Part shown: piece by piece, positions 1 to 53,821 of the stretch
Position numbering within the stretch: position 1 is the first letter of the stretch
Layout: the number at the start of each line of letters is the position of its first letter
DNA from: Clostridia bacterium
GTDB taxonomy: Bacteria > Bacillota > Peptococcia > DRI-13 > SV3-B141
DNA length: 53,821 bases
Reading direction: 5' to 3'
Assembly: GCA_018433015.1 (NCBI GenBank)
Contig: JAHDSB010000032.1
Span: 1-53,821 of the forward strand
Made by a program: the position numbers and the translations under genes
Notes under the pieces: generated by a model
Told to the model about the DNA's origin: nothing
What the model saw: only the letters and a program-made list of their open reading frames with translations
Database searches by the model: none

Positions 1-16
1 AAAAAAGTTAAAAGAT

Positions 17-132
17 TCCTGGTGGCAATAGCGAAGGGGTCACACCCGTTCCCATCCCGAACACGGTAGTTAAGCCCTTCAGCGCAGATGGTACTTGGTC
101 TTACGACCTGGGAGAGTATGTCGTTGCCAGGA
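17..132 (+). rRNA. rrf: 5S ribosomal RNA
   Basis: About 116 nt with the 5S hallmarks: the complementary ends TCCTGG and CCAGGA close helix I, and the internal block CCCGTTCCCATCCCGAACACG is the conserved loop B/C region. It sits at the window start, so the 16S and 23S genes of the operon should lie to the left. A perfect hairpin terminator follows 10 nt downstream. Exact end bases could shift by a few nucleotides. Confidence 0.95.
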
Positions 133-142
133 TTTATTTTTT

Positions 143-172
143 AAGAGAGATTCGTATAGAATCTCTCTTTTT
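143..172 (+). terminator. rRNA operon terminator
   Basis: A perfect 11-bp inverted repeat (AAGAGAGATTC / GAATCTCTCTT) with a 5-nt loop is followed by a T run. It lies directly after the 5S gene and would end the rRNA transcript. Confidence 0.85.
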
Positions 173-195
173 GTGTTTAATTTTATAAAATATAA

Positions 196-226
196 AAAAA
201 GCTGCACAACAATTTTGTTATGCAGC
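196..226 (-). terminator. Terminator of the minus-strand zinc-finger gene
   Basis: An 11-bp inverted repeat (201-211 with 216-226, two G-T pairs) is followed on the minus strand by seven T residues. It lies just past the stop of the gene at 255-455. Confidence 0.7.
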
Positions 227-254
227 TGAAGAAAGAAAAATATTGTCCTATAAT

Positions 255-455
255 TTATGCACTTTTATTATCTTCGTGAATTACTCCCAGACCGTTGCAA
301 GATGGGCATACATCTTCAAAGTAACCGGTATCGTTGCAACAATTACATTTAATATGGGCCAAATTAGTGAATTCAAAGGAATCTGAGTTGCGGCAATAGG
401 GGCAATCTGTAACAATATAACCGGTACCATTACAGGAGGGACATTTAACAGTCAT
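255..455 (-). CDS. Small DnaJ-type zinc-finger protein
   Basis: A 66-residue protein made almost entirely of CxxCxGxG-type elements: CPSCNGTG near residue 6, CPYC, CNCCNDTG and CPSCNGLG. These are the zinc-binding repeats of the DnaJ cysteine-rich domain, here without a J domain. The ATG at 455 is preceded by TGAGGTGAT at good spacing; a GTG nine bases further upstream lies inside that ribosome site and is unlikely to be the start. It lies 30 bp downstream of the GAPDH gene on the same strand, so the two may be cotranscribed. Free-standing proteins of this kind are common in Clostridia, with no role I can assign; zinc or RNA binding is inference only. Confidence 0.8.
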   Translation of the reverse strand: MTVKCPSCNGTGYIVTDCPYCRNSDSFEFTNLAHIKCNCCNDTGYFEDVCPSCNGLGVIHEDNKSA

Positions 456-485
456 CCGTATCACCTCATATTTTTTTAATAGGTT

Positions 486-1532
486 TTAACAAACCAATTT
501 TTCCTTAGCATAACTTGAATCTTCTGCAGAAAGGGATTTGCCGATGAAGCTTGCTAAATCAACTACACGGCAAGAATAACCCCACTCATTATCATACCAG
601 GCTAAAACTTTAGCTGAATTTGAACCAATAATCATCGTTGATAGCATGTCGACTATGGCAGAGTTACTATTATTATTGAAGTCAATTGATACTAAAGGTT
701 CATCACTGCAAGCAAGTATATTTTTCATGGCTCCTTCAGATGCTTTGACGAAAGCTTCATTAATCATTTCTTTAGTAATGGAACTTTTCAATTCAACGAC
801 TAGATCAACAAGGGAAACATTAGGTACGGGAACTCGAATAGAAATACCATCCATCTTACCTTGCAATTCCGGAATTACTAAACCCAAGGCTTTAGCTGCA
901 CCAGTTGTAGTAGGAACGATAGATTGGGTACAACCTCTGGCTCTGCGTAAATCCTTATGCCTATTGTCTAGACTACGTTGATCCGTAGTAAAGGCGTGGA
1001 TTGTAGTCATCATTCCTGAGACTATACCGAATTCATCATTAAGAACTTTAACAACAGGTGCAAGACAGTTAGTTGTACAAGAAGCGTTAGAAATAATGTG
1101 ATGTTTTTCTGGTAGATATGTATCTTCATTTACTCCCATAACTATCGTTGCATCTACATGTTTGCCGGGGGCAGTAATGATAACTTTTTTTGCACCGTTT
1201 TCTAAGTGGATTTGTGCATCATTTTTAGATTTAAATTTACCTGTGGATTCGAGAACAATATCTACTCCCAAATCACCCCAAGGTAAATTGGCCGGATTTC
1301 TATCAGATAAAACTTTGATATGCTTTCCATCAACAATTAATTCATTATCAGTTGCTTCTATACTGCACTTTAAATTACCATGTACAGAATCGTATTTTAA
1401 TAAATGTGCAAGAGAATCTGGCGCTGAAGTTCCATTGATAGCTATAACTTCTACATCAGGATTTTCTAAAGAAGCTCTTAGACACATTCTGCCAATACGC
1501 CCGAAACCATTTATTGCTAATTTAGTAGACAT
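486..1532 (-). CDS. gapB: Glyceraldehyde-3-phosphate dehydrogenase, GapB type
   Basis: 348 residues, the usual family length. The N-terminal Rossmann motif NGFGRIG is at residues 8-14, the catalytic Cys152 is in SNASCTTNC, and His179 is in TTIHA. After the second beta strand the sequence reads AINGTS: the Asp that binds the adenosine ribose of NAD in glycolytic GapA (ND at this place) is replaced by Gly34. The rest matches Bacillus subtilis GapB closely, which is the NADP-preferring gluconeogenic enzyme. I therefore read it as GapB type, not the glycolytic form. There is no pgk or tpi next to it, which also fits a stand-alone gapB. The AGGAGG ribosome site lies 9 nt before the ATG. Confidence 0.9.
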   Translation of the reverse strand: MSTKLAINGFGRIGRMCLRASLENPDVEVIAINGTSAPDSLAHLLKYDSVHGNLKCSIEATDNELIVDGKHIKVLSDRNPANLPWGDLGVDIVLESTGKFKSKNDAQIHLENGAKKVIITAPGKHVDATIVMGVNEDTYLPEKHHIISNASCTTNCLAPVVKVLNDEFGIVSGMMTTIHAFTTDQRSLDNRHKDLRRARGCTQSIVPTTTGAAKALGLVIPELQGKMDGISIRVPVPNVSLVDLVVELKSSITKEMINEAFVKASEGAMKNILACSDEPLVSIDFNNNSNSAIVDMLSTMIIGSNSAKVLAWYDNEWGYSCRVVDLASFIGKSLSAEDSSYAKEKLVC

Positions 1533-1555
1533 ATAAATACCTCCTGAAGCTAATA

Positions 1556-1615
1556 TTGCATAATAATGATGTCATATAATCAATTTATTACCTTTTAGTA
1601 TAACATATTATGCAA
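1556..1615 (-). promoter_or_regulatory. gapB promoter with candidate CcpN-like box
   Basis: On the minus strand a -10 TATACT lies at 1597-1602 with only a poor -35 (TTTCTG, 18-bp spacer), as in a regulated promoter. The -10 is embedded in TATGTTATACT (1597-1607), which fits the CcpN operator TRTGHYATAYW as I recall it. A perfect 9-bp inverted repeat, TTGCATAAT at 1556-1564 and ATTATGCAA at 1607-1615, brackets the start site. CcpN represses gapB in B. subtilis; its use here is inference. Confidence 0.4.
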
Positions 1616-1771
1616 AATCCCAGAAATATGATAACATTATTTCGACTAAAATGCAAAGTAAAATATAAAATATTTTCTCGACGAATAACCCATAAAAAGG
1701 TAAAAAATGATTAGAACCAAGACAAGAGGAGCAGAATAATTTATAGATAAATAAAGGTGGGAGGGCGGCCT

Positions 1772-2047
1772 ATGAATTACAAAGCTGTTTATAAAGGATA
1801 TGGCAACAATAAAAATGAGAAGAATATGGCATCTTTAAATGATAGAAAAGTGCTGCCTATATGTTATCTATGTAACAAAGTTCCTCCGGGAGGTATGAGA
1901 AGCGGATTCTTTTTAAAAGGGATATTCATATGCAATGAATGTGAAAAAGAGTTAATTAATTGTAATCCTAATAAAAAAGAAGAATATATGTTAACTATGG
2001 CAAAATTAAAAAATATTTTATTTAAAGGGAAAACCCCGATAAGATAG
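1772..2047 (+). CDS. csfB: Anti-sigma-G factor Gin (CsfB)
   Basis: A 91-residue protein with two CxxC knuckles, Cys31/Cys34 and Cys54/Cys57, separated by a short glycine-rich stretch (PPGGMRSGFF). This is the zinc-binding pattern of the Gin/CsfB family, which in B. subtilis holds the late sporulation factor sigma-G (and sigma-E) inactive at the wrong time or place. The N-terminal 25 residues are an extension over the short Bacillus protein. The start is the ATG behind GGAGGG (6-nt spacing); an in-frame GTG 15 bases upstream lies at the ribosome site. It opens a block of genes in the same order as the csfB region of B. subtilis, which supports the call. Confidence 0.85.
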   Translation: MNYKAVYKGYGNNKNEKNMASLNDRKVLPICYLCNKVPPGGMRSGFFLKGIFICNECEKELINCNPNKKEEYMLTMAKLKNILFKGKTPIR

Positions 2048-2062
2048 TTCTTAACGGGGTTT
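2031..2062. terminator. Hairpin between convergent genes
   Basis: The inverted repeat AAACCCCG / CGGGGTTT overlaps the ends of csfB and of the convergent small gene. The T run is short on both strands, so it is a weak bidirectional terminator at best. Confidence 0.5.
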
Positions 2063-2305
2063 AACTGTAAAGAAGTTTGTCGAACTTTTATTCTTTTTAA
2101 GCCGCTGTTGCCTTTCTCTTTCATAAAAAGAAGCTATATCCTGACGAACTTGTAAGACTTTAAGCACATCAATTCCCAAAGCACAAGATATTTCATAGTC
2201 ATTTTTATCTTTTTTAAATAAGGAAATAATCTTATTCACATCACATTTGTATTTTCTGGAGAGAGCAGAAGTATTAACCTTTTTATCGCTGGTTTTTTTT
2301 ATCAT
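2051..2305 (-). CDS. Small basic HTH-like protein, unknown function
   Basis: 84 residues, lysine-rich. Residues 14-58 (roughly LSRKYKCDVNKIISLF through LGIDVLKVLQVRQDIA) read as two short helix-turn-helix-like units, similar in feel to a sigma-region-4 or small regulator fold, but I recognise no family. The reading frame is supported by AAAGGAG 8 nt before the ATG and by the hairpin at its end. It is convergent with csfB, with 3 bp between the stops. A DNA-binding role is inference. Confidence 0.6.
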   Translation of the reverse strand: MIKKTSDKKVNTSALSRKYKCDVNKIISLFKKDKNDYEISCALGIDVLKVLQVRQDIASFYERERQQRLKKNKSSTNFFTVKPR

Positions 2306-2445
2306 AATGATTGCTCCTTTAATAGATAAGTGTAGTTTTATTTTTCCCGTTAATAAGATTATGATAGATGTTTCTTGCTAGTAGATTATAGGAACTTATG
2401 ATAAAATTGATTAATAATAGAAAATCTGGTTAATGGAATGATATT

Positions 2446-3885
2446 TTGAGAAAATCACCTTTATTAAATAAAATCACAGAATATTTACAGCAAAATAATC
2501 TTGGCTTTCATACACCGGGACATCAACAAGGAAAAGGTTGCAGTACTATATTTAAAAAGACCATTGCTAAAAATATGTTGAGAACAGATTTAACAGAAAT
2601 TCCCGGTTTAGATAATTTAAAAAACCCTGTAGGATGTATTAAAGAGTCACAAGATTTAGCTGCAGAATTATACAGAGCAAAAAAAACTTTTTTTTTAGTT
2701 AATGGCTCTACAGTTGGCTTACAAGCTGCAATTCTTGCTGTTAATAAACCCGGAGAAAAAATAGGCATATCAAGACAGTCCCACATATCTGTAATAAATG
2801 GTTTGGTATTAAGTGGTGGACAGCCTGTTGTATGTCCAGTTGCTATTAACTATACGTGGGGAATTCCTTTAGGAACTTTACCAAATGAAGTTTCCTTATT
2901 TATAGAACATAATGCTGAAATAAAAAGTCTGATACTAACCCAGCCTTCTTATCAAGGCATAGGAGGAAATGTATTTGAGATAAATAGTATTATTGCGGAA
3001 AAAGGCATTACCATAATAAGTGATGAAGCTCATGGTGCTCATTTGTATTTTCAGAATAAGCTGCCACTTTCGGCTCAACAAAGTAAAAGTGATATTGTAA
3101 TAAATAGCACTCATAAAACTTTAGGAGCCTTGACACAGGCAAGTATGCTTCATGTTAATAGGAAAGCTTTAATTAAACCTGTGCAGAGAGCTTTAGATAT
3201 ATTACAGACCACAAGTCCTTCTTATTTATTAATGGCTTCCTTAGACAGTGTGCAGGATCAAATGTCTCGTGAGGGAGAACAACTAGTTCAACAAACTTGG
3301 GAATTGGCAGAAATTCTACGCTCTCATGTTAGAGAATTAAAAGGGTACCGTATCTTACAAGATGAAATAGTGGAACCTTGGTATAAGGATCCGGGAAAAA
3401 TTGTAATTTCTGCTGCGGAATTAGGATTAACAGGATGGGATTTAGCAAGAATCTTACAAGAAAAGCATAAAATTATAGTAGAGCAGAGTGATTATTTTTA
3501 TGTGCTTCTATTGATAACAGTGGGACATTGTAAAAACGATATTGTTAAGGTAGCTGAGGCACTGAAGGATATATGTAAATATGAGGGAAAAAAGAAGTTG
3601 TCGGTTTTAAATATACCGGGAAAATTATATGAAGAAAAACCGCACCTTGAACTTACACCCAGAGAAACTTTTCTTAAAGCTAAAGCAGAAATACCAATTA
3701 ATGAAAGTTTGGGGAGAATTGCAAGCGAGCCCTTAACGATATATCCTCCAGGTATACCTCTTTTGTGGCCGGGAGAAATTATTAATAACCAACATCTGGA
3801 GTATATACAGTGGGCCAGAAAATCTAAACTTCCCATTCATGGAATATCTGCTAAAGGTGTAATTTCGGTTATTATAGAAGAATAA
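2446..3885 (+). CDS. Orn/Lys/Arg decarboxylase family protein (YaaO-like)
   Basis: 479 residues, the short form of the PLP-dependent basic amino acid decarboxylases (fold type I) without the N-terminal response-regulator-like wing. The substrate loop FHTPGHQQGKG is near residue 22, DEAHGAHL carries the PLP-ring Asp, and Lys224 in NSTHKTLGA is the Schiff-base lysine. B. subtilis has a paralogue (YaaO) at this same place, between csfB and darA; its substrate is not settled and I do not assign one. The TTG start has a poor ribosome site (TGGAATGA), but there is no better in-frame start nearby. tmk, which follows yaaO in Bacillus, is absent here. Confidence 0.85.
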   Translation: MRKSPLLNKITEYLQQNNLGFHTPGHQQGKGCSTIFKKTIAKNMLRTDLTEIPGLDNLKNPVGCIKESQDLAAELYRAKKTFFLVNGSTVGLQAAILAVNKPGEKIGISRQSHISVINGLVLSGGQPVVCPVAINYTWGIPLGTLPNEVSLFIEHNAEIKSLILTQPSYQGIGGNVFEINSIIAEKGITIISDEAHGAHLYFQNKLPLSAQQSKSDIVINSTHKTLGALTQASMLHVNRKALIKPVQRALDILQTTSPSYLLMASLDSVQDQMSREGEQLVQQTWELAEILRSHVRELKGYRILQDEIVEPWYKDPGKIVISAAELGLTGWDLARILQEKHKIIVEQSDYFYVLLLITVGHCKNDIVKVAEALKDICKYEGKKKLSVLNIPGKLYEEKPHLELTPRETFLKAKAEIPINESLGRIASEPLTIYPPGIPLLWPGEIINNQHLEYIQWARKSKLPIHGISAKGVISVIIEE

Positions 3886-3907
3886 TAAGAGTTAGGGGTG
3901 GATAATA

Positions 3908-4237
3908 TTGAAGCTTATAGTCTGCATTGTTTCTGACCAAGATGCCCCTTCTTTGTTAGAGGAACTTATGGATAAGGGTTATAGAGCTACTAAACTAGCA
4001 AGCACAGGAGGGTTCCTTAAAGAGGGCAATACAACACTGCTGATGGGCGTAACGGAGGAACAAATGGACAATGTGATAGAAATAATTAAAAATATATGTA
4101 AAGTACGTCAGCAAGTAATTACTCCCATTTCACCTTTACCCGGTCCAACGGAGTCTTTTGGACCTTTACCCTTAGAAGTATCGGCAGGTGGCGCTACTAT
4201 TTTTGTTTTAAATGTAGAAAAACATTTAAAGGTGTAG
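3908..4237 (+). CDS. darA: Cyclic-di-AMP receptor DarA (YaaQ/PstA)
   Basis: 109 residues with the PII-like ferredoxin fold. The motif KLASTGGFLKEGNTT (about residues 29-43) and the GGATIFVLNVE strand near the C-terminus are typical of DarA/PstA, which bind c-di-AMP at trimer interfaces. The downstream partner of DarA is not established in any species I know. The TTG start follows the ribosome site GTTAGGGGTGG. The next gene (yaaR) begins 6 bp after the stop, so they are cotranscribed. Confidence 0.92.
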   Translation: MKLIVCIVSDQDAPSLLEELMDKGYRATKLASTGGFLKEGNTTLLMGVTEEQMDNVIEIIKNICKVRQQVITPISPLPGPTESFGPLPLEVSAGGATIFVLNVEKHLKV

Positions 4238-4243
4238 ATATAT

Positions 4244-4696
4244 ATGCGTATAGAGAGAAAGCAAGATTCAAGAAATCCTGTTTCCACAGGGAGGCTTATT
4301 AATACAAAGAAGGTAGATCCTGCACAAGGCAAAGAATTTCCTGATGTACTAGACAAGCAGCATGCGCTTTGGAGTAAGGCTGACTTAGATGAATTGTTAA
4401 ATAAATTAGACGATATAGGTTCCCGTTTGCTGGAGAGTTTTTCTATTTATGATTTGCGAAATTATAAAGAGACTTTAAAAAACTTTCTTCATGAAACTGT
4501 AGGTAAGGCCTATAAACTGAAAGAGGAGAAGGCTTGGACAAGAAGGGGAAAACTCAAAATATATCAATGTCTAGAGCAAATTGATACAGAATTAGAAGAA
4601 TTATCAAAAACGGTCCTAAATAAGCAAAAAAACCAGCTGAAAATGATAGAAAAGTTAGATAGCATTCGGGGTTTGCTAGTGGACCTTTATTCTTAG
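4244..4696 (+). CDS. yaaR: YaaR family protein (DUF327)
   Basis: A 150-residue, mostly alpha-helical charged protein with the YaaR-family pattern: a disordered N-terminal 35 residues, then helices including DLRNYKETLKNFLHETVGKAY and the C-terminal ending RGLLVDLYS. Function is unknown in the family. Its fixed position between darA and holB is the same as in B. subtilis. The ribosome site overlaps the 3' end of darA. Confidence 0.85.
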   Translation: MRIERKQDSRNPVSTGRLINTKKVDPAQGKEFPDVLDKQHALWSKADLDELLNKLDDIGSRLLESFSIYDLRNYKETLKNFLHETVGKAYKLKEEKAWTRRGKLKIYQCLEQIDTELEELSKTVLNKQKNQLKMIEKLDSIRGLLVDLYS

Positions 4697-4711
4697 AGGA
4701 GTTTTTTATTT

Positions 4712-5686
4712 ATGACTTTTCATGAACTGAAAGGACAAAATCGTGCTGTTAAGATCTTAAAGTCAGGGGTTCATGCGGGTAGAATAGCTCATGCCTATAT
4801 GTTTTGTGGCCCGGAAGGAGTAGGAAAGAAAAAGGCGGCTTTAATTTTTGCCCAATTGTTAAACTGCAAAAGTCCTCAAGAGGGAGAGCCTTGCGATAAA
4901 TGCATAGCTTGCCAAAAGATTAAACATTATACTCACCCAGATTTACTAGAGATTGAGCCCGAAGGTACTTCTATAAAAATAGCTCAGATCAGGGATCTCC
5001 AGGAACGAGCCTATTATAAGTGTTATGAAGGTAAATTTAAGGTTATAATTATTAATGATGCTCATCTCATGACTATGGAAGCCGCGAACTGTCTGTTAAA
5101 AATATTAGAAGAGCCTCCTTTAGGTACCATTTTTATTTTATTAGTACAGGATATTGCCAAACTTCCTATAACTATAGTATCCCGTTGCCAGTATGTACCC
5201 TTTAACTATTTGGCCCAAGAAGTATTGGAAGAAATTCTTGCAGAAACAGGAGTAGAAGATAAGACTATACTAGCCTTATCCCAGGGTTCGGCGGGTAAAG
5301 CCTTGGAGTTTATTAAAGAACAAGAGTATTATAGTATTATAAATGATGCTAATAATATTATTGAATCATTGCCTGCGGCAGGATACAAGGAAATTTTGGC
5401 GTATGCGGAGCGCTTGGAAAAAAATAGAGATATGATGGAAGTAACTTTAGAGACAATGTTAAATATCTTGCGGGATAAACTCATTAGTCTTATAACTGGA
5501 AAGGAGCCGGTTATAGCTAATTTGGTGGGTGAAAGAATTAGTATACCAATTTGTTTAAAATTTATCCAAGAAATTAATAAGTGTTTTTATTATCTAAAAA
5601 ATAAATGTAATGCACGACTGGCTTTAGATGTATTATTCATTAATTTAAGAAGTATTTATAGCACAGAAAGGGGGGACAGCCCTTGA
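4712..5686 (+). CDS. holB: DNA polymerase III delta-prime subunit
   Basis: 324 residues of the AAA+ clamp-loader family. Walker A reads GPEGVGKKK near residue 32. A four-cysteine zinc module (CKSP, CDKCIAC) follows at about residues 50-65. The Walker B-like strand is VIIINDAH and the sensor region is TIVSRCQYVPF (an SRC motif). It loads the beta clamp together with tau and delta. The stop overlaps the ricT start by 4 bp, so translation is probably coupled. GAGGAG precedes the ATG. Confidence 0.93.
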   Translation: MTFHELKGQNRAVKILKSGVHAGRIAHAYMFCGPEGVGKKKAALIFAQLLNCKSPQEGEPCDKCIACQKIKHYTHPDLLEIEPEGTSIKIAQIRDLQERAYYKCYEGKFKVIIINDAHLMTMEAANCLLKILEEPPLGTIFILLVQDIAKLPITIVSRCQYVPFNYLAQEVLEEILAETGVEDKTILALSQGSAGKALEFIKEQEYYSIINDANNIIESLPAAGYKEILAYAERLEKNRDMMEVTLETMLNILRDKLISLITGKEPVIANLVGERISIPICLKFIQEINKCFYYLKNKCNARLALDVLFINLRSIYSTERGDSP

Positions 5687-6471
5687 TTAAAGTTGTAGGA
5701 GTTAGATTTAAATCGGCTGGTAAAATCTATTATTTTGATCCAGGAGAATTAGATATACCTGTAGAATCTTTTGTTATAGTGGAAACTGTTCGCGGCCTGG
5801 AGTTTGGAAAAGTAGTTATTGGTGAGAGAGAAGTACAGGAGGATGATATAGTTTTACCGTTGAAACAGGTAATTCGCTTAGCTACTCCTGAAGATATAGA
5901 GCAAATGGAAAAGAACAGAAGTAAAGAAAATGAAGCTAAAGAGATCTGTCTACAAAAAATAGCAACCCATGAATTACCTATGAAACTGGTTGACGTAGAA
6001 TATACCTTTGATGGTAGTAAAGTAATTTTTTACTTCACAGCAGAAGGACGGGTTGATTTCAGAGAATTAGTTAAGGACCTAGCCTCTGTATTTCGTACAA
6101 GAATTGAGTTGAGACAAATAGGTGTACGTGATGAAGCAAAGATGGTAGGGGGAGTAGGTTCTTGCGGTCGTGTACTATGCTGTGCCTCGTTTTTAGGGGA
6201 TTTTGAACCTGTTTCTATCCGTATGGCTAAAGATCAAAATCTTTCTCTAAATCCCACAAAGATATCGGGTATCTGTGGACGATTAATGTGTTGCTTAAAG
6301 TATGAAAATGAAGGTTATGAGTGTAATAAGTGTAATAAAAAATGTAACAAAGCAGAAGAAAAACTTTTGGAACATGAAGATGAAGATTCACTTGATAATG
6401 ATGGCATAACTAGTGAAAAGAATACGCCAGAGGCGGAAGATAATAAAAATAATGAGTCTACCTCGCCATAG
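5683..6471 (+). CDS. ricT: RicT/YaaT, PSP1-domain regulator of RNA processing
   Basis: 262 residues with a PSP1 C-terminal domain. Cysteine clusters GSCGRVLCC (around residue 161-167) and GICGRLMCC (around 198-204) are followed by CNKCNKKC. In Bacillus RicT acts with RicA and RicF, binds an Fe-S cluster, and steers RNase Y processing as well as competence, biofilm and sporulation entry. The last 40 residues are acidic and low in complexity. The TTG start overlaps the holB stop and follows GGGGGG. The place between holB and yabA is conserved in Firmicutes. Confidence 0.93.
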   Translation: MIKVVGVRFKSAGKIYYFDPGELDIPVESFVIVETVRGLEFGKVVIGEREVQEDDIVLPLKQVIRLATPEDIEQMEKNRSKENEAKEICLQKIATHELPMKLVDVEYTFDGSKVIFYFTAEGRVDFRELVKDLASVFRTRIELRQIGVRDEAKMVGGVGSCGRVLCCASFLGDFEPVSIRMAKDQNLSLNPTKISGICGRLMCCLKYENEGYECNKCNKKCNKAEEKLLEHEDEDSLDNDGITSEKNTPEAEDNKNNESTSP

Positions 6472-6484
6472 GGGGGTAACATAA

Positions 6485-6790
6485 ATGAAATTAACAGAAC
6501 GGTTGATTCAATTAGAACAACAGCAACAAAAGGTGTTAGAGGAACTAACTGCTTTAAAAATGCTGGCTTATTCTTTAGAAGAAGAAAATGAGCGTTTGCG
6601 GAGACAGCTTTGTAGCTATACTGATGAAGATAAGGCTGAAGTAGAAGCTAATATAAAGAAAATGCAAGGGGAAGGATATGATAACTTAGCTAGGTTATAT
6701 CAGCAAGGTTTTCATATTTGCCATTTGTACTTTGGGCAACCTCGTCAAGGTGACTGTCTATTTTGTATGAGCTTCTTACGTAAACTATAG
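6485..6790 (+). CDS. yabA: Replication initiation control protein YabA
   Basis: 101 residues: an N-terminal leucine-zipper-like coiled coil (about residues 1-60, with [16 protein letters not shown]) and a C-terminal zinc motif HICHLYFGQ...[12 protein letters not shown] (His/Cys then CxxC). YabA bridges DnaA and the DnaN clamp to prevent early re-initiation. The short spacing to ricT (13 bp) places it in the same operon. Confidence 0.92.
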
Positions 6791-6814
6791 CAGGTTCGAG
6801 GAGGCAGTTTATTA

Positions 6815-7572
6815 ATGGTAAAGCTACAAGATGATGAGACTTTGGATGATTTGCTTTTAGAGGATTTAAAGGTTATTCAAAAAAAAAAGGATTTAGATTT
6901 AATCTAGATGCAGTCTTGTTGTCTCATTTTGCTACAGTTAAAACAGGAGATAAAGTAGTTGATCTGGGGACAGGAACAGGTGTAATACCTTTCATAATTA
7001 GTACTAGAATAAAAAAAATAAATATTATCGGTGTTGAGATTCAAGAAGAACTGGCTGAAATGGCAATTCGCTCTGTCCAGTTAAATAGTAAAGAAGAAAC
7101 AATAACTATCGTTAAAGGTGACCTGCAGAATATTTATAAAGTTATCGGCGGAGGTATGCATACTTTGGTAACAGCCAACCCTCCTTATTGGTCCATAGGA
7201 GAGGGAAAAGTGAGTGCTTTGGAAGCGAAAGCCTTGGCACGCCATGAAATAGCATGTTCCTTAGAAAGTGTTGTGGCTTGTGCCAGTAAATTATTAACAT
7301 ATCAAGGACGCTTTGCGCTTATTTATCGTGCAGAGCGCCTTTTAGATGTATTAAGTCTATTACGTCAGTATAAATTGGAACCTCGACGTTTGCGGTTTGT
7401 ACATCCTTTTATTGATCGAGCTGCTAAATTAGTTCTAGTAGAAGCCAGAAAATCTGCCGGCTCGGAATTAAAAGCCTTACCACCTTTAATTGTGTATGAA
7501 AGTCCTGGGATTTATACCAGAGAGATATTAGGTTGGTATGGTAAGGAGGAAGAAACAGATGGCAGAGATTAG
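6815..7572 (+). CDS. trmN6: tRNA1(Val) (adenine-N6)-methyltransferase-like, frameshifted at A10
   Basis: A class I SAM-dependent methyltransferase (YabB/TrmN6 family) split over two frames. From the ATG at 6815 (ribosome site GAGGAGG) the first frame runs 30 codons to a TAG at 6905. The second frame, open from within the A10 run at 6879-6888, continues with KKGFRFNLDAVLLSHF, which is the family's conserved N-terminal motif, then the SAM loop VVDLGTGTGVIP and the catalytic NPPYW. A -1 shift, or one extra A, at the A10 run joins both parts into about 252 residues. This could be a homopolymer sequencing error, a true mutation, or programmed slippage. A start at the in-frame TTG at 6916 would delete the conserved motif. 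It overlaps rsmI by 14 bp. Confidence 0.85.
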
Positions 7573-8395
7573 CAACGGTACGCTTTTTATAATTGGTACG
7601 CCCATTGGCAATTTGGAAGATATTACTTTGCGCGCCTTGGATACATTAAAAAATATAGATTTAATTGCTGCCGAGGATACTCGCCAGACAAAGAAACTAT
7701 TAAATCATTTTTCCATCAATAAACCTATTGTTAGCTATCACGAACATAATAAATTCTCGAAAGGACCTGTACTTGTGCAAGAACTTCAAGCTGGAAAAAA
7801 TATTGGCTTAGTTTCTGATGCAGGTATGCCAGGAATCTCTGATCCTGGAGCGGAATTAGTTCAAGCATGCATTGAGGAAGATATTGAAATAACTGTTATC
7901 CCAGGACCTTCCGCTGTTATCACGGGATTAGTAGCTTCGGGTTTGGATACAAATGGGTTCGTTTTTGCTGGTTTTTTTCCCAGAAGCAGCAAAGAGAGAA
8001 AAAAAATATTGGATAGTTTAGGCCAGGAGCAAAGAACTATTATTTTTTACGAAAGTCCGCGCCGTCTCTTAGAAACTCTTAAAATTATTAAGGAGGCCTG
8101 GGGAGATAGGCAGTGTTGTATAGCCCGGGAGTTAACAAAGTTGTATGAAGAATTTCAGCGGGGCAAAATAAGTGATATTTTATCAGAATATGAGATAAAA
8201 ACAGTTAAAGGTGAAATTACTTTATTGCTGGAAGGAAGAACTATTCACCAGGATGCTAAACCTTCCTGGGACACTATAGAAGCCTACTATTTAGAGCTTA
8301 TAGAAGAAGGATTAGCTAGAAAAGATGCGGTTAAAGAGGCAGCCAAGCATTGGGGCATTTCTAAAAGGGAATTGTATAATAGAGTTATGAAATAA
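7559..8395 (+). CDS. rsmI: 16S rRNA (cytidine-1402-2'-O)-methyltransferase
   Basis: 278 residues of the tetrapyrrole-methylase fold. Near the start it has LFIIGTPIGNLEDITLRA, then AEDTRQTKKLL, SDAGMPGISDPGAELV and IPGPSAVI, all typical of RsmI. It methylates C1402 in the ribosomal P site. The start is the ATG behind AAGGAGGA at 7543-7550; an ATG 21 bases upstream overlaps that ribosome site. B. subtilis has yazA between yabB and rsmI; it is missing here and the genes overlap instead. Confidence 0.94.
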   Translation: MAEISNGTLFIIGTPIGNLEDITLRALDTLKNIDLIAAEDTRQTKKLLNHFSINKPIVSYHEHNKFSKGPVLVQELQAGKNIGLVSDAGMPGISDPGAELVQACIEEDIEITVIPGPSAVITGLVASGLDTNGFVFAGFFPRSSKERKKILDSLGQEQRTIIFYESPRRLLETLKIIKEAWGDRQCCIARELTKLYEEFQRGKISDILSEYEIKTVKGEITLLLEGRTIHQDAKPSWDTIEAYYLELIEEGLARKDAVKEAAKHWGISKRELYNRVMK

Positions 8396-8396
8396 C

Positions 8397-8429
8397 AAAA
8401 CAGACGCAAAATAGCTTTGCGTCTGTTTT
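8397..8429. terminator. Bidirectional terminator between rsmI and abrB
   Basis: A perfect 14-bp inverted repeat (AAAACAGACGCAAA at 8397-8410 with 8416-8429), T-rich on both outer sides. It separates the convergent rsmI and abrB genes. Confidence 0.85.
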
Positions 8430-8467
8430 ATTATTGCGGTACAGTTTTTGCTGATATGTAACCTTTC

Positions 8468-8719
8468 TTAAAGGGAAGCGTTATTGGCCATGGCATTGGC
8501 ACATTCACGGCATACAAGTTTGCCACGAAAATTTTGTACATTGTCTGCGCTACCACAGAATACACAAGCCGGTTCATATTTCTTAAGAATAATTTTTTCC
8601 TGGTCTACATAGATCTCCAAGGCATCTTTCTCGTCGATGCCAAGTGTTCTTCTTAATTCGATAGGAATTACAACGCGTCCCAACTCATCTACTTTTCTGA
8701 CAATACCTGTGGATTTCAT
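8468..8719 (-). CDS. abrB: AbrB-family transition-state regulator
   Basis: 83 residues. The N-terminal swapped-hairpin DNA-binding domain (residues 1-48, with GIVRKVDELGRVVIPIELRR) is nearly identical to B. subtilis AbrB. The C-terminal half is different: it carries CxxC pairs at Cys52/Cys55 and Cys70/Cys73, a probable zinc ribbon in place of the Bacillus multimerisation domain. The start is the ATG at 8719 behind AAAGGTGAT. It is divergent from the metG T-box and has its own promoter. AbrB-type proteins repress many post-exponential genes; targets here are unknown. Confidence 0.93.
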   Translation of the reverse strand: MKSTGIVRKVDELGRVVIPIELRRTLGIDEKDALEIYVDQEKIILKKYEPACVFCGSADNVQNFRGKLVCRECANAMANNASL

Positions 8720-8767
8720 ACACTCATCACCTTTCTCCTCCAAAATTCGACAAAGAATTACAAGTAA

Positions 8768-8796
8768 ATGATAACAATAATTCCATTAAAAGTCAA
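8768..8796 (-). promoter_or_regulatory. abrB promoter
   Basis: On the minus strand TTGACT (8791-8796), a 17-bp spacer and TATCAT (8768-8773) form a good sigma-A promoter about 40 bp upstream of the abrB start. Confidence 0.6.
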
Positions 8797-8842
8797 CGCA
8801 TAATTTGCAATTTTCTTCAAAATTTTTTTGGTAGGGAAAGAC

Positions 8843-8872
8843 TTGACAAAAAGAATGTTTCTTAATTATACT
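8843..8872 (+). promoter_or_regulatory. Promoter of the metG T-box transcript
   Basis: TTGACA (8843-8848), an 18-bp spacer and TATACT (8867-8872) precede the T-box leader. The start site should be near 8880. Confidence 0.8.
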
Positions 8873-8894
8873 TTGTCATATATAATGCCAATAA

Positions 8895-9145
8895 TATAGA
8901 TGAAGATTGCTAAACGAAATGAAGGAATGAGTAAGTACTAGTTTCTTTTTAAGCGAGTGGGGATGGTGTAAGCCCATAAAGAAATGTACTGAAGATGGTT
9001 CCCAGATCGGTTTTAACCGGGCAGGCATCCGTTATCATGCCAAAGTCGTAAGACTTGCTGAGGGCTATATTATTATAGCTAAAGTAGGGTGGTACCACGA
9101 TAGATGGAGTCTCTCGTCCCTGGGATAGAGGCTCTTTATTTTTTT
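8895..9145 (+). promoter_or_regulatory. T-box leader of metG
   Basis: The diagnostic T-box sequence AGGGTGGTACCACG is at 9086-9099. It is followed by a terminator hairpin (9107-9134; GAG-CTCT-TCCC pairing with GGGA-AGAG-CTC) and a T-rich tail. Upstream is a long stem I region with AGTA and GGTGTAAGCCC-type elements. ATG at 8995-8997 (in GAAGATGG) is my best guess for the methionine specifier codon, but I could not fold the stem to prove it. Uncharged tRNA-Met should stabilise the antiterminator and switch metG on. Confidence 0.92.
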
Positions 9146-9185
9146 ATTCAAATTAAAATCAAATTTTATTTTGGAGGATGTTACT

Positions 9186-11123
9186 ATGGAAAAAAACACA
9201 TTTTATATCACGACACCCATTTATTATCCAAGTGCGCAATTACATATAGGTCATGCTTTGACCACAGTAATGGCAGATACGATGACACGCTACAAAAAGA
9301 TGCAAGGCTTTGATACCTATTTTTTAACAGGTTCTGATGAACATGGGCAGAAAATAGAAAGAGCTGCTAAAGCAGCAGGAAAAGAACCTATTGAGTATGT
9401 GGATGAGATTGTGAAAGGTTTTAAGCATTTATGGGAAAAACTGTTGATTACTAATGATGATTTTATCCGTACAACGGAAGAACGACATAAATCAAGTGTG
9501 CAGCAAATATTTAAGAAAATATATGATCAGGGTGATATTTATTGTTCTGAATATGAAGGATGGTACTGTACACCTTGTGAAACTTTCTTTACAGAAAGAC
9601 AAGTGGGGGAAGAAAAAGTATGCCCCGACTGTGGACGTCCGGTAGAATTAGTTAAAGAAGAAAGCTATTTCTTTAGAATGTCAAAATATCAGGACCGTCT
9701 TTTAAAACATATCGAAGAAAACCCTGATTTTATTCAGCCTGTTACCCGTAGGAATGAAATGATAAATTTTATTAAAAGCGGGCTGGAGGATTTATGTATA
9801 TCCAGAACTACTTTTGATTGGGGTATCCCTGTACCTATTAATGATAAGCACGTTATTTATGTATGGTTTGATGCTTTGTCAAACTATATCACAGCTCTGG
9901 GTTATGGGACAGATCACGATGAAAAATATCAGAAATATTGGCCCGCCGATATACATCTGGTAGGAAAAGATATTGTGCGCTTTCATACTATTATTTGGCC
10001 TACAATACTAATGGCAGCAGATTTGCCCCTTCCTAAACAGATTTACGGACATGGTTGGTTATTATCAGATACAGGGAAAATGTCAAAATCTAAAGGAAAC
10101 GTAGTTGATCCCCTAGTTTTAATAGATAAATATGGCTTGGATGCTATTCGCTATTTCCTACTGAGAGAGATACCGGCAGGATCTGATGGCTATTATTCTG
10201 AGGATGCCCTGATTCAGCGAGTGAATACTGACTTAGCCAATGATTATGGTAACTTAGTATCGCGTACTGTAGCCATGATAGAAAAATATTTTTCTGGGGT
10301 AATTCCAGCTCCAGAAGTTCCTGGGGAACATGATGAAGAACTGATATCCCTAGCTAAAGAAGTAGCCCAAGAAGCAAAGGGATATATGGATAAGCTTGAT
10401 TTTGCTAATGCTCTTACTAGTATCTGGAAACTGGTAAATAGAGCTAATAAATATATTGATGAGACTATGCCCTGGCTTTTAGCTAAGGATGAAGCAAAAA
10501 AAGGTAGATTAGGGACTGTCTTATACAATCTCGTTGAAGCAATTCGCTATGTTACCTTGATGATAGCACCTGTCATGCCTACAATTCCTGACAAGGTATG
10601 GGCCCAAATTGGAGCGGTAGCTGAAGAAAATAAAGATTGGTCAGATCTTGTCTGGGGTCAGACTAAACAGGGCCAAAAAGTTTCTAAGAGGGATGCTATA
10701 TTCCCGCGCATAGATATAAAAGAAAAGCAGCAAGGAAATAAAGAAGAAAAACCTAAAGTTAAGAAGAGTAAGGAAGAGCAAAAAATAGAACCTCAAAAGG
10801 AAGAAATAACCATAGAGGATTTTGCTAAGCTTGATTTGCGGGTAGCAGAAGTAGTGGCCTGTGAAAAAGTAGAGAAAACTGATAAACTTTTAAAGTTGGA
10901 AGTAAAATTAGGGGATGAAGTGCGTACAATTGTTTCAGGTATTGCCAAACATTACACCCCCGAGGAGCTTGTGGGTAAGAAGATTGTTATGGTTGCTAAT
11001 TTAAAACCTGCTAAATTAAGAGGAATTACTTCTCAAGGTATGATCTTAGCTGCTTCTCAAGGAGATGTATTGGAGGTTATCTCTGTAGATAAAGATCTCC
11101 CCGGCGGAAGCAGGATTAAATAG
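9186..11123 (+). CDS. metG: Methionyl-tRNA synthetase
   Basis: 645 residues. HIGH motif in SAQLHIGHALTT (about residue 20), zinc knuckle CTPCETFF...CPDCGRPV (about 125-150), and KMSKSKGN (about 298). The C-terminal 110 residues (from IEDFAKLDLRVAEVV) are the Trbp111-type tRNA-binding domain, joined by a lysine/glutamate-rich linker. This is the Bacillus/MetG1-like long form. The ATG lies 8 nt after GGAGG; a TTG 15 bases upstream is part of the ribosome site. Expression is governed by the T-box just upstream. Confidence 0.97.
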   Translation: MEKNTFYITTPIYYPSAQLHIGHALTTVMADTMTRYKKMQGFDTYFLTGSDEHGQKIERAAKAAGKEPIEYVDEIVKGFKHLWEKLLITNDDFIRTTEERHKSSVQQIFKKIYDQGDIYCSEYEGWYCTPCETFFTERQVGEEKVCPDCGRPVELVKEESYFFRMSKYQDRLLKHIEENPDFIQPVTRRNEMINFIKSGLEDLCISRTTFDWGIPVPINDKHVIYVWFDALSNYITALGYGTDHDEKYQKYWPADIHLVGKDIVRFHTIIWPTILMAADLPLPKQIYGHGWLLSDTGKMSKSKGNVVDPLVLIDKYGLDAIRYFLLREIPAGSDGYYSEDALIQRVNTDLANDYGNLVSRTVAMIEKYFSGVIPAPEVPGEHDEELISLAKEVAQEAKGYMDKLDFANALTSIWKLVNRANKYIDETMPWLLAKDEAKKGRLGTVLYNLVEAIRYVTLMIAPVMPTIPDKVWAQIGAVAEENKDWSDLVWGQTKQGQKVSKRDAIFPRIDIKEKQQGNKEEKPKVKKSKEEQKIEPQKEEITIEDFAKLDLRVAEVVACEKVEKTDKLLKLEVKLGDEVRTIVSGIAKHYTPEELVGKKIVMVANLKPAKLRGITSQGMILAASQGDVLEVISVDKDLPGGSRIK

Positions 11124-11139
11124 CAGAATCAGGAGGCTT

Positions 11140-11907
11140 ATGATGTTTTTTGACACTCATGCTCATTTGGATGATGAACATTTTGCAGATGACAGGGAAC
11201 TTGTGATAAAGCGAGCCAGGGAAGCTGGTTTGCAGCTCATTATGAATGCCAGTTGTAATTTAGAGGCATGTAAAAAAACTATTGAATTAACTAAGAAATA
11301 TGATTTTATTTATGGTGCCGTGGGAATTCACCCTCAGGATGCTAGGGATATTACAGAAGCCGATTTTAGCGAATTAAAGGAATTGGCCGGAGAAGAAAAA
11401 ATTAGGGCTATAGGTGAAATGGGCTTAGATTATTACTGGGATGATGTACCCCATGATGTTCAGCACCAAATTTTCCGGCGGCAGATAAATCTAGCTAAGG
11501 AAGTAAAGCTCCCAGTTATTATCCACGATCGGGAGGCCCATCAAGATGTATTTGATATTCTTAAAGAAGAAGGGGCCCAAGAAGTAGGGGGTGTGATGCA
11601 CTGCTATTCGGGAAGTTGGGAAATGGCTAAGGAATATATTAAGCTAGGATTCTATATTTCTCTGGGTGGACCTGTGACCTTTAAAAATGGTCGTAAAGTA
11701 CAGGAGATTGCCAAACAAGTACCCTTAGAAAACTTATTGATTGAAACAGATTCCCCTTATTTGGCGCCTGTGCCCTATCGGGGAAAAAGAAACGAACCTG
11801 CCTATGTAGTAAAGACAGCAGAGCAAATTGCCCATCTCAAAGGAATAGGGGTAGAAGTTGTGGCTAAGGCCACCTTAGAGAATGGAAAAAAACTATTTAA
11901 TATCTAA
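11140..11907 (+). CDS. tatD: TatD-family metal-dependent hydrolase (YabD)
   Basis: 255 residues, a complete TIM-barrel TatD protein. Metal ligands are visible in FDTHAHLDD (N-terminus), GEMGLDYYWD, IHDREA, HCYSG and ETDSPYLAP. TatD proteins act as 3'-5' exonucleases on DNA or RNA, with a repair or quality-control role. It follows metG by 16 bp, so it is part of the T-box transcript, as in B. subtilis metS-yabD. AGGAGG precedes the double ATG. Confidence 0.93.
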   Translation: MMFFDTHAHLDDEHFADDRELVIKRAREAGLQLIMNASCNLEACKKTIELTKKYDFIYGAVGIHPQDARDITEADFSELKELAGEEKIRAIGEMGLDYYWDDVPHDVQHQIFRRQINLAKEVKLPVIIHDREAHQDVFDILKEEGAQEVGGVMHCYSGSWEMAKEYIKLGFYISLGGPVTFKNGRKVQEIAKQVPLENLLIETDSPYLAPVPYRGKRNEPAYVVKTAEQIAHLKGIGVEVVAKATLENGKKLFNI

Positions 11908-11927
11908 AGTATTTAAGAAGATTTTTG

Positions 11928-11960
11928 CTGTTGACTTATTGCTAAGTCAACAGTTTTTTT
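11928..11960 (+). terminator. Terminator after metG-tatD
   Basis: A perfect 11-bp inverted repeat CTGTTGACTTA / TAAGTCAACAG with a 4-nt loop, followed by seven T residues. Confidence 0.9.
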
Positions 11961-12080
11961 ATGTCTAGCCCAATAATTTAAAACAGCAATAACTTTATAT
12001 TAGGTTCTGAATATAATATAAAAAAATTGGACAATATATGGTTATATTGAAATATATGTAAATTATTGGGGAGGTAAAAG

Positions 12081-12713
12081 ATGCATTTAACTAAAAAGCT
12101 CTTGCAAATTGTAGCAATTTTCTTGCTGTCTCTTTTACTTGTTGGTTTTACCATATATATAGAAACAGAAAAAATGCTTGTTAGCACTGTGGAGATTCAA
12201 GATAGGATACCGTACGAAAGCAAGATTGTTTTAGATAAAAATTTGACTAAAGGAAAAAGTAAATTATTGCAAAAGGGCAATAATGGATCCCGAAGCACCA
12301 TGCATGCTGTTTATTGGAAAGATGGGCAGGAAGTAGGCCATGAACTTATTGAAAGCGTTACTAAAAAGGAAATGGTAACGGAAGTAACAGCTCTAGGAAT
12401 AAAAGGGGGAGAGTTAAAGGCGGATAATAAAAATATGATTAGCCCCAAGGAAATAATGTATTTAGAAGCCACCGCTTATACACATACAGGGAACAATACT
12501 TGTACCGGAGTTTATCCTTGTATTGGGACCATAGCTGTGGATCCCAGAGTTATTCCTTTGGGTACTCCCATGTGGGTAGAAGGTTACGGATATGGCGTGG
12601 CTCAGGACACCGGAGGCTTGATTAAAGGAAAAATCATAGATGTCTTTATGGATACGGAAAAAGAATGCTTTTTGTGGGGGAGACGGAGAGTTAAAGTATA
12701 TATTTTAGAATAA
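12081..12713 (+). CDS. YabE-like protein with G5 and 3D domains
   Basis: 210 residues. An N-terminal membrane anchor or signal segment (residues 8-29) is followed by a G5-like region (about 38-115, with IPYESKIVLDKNLTKGKSKLLQKG) and a C-terminal 3D domain (about 130-208). The three conserved aspartates are seen in AVDPRVIPLG, AQDTGG and IDVFMD. Such proteins resemble YabE and Rpf-type resuscitation factors, thought to cleave peptidoglycan. It lacks the repeated N-terminal domains of B. subtilis YabE, so it is shorter. Position between tatD and rnmV is conserved. GGGAGG precedes the ATG. Confidence 0.88.
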   Translation: MHLTKKLLQIVAIFLLSLLLVGFTIYIETEKMLVSTVEIQDRIPYESKIVLDKNLTKGKSKLLQKGNNGSRSTMHAVYWKDGQEVGHELIESVTKKEMVTEVTALGIKGGELKADNKNMISPKEIMYLEATAYTHTGNNTCTGVYPCIGTIAVDPRVIPLGTPMWVEGYGYGVAQDTGGLIKGKIIDVFMDTEKECFLWGRRRVKVYILE

Positions 12714-12754
12714 GAAAAACAGGGTTCCCTTTTTAGAGGAAATCCTGTTTTTCT
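12714..12754 (+). terminator. Terminator after the yabE-like gene
   Basis: GAAAAACAGG at 12714 pairs with CCTGTTTTTC ending near 12753, a 10-bp perfect stem extended by a weaker inner stem. The T run is part of the 3' arm. Confidence 0.7.
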
Positions 12755-12824
12755 TGCTAAGTAAGGAGAAAAATAATAATATAAAAATCAAATTACTAAA
12801 TAAATAATGGGGAGTTAATTTAAA

Positions 12825-13364
12825 GTGATAAAAGAAGTAATAGTCGTAGAAGGAAAAGATGATGTGGCTGCTGTTAAAAAAGCTTGCCAGGCTGAAGTAA
12901 TAATAACAAATGGTTTAGGTATTACAGAAGAGACCATAAAAAAAATTAGAGTTGCGCAAGAGCGTTGTGGAGTAATTATTTTTACAGATCCAGATTATCC
13001 TGGAGAAAAAATCAGGAAAATTATTGATAAAGCAGTTCCTGGTTGCCGACATGCCTTTTTAAAACAGAACAGAGATCAAGACAAGAAAGCTCTTGTTGGA
13101 GTGGAATACGCATCACCTGAAGAAATAAGAGAGGCTTTAGCTAGAGCTCATGTATCGGATTGTGAGCGAAAGGATATATATGAGTATAGGGATCTCTACC
13201 AAAACGGGCTATTAGGTCACCCAGGAGCCGATAGAAGGCGCACAGAGGCTGGAGAAATGCTGGGTATAGGTAAGACTAATGCTAAGCAGTTTTTAAAGCG
13301 TCTGAATGCATATGGAATAACCAGAGAAGAATTTCAACGGACTCTAAAGGCTATAAAGGAGTGA
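12825..13364 (+). CDS. rnmV: Ribonuclease M5
   Basis: 179 residues. The N-terminal TOPRIM domain shows VVEGKDDVAAVKKA (catalytic Glu) and FTDPDYPGEKIRK (the DxD acid pair). The C-terminal part carries the family-specific region LLGHPGADRRRTEAGEMLGIG. It trims 5S rRNA precursor in low-GC Gram-positives. GTG start behind GGGGAG. Overlap with the possible upstream GTG of rsmA shows translational coupling. Confidence 0.94.
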   Translation: MIKEVIVVEGKDDVAAVKKACQAEVIITNGLGITEETIKKIRVAQERCGVIIFTDPDYPGEKIRKIIDKAVPGCRHAFLKQNRDQDKKALVGVEYASPEEIREALARAHVSDCERKDIYEYRDLYQNGLLGHPGADRRRTEAGEMLGIGKTNAKQFLKRLNAYGITREEFQRTLKAIKE

Positions 13365-13369
13365 ATAAA

Positions 13370-14242
13370 TTGACCCAAATAGAAAACAATAAAGTTTTAG
13401 ATATATTAAAAAAAAATAATTTTCGTTTTAAGAAAAAATGGGGACAAAATTTTATTACTGACAAAAATTTATTGCATAAAATTGTCCAAGCTGCTCAAAT
13501 AAAACCTGATGATGAGGTAATAGAAATTGGACCAGGAGCAGGTACTTTGACTAAAGCATTAGCTGAAGCAGAGGCGCGGGTATTGGCGGTGGAAATTGAT
13601 ACGGACCTTATCCCTGTTTTAAAGGAAAATTTAGCGGGTTTAAATGTAGAAATAATTCAGGGAGATATCTTACAACAGAACCTGGATGAACTTGCTTGTG
13701 CAAAAAAGTTTTCTTTACCCTATAAAATAGTAGCAAATCTTCCTTACTATATTACCACCCCAATAATAATGGATATCTTGGAAAATAAGTATAATTTTGA
13801 ACTTATGACCATAATGGTTCAATGGGAAGTTGCAGAAAGATTAACAGCTCACCCCGGTAAAAAAGAATACGGAGCAATTACTCTAGCTATGGAATATTAT
13901 TGTCAAGCCGAGATTGTTTGCAAAGTATCTCGCCATTTATTTAAACCTACACCTAATGTAGATTCAGCGGTATTAGTTTTAAAGCGAAGACTAGAGCCAA
14001 CGGTTCATGTATATAATGAGGAGTTAATGTTTAAAATAATAAAAGCTGCTTTTGGCCAAAGAAGAAAAACTTTGCTTAATGCGTTAGGCAATGTCCAAGA
14101 TACAAGAGATAAAACACAGATCTCAAAAATATTAGAAAAATCAGGGATTAACCCTCAGAGAAGGGGAGAAACCTTAACTTTACAAGAATTTTCTAATTTA
14201 GCTAACACATGGGAAGAAAATAGTAAAAATTTCATAAGTTAA
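13370..14242 (+). CDS. rsmA: 16S rRNA (adenine-1518/1519-N6)-dimethyltransferase
   Basis: 290 residues. KKKWGQNFITDKNLL opens the fold, VIEIGPGAGTLTKAL is the SAM loop, and NLPYYITTPII is the catalytic NLPY motif. It dimethylates two adenines in the 16S 3' hairpin. I prefer the TTG at 13370, 9 nt after AAGGAG, over a GTG at 13361 that abuts this ribosome site. It follows rnmV in the conserved rnmV-rsmA pair. Confidence 0.95.
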   Translation: MTQIENNKVLDILKKNNFRFKKKWGQNFITDKNLLHKIVQAAQIKPDDEVIEIGPGAGTLTKALAEAEARVLAVEIDTDLIPVLKENLAGLNVEIIQGDILQQNLDELACAKKFSLPYKIVANLPYYITTPIIMDILENKYNFELMTIMVQWEVAERLTAHPGKKEYGAITLAMEYYCQAEIVCKVSRHLFKPTPNVDSAVLVLKRRLEPTVHVYNEELMFKIIKAAFGQRRKTLLNALGNVQDTRDKTQISKILEKSGINPQRRGETLTLQEFSNLANTWEENSKNFIS

Positions 14243-14364
14243 TTATGGTAAGCTTGGCGGTATTTACATTACCTACATGGGGAAAAATCCTGTATAATAT
14301 ATTTTACCCCTAGACTTATCAATCACTCTCCCTAACTACTGGAGGGTAAGGAGGTGTAGTAATT

Positions 14365-14991
14365 ATGTCTAGTAGGTTATGTTTTGTTAATTTGAAAAAA
14401 AAGCTTGCTGTAGCTCTTGGTGTATTTGTGTTAATGACTATAATTGGAATTCCTGTTTATGCCGATGTTAATCATAAGGTTAAAGCGGGAGAATCTCTAT
14501 TTAAGTTAAGTAGATGGTATGGAGTTACAATTACTAGCATTAAAAGTGCAAATGGTCTAAAATCGGATAAAATAATAATTGGGCAAGTTTTAAGAATACC
14601 TGCCAAGCAAAGTGTATCAAGGAGCAGTAGTTCTTATTCCCAGGAAGACTTAAATTGGCTGGCTAAAGCAGTATATGGGGAAGCTCGCGGTGAGTCTTAT
14701 CAGGGACAGGTAGCAGTTGCAGCTGTAATTATCAACAGGTTAGAAAGTAATAAATTCCCTAATACAATTAAGGGTGTTATTTTTGAACCTTTAGCTTTTA
14801 CAGCTGTAGCAGATGGTCAGATCTATTTAACTCCCAATAGTACAGCAATAAAAGCAGCTAGGGAAGCTATAAATGGTTCTGATCCTAGTGGTGGTGCTCT
14901 TTACTATTGGAACCCTGCCAAAGCTACAAGCAAGTGGATATGGTCTCGCCCTATCATTAAAAAAATTGGTAATCATGTATTTGCAACATAA
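14365..14991 (+). CDS. LysM and SleB-type cell-wall hydrolase
   Basis: 208 residues. Signal peptide about 1-34 (hydrophobic, ending VYAD), one LysM domain (about 36-80, HKVKAGESLFKLSRWYG), a serine-rich linker, and a C-terminal Hydrolase_2 domain (about 95-208) with WLAKAVYGEARGES carrying the likely catalytic Glu. This matches the spore cortex hydrolase SleB family (lytic transglycosylase). Sporulation or germination is the likely context, given yabG and coat genes nearby. It is not part of the Bacillus order at this site. Ribosome site AAGGAGGTG. Confidence 0.9.
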   Translation: MSSRLCFVNLKKKLAVALGVFVLMTIIGIPVYADVNHKVKAGESLFKLSRWYGVTITSIKSANGLKSDKIIIGQVLRIPAKQSVSRSSSSYSQEDLNWLAKAVYGEARGESYQGQVAVAAVIINRLESNKFPNTIKGVIFEPLAFTAVADGQIYLTPNSTAIKAAREAINGSDPSGGALYYWNPAKATSKWIWSRPIIKKIGNHVFAT

Positions 14992-15036
14992 AAAAAGAAA
15001 ATCCTGCATCAATTAGATGCAGGATTTTCTTTTTTT
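14990..15036. terminator. Strong bidirectional terminator
   Basis: A perfect inverted repeat of about 20 bp (AAAGAAAATCCTGCATC and its complement, 5-nt loop AATTA) with A/T runs at both ends. It serves the hydrolase gene and the convergent glycosyltransferase gene. Confidence 0.92.
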
Positions 15037-15043
15037 ATTTACA

Positions 15044-15844
15044 TTAATTAATTCCATATTTATCTAAATAATTTTTTAAGATATCAAATCGTCGCAAGGT
15101 TCTGTAACCCATAGCATATTCGTTATTGTTAATTACTGTGCGTAAGGATAAATTTTCAGCATAAGACAAAGCTTGAAGACAATCTCCTATAATAGTTTTA
15201 GCAATAAGATTTCCATGAAGGGTTCCGCGGTTATCTGAGCCTAAAAGAATGTGGGGTATAGCTGTTCCCACACCTATAGATAGTTCATTTTTGGAAGCAA
15301 AGGCCAGGGCAAGAGGAGGTATTGCTATAACAAGAGAAGGTACTTTCATTAAAAAACGAGCGGAAATGGCGTGGGGACCATGGCAAGGGTTTGCTAGCCC
15401 TATTTTATTAAAAATTTTTAAATTGCGATTTAAATGTTCACGGTTTTTTAAAACTGATGTAGCTAATTCAGAACGGAGGTAAACGTAAGGATAGCAATTA
15501 GTTAAGGCCATATCCAGCCCTTTATGAATACTTTCTTTAAGTTGACCTAGAGGTACAGCGATATCTCCTTTCATATCGCCATCTACAAATAAAATCCCTG
15601 TTGGATTCAGTTTTTTTGCAAAAGCTACGCCGATGGCACGGGGAATATCGACTCCCAGAGGAAAAGGGAAGGTAAGTAAATGGATTGGATAATTTTTGCA
15701 AGAATTATATAGAATTAAACAGGTATTATCAGTACAGCCATTAGCAATTACGACAATTAAGTCTATCTGTATTTTTTTTAGATTATTAATAACGCAAGTA
15801 ATAGACGAAGCTTCATTGTAGGCAGGTACAATAGCTATCCACAT
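15044..15844 (-). CDS. Family 2-like glycosyltransferase
   Basis: 266 residues of GT-A fold without a membrane segment. The N-terminus reads IAIVPAYNEASSI, then VVIANGCTDNT and LFVDGDMKGD, the latter being the DxD-type metal/nucleotide-sugar site. Donor and acceptor cannot be told. I chose the ATG at 15844 because AGAGGAGC lies 6 nt before it and the family starts here; the frame is open for 22 more codons upstream. It is oriented against its neighbours and breaks the conserved rsmA-yabG order. Confidence 0.8.
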   Translation of the reverse strand: MWIAIVPAYNEASSITCVINNLKKIQIDLIVVIANGCTDNTCLILYNSCKNYPIHLLTFPFPLGVDIPRAIGVAFAKKLNPTGILFVDGDMKGDIAVPLGQLKESIHKGLDMALTNCYPYVYLRSELATSVLKNREHLNRNLKIFNKIGLANPCHGPHAISARFLMKVPSLVIAIPPLALAFASKNELSIGVGTAIPHILLGSDNRGTLHGNLIAKTIIGDCLQALSYAENLSLRTVINNNEYAMGYRTLRRFDILKNYLDKYGIN

Positions 15845-15932
15845 AGGCTTTGCTCCTCTAATAGTCTTGTCTACCTTTATGATATGAAGGACAAAAGGGG
15901 TTTGTGTCAAGAAAAGTCCTTATTGTTAAAGA

Positions 15933-15959
15933 ACCATAATAGTTTATATAACATAAAAT
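15933..15959 (+). promoter_or_regulatory. Candidate sigma-K promoter of yabG
   Basis: ACC (15933-15935), a 16-bp spacer and CATAAAATGA starting at 15952 resemble the sigma-K consensus AC-N16/17-CATANNNTA, with one mismatch at the end. yabG of B. subtilis is transcribed by sigma-K, which supports the reading. Confidence 0.4.
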
Positions 15960-15988
15960 GAACTAGGAAAATGTGGAGGTAGATTTGC

Positions 15989-16876
15989 ATGAAAAATCAA
16001 ATCAAAGTAGGGGATATAGTTGGACGAATTTCTCACAGTAGTGACTTGCTTTTTAAGGTGACGGAAATAGTGGAGGATAAAGAGGAGCCGCAAGCCATTT
16101 TAAGAGGGATAGATGTACGATTATTTGCTGACTCTCCCCTAAATGACTTAGTTAAGAAAAGCCAAGCAGAGATCAATAAAATGCGCCAAACTTTTATAAA
16201 AAAAAATAGTGAGTGTATGAGACAGATCTTTGAGAGGCGGATAGAGGATAAATCAAGAAATTTTTTTCGGGGTGAAAAACCATTGATAGGAAATCAGGAA
16301 TGGTCAGAAGAATACTTTGAAATTCCCGGCAGCGTTCTTCACCTTGATGGTGACAAAGATTATTTAGATTTATGTTTAACAACATATTCCCAATTAAATA
16401 TTCCGGCCCAAGGATTTAATATACCTGAAAAAGAACAACCCAAAGTAATTATAGATTATTTAAAAAAATATAGACCGGATATTTTAGTATTAACGGGACA
16501 TGATGGTTTGATTAAAAGCCAAACTGATTTCCAGAATATAAAGAATTATAGAAATTCACAAAGCTTTATCGAAGCAGTTCACAAAGCTCGGGAATATGAA
16601 CCGGGACGCGATGACCTTATTATATTTGCCGGAGCTTGTCAATCCCATTATGAAGCATTAATAAATGCAGGGGCTAATTTTGCCAGTTCACCCCAACGCA
16701 TTTTAATTCATGCCTTTGACCCGGTTTTTATTGTAGAGAAATTAGCCTATAGTTCTATATTTGATGTAATAACGGTACAAGATATTATTGCTAATACCAT
16801 AACAGGTACAGAAGGGATTGGTGGGATTGAGACGCGAGGACGTCTTCGTTTGGGGTATCCTAAATCACCATATTAA
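15989..16876 (+). CDS. yabG: Sporulation-specific protease YabG
   Basis: 295 residues, full length for the family. It begins KVGDIVGRISHSSDLLFKV and contains the conserved core LTGHDGLIKSQ, FAGACQSHYEALINAGANFASSPQRILIHA; the Cys in GACQSH and the His in TGHDG are likely catalytic. YabG processes spore coat and cortex-related proteins such as SipA/SafA-type scaffolds. Ribosome site GTGGAGGT. It sits directly before veg, as in B. subtilis. Confidence 0.94.
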   Translation: MKNQIKVGDIVGRISHSSDLLFKVTEIVEDKEEPQAILRGIDVRLFADSPLNDLVKKSQAEINKMRQTFIKKNSECMRQIFERRIEDKSRNFFRGEKPLIGNQEWSEEYFEIPGSVLHLDGDKDYLDLCLTTYSQLNIPAQGFNIPEKEQPKVIIDYLKKYRPDILVLTGHDGLIKSQTDFQNIKNYRNSQSFIEAVHKAREYEPGRDDLIIFAGACQSHYEALINAGANFASSPQRILIHAFDPVFIVEKLAYSSIFDVITVQDIIANTITGTEGIGGIETRGRLRLGYPKSPY

Positions 16877-16965
16877 AAAAGCAGCTGTGAATCTATAATT
16901 AACAGATATTTTAAAAATTATGGGTCTGATGCATGTTTATATCATCTAGACCCTAAATTTATATA

Positions 16966-17036
16966 TTGACATCATGCTATACATTCTAGTATAATATTAA
17001 ATTCTATTTGACAACAAGATCCTTAGATGTTATAAT
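16966..17036 (+). promoter_or_regulatory. Two tandem consensus promoters of veg
   Basis: Promoter 1 is TTGACA (16966-16971), 18-bp spacer, TATAAT (16990-16995). Promoter 2 is TTGACA (17008-17013), 17-bp spacer, TATAAT (17031-17036). Both have perfect hexamers and lie 42 bp apart, about 30-75 bp upstream of veg. Confidence 0.9.
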
Positions 17037-17067
17037 GTACATGTTTATGTAGAAGGAAGGTGATTAG

Positions 17068-17343
17068 TTGTCAGCAAAACAAGTTCTAGCAAGTATTAAG
17101 CGCGATCTGGAACCATTTGTAGGCAATAAAATCAAGCTTAGGGCAAATAGGGGTAGAAAAAAAGTTATCGAAAAAACAGGTGTCCTGGAAAGCACTTACC
17201 CTAATATATTTGTTATACGTCTTGATGAAAAACAAATAGAGAGGCGTGTATCATTCAGTTATGCAGATATTCTGACAGATGCTGTTCAGCTAACCGTAAC
17301 TGAAGGAGATGAAAACATTAGAATAAAGGCTCGTAGCTGCTGA
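17068..17343 (+). CDS. veg: Veg protein
   Basis: 91 residues with the Veg signature: an N-terminal LASIKRDLEPFVGNKIKLRANRGRKK and an SH3-like beta barrel ending FSYADILTDAVQLTV. In B. subtilis Veg stimulates biofilm gene expression through SinR and affects spore outgrowth; the mechanism in Clostridia is unknown. TTG start behind AGAAGGAAGGTGAT. Very strong transcription is expected from the tandem promoters. Confidence 0.94.
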   Translation: MSAKQVLASIKRDLEPFVGNKIKLRANRGRKKVIEKTGVLESTYPNIFVIRLDEKQIERRVSFSYADILTDAVQLTVTEGDENIRIKARSC

Positions 17344-17363
17344 TAATCAGCAGTTCTTTTTTT
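17337..17363 (+). terminator. veg terminator
   Basis: CTGCTGA / TCAGCAG with a 3-nt loop, followed by TTCTTTTTTT. The 5' arm overlaps the veg stop codon. Confidence 0.85.
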
Positions 17364-17566
17364 GCCTTTATTTGTTTAAAGATATAGCTAGATTTACCAG
17401 TACGGTCTAAATCTATATAAATACAACCATGACGTTAAAAGGATTTGTTCAAAATAAGAGAAAAGCAAGCAAGGGTAAATATCAGATTTGCTATTAGGGT
17501 AGAAATGAACATAAAATAACATACAGCCTAAATTTAGTTAAAAATGTTTTAAAAAGGGGGAGAAGC

Positions 17567-18631
17567 ATGAAAAAAAGATACCGAAAGTTATTAGTGTTCC
17601 TCATTGTTTCCCTTGTATCGTTTACATTGTGTGTAACGACATATGCTCAAGACAGTACATATCAAGAAACTAAATACAGTATAAAAATACAGGCTCAGCC
17701 TGATAATCCTCAGACATATGAAATTTTGGTGAATGATGAAGTAATTATTCGCTATCGTTCTATGGCTAGAGGTTTGAATGCGTATGAGCGTGCTGTAATT
17801 ATCAAAGACAGAATGAAGAATTTAGGTGGGCAACTTGTTGAAGGTTCAATAAAGAATGGTTCTATAAACAGTTATCCCGTAGTGTTAGTTAATGATCGGC
17901 TCCTTATTACTGTTACTCAAGAGGATTGTGAGGCCAACAATTCTACAGGAACTGGGTTGGCTTCAGTTTGGGCCAATAATTTGAAAAAAAGTCTGAATAT
18001 TAATTCTCAAATGAAGTATGAGGAATTCGGTCAAGAAAAAAAAGAAGATGAAATAATAAAGGAAACGGAAGAGGAAATACAAGAAGACATAGAAGAACAA
18101 GAATCACAAGAAGCACAAGAAACTGAAGAAGAAACGCAAGAAGGTACAAAAGAACAAGAGCCACAAGCTACTATAGAAGAACAAGAGTCACAAGAAATAA
18201 AAGAAGCTGAAGAAGATAAAAAAGGCTCAAAGAATGAGGATACTGATATAGCAGCAGTAGAATACAAGATGTTAGAGCTTGTAAATAAAGAAAGGGTACA
18301 AGCAGGAGTAAAACCTCTTCTTATGGATAAAGAGTTAGTCAAAATAGCTAGGCTCAAATCCCAAGATATGATTGACAAAAATTATTTTGCCCATACCTCA
18401 CCAACATATGGAGATCCTTTTGCTATGATGAGGAGCTTTGGTGTAAGTTTTTCTTATGCAGGGGAGAATTTAGCAGGAAATCAAACAGTAGAAAAAGCCC
18501 ATGAAGCTCTAATGAATTCTCCTGGGCATAGAAAGAATATACTGAGCCCCAACTATACTCACATAGGAATTGGTATAATAGAAGGTGGTCCTTATGGGAG
18601 TATGTTTACACAGCTTTTTATCAGTAAGTGA
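17567..18631 (+). CDS. Secreted CAP/SCP-domain protein
   Basis: 354 residues. Signal peptide about 1-28 (ending VTTYAQ). Residues 30-150 form a folded region of unknown type that includes IIRYRSMARGLNAYERAVII. A Glu/Gln-rich linker (about 155-225) has repeats of the EEQESQE kind. The C-terminal CAP domain (about 232-354) contains LELVNKERVQAGVKPL, HTSPTYGDPFAMM, AGENLAG and MNSPGHRKNILSPNYTHIGIG, close to YkwD/SafA-associated proteins of Firmicutes. The N-terminal region resembles that of spore-linked CAP proteins. Ribosome site AAAGGGGGAG. Confidence 0.88.
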   Translation: MKKRYRKLLVFLIVSLVSFTLCVTTYAQDSTYQETKYSIKIQAQPDNPQTYEILVNDEVIIRYRSMARGLNAYERAVIIKDRMKNLGGQLVEGSIKNGSINSYPVVLVNDRLLITVTQEDCEANNSTGTGLASVWANNLKKSLNINSQMKYEEFGQEKKEDEIIKETEEEIQEDIEEQESQEAQETEEETQEGTKEQEPQATIEEQESQEIKEAEEDKKGSKNEDTDIAAVEYKMLELVNKERVQAGVKPLLMDKELVKIARLKSQDMIDKNYFAHTSPTYGDPFAMMRSFGVSFSYAGENLAGNQTVEKAHEALMNSPGHRKNILSPNYTHIGIGIIEGGPYGSMFTQLFISK

Positions 18632-18662
18632 GTATAAAAATCATAAGTAAAATAAGGCTTTT

Positions 18663-18698
18663 AAAAGATGGGAGAAGTATTTTCTCATCTTTTTTTTA
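18663..18698 (+). terminator. Terminator after CAP gene
   Basis: AAAAGATG-GG-AGAA pairs with TTCT-CATCTTTT and runs into eight T residues. Two bases bulge in the 5' arm. Confidence 0.75.
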
Positions 18699-18703
18699 TA
18701 TTT

Positions 18704-18733
18704 GAATCTTTTTTATATATTCATTCATACAAT
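18704..18733 (+). promoter_or_regulatory. Candidate sigma-E promoter
   Basis: GAATCTT (18704-18710), a 15-bp spacer and CATACAAT (18726-18733). The -10 is a full match to the sigma-E consensus; the -35 is partial. It would drive the SPOCS-LysM gene in the mother cell. Confidence 0.5.
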
Positions 18734-18827
18734 AAACAAAGGAGAAATAATAATATTAGCACAATTTTTAAGGAACTGCATATACTTAATTGAATCAATA
18801 TGACCTTGAAAGGAGGATTTGTAGAAT

Positions 18828-20384
18828 ATGGATATGGCTTGTAATGTTACCACTAGAAGGCTTAAGGTAGAAAATGTTATAGGCGAAGCAATGAAACAGT
18901 CGAACATAGTAAGAGATATAACTTTGCCGGTATTAGCTAAAAAAATTGAAAGCGTTGATACAAAAATAAATAACGTTGAATACGAAGTAATAGAAGATAA
19001 AATTATTGTAAAAGCAAATCTGCATAAGCAGATATATTATGTAGAGTGCGAAACAGGAGATGTGCAAGAATTTACTGTTCCAGATGAGAAAATCACGGAA
19101 TTTATTCACTTAGAGGGCGCTATGCCTGATATGGAAGCAAAAGTAGATGTTGATATTGAATATTGTGATGTAGAAGCAATAGATATGGCTGGGGATAATA
19201 ATTGCCATAGGATGTTCCAACAAACCTGTATAGTTAGAATTAAGGCTAAAGTTGTGGAAATAATAGAAATAGATGTGGTTACTGACGTAGTCGGAACAGG
19301 ATTAATACCTACTTATCAAACTATAACAATAGATAATGTTATAGGGGCGGGATGTGAGCAGTATAATATTAGCGACAATTATATCGAATTGCCGGATGAT
19401 GCTAGGAAAATTAAGAGCGTTGATGCAGAAATAATTGATGTAGAAGAGAAAATAATACCAAACAAAGTTTTAGTAAAAGGTAAGTTACACAAACAAATAT
19501 ATTATGTTATAGATCCTACTGGGGAAGTTAAAGAGACCCATGCGGATGTACCTTTTAGTGTCTTTGTTTATGTAGAAGGAGCCAATGATAAAGCCGATGT
19601 CTCAACTGACATAAGAATAGAATATATAGACAGCGAATTAGTAACTAGAAATGGTAGAAAGTTTGTGAAGGAAACTGTAGTGCTGGAAGTTTGCGCTAAA
19701 GTAACGGATAGAATGACTATTCATATTGTTACTGGAGTTGCAGGTGCAGAAGTAGAAACAAGAGAACTTAATATTGAAAGTACTATTGGTGCAGGAATGA
19801 GACAGACTAATATTTTAGCTAATATAGAAACTCCTTCTGAAGCTAGAAAAATATCTCATGTACATTCAGAAATTAGAGATTTAGAAGGAGAAGCTATCCC
19901 TGATAAAGTTATTATTAAAGGTGTGTTGCATAAACAAGTTTACTATGTTGATGCCAACGATAATCAATTACGAGAGCTTTCTTTAGATGAACCTTTTACA
20001 GAATTCGTACATGTAGATGGGGCCCAAGAAGATGATATGGTTGATGTACGTGGACGCATAGAGTATGTAAATGTTGAAGCTGCTGCCACAACACCTACAA
20101 CCAGATGGCGTCAGACCGCTGTTTTAGAGTTAAGAGCAAAAGTAACAGAAAGTCAAACTATTGATGTTGTAACAAAAGTTTATTGTAAAGAACAACCTAT
20201 CGTATGTCCACCGGGACAGACAATTGATTATGTCATTCAAAAGGGCGATACATTATCCTCGATAGCCCAAAAATTTGGTATTACAGTACAGGATATTTTA
20301 GCAGCGAATCCCCAAATTACTAATCCTAATATCATTTTTGTGGGCAGAACTATTAAGATCGTTTGTCCTAAAGGAATGGGCTAA
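18828..20384 (+). CDS. SPOCS-domain (DUF3794) and LysM spore envelope protein, SipL-like
   Basis: 518 residues with three tandem copies of about 145 residues (roughly 10-155, 162-300, 308-455). Each has VENVIGEAM/IGAG, the strand pair KIESVDT..., HKQIYYV, and a closing RxKAKV..IDVVT. These are SPOCS (DUF3794) domains. A LysM domain follows (about 465-512, DYVIQKGDTLSSIAQKFG). SipL of Clostridioides links the basement layer protein SpoIVA to the coat and has this architecture. I therefore infer a coat-anchoring role. No signal peptide, as expected for a mother-cell cytosolic protein. Ribosome site AAAGGAGG. Confidence 0.85.
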   Translation: MDMACNVTTRRLKVENVIGEAMKQSNIVRDITLPVLAKKIESVDTKINNVEYEVIEDKIIVKANLHKQIYYVECETGDVQEFTVPDEKITEFIHLEGAMPDMEAKVDVDIEYCDVEAIDMAGDNNCHRMFQQTCIVRIKAKVVEIIEIDVVTDVVGTGLIPTYQTITIDNVIGAGCEQYNISDNYIELPDDARKIKSVDAEIIDVEEKIIPNKVLVKGKLHKQIYYVIDPTGEVKETHADVPFSVFVYVEGANDKADVSTDIRIEYIDSELVTRNGRKFVKETVVLEVCAKVTDRMTIHIVTGVAGAEVETRELNIESTIGAGMRQTNILANIETPSEARKISHVHSEIRDLEGEAIPDKVIIKGVLHKQVYYVDANDNQLRELSLDEPFTEFVHVDGAQEDDMVDVRGRIEYVNVEAAATTPTTRWRQTAVLELRAKVTESQTIDVVTKVYCKEQPIVCPPGQTIDYVIQKGDTLSSIAQKFGITVQDILAANPQITNPNIIFVGRTIKIVCPKGMG

Positions 20385-20393
20385 GAATAGTAA

Positions 20394-20447
20394 GGAGTGT
20401 TGCAAAACTACTTTTAAAGTAGTCAGCAACACTCCCTTTTATTTTTC
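20394..20447 (+). terminator. Terminator, large two-part hairpin
   Basis: GGAGTGTTGC (20394-20403) pairs with GCAACACTCC (20426-20435); inside it ACTAC pairs with GTAGT. A T-rich tail follows. Part of the sequence, GTTGCAAAACTACTTTTA, recurs at 36975. Confidence 0.85.
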
Positions 20448-20528
20448 CCCTTTTCATTTTTCAGATGATTAAAAAAAATATATGTGGTCAATACTGGAAA
20501 TAACATTAAAATTAAGAAGGTGCTTGTT

Positions 20529-21128
20529 GTGAAAGAAAAAAGCTTTTTTATTTTAGTTTTATTTTTGGTAATAACTTTAATAAGTTCAGTAGCAGTAGAA
20601 ACCCAACTCCCCCCTTTGATTAGACTGCATGTATTAGCAAACAGCAATAGTGAAGAGGATCAGCTCTTAAAATATAAGGTGAGGGATGAAATTATAAAAG
20701 AAATGAGTAAAAAATTTGCTCAATCCCATAGTTTGGAAGAATCAAGGGAGATTGTCTTAAAAAATTTGGGGAACTTAGAAGATATTGCAACCCAGACATT
20801 ACGGGATGCTGGTTGCCTATATAATGTTGCTGCTCAGCATGGCGAATATACGTTTCCCACTAAATACTATGGTAGTTTTGCTTTGCCAGCCGGAAAATAT
20901 GAAGCTGTAAGGGTAGTAATTGGACAAGGCCAGGGTGCAAACTGGTGGTGTGTTTTATTTCCTCCCCTGTGTTTTGCGGAGGGACAAATACAGGGAGAAC
21001 ATACACAGGAAGAAGTAATATCATGTATAAAATTAGAACAACCACAGGAAAAAGTTATTAAGGTAAAACCGGCTTTTAAAATTGTAGAAGTATGGGAAAA
21101 TATTGTTACTAAATTAAATACAGATTAA
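20529..21128 (+). CDS. spoIIR: Stage II sporulation protein R
   Basis: 199 residues. An N-terminal hydrophobic segment (about 6-25) exports it to the intermembrane space. LIRLHVLANSNSEEDQLLKYKVRDEI is the SpoIIR hallmark, and KYYGSFALPAGKYEAVRVVIGQGQGANWWCVLFPPLCF is the conserved C-terminal core. SpoIIR is made in the forespore and triggers SpoIIGA to process pro-sigma-E. I chose the GTG at 20529, 8 nt after AAGAAGG; an earlier GTG at 20484 has no ribosome site. Confidence 0.94.
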   Translation: MKEKSFFILVLFLVITLISSVAVETQLPPLIRLHVLANSNSEEDQLLKYKVRDEIIKEMSKKFAQSHSLEESREIVLKNLGNLEDIATQTLRDAGCLYNVAAQHGEYTFPTKYYGSFALPAGKYEAVRVVIGQGQGANWWCVLFPPLCFAEGQIQGEHTQEEVISCIKLEQPQEKVIKVKPAFKIVEVWENIVTKLNTD

Positions 21129-21172
21129 ATATAGTTAATTAAATGGACTTATTTTTATAAGGAGGAAGTGTT

Positions 21173-22579
21173 GTGAGTGGTTCCTCTATTAATGATAGAT
21201 TAAGATATTTACCGGCTGTGCATACAATCTTAAATTCTGACGAGGGTATTAAACTTGTACAAAAATATGGACATAAACAAGTCGTTGAGGCAAGTCAATT
21301 TGTTTTGGATTTGTGGAGAAAAAAACTTAAAGATAGCAAGGTCTTAACTGTTCCCGATTTGGCTAGTATCATGTTAGAAATAAGAGAATATCTTTTATCA
21401 GTTAGTCAGTCCTGCCTGAAGAGAGTAATAAATGGAACGGGTATAATTCTTCATACCAACTTAGGCAGGGCTGTTTTAGGTGATAAAGTAAGGCAGGATT
21501 TGGCAGAAGGGGCTTGCCATTATATAAACCTAGAATATGATTTGCATGAAGGGAAAAGAGGCTCCCGTTACGCTTATGTAGAAAAGCTGCTGGTTCAAAT
21601 AACTGGAGCCGAGAGTGCCCTGGTAGTTAATAATAATGCAGCAGCTGTGCTGCTTACTGTTAGTACTTTAGCCGGGGGGAAGGAAGCTATCGTATCTCGG
21701 GGAGAGCTGGTAGAGATCGGGGGCTCTTTTCGTTTACCGGATGTTCTTAAATTAGGAGGGGCCAAGCTTATTGAAGTAGGTACTACAAATCGAACTTATG
21801 CAACAGATTATCAAAAAGCTGTGGGTCTAAATACGTCACTAATTCTTAAGGTTCATACCAGCAATTATTGCATAACCGGTTTTACTAAAAGTGTTAGCAG
21901 AGAAGCTCTAGTAGAAATTGCCCAAGAAGCTAACATTCCTTTAGTTGAAGATTTAGGAAGCGGTTCCCTATTAGATTTAGCTCCTTATGGACTTCAAGGG
22001 GAAACCCCTGTTTATGACATAATATCTCAAGGAGTAGATGTGGTAACATTTAGTGGTGATAAGCTTTTGGGAGGTCCTCAAGCAGGTATAATTGTTGGAA
22101 AAAAGAAATACTTGGAAGCCATGAAACAAAACCAGTTACTCAGAGCCCTCAGAATAGATAAATTATCTTTGTTAGCTTTACAAGGAACATTACAAGCATA
22201 TTTGGATAAAGAAACTATTTTTGAAAACTTGCCAATATATAGAATGGTAGCAAAGAATCCTGAGGTCTTAAAGAAGAAAGCCTATGAAATCTGTGATAAT
22301 CTTGCTTCGTTTAACAAGGAGTTGATTATTAATGCTGTTCCCACTAAAGGTTTTGTGGGAGGGGGAAGTGTGCCGGAGCAATTCCTTCCCTCCTGGGGTA
22401 TTGGGCTAAGACTAAACAATAAAAGCCTAGTAAATATTGATAAATATTTTAGAGACTTGGAAACACCAATTATTGGTTATATAGCTAAAGATTATTTTGT
22501 AATTGATTTACGCACTCTATTACCAGGGGATGAAGAAATAATCGTTCGTAGCATAAGAAACATTATCAATATTCTTTAA
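21173..22579 (+). CDS. selA: L-seryl-tRNA(Sec) selenium transferase
   Basis: 468 residues, the usual length. SelA signatures include CLKRVINGTGIILHTNLGRA, NNNAAAVLL, VSRGELVEIGGSFRLPDV and the PLP lysine Lys297 in TFSGDKLLGGPQ. It converts Ser-tRNA(Sec) to Sec-tRNA(Sec), so the organism should make selenoproteins. selB and selC, usually adjacent, are not in this window, and the next gene is convergent. GTG start behind AAGGAGGAAG. Confidence 0.95.
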   Translation: MSGSSINDRLRYLPAVHTILNSDEGIKLVQKYGHKQVVEASQFVLDLWRKKLKDSKVLTVPDLASIMLEIREYLLSVSQSCLKRVINGTGIILHTNLGRAVLGDKVRQDLAEGACHYINLEYDLHEGKRGSRYAYVEKLLVQITGAESALVVNNNAAAVLLTVSTLAGGKEAIVSRGELVEIGGSFRLPDVLKLGGAKLIEVGTTNRTYATDYQKAVGLNTSLILKVHTSNYCITGFTKSVSREALVEIAQEANIPLVEDLGSGSLLDLAPYGLQGETPVYDIISQGVDVVTFSGDKLLGGPQAGIIVGKKKYLEAMKQNQLLRALRIDKLSLLALQGTLQAYLDKETIFENLPIYRMVAKNPEVLKKKAYEICDNLASFNKELIINAVPTKGFVGGGSVPEQFLPSWGIGLRLNNKSLVNIDKYFRDLETPIIGYIAKDYFVIDLRTLLPGDEEIIVRSIRNIINIL

Positions 22580-23121
22580 GGTAAAGTAATAACTTGGCCA
22601 GGATGGATTAAATTGGGATTGATATGGGGATTTAATTTAATGATATCACTCATAGAAACGTTATACCGTTGGGCGATGGACCAGATGGAATCACCGGGTT
22701 GTATAGTGTAGGATTTTCCTCCGTAGGAATTTGAAGGGTTGTTTCCTTGGTAAGGCAGATGCTGTTCTTGTTTGCCAGAAGTTATTTCTACTGGTGTTCC
22801 GATAGATATTAGAGGGAAAATATTTTCAATATCATGGTTATACATGCGAATGCAGCCTAAAGATACGGCTTTGCCAATTAAACTTGGATTATTATTACCA
22901 TGAATACCATAACGTTCTTTACTTAGACCCATCCAGCGAGTTCCATATACTTGACCTCCATTCATAATGGACTTATTGACAATAGTCCAGTTACCAAGGG
23001 GGGAAGGGGTCTTGGGTTTACCTATGGCTATAAGATAAGAATTATAAAGGCCTTCGCCTTGATACAAGTAAAGACGTCTCTGTAAAAGGTTTATTTTTAT
23101 GAACATACCTCCTCTGCTCAC
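22576..23121 (-). CDS. L,D-transpeptidase with C-terminal LysM
   Basis: 181 residues. The YkuD catalytic domain covers about 6-115, with GIHGNN (His) and SLGCIRMYNHDI (catalytic Cys and Arg). A LysM domain fills about 133-181 (SYTIQPGDSIWSIAQRYN). There is no signal peptide, as in B. subtilis YkuD, which is packed with spores. The GTG at 23121 is 8-9 nt after AAGGAGAGG; an ATG at 23106 sits only 1-2 nt after a second AGGAGG, so the GTG is preferred. It crosslinks peptidoglycan stems. Its end overlaps the convergent selA end by 4 bp. Confidence 0.9.
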   Translation of the reverse strand: MSRGGMFIKINLLQRRLYLYQGEGLYNSYLIAIGKPKTPSPLGNWTIVNKSIMNGGQVYGTRWMGLSKERYGIHGNNNPSLIGKAVSLGCIRMYNHDIENIFPLISIGTPVEITSGKQEQHLPYQGNNPSNSYGGKSYTIQPGDSIWSIAQRYNVSMSDIIKLNPHINPNLIHPGQVITLP

Positions 23122-23218
23122 TTTACAATCCTCTCCTTTTGCAATTCTAAATTAGTTTATGTTATTATACGCTAGGTAGTTAAAATGGTTTAATTAAGAT
23201 AAGAAAATTATTGGAATG

Positions 23219-23246
23219 TTAATAATATGTTAAGTTTAGGTTAATA
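23219..23246 (+). promoter_or_regulatory. Candidate PhoP boxes
   Basis: Three hexamers with exact 11-bp periodicity: TTAATA (23219-23224), TTAAGT (23230-23235), TTAATA (23241-23246), each separated by 5 bp. PhoP of Firmicutes binds TT(A/C/T)A(C/T)A-type repeats with this spacing. They lie about 85-110 bp before a phosphate transporter gene. Confidence 0.5.
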
Positions 23247-23329
23247 CATTACTTAATTACTGTAATTAAAGTGTAAAGAATAGTAAGATACTTGAGGGAA
23301 AACAAAAATCAGCAAAAGGGGTATTAGCA

Positions 23330-24997
23330 ATGGAGCTTAATTATCAAGAGATAATTTTCCACGCTTTAGGTGGACTGGCCTTTTTTTTATTTGGTATAAA
23401 GTTTATGTCCGATGGTTTGCAGGTTGCTGCAGGAGATCGAATGCGGACCTTTCTAGAAAAGGGTACAAAAACACCCATTAGAGGTGTTATTACGGGAATC
23501 CTTGTTACCAGTATTATTCAGAGCAGTTCTGCTACAACGGTATTGACAGTGGGATTAGTAAATTCCGGATTATTAACATTGCGTCATGCCATTGGTGTTA
23601 TTATGGGTGCTAATATAGGAACAACTGTAACGGCGTATTTAATTGGTTTTAAGTTGGAAAGATATGCGCTACCCATAATTGCTGTAGGGGTTGTACTTTT
23701 ATTTTTTTCTAAGAATAAAAAGCTTAACAATATAGGTCAGGTTCTGTTTGGGTTTGGGCTCCTGTTTTATGGAATGGAAACAATGGGTACGGGGCTTAAA
23801 CCTTTACGCGCTATGCCATTTTTTATTAATGCTATGACAAATATCGAACATCATACCTTTTTAGGGGTATTGGTAGGAGCAATCTTTACGGGGATTGTGC
23901 AAAGCAGTAGTGCGACCATAGGTATTTTACAGGAATTAGCTTATCAAGGGGCTATTACTTATAATCAAGCGGTACCAATTCTTTTTGGAGATAATATTGG
24001 TACTACCATAACTGCTTTGTTAGCTGCTATTGGTACTTCTGTTGCTGCCAGAAGAGCCGCTTTGACTCACTGTTTGTTTAATTTTATGGGAACAATTATA
24101 GTACTGCCTTTATTTATGTTAGGAATCTTTCCTGAAATAGTGCGGGTGGTCACTAATAATATTTATACGTTGATACCGGGTTTTGAGGGGACCTGGGAAA
24201 CTTTAAACATAAAAATGCAGTTAGCCCAAACTCATGGTGTGTTTAATATTAGTAATACCCTGATGCAGTTGCCTTTTGTAGGGATTTTAGCTACGATTGT
24301 AACGAAAGCTATTCCTGGTGAAGATGTTTATATGGAACTTGAACCAAAATATCTTGAACCTCGCCTTCTTTCTAACCCCCATGTGGCTTTAGGTCAGGCG
24401 GGACGTGAGGTTATCAGAATGGGTAACATAGCTAAAGAATCTTTAAATCATGCTGTTAACTATTTTTTTACGGGGCTTGAAAATGAGGTTACACAATTAC
24501 AACAATTAGAAGCCGTAATTGATAATTTACAATCGAAGATAACAGATTATATAGTAAAAGTATCAGAGAAGAAATTGTCTTTAGAAGAATCTAATTTAGC
24601 ATATATCTATATTCAGGCTGTGAGCGATATAGAGCGGGTAGGTGACCATGCTGAAAATATTCTGGAGTTGACCCAGAGTAGAATAGAAAAAGGCATACAT
24701 TTCTCAATCGAGGGGTTAGCAGATATGAGAAAAATGATAGATAAAACAGCGGAAACTTTTGATTTGTCTATTCAAAGTTTGGAAAAAAATGATTATCAGT
24801 TGGCCCGCAAAGTTGTCAAGAATGATGATGTTATCGACGAGATGGAGAAAAATTTCCGCAGGACCCATATTAATCGCTTAAATGAGGGGATTTGTAATGG
24901 AGATGCAGGTGCAATTTATATTGACATACTTAGCAATTTAGAAAGAATTGGTGATCACTCTGTGAACATAGCCCAATATGTATTGGGGGAAAGGTAA
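23330..24997 (+). CDS. Na+/phosphate cotransporter family protein with PhoU domain
   Basis: 555 residues. The membrane part (about 1-320) has two QSSSA repeats: SIIQSSSATTVLT and GIVQSSSATIGIL, the duplicated core of NptA/SLC34-like transporters. GANIGTTVTAYL and GDNIGTTITALL are the paired second motifs. The C-terminal half (about 345-555) is a helical PhoU-like domain with two repeats ending ERVGDHAENI and ERIGDHSVNIA, which are PhoU metal-binding motifs. It likely imports phosphate using the Na+ gradient. PhoP-like repeats upstream fit that role. Confidence 0.9.
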   Translation: MELNYQEIIFHALGGLAFFLFGIKFMSDGLQVAAGDRMRTFLEKGTKTPIRGVITGILVTSIIQSSSATTVLTVGLVNSGLLTLRHAIGVIMGANIGTTVTAYLIGFKLERYALPIIAVGVVLLFFSKNKKLNNIGQVLFGFGLLFYGMETMGTGLKPLRAMPFFINAMTNIEHHTFLGVLVGAIFTGIVQSSSATIGILQELAYQGAITYNQAVPILFGDNIGTTITALLAAIGTSVAARRAALTHCLFNFMGTIIVLPLFMLGIFPEIVRVVTNNIYTLIPGFEGTWETLNIKMQLAQTHGVFNISNTLMQLPFVGILATIVTKAIPGEDVYMELEPKYLEPRLLSNPHVALGQAGREVIRMGNIAKESLNHAVNYFFTGLENEVTQLQQLEAVIDNLQSKITDYIVKVSEKKLSLEESNLAYIYIQAVSDIERVGDHAENILELTQSRIEKGIHFSIEGLADMRKMIDKTAETFDLSIQSLEKNDYQLARKVVKNDDVIDEMEKNFRRTHINRLNEGICNGDAGAIYIDILSNLERIGDHSVNIAQYVLGER

Positions 24998-25010
24998 ATT
25001 CAATATTAAG

Positions 25011-25049
25011 AGCTAGTATTATCATAATTTAGATAATACTAGCTTTTTT
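25011..25049 (+). terminator. Terminator after the Na/Pi gene
   Basis: A perfect 13-bp inverted repeat AGCTAGTATTATC / GATAATACTAGCT with an 8-nt loop, then TTTTTA. Confidence 0.9.
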
Positions 25050-25120
25050 ATTGTCTCAATTAGGAATAAAAAATGATCCCTCTAAGTAAATATTAACTTG
25101 TGTAAGGGAGGGACACTTTA

Positions 25121-26320
25121 ATGAGACAAAAAAGCAATATTCAGAAAAAACTGCAATTATTAGTAGTGTTATTTATGTTTTTTTCCATAAGCTTTTTAAA
25201 TAAAGGGGAGGTTGCAGCTTTAAGTGAAAAGAATAATGATCTTGAGGAAAATAGTAGGATCATTTTTACAGATGGTACAAAAGAATATACCTATACGTTG
25301 AAAGAATTAAAACTTATCAAGGTTAATAAGGAAAATAATTATGGGCTAGGAAGAATAGAAAGAGATGTAGTCTATTGTACAGATCCATCTTGGTTGAGTT
25401 ATGAATTATATTTATTAGCCCAAAAGGTAGATTGTCCCCCGATAGATGCTAGATTTTATCGAGATGAAGAGGGAGATATCCAGATAGCGGAGGAAAAAGT
25501 AGGGAAAGAACTAGATTTAGGAAAGTTAATAACTAAATTAGCTAATCCTTGGATATATCAAGAAGTGCACATTCTACCTATCAAAGCTGTATCACCCGCT
25601 GTGAGTTCGGTTAGCCTCGAGGAAAAAATACCTATAAATCTATGGGCCCAATATACAACTAAATTAGCAGATATACCTGACCGTACAGAAAATGTTCGTC
25701 TAGCCAGTAAAATGTTGGATGGAGTACTAATTGAACCGGGGCAACCTTTTTCCTTTAATGAAATGGTGGGACCGCGAGTTCAAGAAAGGGGCTATAGACC
25801 TGCTAAAATTGTAGTAGCAGGGAAATTTCAAGATGGAGTAGGGGGAGGGGTGTGTCAGGTTTCCAGCACCCTTTATAATACCTTATTATTAGCGGGATTA
25901 GAGATCAAAGAACGATATAATCATTCCTTACCCATTGCTTATGTAGGATTGGGACGAGATGCAACAGTAGTATACGGTAACAAAGACTTAAAATTTTATA
26001 ATCAGACTCCGTATTACTTGATGTTACGTACAAAACTGGAAGGATTACACTTAACGATTAGCTTGTACGGTTCTGTAAAATTCCCATATAAGGATATATT
26101 TATAAGAACAAAAACTCTAAAAGTATACCAACCGAAAACAAAATATATTGTAAATCAATCATTAAATGAAGAAAGTAAAGTTTTGAAAAAAGGGAGGAAA
26201 GGGTACTCAGTAGAAACGTATCGTGATTTTGTACAAGAGGACGGAAAAATTTCTGAATTTGTATCGCGGGATTACTATGCTCCAACGACAACAGTAGTAA
26301 CTGTTAAGAATAAAGGTTGA
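25121..26320 (+). CDS. VanW family protein
   Basis: 399 residues. An N-terminal hydrophobic signal/anchor (about 10-30) precedes a peptidoglycan-binding-4-like region (about 45-180). The VanW domain (about 190-320) shows NVRLASKMLDGVLIEPGQPFSFNE, GPRVQERGYRPAKIV, DGVGGGVCQVSSTLYN and NHSLPIAYVGLGRDATV. VanW occurs in vancomycin-resistance clusters, but these stand-alone proteins are common in spore formers and their activity is unknown. No van genes are nearby. Ribosome site AGGGAGGG. Confidence 0.88.
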   Translation: MRQKSNIQKKLQLLVVLFMFFSISFLNKGEVAALSEKNNDLEENSRIIFTDGTKEYTYTLKELKLIKVNKENNYGLGRIERDVVYCTDPSWLSYELYLLAQKVDCPPIDARFYRDEEGDIQIAEEKVGKELDLGKLITKLANPWIYQEVHILPIKAVSPAVSSVSLEEKIPINLWAQYTTKLADIPDRTENVRLASKMLDGVLIEPGQPFSFNEMVGPRVQERGYRPAKIVVAGKFQDGVGGGVCQVSSTLYNTLLLAGLEIKERYNHSLPIAYVGLGRDATVVYGNKDLKFYNQTPYYLMLRTKLEGLHLTISLYGSVKFPYKDIFIRTKTLKVYQPKTKYIVNQSLNEESKVLKKGRKGYSVETYRDFVQEDGKISEFVSRDYYAPTTTVVTVKNKG

Positions 26321-26367
26321 AATATTTGCTTTTCTCAAAATAAACACAAATAATCTGATTATAATGA

Positions 26368-26396
26368 TTGACACTGGAGATTTTAAGTGCTAAAGT
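26368..26396 (+). promoter_or_regulatory. Candidate promoter of the malonate cluster
   Basis: TTGACA (26368-26373) with TAAAGT (26391-26396) at a 17-bp spacer. The -10 is imperfect; TATAAA at 26396-26401 would need a 22-bp spacer. It lies between vanW and the leader terminator at 26484. Confidence 0.4.
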
Positions 26397-26402
26397 ATAA
26401 AT

Positions 26403-26524
26403 GAAAGATGAGAATTAGCGCCAAAAGAGAGAGTTTTGTGAAGTTTTCTTATACCGTATTATAATTGAATAAAGGTGAATTAGAGACATATTAAGTAGAG
26501 AGTTACTTAATATGTCTTTTTTTG
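26403..26524 (+). promoter_or_regulatory. Leader RNA with terminator before the malonate cluster
   Basis: A noncoding stretch of about 120 nt that ends in a perfect 14-bp terminator stem, AGACATATTAAGTA (26484-26497) with TACTTAATATGTCT (26504-26517), plus T7. It follows the candidate promoter and precedes the first gene by 87 bp. The 5' part holds several NAG triplets (TAG at 26416 and 26481, AAG/GAG run at 26425-26433, and TAG at 26496 overlapping the end of the 5' arm). It may be an attenuator, perhaps a HutP-type target, or a separate small RNA. It resembles no riboswitch that I recognise. Confidence 0.55.
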
Positions 26525-26610
26525 TCTAAAATTAGATTTTTACTATAAGGGTAAGAAATAGTACCCCTGTAGTAATTTAATAAAAATCAACTTAGAAAGG
26601 GTGAGAATAA

Positions 26611-26736
26611 TTGGGTGTTATAGAATATGCATTTTTAGCCTATGCCTTAACTGCCTTGATTTCATTATTAGTTATAGGAGTTATTGTTTTAATTAATAAA
26701 GTTATGTCAAAAAGTCAAAGAAATGAGGAGGTGTAA
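26611..26736 (+). CDS. 41-aa single-span membrane peptide, OadG-like position
   Basis: A 41-residue protein with one membrane helix (about residues 8-30, LAYALTALISLLVIGVIVLIN) and a short basic tail (KVMSKSQRN). TTG start behind AGAAAGGGTGAG. Its 3' end carries the GAGGAGGTG ribosome site of madB, 3 bp downstream, so they are coupled. Small single-span gamma subunits (OadG/MmdC type) help assemble other Na+-pumping decarboxylases. This one lacks their C-terminal periplasmic/cytosolic tail, so a gamma-subunit role is inferred only from position and topology. Confidence 0.6.
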   Translation: MGVIEYAFLAYALTALISLLVIGVIVLINKVMSKSQRNEEV

Positions 26737-26739
26737 TGT

Positions 26740-27948
26740 ATGCTTGATAATATTATACAACTCTTCCCGGGTATAAGCAGTTTTTTTCTGGAAGAACCCG
26801 CAGTTGCAATTGCCAGAATTGTATTGATATGCTTAGGATTTTTATTAGCTTATTTAGGTTTTAAAAGAGTGTTAGAGCCCCTGATTATGATTCCTATGGG
26901 TATAGGGATGATTGCTATAAATGCAGGTGTTCTCTTTTTAGCCCCTGGCAAATTAGGTACTATATTTTTAGACCCCTTAGTTTCTCAGCCCGATGCCTTG
27001 ATGAATATCATGCAGGTTAATTGGTTACAACCTATTTATAATTTTACTTTTAGCAATGGTTTGATTGCTTGCTTAGTATTTATGGGAATCGGAGCTATGA
27101 GTGAAATCGGTTTTATTCTTGCTAGACCTTGGGCTAGTGTAGTTGTGGCACTTTTTGCAGAGCTGGGGACATTTATCACTTTGATTTTAGGTGTAAAATG
27201 GGGGCTATTACCTAATGAAGCCGCTTCGGTTGCTGTTATAGGTGGGGCCGACGGGCCCATGGTCTTGTTTACATCCTTGGTGCTAGCAAAAGATTTATTT
27301 GTCCCTATTGCAATAATATCTTATCTTTATTTAAGTCTAACGTATGCAGGTTATCCATATTTAATTAAATTATTAGTTCCTAAAAAATATAGAGGGTTAG
27401 ATGTTGAAGTTCCTGTTCCGGATGTATCTAAAAAAGCAAAATTTGTGTTTACTGTTGTGGTTTGCGGATTATTATGTCTTTTGCTGCCCGTAGCTGCTCC
27501 ATTGGTTGTTTCTTTCTTTCTAGGCGTAGCAATTAAAGAAGCAGAGGTTATTAAGTTCCAAGAATTCCTAGAAGGTCCGTTAACGTATGCCGCTACCCTT
27601 TTTTTAGGGTTTATTTTGGGAGCACTTTGTGAAGCCCAGACGATCATGAATCCTAAAGTAGGCATTTTAGTCGTCTTAGGTATTATTGCTTTAGCAATAT
27701 CAGGTTTTGGAGGGTTACTGGGAGGATGGATAGTTTATTGGTTTTCTAAGAAAAATTATAATCCTGTTATTGGTATTGCTGGGGTATCTTGCTTACCCAC
27801 GACGGCAAAAATTGCTCAAAAAGTTGCTTCTGAAGAGAATCCCTTTGCTGTTATCATGCCTTTAGCTATGGGGGCCGGCGTTAGTGGTGTGATCGTCTCT
27901 GCTATTGCTGCAGGGGTCTATATCTCTACAATACATTTGCTAAATTAA
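26740..27948 (+). CDS. madB: Na+-translocating decarboxylase beta subunit, malonate type
   Basis: 402 residues with about nine to eleven membrane segments. The OadB/MmdB/MadB signature region reads AVIGGADGPMVLF (about 165-178, with the essential Asp), preceded by PLIMIPMGIGMI and followed by the C-terminal GIAGVSCLPTTAKIAQK. The family decarboxylates carboxybiotin and exports Na+. Given the neighbouring malonate genes and biotin carrier, it should accept carboxybiotin from MadF. In Malonomonas rubra madB also precedes madA. Confidence 0.93.
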   Translation: MLDNIIQLFPGISSFFLEEPAVAIARIVLICLGFLLAYLGFKRVLEPLIMIPMGIGMIAINAGVLFLAPGKLGTIFLDPLVSQPDALMNIMQVNWLQPIYNFTFSNGLIACLVFMGIGAMSEIGFILARPWASVVVALFAELGTFITLILGVKWGLLPNEAASVAVIGGADGPMVLFTSLVLAKDLFVPIAIISYLYLSLTYAGYPYLIKLLVPKKYRGLDVEVPVPDVSKKAKFVFTVVVCGLLCLLLPVAAPLVVSFFLGVAIKEAEVIKFQEFLEGPLTYAATLFLGFILGALCEAQTIMNPKVGILVVLGIIALAISGFGGLLGGWIVYWFSKKNYNPVIGIAGVSCLPTTAKIAQKVASEENPFAVIMPLAMGAGVSGVIVSAIAAGVYISTIHLLN

Positions 27949-28042
27949 GTTATACGTCTTTAAATGTTACTAAAGTTTTTTGGAGTTTGTTTTAAAAACA
28001 TAAAATTTGAGAGATTGAGAGAAAGAGGAGAAAAGATAGGAT

Positions 28043-28495
28043 ATGAAAGAATGGGCAGATTGTTTCGCAAAAGAAAAAAATTGGAATGTAGAAACGGCAG
28101 CCATGTTATTAGCTCTTACCTGGAGTTTAGAGGCTGAAAATGAGGTTAAGAATATTTTGGATAAACAGGGAATGAAGTATGTAGTAACAGAAATTGGGGG
28201 TAGATCTTTTGGAGAGTTTCAAGGAAAGACTACCAAAGCTGTGTTAGGAGCTTGCTTGAATAATGGGTTAATAAAAAAGACAGCACCCCAGGCTCATGCG
28301 GTGCTTCATGCCGCAGAAGAAGCAAAAAAAGGGATCATGGTTAATGCTTCGACCAGCACAAGCATTGCGGTTAAAGTGGCTATTGTTCGCAATGATTATT
28401 GGGTAGCGGTAGCAATGTTCGGGCAATCAGCCATTCACCCTCTTACAAATCATTATCGAGCCGGATTGGGTGTTATGCATTTAACAAATAACTGA
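28043..28495 (+). CDS. HutP-like RNA-binding antiterminator
   Basis: 150 residues aligning along its length with B. subtilis HutP (148 aa). QAHAVLHAAEEAKKG corresponds to the HutP segment with His73 and His77 (here His85 and His89), and LTNHYRAGLGVMHL to the segment with His138 (here His137). Those three His coordinate the Mg2+ that, with L-histidine, activates HutP. The DYWVAVAMFGQSAIHPL strand also matches. HutP binds NAG/UAG triplets and prevents termination ahead of hut genes. No hut genes are here; the next gene is madA, after a terminator rich in NAG triplets. I infer control of the malonate operon. The ligand may be histidine, malonate or something else. Confidence 0.8.
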   Translation: MKEWADCFAKEKNWNVETAAMLLALTWSLEAENEVKNILDKQGMKYVVTEIGGRSFGEFQGKTTKAVLGACLNNGLIKKTAPQAHAVLHAAEEAKKGIMVNASTSTSIAVKVAIVRNDYWVAVAMFGQSAIHPLTNHYRAGLGVMHLTNN

Positions 28496-28522
28496 GTGAA
28501 GCTTACTTGAATTCACCAACAA

Positions 28523-28613
28523 CAGTAGTATAGATTCAGCAGAAAAAAAGAATACAGGTGATGGAGGGATAGATATTAGCCTTAGGGGCTTCTATGTATC
28601 CCTTTATGTTTTT
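28523..28613 (+). promoter_or_regulatory. Terminator with NAG/UAG triplets between hutP-like gene and madA
   Basis: A hairpin at 28565-28603 (AGGGATA with TATCCCT, then ATA/TAT, then AGCC/GGCT) is followed by TTTATGTTTTT, an intrinsic terminator. Triplets of the NAG type crowd its 5' side: CAG 28523, TAG 28526, TAG 28531, CAG 28537, CAG 28540, AAG 28548, CAG 28555, GAG 28564, TAG 28570, TAG 28577, TAG 28583. The last four are spaced by 3, 4 and 3 nt and lie in the 5' arm and loop. Protein bound there would block the hairpin. It is a candidate HutP-type antitermination site. Confidence 0.6.
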
Positions 28614-28652
28614 ACTGGGGTAGTTCATTTTTTTAGAAAGGAGTTGGGGTCC

Positions 28653-30323
28653 ATGGGAACCGAGATTACAAAAGTATGGGATTCTCTGAAAAGAGATACT
28701 CAGGAAAGGTTAAACAAGGTTAAACATTTAGTTAAGGAAGGGAAGGTGGTGGCGGCTGAAGATACTGTTGCTTTACTGGAGGGAGTTATAAAACCGGGAG
28801 ATAAAGTTAATTTGGAAGGAAATAATCAAAAACAAGCAGATTTTTTAGCAGAATGTTTATGCAAAGTAGATTCTAATAAAGTGCATGATCTCCATATGGT
28901 ACAGTCAGTGCTTGCCTTAAAAAGTCATTTAGATGTGTTTGAAAAGGGTATTGCCAAGAAGTTGGACTATTCTTTTTCCGGTCCTCAAGCAGGACGCCTG
29001 GCGGAATTTGTTAGAGATGGAAAGCTAGAATTAGGTGCTATACACACTTATTTGGAATTATTCGGGAGATATTATGCGGATTTAATTCCACGGGTAGCTT
29101 TAGTGGTGGGTTTTGAGGCTGACAAGGAAGGTAATCTTTATACCGGATTCAATACTGAGGATACACCGGTTATTGTAGAAGCTACTAAATTCAAACAAGG
29201 CATTGTAATAGCACAGGTGAACAAAATTGTGGATAAAGTTCCTCGCGTTGATATTCCCGGCGATTGGGTTGATTTTGTTATAGAGTCCCCTAAACCTTTT
29301 TACATTGAACCTCTATTCACCAGAGATCCTGCCCTGATCACTGATACGCAAGTATTGATGGCTATGATGGCTATTAAAGGGATTTACGGTGAATATGAAG
29401 TGCAGAGCATGAACCATGGAATAGGCTTTTTTACTGCCGCCATTGAACTATTGCTTCCTACATATGGAGAAGAACTGGGGTTGAAGGGGAAAACATGTTC
29501 TTATTTCTGTTTAAATCCTCATCCTACCTTAATACCTGCGATTGAGAAGGGGTGGGTTAAGTCCATTCATTGCTTTGGCGGAGAATTAGGAATGGAAGAG
29601 TACGTAAAAGCCAGATCAGATATATTTTTTGTAGGACCTGATGGGAGTTTGCGTTCTAATAGGGCATACTGTCAGGCTGCCGGTCACTATGCTATGGACA
29701 TGTTTATAGGAGGTACGTTACAGATTGATAAATATGGTAACAGTAGTACGGCAACAGCCAACAGGATAGCCGGATTCGGTGGGGCCCCCAATATGGGATG
29801 TGATGCCAAGGGACGTCGTCACAGCTCGGAAGCATGGTTAAAATGCGGTGAAGAATATGGAATACAAGGGGACCTAGTTGGAAAAATGCCCCGGGGGAAA
29901 AAATTAGTTGTCCAAATGCAGGAAACATTTAAAGAAAAATTAGAGCCAGCCTTTGTGGAAGAACTAGATGCTGAGCAATTGCAAAAGAATGCCGGATTGG
30001 ATTTACCTCCTGTAATGATTTATTCCGACGATTTAACCCACATTATCACGGAAGAAGGCATTGCTTATATACATAAATGCGCAGATATGAAAGAAAAGAT
30101 GGCGGCAATTAGGGCTGTGGCCGGATACACGAAAATAGGTCTCCAGGCTGACGAACAAGAAACAAAGGTTTTGCGGCAAAAGGGTATAGTTAAGACTCCC
30201 GCAGATTTAGAGATTGATATCACCAGAGCAAACAGATCTTTGCTAGCTGCCAAAAATATCAAAGAACTAGTTGAGTGGTCCGGTGGTTTATATAGTCCTC
30301 CGGCAAAATTTAGAAATTGGTAA
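28653..30323 (+). CDS. madA: Malonate decarboxylase alpha subunit (acetyl-ACP:malonate ACP transferase)
   Basis: 556 residues, the length of MadA/MdcA. Matches to the family include SFSGPQAGRLAEFVRDGKLELGAIHTYLELFGRYYADLIPRVALVVGFE..., HCFGGELGMEEYVKARSDIFFVGPDGSLRSNRAYCQAAGHY and SSTATANRIAGFGGAPNMGCD (read in short blocks across the protein). It swaps acetyl for malonyl on the ACP thiol, the first step of the cycle. The ATG at 28653 is 9 nt after AAAGGAG. It is the first structural gene after the hutP-like terminator. Confidence 0.95.
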   Translation: MGTEITKVWDSLKRDTQERLNKVKHLVKEGKVVAAEDTVALLEGVIKPGDKVNLEGNNQKQADFLAECLCKVDSNKVHDLHMVQSVLALKSHLDVFEKGIAKKLDYSFSGPQAGRLAEFVRDGKLELGAIHTYLELFGRYYADLIPRVALVVGFEADKEGNLYTGFNTEDTPVIVEATKFKQGIVIAQVNKIVDKVPRVDIPGDWVDFVIESPKPFYIEPLFTRDPALITDTQVLMAMMAIKGIYGEYEVQSMNHGIGFFTAAIELLLPTYGEELGLKGKTCSYFCLNPHPTLIPAIEKGWVKSIHCFGGELGMEEYVKARSDIFFVGPDGSLRSNRAYCQAAGHYAMDMFIGGTLQIDKYGNSSTATANRIAGFGGAPNMGCDAKGRRHSSEAWLKCGEEYGIQGDLVGKMPRGKKLVVQMQETFKEKLEPAFVEELDAEQLQKNAGLDLPPVMIYSDDLTHIITEEGIAYIHKCADMKEKMAAIRAVAGYTKIGLQADEQETKVLRQKGIVKTPADLEIDITRANRSLLAAKNIKELVEWSGGLYSPPAKFRNW

Positions 30324-30343
30324 AAAGAAAGGAGGAATAAATT

Positions 30344-30685
30344 GTGGCTCTTAAGGAGTTAAATTTTGAATTCAAAGCCGCTACCCCTAAAACTATAAAG
30401 AAAGAGTGGGCTCATTTGGGAGTTGTGGGTTCAGGAGATATGGAAGTTTTACTGGAGAAAAGAAGATTAAATGGCGCAGTAAAAGTAAAAGTTGTTACAC
30501 CTGTAACCGGTTTTGAAAAAGTTTGGGAATTGGTGCTGGCTAAAGTTGTAAAAGACAATAACTTGGGCGATGTATACATGGAAATTAATGATAATAATGC
30601 AACTCCTATAGTTGCTTCTATGAGACTAAGGCAAGCTTTGGCTGAAGCAAGTAAGCCGGAAAGAGAGGTGGAGGAGAATGCTTAA
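30344..30685 (+). CDS. madE: Malonate decarboxylase acyl carrier protein
   Basis: 113 residues, like MadE/MdcC. Ser30 in VGSGDMEVLLE is the expected attachment site of the 2'-(5''-phosphoribosyl)-3'-dephospho-CoA group. The C-terminal NNATPIVASMRLRQALAEA is also typical. GTG start behind AAAGGAGG. The last 8 bp overlap madC. Confidence 0.93.
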   Translation: MALKELNFEFKAATPKTIKKEWAHLGVVGSGDMEVLLEKRRLNGAVKVKVVTPVTGFEKVWELVLAKVVKDNNLGDVYMEINDNNATPIVASMRLRQALAEASKPEREVEENA

Positions 30686-31640
30686 TTGGGAGAAATTACA
30701 ACAACTTAATTTTACTGATGCAAATGCCAGAGAACGGGCATTTGGTTTGGTTGATAAAGGGAGTTTTACAGAATTTGTATCTCCTCGCGACAAAATGTCC
30801 AGCCCTCATCTTCCCGTATTGGGCGAAGCTATTGAGTTTGATGACGGAATCGTAACAGGACTTGGTTTGCTTGGCAGTAGACCTGTTTTTGTAATATCTC
30901 AGGAAGGAAAATTTATAGGCGGTGCTATCGGAGAAGTTGGTGGCGCTAAAATGGTCAAAACAATAAAGTTGGCCTTGCAAACCTATGAGAGGGTAAAAAA
31001 AATAACTCCCGCTTCTTATGAAAAAAGACTTCCGGCAGTAATCATTTCTTTTGAAACGGGAGGAGTTAGGTTACATGAAGCAAATGCAGGGCTGCTGGCC
31101 CATGCAGAAGTAATGGATCAAATTCAAGACGCTAGAGGGAAAATCCCCATTATAGCAGTTATCGGGAGCAAAGTAGGGTGTTTTGGCGGTATGGGTTTTG
31201 TCGCTGCGGCAACGGATATTATCGTTATGAGTGAAAACGGACGGTTGGGATTAACGGGTCCGGAAGTAATTGAGCAAGAAATGGGTAAAGATGAATTTGA
31301 TGCGGCCAATAAAGCGTTAGTCTTTAGAACAACTGGAGGCAAACATAAGTACATCATGCAAGACTGCAACTTTTTGGTTGAGGATAGTGTGCGGGCGTTT
31401 AGAACTCAATTGAAAGAAATAATGAACATACCTTTCCCGGAAATAGAGAAATATAGAAGAATTGGATCCCTGCAATTAGTTGAAGAGCAGTTGGAACTTG
31501 TAAAATCAGCAGTTACCATAGGTCCAAAAGATGCACAAGATATGTGGAAATATTATGGCAATGATAATCCTCAAGCCTTAGCCGATATATCCCCAAAGGA
31601 ATTTTTAGCTACGGTAAAACGGCGGGAAAGAGTTATTTAA
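30678..31640 (+). CDS. madC: Malonate decarboxylase carboxyltransferase, beta-type subunit
   Basis: 320 residues of the crotonase/carboxyltransferase fold, homologous to MadC/MdcD. Blocks seen: RERAFGLVDKGSFTEF, FIGGAIGEVGGAKMVKT, GGVRLHEANAGLLAHAEVMD and GCFGGMGFVAAATDIIVM (oxyanion-hole glycines). In the biotin-type system it moves the carboxyl of malonyl-ACP to biotin, together with MadD. ATG within the overlap with madE, behind GGAGGAG. Confidence 0.94.
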   Translation: MLNWEKLQQLNFTDANARERAFGLVDKGSFTEFVSPRDKMSSPHLPVLGEAIEFDDGIVTGLGLLGSRPVFVISQEGKFIGGAIGEVGGAKMVKTIKLALQTYERVKKITPASYEKRLPAVIISFETGGVRLHEANAGLLAHAEVMDQIQDARGKIPIIAVIGSKVGCFGGMGFVAAATDIIVMSENGRLGLTGPEVIEQEMGKDEFDAANKALVFRTTGGKHKYIMQDCNFLVEDSVRAFRTQLKEIMNIPFPEIEKYRRIGSLQLVEEQLELVKSAVTIGPKDAQDMWKYYGNDNPQALADISPKEFLATVKRRERVI

Positions 31641-31663
31641 AAGAAGAGGAGGGATTAAGGGAT

Positions 31664-32554
31664 ATGGAAGAAACAATGATTGGCCGAGGCAGAGAGGCCA
31701 TTGAGATGATATTTGATGTTGACTCTGTGCGGGAAAATACAATTGGAGCTTATCAAGTTGAGGGAGAAATAGGGCCAGGTGCCGTGGTGGGAACCGCGCG
31801 GATAGAGGGACAAGAGGTAACCTTTATTGCCAATGACGCCCAGGCTATTAATCCGCGGTTTAATGTGGTTTATTTCGGAGTAATAGGCTTGGAAGAAGCT
31901 TATAAAATGGCATTAACTGTTTATTATACTATAGAAGTTGATAAGGATAAGCCTTTAGAAAAAAAGAGACCCCTGGTATTAATTGTTGATACGCCAGGGA
32001 ACGGACCTGGAAAAGTTGAGGAAATTATTGGAATGAACAAGGCTACGGGCAGCTATCAGTTAGCCTTAGCCGAAGCAAGGAAAGCAGGTCATCCCATTAT
32101 AGCAATGGTAATTGGCCGGGCCATCAGCGGAGCTTTTTTGTGCCATGGCCTACAAGCGGACCATATTCTTTCCTTGGATAAGGATTTTGGCACTATGATT
32201 CATGTTATGCCGATTACAAGCATAGCCAGAATTACTAAGCTTGATATCGAACGGTTAGAGAAATTGTCGGAAGATAATCCTGTATTTGCTGCCGGAGTAG
32301 ATTTTTTTTATAGATTGGGGGGAGTAGAAGAAATAGTTGATAAAGTGGAAAATATGAAAGCGGCGATTAAAAAGCATATTGCTGAGGTATGCCAATTAAA
32401 GAAAAATGGGCGATTTGATAAATTAGGACCTTGGGGCCGCGGCTTATTAGGAGAAGAGCGCGGCGGCAGAACATCCCGCAAAAAAGTTATACAGCTGATG
32501 GATACTCAATATGAAGCGGTGATTGATAAATATATATCGGGAATGGAGCATTAG
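31664..32554 (+). CDS. madD: Malonate decarboxylase carboxyltransferase, gamma-type subunit
   Basis: 296 residues, homologous to MadD/MdcE. It has VLIVDTPGNGPGKVEEIIGMNKATGSYQLAL and AMVIGRAISGAFLCHGLQADHI, the second half of the carboxyltransferase pair. RBS AGAGGAGGG precedes the ATG. The stop is 3 bp before madH, so genes are tightly packed. Confidence 0.93.
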   Translation: MEETMIGRGREAIEMIFDVDSVRENTIGAYQVEGEIGPGAVVGTARIEGQEVTFIANDAQAINPRFNVVYFGVIGLEEAYKMALTVYYTIEVDKDKPLEKKRPLVLIVDTPGNGPGKVEEIIGMNKATGSYQLALAEARKAGHPIIAMVIGRAISGAFLCHGLQADHILSLDKDFGTMIHVMPITSIARITKLDIERLEKLSEDNPVFAAGVDFFYRLGGVEEIVDKVENMKAAIKKHIAEVCQLKKNGRFDKLGPWGRGLLGEERGGRTSRKKVIQLMDTQYEAVIDKYISGMEH

Positions 32555-32557
32555 GGG

Positions 32558-33658
32558 ATGAAAGATTTCTTTGCCGATTTAAAAATGCTGGCAGAAGATT
32601 TCGGCACGACACCAACCCTGGAAGATATGCCGAAAAGGAGCCTAGCTGACAAAGGAATCAAGGGTCCTACGGCAGCTCATGTTATCGAAGAAGTCCATTG
32701 CCCTTTGAATCTTGCTTATCTTACTTTCACTACCGGTTCCTCTGCTTTTCAGAATATCGTAGGTATAACATATACAGAAATAGACAATAGGGTGAAAGCT
32801 GCTCGGCTCGCCCTGGAAAAAGCAGAAGTAAAAAAGGGTGCTGCTGTGTTATTTACTTATCCGCCTTTAGTAAATGTTTTTTCAAAAAGAGCCCTAGATG
32901 AATACGGCTTGAAATGGAGTTTTTTACGGCGATCCGATAGAGATGAGTTTTTATATGAATTGTGTGAAAAGAATCCAGATGTAATTATAGGTGAATCTTC
33001 TTTTTTAAGAGCTGCGTTGGAAGATGCTAAAAGGATGGAGATAGTATCATATTTACCGCAAGATAAGATACTGCTTGCGGCAGGTGCGCCCCTGGATATG
33101 GAGCTTTTACAAGTAGCGGAAGAAACTATGCATTCTAAAGTACATGATTTGTACGGCTGTCAAGAATTCGGATGGCTGATGTTGGATGGGGAGTTTTTAA
33201 GAGATGACATAAGCTTGTTAAAAATTCCAGATAGTAGAGAGGGATACTATGAAGTAACCGTGGGTGGGCTCCCTATGGGTGATAGTTTTCCCGTTGCAGA
33301 ATCAGGGCATGTCTGCAATAAAGAAGGGAAGGTTATAACATATCGGAGGAAAAGAACATATCCGGAATATGAAGTGTTTGTAAGGGCAACAACCCTATCT
33401 TCTTGTGAAACTATTAAGCGGGTAGCCAGAACAATTTTAAGAATTAAAAGCCGAATAGTCCGGATTGAGCAAAATATTAAGCTTTCTGCTCCTTTTACAG
33501 TATTGGAAGTGCAACCTATAACGGAAAATAGCAAAAAGAGCAAAAGCTTTTTAATAGAAGGACCAGAAAAAACGCAGCTTTTTGATGAGCTGGTAAAGGC
33601 CCAGCTAAATTATCAGCAATCAAGCAAAACTGATCCTGCCTGGACAAAGAAAGGATAA
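32558..33658 (+). CDS. madH: Acetate:ACP ligase-like protein MadH (AMP-forming ligase fold)
   Basis: 366 residues with an adenylate-forming ligase look: LAYLTFTTGSSAFQNIVGITYTEID resembles the phosphate-binding loop, YGCQEFGWLMLDGE the substrate/adenine motif. It is shorter than usual acyl-CoA synthetases and seems to lack most of the mobile C-terminal domain. In Malonomonas rubra madH lies in the same place after madD and encodes the ligase that acetylates the ACP thiol with acetate and ATP. That is the likely role here. Confidence 0.78.
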   Translation: MKDFFADLKMLAEDFGTTPTLEDMPKRSLADKGIKGPTAAHVIEEVHCPLNLAYLTFTTGSSAFQNIVGITYTEIDNRVKAARLALEKAEVKKGAAVLFTYPPLVNVFSKRALDEYGLKWSFLRRSDRDEFLYELCEKNPDVIIGESSFLRAALEDAKRMEIVSYLPQDKILLAAGAPLDMELLQVAEETMHSKVHDLYGCQEFGWLMLDGEFLRDDISLLKIPDSREGYYEVTVGGLPMGDSFPVAESGHVCNKEGKVITYRRKRTYPEYEVFVRATTLSSCETIKRVARTILRIKSRIVRIEQNIKLSAPFTVLEVQPITENSKKSKSFLIEGPEKTQLFDELVKAQLNYQQSSKTDPAWTKKG

Positions 33659-33667
33659 ATAGTAGTT

Positions 33668-34354
33668 ATGCAAAGGCATAGTTTATTGGCCATAACAAAC
33701 GAAGGCAGAGAACGGGCATTTAAACAAGTAGAAAGATCTTATTTATTAAAGAATTCGGGATTGGTTAGAAAGTTGATTGTAGAAGGATATGAAGGTGTAA
33801 AGGTTCCGGGAATTATAAGGCGTGCGGAAGAAGGGAAAGTTGCAGGAAAGATTGCAGTAGGCTTTTCTTCCCCTATGCGCTATAAAAATAGCAGATTAAG
33901 AATACCTGCCTTTATTTCGGAAAGGGAACTTATAAGGGTCATAACACCATACGAAGTTATGAGACAAAGTGGTAGTCATCGAACTAAGTGCTTGAAAGCC
34001 CTCCAACAGGTTAAGGCAGTTGCTCAAGATATGAAAATAAAAGTGGGCATCTGGGGCTCCTGTGCTCTGGAAGTTTGTACCGGCTTACCCTATACGGATG
34101 AGGAGTCGGATTTGGATTTACTGATAGGGGCTAATCATCTCAGCAAAATAGAAGAGTTTTATAAAGCTTTAGAGGCCATAGGAGAAAGGTGGGAGTGCAA
34201 GATTGATTTAGAATTGAATTTGCCTATAGGCTATGATGTCAAAGTTGCTGAACTATTTAGGTTTACCGAGGATGTCTTGGGTAAAAACAGGGATGAGGTA
34301 AGGTTAATCCCGAGGGAAAATATTTTGAATATGCTCAAAATTTTTGAGCAATAA
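33668..34354 (+). CDS. mdcG: Phosphoribosyl-dephospho-CoA transferase (holo-ACP synthase, MdcG-like)
   Basis: 228 residues. The nucleotidyltransferase motif is plain: GIWGSCALEVCTGLPYTDEESDLDLLI (about 130-155), with the GS and the DxD acids needed to transfer the prosthetic group to MadE Ser30. The N-terminus MQRHSLLAIT is like MdcG. It corresponds to madK in the M. rubra order. The ribosome site is weak (AAAGGA 13 nt upstream), so coupling to madH is likely. Confidence 0.87.
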   Translation: MQRHSLLAITNEGRERAFKQVERSYLLKNSGLVRKLIVEGYEGVKVPGIIRRAEEGKVAGKIAVGFSSPMRYKNSRLRIPAFISERELIRVITPYEVMRQSGSHRTKCLKALQQVKAVAQDMKIKVGIWGSCALEVCTGLPYTDEESDLDLLIGANHLSKIEEFYKALEAIGERWECKIDLELNLPIGYDVKVAELFRFTEDVLGKNRDEVRLIPRENILNMLKIFEQ

Positions 34355-34376
34355 AAATATAAAAGGAGGAAAAATA

Positions 34377-34586
34377 ATGGAAATTAAAGCGCGAGTTCCT
34401 GGGAAAATAATGGAGATCAAAGTAAAAGTGGGTGATGCTGTAAAGACAAAAGATGTAGTTGCAGTTATGGAAGCAATGAAAATGCAGCAGGCTATTCCGA
34501 CTCCACAAGACGGTATTGTCAAGGAAATTAGAGTAAATACGGGGGAAAGAGTAAATCCCGGTACGGTACTTATGGTAATCGAATAA
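34377..34586 (+). CDS. madF: Biotin carrier protein of malonate decarboxylase
   Basis: 69 residues, a minimal biotinyl/lipoyl domain. Lys35 in MEAMKM is the biotinylated lysine, and MEIKARVPGKIMEIKVKVGD is the typical first beta hammerhead. It carries CO2 from MadC/MadD to the MadB pump, which sets this system apart from biotin-independent Mdc enzymes. Start ATG 8 nt after AAAGGAGG; a TTG 33 bases upstream is inside mdcG and not supported. Confidence 0.95.
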   Translation: MEIKARVPGKIMEIKVKVGDAVKTKDVVAVMEAMKMQQAIPTPQDGIVKEIRVNTGERVNPGTVLMVIE

Positions 34587-34604
34587 TTACTAAAAAATGA
34601 AAAG

Positions 34605-34645
34605 ATGGGGGTTGTCTGTCTCAGAGGTATGAGATACTCCCCCAT
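34605..34645. other. G/C-rich hairpin between madF and madL
   Basis: ATGGGGG (34605-34611) pairs with CCCCCAT (34639-34645), with an inner CTCA/TGAG-type pairing. No T run follows on the plus strand, so it is not a classic terminator; it may set mRNA stability between enzyme and transporter genes. Confidence 0.5.
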
Positions 34646-34741
34646 TTAAGTATACGGGTTTTATTAATAGTATAAGTGAAAGTTTTTATAAATTTTCTCG
34701 GATCTGTGTTCAAATTTAATAGAAGGAGGTGCCATAAGAGA

Positions 34742-35137
34742 GTGGCTATTTACGGGTTAACATTATTATCCGCGTGTATGTTTGTTGGTGTAATGCTGGG
34801 TGATATCTTAGGCAAAGTAGTCGGGGTGGAAGCTAATGTAGGTGGGGTTGGATTTGCTATGCTATTTTTAATTCTCGTTTCTGATTATTTGTTAGAGCAT
34901 GATAAGTTATCGCTGAAAGCTCAGTCAGGAATAAAATTCTGGAGTATGATGTATATCCCTGTAGTTGTAGCGATGACAGCCAGACAAAACGTTGTTGCTG
35001 CAGTTAAAGGTGGCCCTATGGCGATTCTATGTGGAGTGTTAGCTGTTATCGTGGCTTTTGCTTTTGTACCTATAATTAGTAAAATAGGTGAAAAAGGAAC
35101 TCCTTTACCTGGAAAAGACCAAGGAAAGGAGGCGTAA
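34742..35137 (+). CDS. madL: Malonate transporter subunit MadL
   Basis: 131 residues, about four membrane helices. It begins VAIYGLTLLSACMFVGVMLGD and has the family block VGVEANVGGVGFAMLFLILVSDYL. GTG start about 10 nt after GAAGGAGGTG; a GTG/ATG-less extension upstream (22 codons) is basic and unlike the family. MadL works with MadM to import malonate, probably with Na+ or protons. Confidence 0.9.
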   Translation: MAIYGLTLLSACMFVGVMLGDILGKVVGVEANVGGVGFAMLFLILVSDYLLEHDKLSLKAQSGIKFWSMMYIPVVVAMTARQNVVAAVKGGPMAILCGVLAVIVAFAFVPIISKIGEKGTPLPGKDQGKEA

Positions 35138-35143
35138 ATTAGT

Positions 35144-35905
35144 ATGGAAATGGTGCTTAACATATTTATAAAATATAATCTGGTAATGGCTTTTCTGATC
35201 ATAGGTATTGTAATGTATGGGGCTGATTGGGTTTCTAAAGCCACTAATAAAAGAATTGCCGGCTCAGCTATAGCCATACTTATTGGCTTAGGTTTAGCTT
35301 ATATCGGTGGGGTTATTACCAATAACGGAAATGGTGGCTTGGCTAATGTTCCGCTCTTTTCCGGTTTAGGTATCATGGGCGGTTCTATGCTTAGGGACTA
35401 TTGTATTATTTCTACGGCCTTTGGGGCAAGGATATCTGAAATTAAAAAAGCTGGTTTAGCCGGTATTATTTCATTATTTGTAGGGGTTATTGCTTCTTTT
35501 ACTGTAGGTGTAACACTTGCTTTATTATTTGGTTATACAGATGTGGTAAGTGCTACAACGATTGGAGCGGGAGCCGTAACATTTATAGTAGGTCCGGTAA
35601 CCGGGGCGGCTCTAAGGGCCAGTTCGGATGTAATTGCTTTAAGTATAGCAGCAGGTGTGGTTAAATCTATTTTAGTTATGATTATGACACCCTTTGTGGC
35701 TAAGTTCATAGGTTTGAATAATCCTAAATCTGCTATGGTTTATGGTGGATTAATGGGTACAACTAGCGGTACGGCTGCCGGGTTAGCGGCTACTGATGAA
35801 AGATTGGTTCCTTATGGTGCTATGACGGCAACGTTTTTCACAGGATTAGGCTGCTTAATGTGTCCGTCGGTGCTGTATTTAGTTACGAGGATAATTTTAG
35901 GCTGA
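35144..35905 (+). CDS. madM: Malonate transporter subunit MadM
   Basis: 253 residues, seven or more membrane helices. FIKYNLVMAFLIIGIVMYGADWVSK at the N-terminus and GIMGGSMLRDYCIISTAFGA, GAGAVTFIVGPVTGAALRASSDVIALSIAAG are characteristic. Six bp after madL. Supplies malonate to the decarboxylase. Confidence 0.92.
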   Translation: MEMVLNIFIKYNLVMAFLIIGIVMYGADWVSKATNKRIAGSAIAILIGLGLAYIGGVITNNGNGGLANVPLFSGLGIMGGSMLRDYCIISTAFGARISEIKKAGLAGIISLFVGVIASFTVGVTLALLFGYTDVVSATTIGAGAVTFIVGPVTGAALRASSDVIALSIAAGVVKSILVMIMTPFVAKFIGLNNPKSAMVYGGLMGTTSGTAAGLAATDERLVPYGAMTATFFTGLGCLMCPSVLYLVTRIILG

Positions 35906-35941
35906 TTATTATGAAAAAAGTATAATATTATAGTTGATTTG

Positions 35942-35970
35942 TAGGGGGTTGTGTTTTGGTGCAGCCCCTA
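35942..35970 (+). terminator. Possible terminator between madM and mdcB
   Basis: TAGGGG (35942-35947) pairs with CCCCTA (35965-35970) plus imperfect inner pairs; AATTTATTTATT follows. It may reduce expression of the last gene. Confidence 0.45.
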
Positions 35971-36009
35971 TAATTTATTTATTCATAATTGGCAGAAGGA
36001 GGGAAAAAA

Positions 36010-36927
36010 ATGCGTTTATTAGAAGCGGATAAATGCACTGCTATTAAAATTGATGAAGAAGCGTGGCGGATCGGAAACTCATTTTTAAAAGGTATTCTTT
36101 TGGAAGTTAGTGCGTATCCGAAACCCGGCTTGGTTTGCGCAAAATCAATGGGAGCCCATAAAGATATGAATATTTTAACTTTTATGATCAGTTCGGCTAC
36201 AATAGGACCGGCTTTTTATCTGTGTGCCCAAACCGGCAGAGATCATCAAGGAAAGTTAAAAGAACTTTTCCAAAATATAAGAAAAATAGGAGTTAGGTAT
36301 GAAAAGGAATTAATGTTATCTACCAAAGGAGTTAATACTCAGCGGGGTATACTTTTTGCTGCCGGAATAATGTGTGCAGCGGCAGGTTATTTATCGCGTT
36401 ATAAAGAAACTTATAGCATCGATGAAGTATTTGGCACCGTATCCGAGATGGCAGAAGGGATAGTATGCCAGGAGCTGATGTGTTTGCAAAGATTAAATAA
36501 GAAAAGATATACAGCAGGAGAACAGCTATATTTAAAATATCAGGTTACAGGTATTCGTGGTGAAGTTGAGTCAGGTTTTCCTTCCGTACGGAATGTGGGA
36601 TTGCCTGTTTTTAAAGGAGTTTTACAACGAAGTAAGACCTTGAATGAGTGCTTAGTTCATACCTTGTTAGCTTTAATGGCTTGTGTAGAAGATACGACTA
36701 TTTTATGGAGGAAAGATAAGGATGCTTTATTAGCAGTGCAAAAATCAGCGCAAAAGATATTAGATAAGGGAAGTATATATACAAGTCATGGTAGGAGAGA
36801 GATCTATGAACTGAATAAAGAATTTATAAAAGAAAATATTAGTCCGGGAGGTTCTGCAGATCTATTATCCATTACGGTAGGCAGTTACTTATTAGAAAAT
36901 AATCAATTTTACGTAAAATTGATGTAA
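36010..36927 (+). CDS. mdcB: Triphosphoribosyl-dephospho-CoA synthase (MdcB/MadG/CitG family)
   Basis: 305 residues. SAYPKPGLVCAKSMGAHKDM, STKGVNTQRGILFAAG, GIRGEVESGFPSVRNVGLP and NISPGGSADLLSIT are CitG/MdcB motifs. It makes the precursor of the ACP prosthetic group from dephospho-CoA and ATP; mdcG then attaches it. Start ATG 6 nt after GAAGGAGGG; a TTG 21 bases upstream is inside the ribosome region. In M. rubra the homologue is near the front of the cluster, here it is last. Confidence 0.92.
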   Translation: MRLLEADKCTAIKIDEEAWRIGNSFLKGILLEVSAYPKPGLVCAKSMGAHKDMNILTFMISSATIGPAFYLCAQTGRDHQGKLKELFQNIRKIGVRYEKELMLSTKGVNTQRGILFAAGIMCAAAGYLSRYKETYSIDEVFGTVSEMAEGIVCQELMCLQRLNKKRYTAGEQLYLKYQVTGIRGEVESGFPSVRNVGLPVFKGVLQRSKTLNECLVHTLLALMACVEDTTILWRKDKDALLAVQKSAQKILDKGSIYTSHGRREIYELNKEFIKENISPGGSADLLSITVGSYLLENNQFYVKLM

Positions 36928-36970
36928 ATTTCAACCGAAGTAGCTAGCAAGGAAAAGGTAATAAAGAAGG

Positions 36971-36992
36971 GGCTGTTGCAAAACTACTTTTA
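36971..36992 (+). repeat. 18-base repeat, possible IS-end remnant
   Basis: GGGGCTGTTGCAAAACTACTTTTA-type sequence; GTTGCAAAACTACTTTTA is identical to 20399-20416. CTGTTGCAAA also resembles the inverted repeat ends of IS6-like elements, but no transposase is present. Confidence 0.4.
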
Positions 36993-37247
36993 GAGATGAC
37001 GCTGAAAGAATCCTGGTTACTAGCGTCTAAGAGATGCAAACTCACATCTTTTAGTGATGCAATTCAGAATAAGCACCAGATGTTCCCTAGTCTAGATCTA
37101 CCAAGTAATGCAAGGCGGAATATTCTTGATGCGTTTAAATTCTTTAGACTTTTATTGTAAAGTTTTTTTAATCCTAAAAAAAAATATATAAACCGAAGTC
37201 CTTATTATTACTGCTATTTCGCCATATACTTTAAATTTTCCAAATAA

Positions 37248-37265
37248 TTTGGCACAATAATTGCT
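37248..37265 (+). promoter_or_regulatory. Sigma-54 promoter
   Basis: TGGCAC (37250-37255), N5, TTGCT (37261-37265): an exact -24/-12 match preceded by TT. It is 425 bp upstream of mrpE on the same strand. No sigma-54 activator gene lies in the window. Confidence 0.6.
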
Positions 37266-37689
37266 ATTTTATTAAGTTAGTTTACTCAGCTTCGTATTAT
37301 TGGTCTTTGAAAAAATATTAATTTAATACCCAGTGATCAAGGAAAGATTTCTCAAAAAAGGTAACGCATAAAACGTAAATAAAGTCAATGCTTGAAAAAA
37401 AATAGGGGATTAGATAAAATGTATTGTGAAAGATTTAACAATATTAGTAAAATTTAATATTCGGATAATAACATAAATAGAAAGATGGTTGCTGTTATAA
37501 ATAGATATTGACTAATAAGGTATGATTTTACAATGGGAATATGATAAAATAAAGGCAAAACAGGGAGGTGGTGGTATAGGATTGCATACTATATTTAATT
37601 TATATATGAAGTGCTAATTTACAGAAAAAACAAAAAACAAAAAATGGAGAGGGTTATTTTTAAGGTTATTTATCAAGAAGGTGGTGCTA

Positions 37690-38283
37690 ATGAACACAAA
37701 AGTTAAGGTGGAATATAAGACAGAGAAAATGCCTGTGTTTAAGCATTTTTGTATGATTTTTATTGTGCTGTTTTGTTTTTGGTCAATTCTGTCAGGGCAT
37801 TTTGATTTTAAACATTTATCTATTGGTGCTGTGACATCATTAATAGTAGCATGGATTACCTTACCTTTGTTATGTATACCATCAACAACGACTAAAGGTA
37901 CATACTTTATGGCCTTTTCGCTACCGATTATAAAATTGGTGCGATATGGTATCTGGCTTTTAGTCGAAGTAGTCAAAGCTAATATCCATGTTGCCCTTTT
38001 AGTTTTAAACCCCAAAATGCCTATAGATCCTTATATAGTCACTTTTAATAAGGAAATGTCTAATCCTATTGCCCATGCTGCCCTGGCTAATTCTATTACT
38101 TTAACTCCCGGGACAATAACTGTTGATGTTGTTGAAGGGGAGTACATTGTTCATGCAATTACCAAAGAACATGGATATAGCCTTGCTCCTGATAAGGGAG
38201 AAGGGGATATGCCAGTTCGTATAGCTAAATTGTTTAATGAACAGGAAATTTTGGCTAAGAGGTGGCAAGATGTTGACCTTTGA
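37690..38283 (+). CDS. mrpE: Mrp antiporter subunit E (MbhA-like)
   Basis: 197 residues. Two or three N-terminal membrane helices (about 15-65) and the typical MrpE block WLLVEVVKANIHVALLVLNPK, then a soluble C-terminal domain with NSITLTPGTITVDVVEGEYIVHAI. First gene of an eleven-gene operon. Start ATG 5 nt after AAGAAGGTGG. MrpE stabilises the antiporter complex. Confidence 0.92.
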   Translation: MNTKVKVEYKTEKMPVFKHFCMIFIVLFCFWSILSGHFDFKHLSIGAVTSLIVAWITLPLLCIPSTTTKGTYFMAFSLPIIKLVRYGIWLLVEVVKANIHVALLVLNPKMPIDPYIVTFNKEMSNPIAHAALANSITLTPGTITVDVVEGEYIVHAITKEHGYSLAPDKGEGDMPVRIAKLFNEQEILAKRWQDVDL

Positions 38284-38551
38284 TCATTTATTTATTGCGT
38301 TAATAATAGGTTTATTGATTATAATTATACTCATGCTTTATCGCGTTATCAAAGGGCCTACTGCCTTTGATCGTTTAAATGGATTAGGTGTGATTGGAAC
38401 AGATACTATATTATTGCTAATTCTATTCGGTTTTTTAAATAAACGCGTGGAGATGTATGTTGACATTGCTATTGCCTATGGAATATTAGGTTTTATTAGC
38501 CTTGTTGTATTAGCGAAATATATAGAAAGCAAGGGGGGCACAAATAGATGA
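38270..38551 (+). CDS. mrpF: Mrp antiporter subunit F (MbhB-like)
   Basis: 93 residues, three membrane helices. VIKGPTAFDRLNGLGVIGTDTILLL is the MrpF hallmark. The start is the ATG at 38270, overlapping the mrpE stop by 14 bp and behind AGAGGTGG. Confidence 0.92.
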   Translation: MLTFDHLFIALIIGLLIIIILMLYRVIKGPTAFDRLNGLGVIGTDTILLLILFGFLNKRVEMYVDIAIAYGILGFISLVVLAKYIESKGGTNR

Positions 38552-38847
38552 AAATACTTGCCCTTATCTTTATGTTATCAGGATTCTTTTTTACTCTGGT
38601 AGCAGCCCTGGGAGTCTTACGTTTCCCGGATTTTTATACCCGACTACATGCATCTGGGAAAGGTGATACTTTAGGTATTGGTCTTTCTATATTTGGGTTA
38701 GCCTTATATCATGGATTTTCCTTAATAAGTCTTAAATTATTATTTATAGTTATCTTTATCTTCCTCGCCAACCCTATAGGTACTCATGCAATTTGTAGAG
38801 CAGCATATAGGAGCGGGTTGAGACCCTGGATGCGGAAGGAGGAATAA
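38548..38847 (+). CDS. mrpG: Mrp antiporter subunit G (MbhC-like)
   Basis: 99 residues, three helices. AALGVLRFPDFYTRLHASGKGDTLGIGLSI is the conserved MrpG core. ATGA overlap with mrpF. Confidence 0.93.
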   Translation: MKILALIFMLSGFFFTLVAALGVLRFPDFYTRLHASGKGDTLGIGLSIFGLALYHGFSLISLKLLFIVIFIFLANPIGTHAICRAAYRSGLRPWMRKEE

Positions 38848-38849
38848 CA

Positions 38850-39092
38850 TTGTTAAAAATGTATGTACAAGCTATTTTATTAGCTATTATGGTTTTTACA
38901 GGTTTTGCAGCGATATTCGTTAAAGACCTGTTAGCGGCTATTATTATGTTTGGAGCCTTTAGCTTCTTTGCTGTTTTGATATATTTGGTCTTAGGAGCTC
39001 CTGATGTGGCTTTTACTGAAGCTGTAGTCGGGGTGGTTTCAACAACCTTCTTTGTTATTGCCCTTAACCGTGTACGTAGGAGGTGCTCTTAA
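38850..39092 (+). CDS. DUF4040/MbhD-like subunit (MrpA C-terminal part 1)
   Basis: 80 residues, two to three helices. LAAIIMFGAFSFFAVLIYLVLGAPDVAFTEAVVGVVSTTFFVIAL matches the part of MrpA that corresponds to NuoJ; APDVAFTEA is its hallmark. As in archaeal Mbh complexes it is a separate gene. TTG start behind GAAGGAGG. Stop shares one base with the next start (TAATG). Confidence 0.88.
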   Translation: MLKMYVQAILLAIMVFTGFAAIFVKDLLAAIIMFGAFSFFAVLIYLVLGAPDVAFTEAVVGVVSTTFFVIALNRVRRRCS

Positions 39093-39379
39093 TGAGGAAG
39101 GCTATTTCCTATGTAACTGTTGCGGGTATGCTATTTTTTCTTTTTGCTGTTGCAGGAGCTTTGCCCCAGCTTTATGATCCCAATTCTCCTGCTGCACGCC
39201 ATGTTTCGCCACGTTATATTGAAAAAAGTCACGAGGAAATTGGGTCAGCCAACTATGTAACGGCAGTTTTAGCAGATTATCGTGGCTATGATACATTAGG
39301 GGAAACAACAGTTATTTTTACCGCAGGAGTTGTTACAGTGATGCTCTTGAGGACAGGTTTAAAAAGAAAGAAATTATGA
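39092..39379 (+). CDS. MbhE-like subunit (MrpA C-terminal part 2)
   Basis: 95 residues with two membrane helices and the block ENYVTAVLADYRGYDTLGETTVIF-like sequence (here IGSANYVTAVLADYRGYDTLGE), typical of the MrpB-domain end of MrpA/MbhE. Start ATG 6 nt after AGGAGGTG. Confidence 0.88.
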   Translation: MRKAISYVTVAGMLFFLFAVAGALPQLYDPNSPAARHVSPRYIEKSHEEIGSANYVTAVLADYRGYDTLGETTVIFTAGVVTVMLLRTGLKRKKL

Positions 39380-39392
39380 GGTGAGGTCAAGA

Positions 39393-39824
39393 ATGAATAG
39401 AGATTTTGGTAGCATTGTTCTAGACACAGCCTTTAGATATTTAGTTCCATTTATATTAGTATATGGCGTCTATGTATTGCTGCATGGCGAGGAAAGCCCG
39501 GGGGGCGGATTCCAAGCAGGAGCATTATTTGGCATTGCCATTATCATAGCGAGGCTAGTTCAAGGAGAAAAATGTGAATTAAATATTCCGGGGAACGCTG
39601 CTGTAGTTTTGGGAGGTCTGGGAACATTTATCTTCGGCTTTATAGGGCTTTTGTGTATTTTTTTTGGTGGAAACTTTTTAGAATATGGAGTGTTGTCCTT
39701 TTTACCTGAACCTCAAAGGCACACCTTAGGAATATTAGGCATTGAGATTGGTGTAACTATCTGTGTAATGGCGACGATTATTACGATTTATGATGCACTT
39801 ACCAGAAGGGAAGTATCATTATGA
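39393..39824 (+). CDS. mrpB: Mrp antiporter subunit B (MbhF-like)
   Basis: 143 residues, four helices. FRYLVPFILVYGVYVLLHGEESPGGGFQAGALFGIAII is the MrpB signature. Start ATG behind TGAGGTGAGG; 4-bp overlap with mrpC. Confidence 0.93.
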   Translation: MNRDFGSIVLDTAFRYLVPFILVYGVYVLLHGEESPGGGFQAGALFGIAIIIARLVQGEKCELNIPGNAAVVLGGLGTFIFGFIGLLCIFFGGNFLEYGVLSFLPEPQRHTLGILGIEIGVTICVMATIITIYDALTRREVSL

Positions 39825-40189
39825 GTAAAGAGTTTTTATCACAGTATTTACTGTATTGGCTGATTGCTGTTTTGTTCATGATAGGCCCTATAGGGATGAT
39901 TTTTAAAAATAATCTTATGAAAAAACTGATGGCTATGAATATTATGCAAGTTGCTGTGATAATTTTTTTCTTGGCATTAGGTCAGAAAATGGACGCTACA
40001 TTACCTATAGAGATTCCTGGTTTAACAGGGGTTACTAACTATATTAATCCTCTTCCCCATGCCCTTATGCTGACGGCCATAGTTGTTAGTTTGAGTACAA
40101 CGGGGGTAGCTCTAGCCTTACTTTTATTAATACAGAAAAAGTATGGGGTCCTAGAAGAAGATGAGGTATTACGGAGGATGGATCAATGA
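39821..40189 (+). CDS. mrpC: Mrp antiporter subunit C (MbhG-like, NuoK homologue)
   Basis: 122 residues, three helices. The NuoK-like motif NPLPHALMLTAIVVSLSTTGVALAL is intact. ATGA overlaps on both sides. Confidence 0.94.
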   Translation: MSKEFLSQYLLYWLIAVLFMIGPIGMIFKNNLMKKLMAMNIMQVAVIIFFLALGQKMDATLPIEIPGLTGVTNYINPLPHALMLTAIVVSLSTTGVALALLLLIQKKYGVLEEDEVLRRMDQ

Positions 40190-41670
40190 GGGAACAATAT
40201 CCGGCTTTACTAATTATTGTGCCGCTTTTGACTGCACTTGTAATTCCAATAATTGCTTATTTAGTTAAGCGCTTAGTACGCTGGATAGCTATGGGTGCTT
40301 TGATTATAGCTAATATTAGTGCTATAGGAGCTTTGATGCATGTTCTTAACCAAGGAGTATGGCATTATAGATTTGGGAATTGGATGCCGCCCTGGGGGAT
40401 TGAATATGTAATAGATCCTTTAAGTGCAGGCATGGCTTTATTAATTTCTTTCATAAGTTTAGTAGTTTTGATATATTCTGATGTGTTTCTAAAAGAAGAG
40501 GGTTGGCTGAAAATTGGAATGTATCATACTCTTTATTTACTGTTAACAGTAGGTTTGCTAGGTATGGTTGTTACAGGGGATGTATTTAATTTTTATGTGT
40601 TTCTTGAGATATCCTCTTTATCAGCATATGGTTTAATTGCTTCCGGTGGTTCTAAAGCAGTAGTTGCTGCTTTTCGTTATTTATTAATTGGGACTATTGG
40701 AGGTTCTTGTTATCTATTAGGTGTAGGTTATTTATATGCTATAACAGGTACTCTTAATATGGGGGATTTAGCTGTAAGAGTACAGCCCCTTATGGATTCA
40801 CCAGCTGTTATAGTAGCTGTTTCTATGATTTTAGTAGGAATGGGTATCAAAATGGCCTTGTTTCCTATGCATGGTTGGTTACCTGACTCTTACACATATG
40901 CACCTCCCCATGCCATATCTTTCATTTCTGGAGTAATGACGAAAGTGGCGGCTTATGCCATGTTTCGCTATTTCTATTTCATTTTTGGAGCAGCCAATGA
41001 AACAATAGCTATAGTTTTGCAGGTTATAGGCGCATTTGCTGCTATAGGTATTATCGTTGGATCTATTATGGCTATTGCTCAGTCGGATTTCCGACGAATG
41101 CTAGCTTATTCCAGTATAGCCCAGGTTAGTTATATAGCTTTGGGACTGGCCATCGGTAATATGTATGGGCTGATTGGTGCTATGTTTCATATTCTCAATC
41201 ATGCCATTATGAAATGCTGTTTATTCCTTATTGCGGGTGGGATTAAATGGAAGACGGGAGAATATAAGATTGCTAAATTTATTGAAATGAGTCGTAAGAT
41301 GCCAAAAACTATGGGAGCATTTATCATTGCGGCGCTATCAATGGTAGGCATTCCACCTACGGCAGGATTTTTTAGTAAATGGTATCTAGTTTTAGGTGCT
41401 ATTGAAAAAAACATGTGGATTTATGTAGCAGCTATTGTTCTGAGTAGTTTGCTAAATGCTATCTATTTCTTCCGTATCATAGAAAATGCTTATTTAAAGA
41501 AAGGTCAGGAGGATATAGTCCCTGCCTCCCCTAAAAAGCCTGAACTGCCCTTTAGTATGCTTGTACCTATCATTGTATTAGGGATAGGGATACTAATTAT
41601 AGGTATTTTTAATGAGCCTATTGTTTGTCAAGTTATGCAGTATGGACTCCCAGGGGGTGGAATGAGATGA
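40186..41670 (+). CDS. mrpD: Mrp antiporter subunit D (MbhH-like)
   Basis: 494 residues, about fourteen helices, NuoL/M/N family. Key ion-path residues are present: the TM5 Glu in FYVFLEISSLSAYG, the TM7 Lys in GMGIKMALFPMHGWLPDSY, Lys in GVMTKVAAYAMF, and the Lys in HAIMKCCLFLIAGG. Ribosome site ACGGAGG. It should carry out Na+/H+ exchange with the other subunits. Confidence 0.94.
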   Translation: MREQYPALLIIVPLLTALVIPIIAYLVKRLVRWIAMGALIIANISAIGALMHVLNQGVWHYRFGNWMPPWGIEYVIDPLSAGMALLISFISLVVLIYSDVFLKEEGWLKIGMYHTLYLLLTVGLLGMVVTGDVFNFYVFLEISSLSAYGLIASGGSKAVVAAFRYLLIGTIGGSCYLLGVGYLYAITGTLNMGDLAVRVQPLMDSPAVIVAVSMILVGMGIKMALFPMHGWLPDSYTYAPPHAISFISGVMTKVAAYAMFRYFYFIFGAANETIAIVLQVIGAFAAIGIIVGSIMAIAQSDFRRMLAYSSIAQVSYIALGLAIGNMYGLIGAMFHILNHAIMKCCLFLIAGGIKWKTGEYKIAKFIEMSRKMPKTMGAFIIAALSMVGIPPTAGFFSKWYLVLGAIEKNMWIYVAAIVLSSLLNAIYFFRIIENAYLKKGQEDIVPASPKKPELPFSMLVPIIVLGIGILIIGIFNEPIVCQVMQYGLPGGGMR

Positions 41671-43169
41671 ACGTTTTAATAGATTACCGTCCCTTGTGGG
41701 CAGTAGTAATTTCTTTAGTTGCTGCCGGCTTAATAATGTTAAGTGATAAAAAACCTAATCTGCGGGAAGCCTGGACTTTAATTGCTGCTTTTGGAAAAAT
41801 GTTTATAGTGTTTTCCATGTTGCCTGCAGTATTATCGGGACAAATTTTAGTCACAGAACCATTACATGTTGCTAAAGGTATAAGCTTATATTTAAAAGCA
41901 GATCCGATGGCGATGATATTTGCAGCTCTGGCCTCTGCTTTATGGATAGTAACTTCTTTTTATTCCATAGGTTATATGCGAAAATTAAAAGAAGAGCATC
42001 AGACTGGATATTTTGCTAGTTTTGCTGTTTGTTTAGCAGCTACAATGGGCATAGCCTTTGCTGGTAATTTATTAACATTTTTTGTTTTTTATGAGATATT
42101 AACCATCGCTACGTATCCCTTGGTAATTCATGAGAGGGACGATGAAGCCATAAAATCAGGCAGAAAATATTTAGCCTACACTCTTATTGGTGGTCAGTTG
42201 CTCTTAGTAGGGATTATTTGGGTATATGTACTTACTGGTGGAGGGGATTTCCAAGCCGGAGGGTTCTTAGCAGGAAAAGGCTCGGTAACATCTTTGCGGA
42301 TAATATTTGTTTTAATGATGATTGGTACAGGTGTTAAAGCAGCAATTATGCCTTTGCATGGTTGGTTACCTGCGGCAATGGTTGCGCCTACCCCTGTAAG
42401 TGCTTTATTACATGCTGTAGCCGTTGTTAAAGCAGGAGCTTTTGGTATCCTGAGAATAGTGGGATTTGTCTTTGGTCCTGAACTATTAAAGGATTTGGGA
42501 GTAGCAACAGCCTTGGCCTGGATAGCCGGCTTCACTATAATAGTCTCTTCCCTTATTGCCATAGCCCAGGACAATTTAAAAAGAAGATTAGCTTTTTCTA
42601 CTATTGGTCAGTTATCTTATGTAGTTTTAGGAGCAGCACTTCTTACTCCCATGGGGATATTAGGGGGAATGTATCATATAGTTGCCCATGCGTTTATGAA
42701 GATTACATTATTCTTTTGCGCGGGGGCAATATTAGCAACTGTTCATAAACATAATATTAGTGAATTAAATGGTATTGGTCGACAGATGCCATTTACTATG
42801 GGAGCCTTTGCTATTGGTTCCTTAGGAATAACGGGATTACCCTTCATTGTAGGGTTTATTAGTAAATATAATTTGGCTCTAGGAGCACTAGAGAGAGGGC
42901 AAGGAATATTTATTGCAGTTCTATTAGCTAGTGGTTTGCTCAGTGCTTCTTATTTATTACCAATTGTATATATAGCTTTCTTTAAAAAATCTGAAGAGTT
43001 CCAAGAGTATAAGGAAGCTAATTTATGTATGCTTGTTCCCCTTGTCTTTACAGCAGCAGTATCAATAATATTAGGAATATTTCCTAATGCCGGAGCACAT
43101 TTTTATGATTTAGCGACAATGGCGGTTAAAAGTATAGTTACAGGCAACTTGCTTGGAGGAGGGTGGTAA
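41667..43169 (+). CDS. Second NuoL/M-type antiporter subunit
   Basis: 500 residues, about fourteen helices. Functional residues: Glu in FFVFYEILTIATYPLV, Lys in GTGVKAAIMPLHGWLPAAM, Lys in HAVAVVKAGAFGI, Lys in AHAFMKITLFFCAG. It could act as MrpA's N-terminal antiporter part, whose C-terminal part is encoded by the two small genes upstream. Overlap of 4 bp with mrpD. The start is the ATG at 41667 behind AGGGGGTGG. Confidence 0.9.
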   Translation: MNVLIDYRPLWAVVISLVAAGLIMLSDKKPNLREAWTLIAAFGKMFIVFSMLPAVLSGQILVTEPLHVAKGISLYLKADPMAMIFAALASALWIVTSFYSIGYMRKLKEEHQTGYFASFAVCLAATMGIAFAGNLLTFFVFYEILTIATYPLVIHERDDEAIKSGRKYLAYTLIGGQLLLVGIIWVYVLTGGGDFQAGGFLAGKGSVTSLRIIFVLMMIGTGVKAAIMPLHGWLPAAMVAPTPVSALLHAVAVVKAGAFGILRIVGFVFGPELLKDLGVATALAWIAGFTIIVSSLIAIAQDNLKRRLAFSTIGQLSYVVLGAALLTPMGILGGMYHIVAHAFMKITLFFCAGAILATVHKHNISELNGIGRQMPFTMGAFAIGSLGITGLPFIVGFISKYNLALGALERGQGIFIAVLLASGLLSASYLLPIVYIAFFKKSEEFQEYKEANLCMLVPLVFTAAVSIILGIFPNAGAHFYDLATMAVKSIVTGNLLGGGW

Positions 43170-43171
43170 TT

Positions 43172-43408
43172 ATGGGAACGGACAGACCTTTGCTACTTAG
43201 TGGTATATTAATAGGAGTTTTAATTTTGATAGAAGTAGTGTTCGTACACCACCACGCTCATTTCTGGTGGCATGATCTTATTGGTTTTGATGTATTTTAC
43301 GGATTGTTAGGATGTTTCATCTTAATCATTGTTTCTAAAGGATTAGGTAAGCTGTTTATTCAACGAGAAGAAGGTTATTATGACGGAGGTGAAGACTTAG
43401 ATGATTGA
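43172..43408 (+). CDS. Small two-helix membrane protein of the mrp operon
   Basis: 78 residues with two membrane segments (about 8-22 and 33-53) joined by the histidine-rich turn VFVHHHAHFWWHDLIGFD. Strong ribosome site GGAGGAGGG. I do not recognise a named family, but its place between two antiporter subunits, with overlaps, suggests a structural subunit. The acidic C-terminus reads EEGYYDGGEDLDD. Confidence 0.8.
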   Translation: MGTDRPLLLSGILIGVLILIEVVFVHHHAHFWWHDLIGFDVFYGLLGCFILIIVSKGLGKLFIQREEGYYDGGEDLDD

Positions 43409-45122
43409 GCTTCATCCAGCTATGGTGATGATATTTGGGGGAGTACTGGCAGGTATATTACCTAGGCGTCTCCGTCAGGTTGCTATGATCGCTGTACCGA
43501 TTTTAGCATTATTTAGTGTTATAAATCTAAGTAATGGCACAGTGTGGATATATCCTTTTATTAATAATTTAGAACTAACTGTCTTACATGTTGACAAGTT
43601 CTCTTGGATCTTTGCGTTTATTCTTTGCCTAATTACCTTGCTGGCAAATATTTATGCCTTACATGTTAAGAAGGGTGGAGAAATTATAGCAGCCCTTCTT
43701 TATGCGGGGAGTTCTCTAGGTGTAGTATTTGCAGGAGATTGGATAACGCTAATTTTCTTTTGGGAAATAATGGCTATTTCCTCCGTTTTCTTGGTCTGGT
43801 ATAAAGGGACTAAACGTGCCTTAGCAGCAGGCTTCCGTTACATTTTGATCCACTTCTTTGGCGGTAGCGTATTATTAGCGGGGATATTCTTGAAGGTTAT
43901 GGCAGGTGAAACGCAGATAACGGTTCTCACTGGGTCTAACGGCTTAGCGTTTTGGTTAATTCTTTGCGGTATCGGTATTAACGCTGCAATACCACCGTTG
44001 CATTCTTGGTTAACAGACGCTTATCCCGAGTCTACAGTAACGGGTGCCATTTACATGAATTCTTTTACCTCTAAAGTAGCAGTTTTTTGTTTAATTCGAG
44101 TTTTCCCTGGTTTAGATATTTTGCTATGGGCAGGCATTATCATGGCCTTTTATGGAGTTGTTTTTGCAGTCTTGGAAAACAATATTCGTAGACTGCTTTC
44201 CTATCATATTATCAGTCAGTTAGGGATGATTATTGCTGGTATAGGGATAGGCTCAGAACTAGCTATAAATGGGGCCCTTGCTTTGGCCATAGGCAACATA
44301 CTTTATAAATCATTACTGTTCATGAGTACAGGTGCAGTAATTCATACTACTGGGCGTTATAAGCTTACGGAGCTAGGGGGATTGTATCGCACCATGCCGT
44401 TAAATTTATTATTTTTCACAATTGGTGCCTTGGCCATATCTGGAGCTCCTTTGCTAAATGGTTTTATTAGTAAGCCCATGGTAATAACGGCTGCCACCTT
44501 AAGTCATATGCCCCTTGTAGAATTATTACTTTATATGTCGGGGATAGGTACCTTTTTATCCATTGCTTTAAAACTAGAATACTATTTATTCTTTGGAGAG
44601 GATAAAGGGATTAAACCTCAAAAAGTGCCAGTTAATATGTACGTAGCCATGGCAGGTGTATCCCTGGTATGTATTGTCTACGGACTTTTCCCCAATCTGC
44701 TATATCAAAAATTACCTTATGAAGTATCCTTTGTTCCCTATACCTTAGATCATGTTATTTCAGATTTACAGCTATTAGCTGCGGCATTTGTTCCTTTTTG
44801 GATATTGCTACCTAAACTTAAAACACATAATACGATTTCATTAGATCTTGATTGGTTCTATCGCAAACCCTTTGCAGCCTTTATAAATTATACAGTACAG
44901 GTATGCTGCAAAATTAGGGATGAGTCGGGAGTGTTAGGATATAAACTATTAAATATGGCTATTCCTCTTTTTAAAAATCCTTTGAAATGGGTAGCTTTAG
45001 AAGATGGAACACCCGCTCGAGAGGTTTATCAGGAAGACACTTATCGTTTTCCTATAGCGGTGCCTATTTTATTGTGTATAATAGCTTTTGTTGTTACAGC
45101 ATCGTGTATTTGGATATCTTAA
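43401..45122 (+). CDS. Third NuoL/M-type antiporter subunit
   Basis: 573 residues, about fourteen to sixteen helices. TM5 Glu is in IFFWEIMAISSVFLVWY and a Lys is in GNILYKSLLFMSTGA, but at the TM7 lysine place it has Asn: GIGINAAIPPLHSWLTDAY. The C-terminus has an extension (about 450-573) with a final membrane helix. The missing lysine may be a family trait; transport by this subunit is uncertain. Ribosome site GAGGTGAAG; 8-bp overlap with the previous gene. Confidence 0.9.
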   Translation: MIELHPAMVMIFGGVLAGILPRRLRQVAMIAVPILALFSVINLSNGTVWIYPFINNLELTVLHVDKFSWIFAFILCLITLLANIYALHVKKGGEIIAALLYAGSSLGVVFAGDWITLIFFWEIMAISSVFLVWYKGTKRALAAGFRYILIHFFGGSVLLAGIFLKVMAGETQITVLTGSNGLAFWLILCGIGINAAIPPLHSWLTDAYPESTVTGAIYMNSFTSKVAVFCLIRVFPGLDILLWAGIIMAFYGVVFAVLENNIRRLLSYHIISQLGMIIAGIGIGSELAINGALALAIGNILYKSLLFMSTGAVIHTTGRYKLTELGGLYRTMPLNLLFFTIGALAISGAPLLNGFISKPMVITAATLSHMPLVELLLYMSGIGTFLSIALKLEYYLFFGEDKGIKPQKVPVNMYVAMAGVSLVCIVYGLFPNLLYQKLPYEVSFVPYTLDHVISDLQLLAAAFVPFWILLPKLKTHNTISLDLDWFYRKPFAAFINYTVQVCCKIRDESGVLGYKLLNMAIPLFKNPLKWVALEDGTPAREVYQEDTYRFPIAVPILLCIIAFVVTASCIWIS

Positions 45123-45156
45123 GGTGAATTTTCTAACAATGGGATTTAGTAATAAA

Positions 45157-45186
45157 GAAAACCAGCATGATAAAATGCTGGTTTTC
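45157..45186. terminator. Bidirectional terminator after mrp operon
   Basis: GAAAACCAGCAT (45157-45168) and ATGCTGGTTTTC (45175-45186), a perfect 12-bp stem with a 6-nt loop; shared by the mrp operon and the convergent small gene. Confidence 0.88.
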
Positions 45187-45191
45187 TGTCA

Positions 45192-45362
45192 TTATTTATT
45201 GCAAGCGTAAATCGCACCATATGGAGTTGAGAATTCTGCTTGTTGACTCTCAATTCTTTTTGCTATAAAGAATTGAAAACAATTAGCAAGAATTACAAAA
45301 CTTAAAAGAAAGATTCCTAGTATAATCAAGGGTGCTTGTTTACAATGAAATAAAGTTAACAT
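45192..45362 (-). CDS. 56-aa single-span membrane protein
   Basis: MLTLFHCKQAPLIILGIFLL opens a 56-residue protein with one membrane helix (about 10-29), a short cytosolic or external tail with KRIESQQAEFSTPYGAIYACNK. The GAGGAGGT ribosome site lies 6 nt before the ATG, and a perfect promoter plus a 280-nt leader precede it, so I believe it is a real gene. No family recognised. It faces the mrp operon end. Regulation by its leader is likely. Confidence 0.7.
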   Translation of the reverse strand: MLTLFHCKQAPLIILGIFLLSFVILANCFQFFIAKRIESQQAEFSTPYGAIYACNK

Positions 45363-45642
45363 GGCTATTACCTCCTCATATTTAAATCTACGGATATGTA
45401 TCGGAATAAAGAAACAGCTAGATGTTATCACGGTAACCATCTGCTGCTCTGTTTTTTGGAAGAACAAAAAACAGATATCAAAACCGAAACATCGCGGCCT
45501 GATACCTGCAGTTTTAGCAAGGGTTATGCTAAAGATTGTTTATCTATAGCGGAGTCCTTACTTATTGCAAGTATGTCGGTTTAGAGAAAATAAAAGAGCT
45601 GATCTCTAAACTTTTAACACATTATTTGAAACGTCTGAAACG
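45363..45642 (-). promoter_or_regulatory. Long structured leader RNA, unassigned
   Basis: On the minus strand the leader has: a 9-bp hairpin GTTTAGAGA/TCTCTAAAC; a domain closed by CCGACAT/ATGTTTCGG containing ACTTGCAATAAGT and the 7-bp hairpin TTTAGCA/TGCTAAA; a 10-bp hairpin CTGTTTTTTG/CAAAAAACAG; and a terminator-like hairpin AGCAGATG-GTTA/TAACATCTAGCT followed by GTTTCTTTATT about 30 nt before the ribosome site. The layout is that of a riboswitch or attenuator, but I match it to no known class. Confidence 0.55.
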
Positions 45643-45648
45643 ATTGAA

Positions 45649-45677
45649 ATTATACTCCTATTTTGTCTTTTTGTCAA
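45649..45677 (-). promoter_or_regulatory. Perfect sigma-A promoter of the leader RNA
   Basis: On the minus strand TTGACA (45672-45677), 17-bp spacer, TATAAT (45649-45654): both hexamers are consensus. Confidence 0.85.
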
Positions 45678-45717
45678 CAGCATAAGATATAAATTGTATA
45701 ATTATGTTTATCCAAAT

Positions 45718-45754
45718 AAAGTAAACAGTAGCTTTTTATGCTACTGTTTACTTT
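45718..45754 (-). terminator. Terminator of the nhaC-racemase transcript
   Basis: A perfect 15-bp inverted repeat AAAGTAAACAGTAGC / GCTACTGTTTACTTT with a 7-nt loop; on the minus strand TTTATTT follows. It lies 220 nt after the racemase-like stop. The stretch between, 45755-45975, holds no gene I can see. Confidence 0.75.
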
Positions 45755-45975
45755 ATATTATTCTAACTGGAATACATATTAGCTAACATTTGCAGAGAAA
45801 AAGTTGATGAAATCTACACCTCACAAATATGCCTTGTTTGCAGTGGGAAAAGAATTTCCCGCTTAATCTATTAATGTCATTGTTGATATTTAGAATATCA
45901 AGATATACATGGAGCTAAGAACATTAAAGAATCTTTTGCGCACAAGTATTTTCCAGTGGGGGTTTTGTTCCCCTA

Positions 45976-46695
45976 TTATTGTACTATATATACTTGGGGA
46001 TGGACACAATAGTGCATGATATTTGCAGCTAGGGCTATATCAAATACGGGAATGTTCAGGGCATCATGAAGGTCACGACTAAATGTGGGGAGATTGCTAC
46101 ATTCAATGATGATAGCTTTAAGGTCGTTATTTTTATAGAGCAATTTTTTGGCACTATTTAAGACATCGGTTCGCATTTTATCTGGACTATAGTCTGCTGT
46201 CCCGTCGATTACTACTTCGGCAAAATGGGGTTCTTCTTGAAGACCTTGAATTATTACGTTCATGTCGGAACTTACTCCGGCTTCCAGCAAATGTTGTTCG
46301 GAAAGCATTTCAGAATGGCCGGTTAGAATCCCGATTGTTCCGGATTTGCCTAATGCTGTCCATATTAAAGGAATTAAAGATAGTGCGGAGGACATTGTTG
46401 GCAATCCTGTTTTTTTAGCTAGAAAATTTTGATAGATAGCCATTAAACCGCAATCGCCAACAATGGCTTTAACACCCCGGGCTTTGAGAGCTAGAGCCGC
46501 GTCAAGCAGTGCTTTTTCAATTTTTTTAGAACCGGTTATCAAATCGTCAAAGCTGCCTTCAATTACTTGGTAACATACGGGAAAAGAGAAGGTGCCATTA
46601 TGTCCGGGGTCACCAGGAATTCGTGGGGTTTTCTGATTAAATACTAAAATTCCTACACTCTGTCCATAGAAAGGATATCCTTTTTCAATTTTCAT
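45976..46695 (-). CDS. Asp/Glu racemase superfamily protein
   Basis: 239 residues. Two half-domains each with the expected cysteine: IVGDCGLMAIYQ (about residue 86) and IIECSNLPTFSRD (about 198). GKSGTIGILTGHSE is a phosphate- or carboxylate-binding loop. The family includes aspartate/glutamate racemases, hydantoin racemase and maleate isomerase; the substrate is open. The ATG at 46695 is favoured over a TTG 24 bases upstream that has no ribosome site. It follows the nhaC gene by 77 bp on the same strand, so the transporter may carry its substrate. Confidence 0.78.
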   Translation of the reverse strand: MKIEKGYPFYGQSVGILVFNQKTPRIPGDPGHNGTFSFPVCYQVIEGSFDDLITGSKKIEKALLDAALALKARGVKAIVGDCGLMAIYQNFLAKKTGLPTMSSALSLIPLIWTALGKSGTIGILTGHSEMLSEQHLLEAGVSSDMNVIIQGLQEEPHFAEVVIDGTADYSPDKMRTDVLNSAKKLLYKNNDLKAIIIECSNLPTFSRDLHDALNIPVFDIALAANIMHYCVHPQVYIVQ

Positions 46696-46772
46696 GTAGC
46701 AATCATTCCCTTCCGTCAATTATATGCAGTTGTCCAAGGAAAGGACATCTGCATATAAGGCTTGTATAATAT

Positions 46773-48191
46773 TTAATTAAGAGGTATTTTTGTTTCTGGA
46801 GTAAAGGGTTTACTGAAAGTTCTACCCCACCCAGTAAGAATGGAAAAGCACATTACAAGCAATAATGCCCAGCCATGAAAGGTATAAGCCGTAACGGTTA
46901 GGAGGGAAAAATCAACAGCAACTCCCGATCCTCCTGCAAACATATATGCTAACAGAGGGGCAAAGCCGTACGGAACTAGGCACATAGTAGCAGCCGAGAT
47001 TGAATCCAGAATATTCGCGCTTCGGTCTGGAGTAATATGATGTTTTCCAACAAGAATATCTTTAGCTATAGGGCCTTCCATTACAATGACCACACTATTA
47101 GCTACTGTCAGAATATTAAGTAAAATAGTAACAATGCTGATAGTAAACTCCGAAGATCTTGGAGTTTTAGTGAATTTTGTTAAAGAATTTATCAAGGCAG
47201 CGAAGAATCCCCCTTTTTCTAGCAAATAAATTAAACCCATTAATAACATAGCAAATACGGAAATATCTATGAGACTCATCATGCCTTCAACAATTACACC
47301 ACCAACGGTGAAAGTATTCATATCTATAACAAGCAAGCGTGCTGGATTAAGTAATCCTGTAAAAATACCAATAAGTAACCCGAAAGTTCCGCTGGTCATG
47401 AGTGCAACGATGAGATGAAGTCCTTTATACATCATCACAATAAGAATGGCAGGTACTACCAACATTATCAACCCTTTGGGAGAGAGTTCTCCGAGGAAGG
47501 ATAAGTCTGATTGGGCCTCTAAACCTGACCCGCCAAAAATGAAAAAGAAAATAGCGGCAATGGCTGCTGCGGCAAAAGCATACTTTAATCTAGAACGAAC
47601 AACAACAGGTACATCTACACCTTGAGTATAGGCCGAGGCGATGGTGGTATCCGAAACCGGAGCAATATTATCTCCAAAATAAGCTGCACTAACGATAGCG
47701 GCAAGCATAACAGGAGGGTTAGCCCCTAGGGCCACACCTACAGGATAAAGAATAGGAGCGAGGGCGATAACGGTACCAATAGCAGTACCTGTAGCTGTAG
47801 AAAGCAGGCTACCAATTATAAATGTAATAAGTGGGAAAAAGGCTCCTTTTAGTCCAATAGAAACGCTAAGCCAGATGAGGCCTTGAATTAAACCGGTTTC
47901 TTTAAGAAGCTGTGCTACTATTCCTGCCAAAAACCAGGCCATAACCATGATGGCGATCATTTCTGAGGACATTCCTTTAATGAAATATTCAGCACATTGT
48001 TGTGGGTTTTTTGCCATAAGGAGGGCAATGAGTACAGAGGCGAGGGTCGGTACCCAGAAAGCCATGGGCATAGCATTACCAGTCAGAGCAAGAGAAATTA
48101 TGCCAATAAATAGGATGATAAAAGGTAAAACCAGTCCAAATAAACCGCCGCGAAATTCAATCTTTTGCACTTCAGTAGTTTTATTAATCAC
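46773..48191 (-). CDS. NhaC-family Na+/H+ antiporter or Na+-coupled carrier
   Basis: 472 residues, about twelve membrane helices. GSLLSTATGTAIGTVIALAPILYPVG and AAYFGDNIAPVSDTTIASAYTQGVD are NhaC-family motifs. The C-terminal half has the second repeat with VTILLNILTVANSVVIVMEGPIAKD. NhaC members exchange Na+ for H+, and some, such as MleN, swap organic acids. Coupling with a racemase-like enzyme suggests organic or amino acid transport, which is inference. GTG start behind GAGGTG. Confidence 0.87.
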   Translation of the reverse strand: MINKTTEVQKIEFRGGLFGLVLPFIILFIGIISLALTGNAMPMAFWVPTLASVLIALLMAKNPQQCAEYFIKGMSSEMIAIMVMAWFLAGIVAQLLKETGLIQGLIWLSVSIGLKGAFFPLITFIIGSLLSTATGTAIGTVIALAPILYPVGVALGANPPVMLAAIVSAAYFGDNIAPVSDTTIASAYTQGVDVPVVVRSRLKYAFAAAAIAAIFFFIFGGSGLEAQSDLSFLGELSPKGLIMLVVPAILIVMMYKGLHLIVALMTSGTFGLLIGIFTGLLNPARLLVIDMNTFTVGGVIVEGMMSLIDISVFAMLLMGLIYLLEKGGFFAALINSLTKFTKTPRSSEFTISIVTILLNILTVANSVVIVMEGPIAKDILVGKHHITPDRSANILDSISAATMCLVPYGFAPLLAYMFAGGSGVAVDFSLLTVTAYTFHGWALLLVMCFSILTGWGRTFSKPFTPETKIPLN

Positions 48192-48643
48192 AAATTACAC
48201 CTCGCTAATTTTTTAGTTTAGTCATAATTGCAACCAAAAACAAAACCTAACCGAAACACACACCTACATCCTAAAGCCTTTTTGCTACATGATATCCGCT
48301 TTTATTTCACAATAACACAGATCTTGGAGAAAATATGTAAAACACCTTACATTTAAAAAAGTTCCTGGAAAGTTTTATTTTTTTAACGGAGCGTGTAAAA
48401 TTACTTCCTTAATAATTATTTTTAACGAGAGAAGTACATTTATAAATCATAAATTTTTGTAAAATGTTTTACAGAAAAAATAAAATAAGGGTTCTACAAT
48501 AGAACCGAACCGAAACACACACACATCATATACAGGGGTTTAAACCCTTAATAGTTTAGTAAGCCTAGAATTTCCGCGGAATTTTGGGTGAAAGTATTAT
48601 TGAAATTTAAGTAAAAAACCAAATGATTAGGGGAGGATGAATA
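48192..48643. promoter_or_regulatory. Palindrome-rich divergent intergenic region
   Basis: A 452-bp spacer between divergent nhaC and the aminotransferase gene without coding signals. It holds TGTAAAACACCTTACA (48336-48351) and TGTAAAATGTTTTACA (48458-48473), both imperfect/perfect dyads of TGTAA-N6-TTACA, with a partial copy TGTAAAATTAC (48394-48404). The 15-bp direct repeat AACCGAAACACACAC is at 48249-48263 and 48508-48522. Further palindromes are GGTTCT-N5-AGAACC (48490-48506), GGGTTTAAACCC (48536-48547) and TTCCGCGGAA (48572-48581). These are candidate operators for both genes. Confidence 0.5.
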
Positions 48644-49891
48644 ATGGTTATTAATGTGAATTGGGAAAAAATTAGAAAAGAAGAATTTCCAGTATTAGAT
48701 ACAATGACTTTTTTAGATGCGGCTTGTGTGAGTTTTGCTCCTGCTAGAACTGTAAGAGCTATTAAGAATTTTGCCGATTATACTGCTAAAAATGATGAAG
48801 AAAATTCCAGTGCACACCATATTGGAATGGATAATAGAAGGCAAAAGGCATATCGGGAAGCTGCAAAACTATTGAATGCTGATTCCGAAGAAATTGCAGT
48901 AGTTGAAAGTACAACCCATGGCTTGAATATAGCAGCAACCTCCCTGCCTTTAGAGGATGGTGACAATATCCTTACAACGAATCTGGAATTTATTCAGGTT
49001 GCTCTGCCCTGGTGTGCTATGCGTAAAACAAAAGATATAGATATTAGAGTTGTAAGAGGAGAGGAAAATAAATTTCATGTTGATGAGTTCAAAGCTATGT
49101 GTGATGAGAGAACCAAGATGATAGTTATCTCAACAGTAGAATGGTGTAACGGTTGGAGAATGGATCTGAAATCTATCGGGGATTTCTGCAAAGAAAACGG
49201 AATTTATCTTGTAGTTGATGCAGTTCAAGAAGTGGGTGCTAGAAAAATTGATACAAAGAAAATACATGTAGATATACTAACTGCCGGTGGACATAAATGG
49301 TTAAACTCACCTTACGGAGCAGGTGTTCTTTATATAAATAAAGAGCTTCTACCTAAGATTCAGCCGGTTTATTGGGGTTACTTGAATACAGCCGTTCCAG
49401 AAGGGGGGTGGGGTGCATATTGGGCTAATCCTGCTGCGCCTTCGGTAAATGATTGGGAGTTTGTTCCCACGGCAAGAAGATTTGAAATTGGAGGAACATC
49501 TAATTATCCTGGCGCAATAGCCCTGGGAGAAACTTTAGAATTGATAAATGAGATCGGGATCGAGAATATAGATAAAAGAATCATGGAAAACACCACATAT
49601 TGTATGGATGAACTAGAAAAAATAGGGGCTACGCTAATTACCCATCGTGAGCCTGAGCATCGTTCGGGAATAGTAATTTTCAGGTTGTATGCTGATCTTG
49701 ATACCGATAGGCGTATTCTCAAAGAATTGCAAGATAAAAGAATACTTTTGGCCCAGAGGTTTACTGACTATGTAGGGGGATTCAGAGTATCTTGCCATTA
49801 CTTCAATAATAAGAGAGATTTTGACAATTTAATTGCCGGACTAAAAGAAAGTATCGCAGGAATTGGTAAAGTTCCTGACTATAAAAAATAA
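48644..49891 (+). CDS. Class V aminotransferase (cysteine desulfurase/epimerase-like)
   Basis: 415 residues, PLP fold type I. FLDAACVSFAPARTVRAI near the start, VESTTHGLNIAA, VVDAVQEVGARKID and the PLP lysine in TAGGHKWLNSPYGAGVLY. The closing block RRFEIGGTSNYPGAIALGETLELI carries the family's substrate-arm GTSNYPG. It resembles isopenicillin-N-epimerase/selenocysteine-lyase-like members; there is no clear desulfurase loop, so substrate is unassigned. It is divergent from nhaC and the racemase-like gene and may share their regulator. Ribosome site GGGGAGG. Confidence 0.85.
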   Translation: MVINVNWEKIRKEEFPVLDTMTFLDAACVSFAPARTVRAIKNFADYTAKNDEENSSAHHIGMDNRRQKAYREAAKLLNADSEEIAVVESTTHGLNIAATSLPLEDGDNILTTNLEFIQVALPWCAMRKTKDIDIRVVRGEENKFHVDEFKAMCDERTKMIVISTVEWCNGWRMDLKSIGDFCKENGIYLVVDAVQEVGARKIDTKKIHVDILTAGGHKWLNSPYGAGVLYINKELLPKIQPVYWGYLNTAVPEGGWGAYWANPAAPSVNDWEFVPTARRFEIGGTSNYPGAIALGETLELINEIGIENIDKRIMENTTYCMDELEKIGATLITHREPEHRSGIVIFRLYADLDTDRRILKELQDKRILLAQRFTDYVGGFRVSCHYFNNKRDFDNLIAGLKESIAGIGKVPDYKK

Positions 49892-49920
49892 TAAATAATT
49901 GAAATTAAATTCAGAGGGAA

Positions 49921-49967
49921 AAAGGTATCCCCAGTGGTTTTATACACTTGGGATACCTTTTTTTAAT
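49921..49967 (+). terminator. Terminator after the aminotransferase gene
   Basis: AAAGGTATCC-C-CAGTG pairs with CACTTG-GGATACCTTT, followed by T7. About 14 bp of stem. Confidence 0.88.
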
Positions 49968-50168
49968 TAATAGTTTATAAATTTGAGGTAATACCCCCAA
50001 AAAATTAATATATAGGACGAAGTTTATATACGTAAGGAAAATTAAAAGCAATCTGGTGATATGTCAAGAGGAGATTTTTAAGGTAAACAAACAAAAGGAT
50101 TAAAAAAGGGCACCACAAATAAAACCTATGGTTTTTAGGAAAAAAAACAGGCTAAAGATAAAAAAATT

Positions 50169-51446
50169 TTATTGTATCTCTCCAACTTTATCGCTGGAGT
50201 AGATTTGATTTTTAGTCAGCAAGCCAAAAATCAGACGAACTAATTTACGAGATGTAAGTGCGAGTGCTCTTTTGTGTTGGTGAGTAGTTACCCCACCGTA
50301 CTTTTTCTTATAGAATTCCTTGTACTCTGGGATGTTGTTTTTAACACTATTAGCAGCCTCGATCAAATAGTATCTAAGATATTTATTACCAGTCTTAGTC
50401 ATTCTAGTATCATCAGCAGAGTAATTACCAGATTGATTGACTCTCCAAGTAAGACCAGCATATTTAGCTAGGGCGTTATGAGAATGGAAAGAAGTAATGG
50501 TTCCTATTTCAGCCAGGATACCGCTAGCAAATACAGGACCGATACCAGGGATAGAAGTAAGAGACTGATATTCCGTAGTATTAATGCCTTTAATTGCCTT
50601 TGTAATGGCTTTATCCATGGTTTTGATTTCATCTTCGAAGGCTCTAATAACATTAAAAGATGAAGCAATGGAGGTATTCAAAGGCTCATACAAAACCTTG
50701 TCCAAGCGATAAGAATCCCTAGCAGCCTTTTGTAATAATTTAGCCGTTTCGTAAGGATCACTAAAGCGATTTTTACCCTTTGTAGATACAAATGCTACAA
50801 GATCCTCAATAGATGAATAAGTAATATCATCCAAAGAAAGAAACTCAGTTAAAACAGCTGCGGAAGTAGCACCATAAGTATTAGAAAAAGGCTGTTCATC
50901 CTTGTCTAATACAGCTAACTCACTAAACTTCAAATAAATATTAGAGACCATATAAGTCTTCTCTTTAGTGATACATTCAACTAGATGAAGTCTGTGTCTA
51001 GAAAGTCTTTGTAAAGCAAGAAACTGAGCTCCCCGCCAGGGTTCGGATGTGATCCTACCACATCTAGCAAAGTCAGCAATAACAAAAGCATCCAGGGGAT
51101 CAGTTTTATCCATATCCACAAAAGATTTTCGGTAATTAGCAACAGACTTAGGATTAAGACAATATACAAGAGGCTTAAAAAACAGAAGCTCATCATTGGA
51201 AGAAAGGAAGTTCGCAATATGAGTGCTGTAAAAAGAAGTTGATTCCAAAGCAATAACAACATATTTTAGGCTATTAGAATTTAAACATTCTATGATGCTA
51301 GATAAAATAGCTTCGGCACCAGGCTGGTTATTCAGAGCCTTTAGGTTAAGAAGTTTATTGCCCTGAAAATCCAAAGCACACAAAACATTGGTTTGGGAAC
51401 TCACATCAATACCAACGAATAAAGTAGACATAAAATTGTTTTTCAC
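50169..51446 (-). CDS. IS110-family transposase
   Basis: 425 residues. The N-terminal RuvC-like DEDD domain shows FVGIDVSSQTN, VIALESTSFYST and DKTDPLDAFVIADFAR; the C-terminal Transposase_20 domain has LTSIPGIGPVFASGILAEIG and the serine region LAKYAGLTWRVNQSG. The frame is intact, so the element may be active. GTG start at 51446 behind AAAGGTGGTGAT. An upstream in-frame extension of 33 codons lacks a ribosome site and covers the noncoding arm. Confidence 0.9.
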   Translation of the reverse strand: MKNNFMSTLFVGIDVSSQTNVLCALDFQGNKLLNLKALNNQPGAEAILSSIIECLNSNSLKYVVIALESTSFYSTHIANFLSSNDELLFFKPLVYCLNPKSVANYRKSFVDMDKTDPLDAFVIADFARCGRITSEPWRGAQFLALQRLSRHRLHLVECITKEKTYMVSNIYLKFSELAVLDKDEQPFSNTYGATSAAVLTEFLSLDDITYSSIEDLVAFVSTKGKNRFSDPYETAKLLQKAARDSYRLDKVLYEPLNTSIASSFNVIRAFEDEIKTMDKAITKAIKGINTTEYQSLTSIPGIGPVFASGILAEIGTITSFHSHNALAKYAGLTWRVNQSGNYSADDTRMTKTGNKYLRYYLIEAANSVKNNIPEYKEFYKKKYGGVTTHQHKRALALTSRKLVRLIFGLLTKNQIYSSDKVGEIQ

Positions 51447-51493
51447 AAAATCACCACCTTTCGTAGGTAGATAAGGTTGAACAAGTATTAAAG

Positions 51494-51722
51494 GAGATAT
51501 CCCAATCTTAGCCGCTGACTGCAACCTCGCATTATAAGCATTCACCTTTGAAAAATACCTTGCTGTTGGCTAGTCAAAGGGATGCAGCATCTGAGTAAGC
51601 AGAATATGACGACTAAGTCAGGAAGCATGCTTTTTAGGCAATAACCAATTGGTTTTGCAGGAGAAAAAAGAATTATCCTTCGCTAATCGTTCTTTAAATA
51701 CAGATTAACATTGGGATATCTC
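51494..51722 (-). ncRNA. Candidate bridge RNA region of the IS110 element
   Basis: IS110 elements of the IS621 type encode a bridge RNA in the noncoding arm upstream of the transposase that selects target and donor DNA. This arm, on the transposase strand, is free of genes and contains short hairpins such as GATGCTGCATC, and is bracketed by ATTGGGATATCTC and its exact inverse. That the RNA is made is an inference. Confidence 0.35.
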
Positions 51723-51736
51723 AATTAAAATAAAAA

Positions 51737-51776
51737 AGTATGTTTGAACCACTAAAAAAATGGATCTAAACATACT
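51737..51776 (+). promoter_or_regulatory. Inverted repeat before the stalk-domain gene
   Basis: AGTATGTTT (51737-51745) and AAACATACT (51768-51776), a perfect 9-bp dyad with a 22-nt spacer just upstream of the GAGGAGG ribosome site. It may be an operator or a 5' mRNA hairpin. Confidence 0.45.
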
Positions 51777-51794
51777 ATACGAGGAGGAGAGACT

Positions 51795-52853
51795 ATGAAA
51801 AAAATCATAGCAGTTGTATTAACAATATTTATGTGCATGGGACTTGTTTGCACAAATGTTTTTGCTAAGGAGAAAACTGCTCAGTCCAAAACAAGCAGTA
51901 AGAAAAGTACGGTAACTAAAACTGTGAACAGCAAAAAAGATGTAGAAAAAAATACCAAAGAAACCACACAAGCCGTTAGTCAGGAAATAAATGACGAGGA
52001 AAATGATGAACTTAATGATAATGAAACAAATATTGATAATGAAGAAAGTACCAATGATAATGATGAAGAAGATAACGAAGCTGTAGAGCAGACAGAAGAA
52101 GAAACAGAAAATAAAAAGATAAAAAATAAAGTAGTTAAAAATAAAAAAATAGAAGAAAAACAAAATATGATTGAAACAGAAGAAACAGAAGGGGTAGAAA
52201 ATCAAGCTAAGAATCAAGGTCAGACAAAAAAATTGGAAGAACGCATTAAAGTTAGAGGTACGAATCTAAAATTTGATGTTCCTCCTGTGATTAAAGAAGG
52301 GCGTACCCTTATACCGGTAAGAGCCATAATGAACGGCTTGGGTGCAGATGTAGATTGGGACGGTGACGCAAAAACAGTTACGATAATTAGAGATGAAACA
52401 GTGATTGTTCTAAATATATCTACAGGCGAGACTACCGTTAATGGAGAAAGTATTACCATTGATATACCTGCCCAAACAATAAGTAATAGAACTTTTGTTC
52501 CTTTGAGGTTTGTTGCTCAGACATTAGGAGAAACCGTTGATTATGATGAGGAAACGGGAGATATAGATATTGGAGATGTAGACGAAGATACAACAGAAGA
52601 TACTACCGATGAAGATGGAACAGTAGACGAAGATACAACAGAAGATACTGCCGATGAAGACGGAACAGTAGATGAAGATACAACAGAAGATACTACCGAT
52701 GAAGACGGAACAGTAGACGAAGATACAACAGAAGATACTACCGATGAAGACGGAACAGTAGACGAAGATACAACAGAAGATGCTGCCGATGAAGATGGAA
52801 CAGTAGATGAAAGTACCACAGGAAATACTTCTGATGAAAGTACAAGCAACTAA
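51795..52853 (+). CDS. Secreted stalk-domain (copper amine oxidase N-terminal-like) protein with acidic repeats
   Basis: 352 residues. Signal peptide about 1-24 (MKKIIAVVLTIFMCMGLVC...FA). Residues 25-150 are low complexity, Lys/Asn/Glu-rich. A stalk domain (about 155-260) has VPPVIKEGRTLIPVRAIMNGLGADVDWD and SNRTFVPLRFVAQTLGETVDYD, the doubled motif of the Cu-amine-oxidase N1/stalk family, used for surface display in Clostridia. The tail (about 262-352) consists of five 15-residue acidic repeats VDEDTTEDTTDEDGT and a degenerate sixth. The very acidic tail could bind cations. Role unknown. Confidence 0.85.
   Translation: MKKIIAVVLTIFMCMGLVCTNVFAKEKTAQSKTSSKKSTVTKTVNSKKDVEKNTKETTQAVSQEINDEENDELNDNETNIDNEESTNDNDEEDNEAVEQTEEETENKKIKNKVVKNKKIEEKQNMIETEETEGVENQAKNQGQTKKLEERIKVRGTNLKFDVPPVIKEGRTLIPVRAIMNGLGADVDWDGDAKTVTIIRDETVIVLNISTGETTVNGESITIDIPAQTISNRTFVPLRFVAQTLGETVDYDEETGDIDIGDVDEDTTEDTTDEDGTVDEDTTEDTADEDGTVDEDTTEDTTDEDGTVDEDTTEDTTDEDGTVDEDTTEDAADEDGTVDESTTGNTSDESTSN
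52578..52802 (+). repeat. 45-bp tandem repeat, five copies
   Basis: Five in-frame 45-bp units (52578, 52623, 52668, 52713, 52758) encode VDEDTTEDTTDEDGT with few changes; a degenerate sixth follows to 52847. Near-identity at DNA level points to recent slippage or recombination. Confidence 0.93.
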
Positions 52854-52889
52854 ATAAAAATAGAAAAATTAGTGATTGTTATAAATAAA

Positions 52890-52917
52890 AAAAACTGGAG
52901 TTTATCTCCAGTTTTTT
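52890..52917. terminator. Bidirectional terminator
   Basis: AAAAACTGGAG / CTCCAGTTTTTT with a 5-nt loop, with A/T runs on both sides; shared by the convergent stalk-domain and protease genes. Confidence 0.85.
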
Positions 52918-53821
52918 ATTTATGATACAGTTGAGAGGCGCATGATAAAAGCTTATTGGCATTGATACATCCATATCCTTGGGAATAAGCATCCGTATTA
53001 TTAAGTTTAACACAACTATTTAAAAGACATTGTTTGACTTCTGCTGGGGTTAGTTGAGGGTAAGCTTCAAGAAGCTGGGCAACTATACCGGCACAAATAG
53101 GTGTTGCCATAGAAGTACCAGATAAAGAAATATAATTTTTATCAACTATGCTATCAATGGACATGAAATCTAGAAAGGAACCTTTGACTCTGGCAGAAAT
53201 AATATCTGTACCAGGGATTAGAAGATCGGGTTTATTAAAGCCGTCTATAGTAGGACCCCTACTTGAAAAATCAGCAACAATGTCATCACTTAAATTTGGA
53301 GTGTGTTGATCATTACTGGCACCTATGGTTATTATATCTGGATGGATGCCGGGTGAGTTTATTGTACTGCCTTCAGGTCCATCGTTGCCGGCTGCTGCAC
53401 AGATGATCATACCTCGAGTCCATAATTTTTCAACAGCTAAACATACAGGGTCTTCTTGATAGGAACCTTCGGCTTTATACCCAATAGATAGAGAAACTAT
53501 TCTTATATTATATTTCTTATTATTTTGTAAGCACCATTGTAACCCTTGAATAACTTGAGAGGCTTTACCGCTTCCCATTTTGTCCAGAATTTTTAAGGCA
53601 ACTATTTTTGCATCGTAGGCAGGGGCTTTATATTTTCCCAGGGAAGCATAACCATTACCTGCTGCTGCCCCTGCGCAATGAGTTCCATGACCATTATCGT
53701 CATAAGCTTTACTTTTTTTAGCTTCGGTAAGATCTTTAAAAGCTAAAATTCTATTACGAGGATTAAGGAAATCTGGGTGAGGATGAATACCTGTATCTAA
53801 GATAGCAATAGTTATGTTTTT
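52916..53821 (-). CDS. Subtilisin-like serine protease (S8), 5' end outside window
   Basis: 301 codons in the window, open to the end, so the N-terminus (propeptide) is missing. The catalytic triad is complete: Asp in AILDTGIHPHPD, His in DDNGHGTHCAG, Ser in LSGTSMATP. AAAGNDG carries the oxyanion Asn. The reading continues in frame beyond the internal Met at 53578, which is therefore not the start. It is similar to AprX-type intracellular or sporulation subtilases; without the N-terminus I cannot tell if it is secreted. The stop overlaps the terminator. Confidence 0.93.
   Translation of the reverse strand, partial: KNITIAILDTGIHPHPDFLNPRNRILAFKDLTEAKKSKAYDDNGHGTHCAGAAAGNGYASLGKYKAPAYDAKIVALKILDKMGSGKASQVIQGLQWCLQNNKKYNIRIVSLSIGYKAEGSYQEDPVCLAVEKLWTRGMIICAAAGNDGPEGSTINSPGIHPDIITIGASNDQHTPNLSDDIVADFSSRGPTIDGFNKPDLLIPGTDIISARVKGSFLDFMSIDSIVDKNYISLSGTSMATPICAGIVAQLLEAYPQLTPAEVKQCLLNSCVKLNNTDAYSQGYGCINANKLLSCASQLYHK

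Follow-up and report, generated by a model that had tools for sequence, protein, structure and literature searches.

Candidate tandem attenuation of a clostridial malonate decarboxylase operon by an operon-encoded HutP-family protein

The malonate decarboxylase (mad) operon analyzed here is probably controlled by tandem transcription attenuation, in which a HutP-family protein encoded within the operon would act with a metal and a malonate-type inducer at two intrinsic terminators, T1 in the leader and T2 between hutP and madA. The operon lies in a 53,821-nucleotide stretch of a Clostridia bacterium genome (contig JAHDSB010000032.1), referred to below as the window, and all of its features described here are on the forward strand. 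HutP is the textbook ligand- and metal-dependent antiterminator and is known from the histidine pathway alone; in Bacillus subtilis, the protein is hexameric and, together with L-histidine and Mg2+, keeps the terminator of the hut operon from forming (PMC7430163). If the present reading is correct, the HutP family would gain a second class of ligand through a conserved module of HutP and terminator on malonate operons, and clostridial malonate decarboxylase operons would have in HutP the regulator that they have lacked. A first-pass annotation of this DNA was aware of no description of HutP for malonate operons; likewise, no paper naming HutP together with malonate decarboxylase was found among the open-access papers searched, where the two that mention both HutP and malonate were unrelated by title.

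On the basis of profile assignments, the window carries a complete Na+-pumping malonate decarboxylase operon, with madA, the acyl carrier protein, the beta and gamma subunits, MadB, MadL/MadM, and cofactor genes. A 41-aa, single-pass membrane ORF with a TTG start (26611 to 26736) sits where a small decarboxylase subunit would be expected and may have that function; similar small ORFs occupy the same place in relatives. It is followed by madB, encoding the carboxybiotin decarboxylase or Na+-pumping subunit (26740 to 27948; TIGR03136, E value of 2.5e-207), by hutP (28043 to 28495), and by madA, encoding the alpha subunit (28653 to 30323; TIGR01110, E value of 2e-297), for which the likely start is ATG 28653, chosen by its ribosome-binding site and located after AGAAAGGAG, the start of the listed ORF being TTG 28644. 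Further downstream are the genes for the acyl carrier protein or delta subunit (madE; 30344 to 30685; TIGR03130), the beta subunit (madC; 30678 to 31640; TIGR03133), the gamma subunit (madD; 31664 to 32554; TIGR03134), an AMP-binding-like protein with a weak PF00501 match (32558 to 33658), which from its operon context is probably an acetate:ACP ligase, the holo-ACP synthase (mdcG; 33668 to 34354; TIGR03135), the biotin carrier protein (madF; 34344 to 34586; PF00364), the two subunits of the malonate/Na+ symporter (madL, 34676 to 35137, PF03817; madM, 35144 to 35905, TIGR00808), and an mdcB/citG-like triphosphoribosyl-dephospho-CoA synthase (35989 to 36927; TIGR03132, 272 bits against a cut-off of 282). 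The enzyme is of the type found in Malonomonas rubra, whose Na+-translocating malonate decarboxylase operon includes the MadB pump, a biotin carrier, and MadL/MadM; the window operon differs in having hutP with a terminator interposed between madB and madA. Directly downstream lies an Mrp-type Na+/H+ antiporter operon, identified by eye (37681 to 43169), and the adjoining of this antiporter and a Na+-pumping decarboxylase suggests that their sodium energetics are linked.

The 150-aa product of 28043 to 28495 is assigned from its sequence as a HutP family member that has HutP's metal site. It matches Pfam HutP (PF09021) with an E value of 2e-33 over profile positions 1 to 128 of 128, and a 15-member profile of its relatives matches the solved HutP chains 4ok9, 1vea, and 1wmq (E values of 8e-15 to 3e-11); a single-sequence phmmer search with the window protein matched no HutP structure. 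As an AlphaFold model of the monomer built from three sequences was too weak for comparison (pLDDT of 68, low confidence; no meaningful Foldseek match), family membership rests on sequence profiles. The protein falls far under the NCBIfam equivalog for true hut HutP, with 22.8 bits against a cut-off of 155. In the profile alignment, His85, His89, and His137 correspond to the metal histidines His73, His77, and His138 of HutP, as had been read from the sequence in the first-pass annotation, and these are invariant in all eight aligned mad HutPs. That annotation had also proposed a comparison of contact residues with HutP structures, in which the metal triad and Glu81 (Glu93 in the window) prove to be kept, and Arg88, which contacts histidine together with Glu81, is replaced by Val or Ile in every mad HutP aligned. 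Substitutions are also found in the mad HutPs at Glu55, Thr56, and Glu137, which are RNA contacts of B. subtilis HutP; their loss agrees with a changed RNA site. Conversely, an arginine near the third metal histidine (Arg139) has been gained and is constant in mad HutPs, as is a basic Lys/Arg pair at positions 95-96. In a tree with several long branches, the mad-operon HutPs fall into a single group with moderate support (90/74), and they could provide a natural series for how ligand and RNA specificity shift while the metal site stays.

The proposed operon promoter is a sigma-A-like sequence, TTGACA-17-TAAAGT with TG before the -10 (26368 to 26396). Its counterparts, of the form TTGACA-17-TA(A/T)A(C/A)T, lie 113 to 151 nt upstream of T1 also in four relatives, with 12 of 12 matches in G002 and G009 and 10 of 12 in G012 and G022 (10 to 12 of 12 across the five genomes, window included), and a second promoter-like site at 26436 to 26465 is less consistent among relatives. 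T1 (26484 to 26524), absent from the first-pass annotation, comes after this promoter and before the operon's first genes; it consists of a 14-bp perfect stem (26484 to 26497 with 26504 to 26517) and a T-run. Such an order, with a strong promoter and a strong terminator ahead of the genes, is characteristic of attenuation. The second terminator, T2 (28565 to 28616), had been recognized at the outset as lying directly after hutP and before madA, and this placement is upheld by its hairpin arms (28565 to 28581 and 28587 to 28603, 82% complementary), by its folding energy of about -24 to -26 kcal/mol, and by the TIGR01110 assignment of madA. The hairpin (28565 to 28603) is followed by a T-rich yet interrupted tail, TTTATGTTTTTA, and the hutP-madA spacer, folded once over 155 nt, is not unusual against shuffles (z of -1.0). 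The end of the T2 stem is separated from the madA ribosome-binding site by only 44 nt in the window, with similarly short distances in most relatives, and no promoter was found between T2 and madA in the window. Given this short gap, which leaves no room for a promoter, transcription of madA must pass T2, and a madA transcript starting at the leader promoter must therefore pass T1 as well.

Placing these features into the context of other genomes lends weight to their association. In whole-genome searches, the order madB-hutP-madA was found in nine genomes from two separate clostridial groups, one comprising six genomes of the same order (G000, which contains the window, G002, G009, G012, G018, and G022) and the other three genomes from the family of Hungatella sp. 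UBA5385 (G430, G449, and G739); many of the genomes compared are split into many contigs. Scanning of the last 170 to 260 nt upstream of madA identified one strong hairpin with a U-run in all nine hutP-containing operons (-15 to -25 kcal/mol) and in none of ten mad operons lacking hutP (G398, G378, G428, G429, G291, and five more distant madA loci in the Hungatella family), where the best candidate reached -7.6 kcal/mol and five loci had nothing at all. This distribution corresponds to a p of about 1e-5 if the operons are independent, the true strength being lower as the genomes are partly related. The survey for hutP and terminators in mad operons that the first-pass annotation had suggested thus yielded the hairpin in every case, and the situation that it named as contrary to its proposal, retention of hutP with loss of the hairpin, was not observed. 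Leader terminators corresponding to T1 are present in G002, G009, G012, G022, G430, G449, and G739, which together with the window makes eight of the eight operons that could be inspected, G018 being excluded as its contig ends before the leader. Because it recurs in nine operons, this anatomy, apart from the NAG spacing considered below, is far beyond chance. Among the loci without hutP, L058, L059, L089, and L090 (G398, G378, G429, and G428) represent a separate mad operon type from another taxonomic class, in which madB is only about 32% identical, the biotin carrier directly precedes madA, and neither hutP nor a terminator is present.

It could be argued that T1 and T2 are not regulated at all and act as constant polarity devices, fixing how much membrane pump and HutP is made relative to decarboxylase, with hutP retained for another reason. 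Internal terminators do sometimes serve stoichiometry, and the interrupted T tract of T2 in the window would be compatible with this role. We nevertheless regard it as quite unlikely, as the terminators are present only where hutP is, a strong promoter directly before a strong leader terminator makes little sense unless termination is relieved, and T1 and T2 share a sequence element that is partly outside the hairpin and not needed for termination.

This element emerged from an alignment of eleven T1 and T2 regions of the order as one ungapped 23-nt sequence, roughly AAATAGTGGMGAANNAGRGAYA, whose AGRGAYA end forms the base of the hairpin 5' arm. Its two copies in the window, GAATAAAGGTGAATTAGAGACAT at 26467 to 26489, overlapping the base of T1, and GAATACAGGTGATGGAGGGATAG at 28550 to 28572, overlapping the base of T2, are the proposed binding sites. 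A weight matrix built from relatives only, with the G000 sequence excluded, ranked these first and second among 107,598 window positions (15.9 bits at 26467 and 15.1 bits at 28550, the third match scoring 10.5), and T1 and T2 were also the top two with leave-one-genome-out matrices in G012, G022, G002, and G009, the close relative of each of the last three being dropped as well. The third match, at 37547 to 37569 just upstream of the antiporter operon, contains the ribosome-binding-site-like AGGGAGGT and is probably due to chance. In the 3.75-Mb genome, the consensus in its G000 version is matched exactly at T1 and T2 and nowhere else; since the pattern was derived from these sites, the count shows only that there is no third copy. 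By manual counting on the arms, stem pairs 3 and 6 vary on both sides with pairing kept (A-T/G-C and C-G/T-A). For the mixed T1/T2 alignment, RNAalifold returned no structure, because the loop lengths differ and the arms fail to align, and it predicted no consensus antiterminator hairpin.

Since the element extends beyond the hairpin into sequence that termination does not require, a trans-acting factor that reads both sites is its simplest explanation. That this factor is HutP is a prediction, because RNA and ligand contacts of B. subtilis HutP are replaced and the known RNA site of the B. subtilis protein, NAG-N4-NAG (PMC7430163), was not found. It is conceivable instead that the element is read by another RNA-binding protein, a small RNA, or a small riboswitch, and that HutP does something else. 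Its difference from NAG-N4-NAG would be explained in this way, as would its persistence in G012 (L056/L101:2727-2962), where T1, T2, and the element are retained and hutP, frameshifted and without about 68 N-terminal residues, has either decayed or been misassembled. The element was also sought and not found beside the terminators of the Lachnospiraceae loci, where operons have the same HutP group, or beside those of the CoA-transferase, nif, and permease loci. Lineage-specific coevolution of protein and RNA site would account for the Lachnospiraceae difference, however, and the region matches no Rfam family, in this genome the element occurs nowhere but in the mad operon, and hutP is the sole regulator-like gene of the operon, in the terminator-plus-HutP arrangement known for its family. 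A reader other than HutP is consequently considered unlikely. The sharing of one element by two attenuators brings this idea within reach of direct tests on short RNAs and a single small protein.

The first-pass annotation had pointed instead to an array of NAG triplets near T2 as close to the HutP site. The triplets are where it placed them (GAG 28564, TAG 28570, TAG 28577, and TAG 28583, with spacers of 3, 4, and 3 nt), and loose NAG triples in the window alone have a p of about 0.07 to 0.08. Over 22 HutP-linked terminators, 13 NAG-N4-NAG pairs were observed against 14.9 +/- 3.6 expected from dinucleotide shuffles, no perfect NAG triple was present, and the looser triples with 3- to 4-nt spacing were marginal (11 against 6.1 expected, 25 of 500 shuffles being as high). 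NAG-N4-NAG spacing was rejected as a binding signal for this reason, and the triplets in the window accordingly do not represent a conserved signal; it is the 23-nt element that is conserved.

Under the preferred reading of HutP-mediated attenuation, the constitutive sigma-A promoter would start transcription of the operon, and without malonate the majority of polymerases would be halted at T1 and T2, the few that leak past T1 yielding some MadB and HutP. An oligomer of HutP with metal and inducer would then bind the 23-nt element of the nascent RNA, where it overlaps the foot of the 5' arm, and keep this arm unpaired, such that no hairpin forms and the polymerase proceeds into madA and the remainder of the operon. 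As read-through at T1 would also raise HutP, the switch should be self-reinforcing. The direction of control is not readable from sequence, and HutP might have the opposite or a different sign, acting as a ligand-dependent terminator factor released by malonate or its product, or as a translational regulator. We judge this to be improbable, as the element overlaps the base of the 5' arm, where binding would hinder the hairpin, not help it, and the known HutP is an antiterminator (PMC7430163).

Malonate itself, or a closely related metabolite such as malonyl-CoA, is the most likely inducer. This expectation stems from the association of window-like HutPs with a second malonate pathway: in G062 and G089, hutP precedes a terminator, then a family III CoA-transferase and MadM (MadL being found in G062), and in G190 and G264 it precedes a PAS-type regulator, a terminator, a CoA-transferase, MadL, and MadM. 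The occurrence of one regulator family on two different malonate pathways points to malonate or malonyl-CoA as the signal. Across a 398-genome sample, nine genomes have MadM, and HutP is in the same cluster in six of these (not in G124, G287, and G374). At the loci with the PAS-type regulator genes (L148:3055-4470 and L149:3254-4681, in G190 and G264), the sequence immediately upstream of the CoA-transferase holds a terminator and a GAG-rich stretch that is conserved. Were the mad HutP still to sense L-histidine, the mad operon would be under histidine or nitrogen control, and conservation of the metal histidines and Glu81 would be in line with this. However, Arg88, a histidine contact, is Val or Ile in all mad HutPs, with Arg139 gained, and hutH is absent from all six mad-hutP genomes of the order, including that of the window (99% complete); taken with the link to two malonate pathways, this makes histidine sensing highly improbable.

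The proposed system resembles that of B. subtilis in its protein family, the three metal histidines, Glu81, and a gene just before an intrinsic terminator and catabolic genes. It differs from B. subtilis HutP in Arg88, the RNA contacts, and NAG-N4-NAG, as described above, and from the hut operon in serving malonate genes in a genome without hutH. The layout of hutP, terminator, and hutH was suggested in the first-pass annotation to have been moved to malonate; this is accurate for the terminator preceding the catabolic genes, and less so for the remainder, as hutP is internal here and the first gene in B. subtilis, and a second, matching terminator is present in the leader. BglG/SacY/LicT and GlpP are likewise inducer-dependent proteins that relieve a leader terminator of a catabolic operon, with their gene often in the operon. 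They are unrelated in family, as the window protein matched only PF09021, and the mad element differs in directly overlapping the 5' arm, with no consensus antiterminator hairpin predicted. The known regulators of malonate decarboxylase or malonyl-CoA synthetase operons, of the MdcR/LysR and MatR/GntR types, are malonate-responsive DNA-binding repressors or activators, whereas the mad HutP would be an RNA-binding protein acting on elongation.

More broadly, it could be speculated that HutP is a reprogrammable metal-dependent antiterminator family in Firmicutes, with subfamilies that have acquired new ligands and new RNA sites on malonate decarboxylase, CoA-transferase-MadLM uptake, and possibly, where a terminator comes after hutP, nif, amino acid permease, and other operons, the mad version sensing malonate (or malonyl-CoA) through the metal site at two attenuators; we put the chances of this wider generalization at somewhat short of even. 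Several further HutP contexts were encountered. A window-like HutP in G048 (L037:5712-6209) is upstream of a nitrogenase operon with PII-like nifI genes, nifH, and nif D/K-like genes, with a terminator-like hairpin between, another in G087 (L039:5722-6189) precedes an amino acid permease across a 700-nt gap with a strong terminator, and a third in G003 (L035:5946-6368) is located after trpBA and before an OadG-like small protein, again with a strong terminator. A second and far more widespread HutP-family protein, which is without the HxxxH metal histidines, is encoded directly before the chorismate mutase gene aroH (L003, L004-L032, and L109-L137; aroH nearby in 33 of 58 loci checked), and its function appears to be undescribed so far. 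The genome of the window has such a gene on contig C134 (L003:6502-6924), with no terminator before aroH and with DAHP synthase next.
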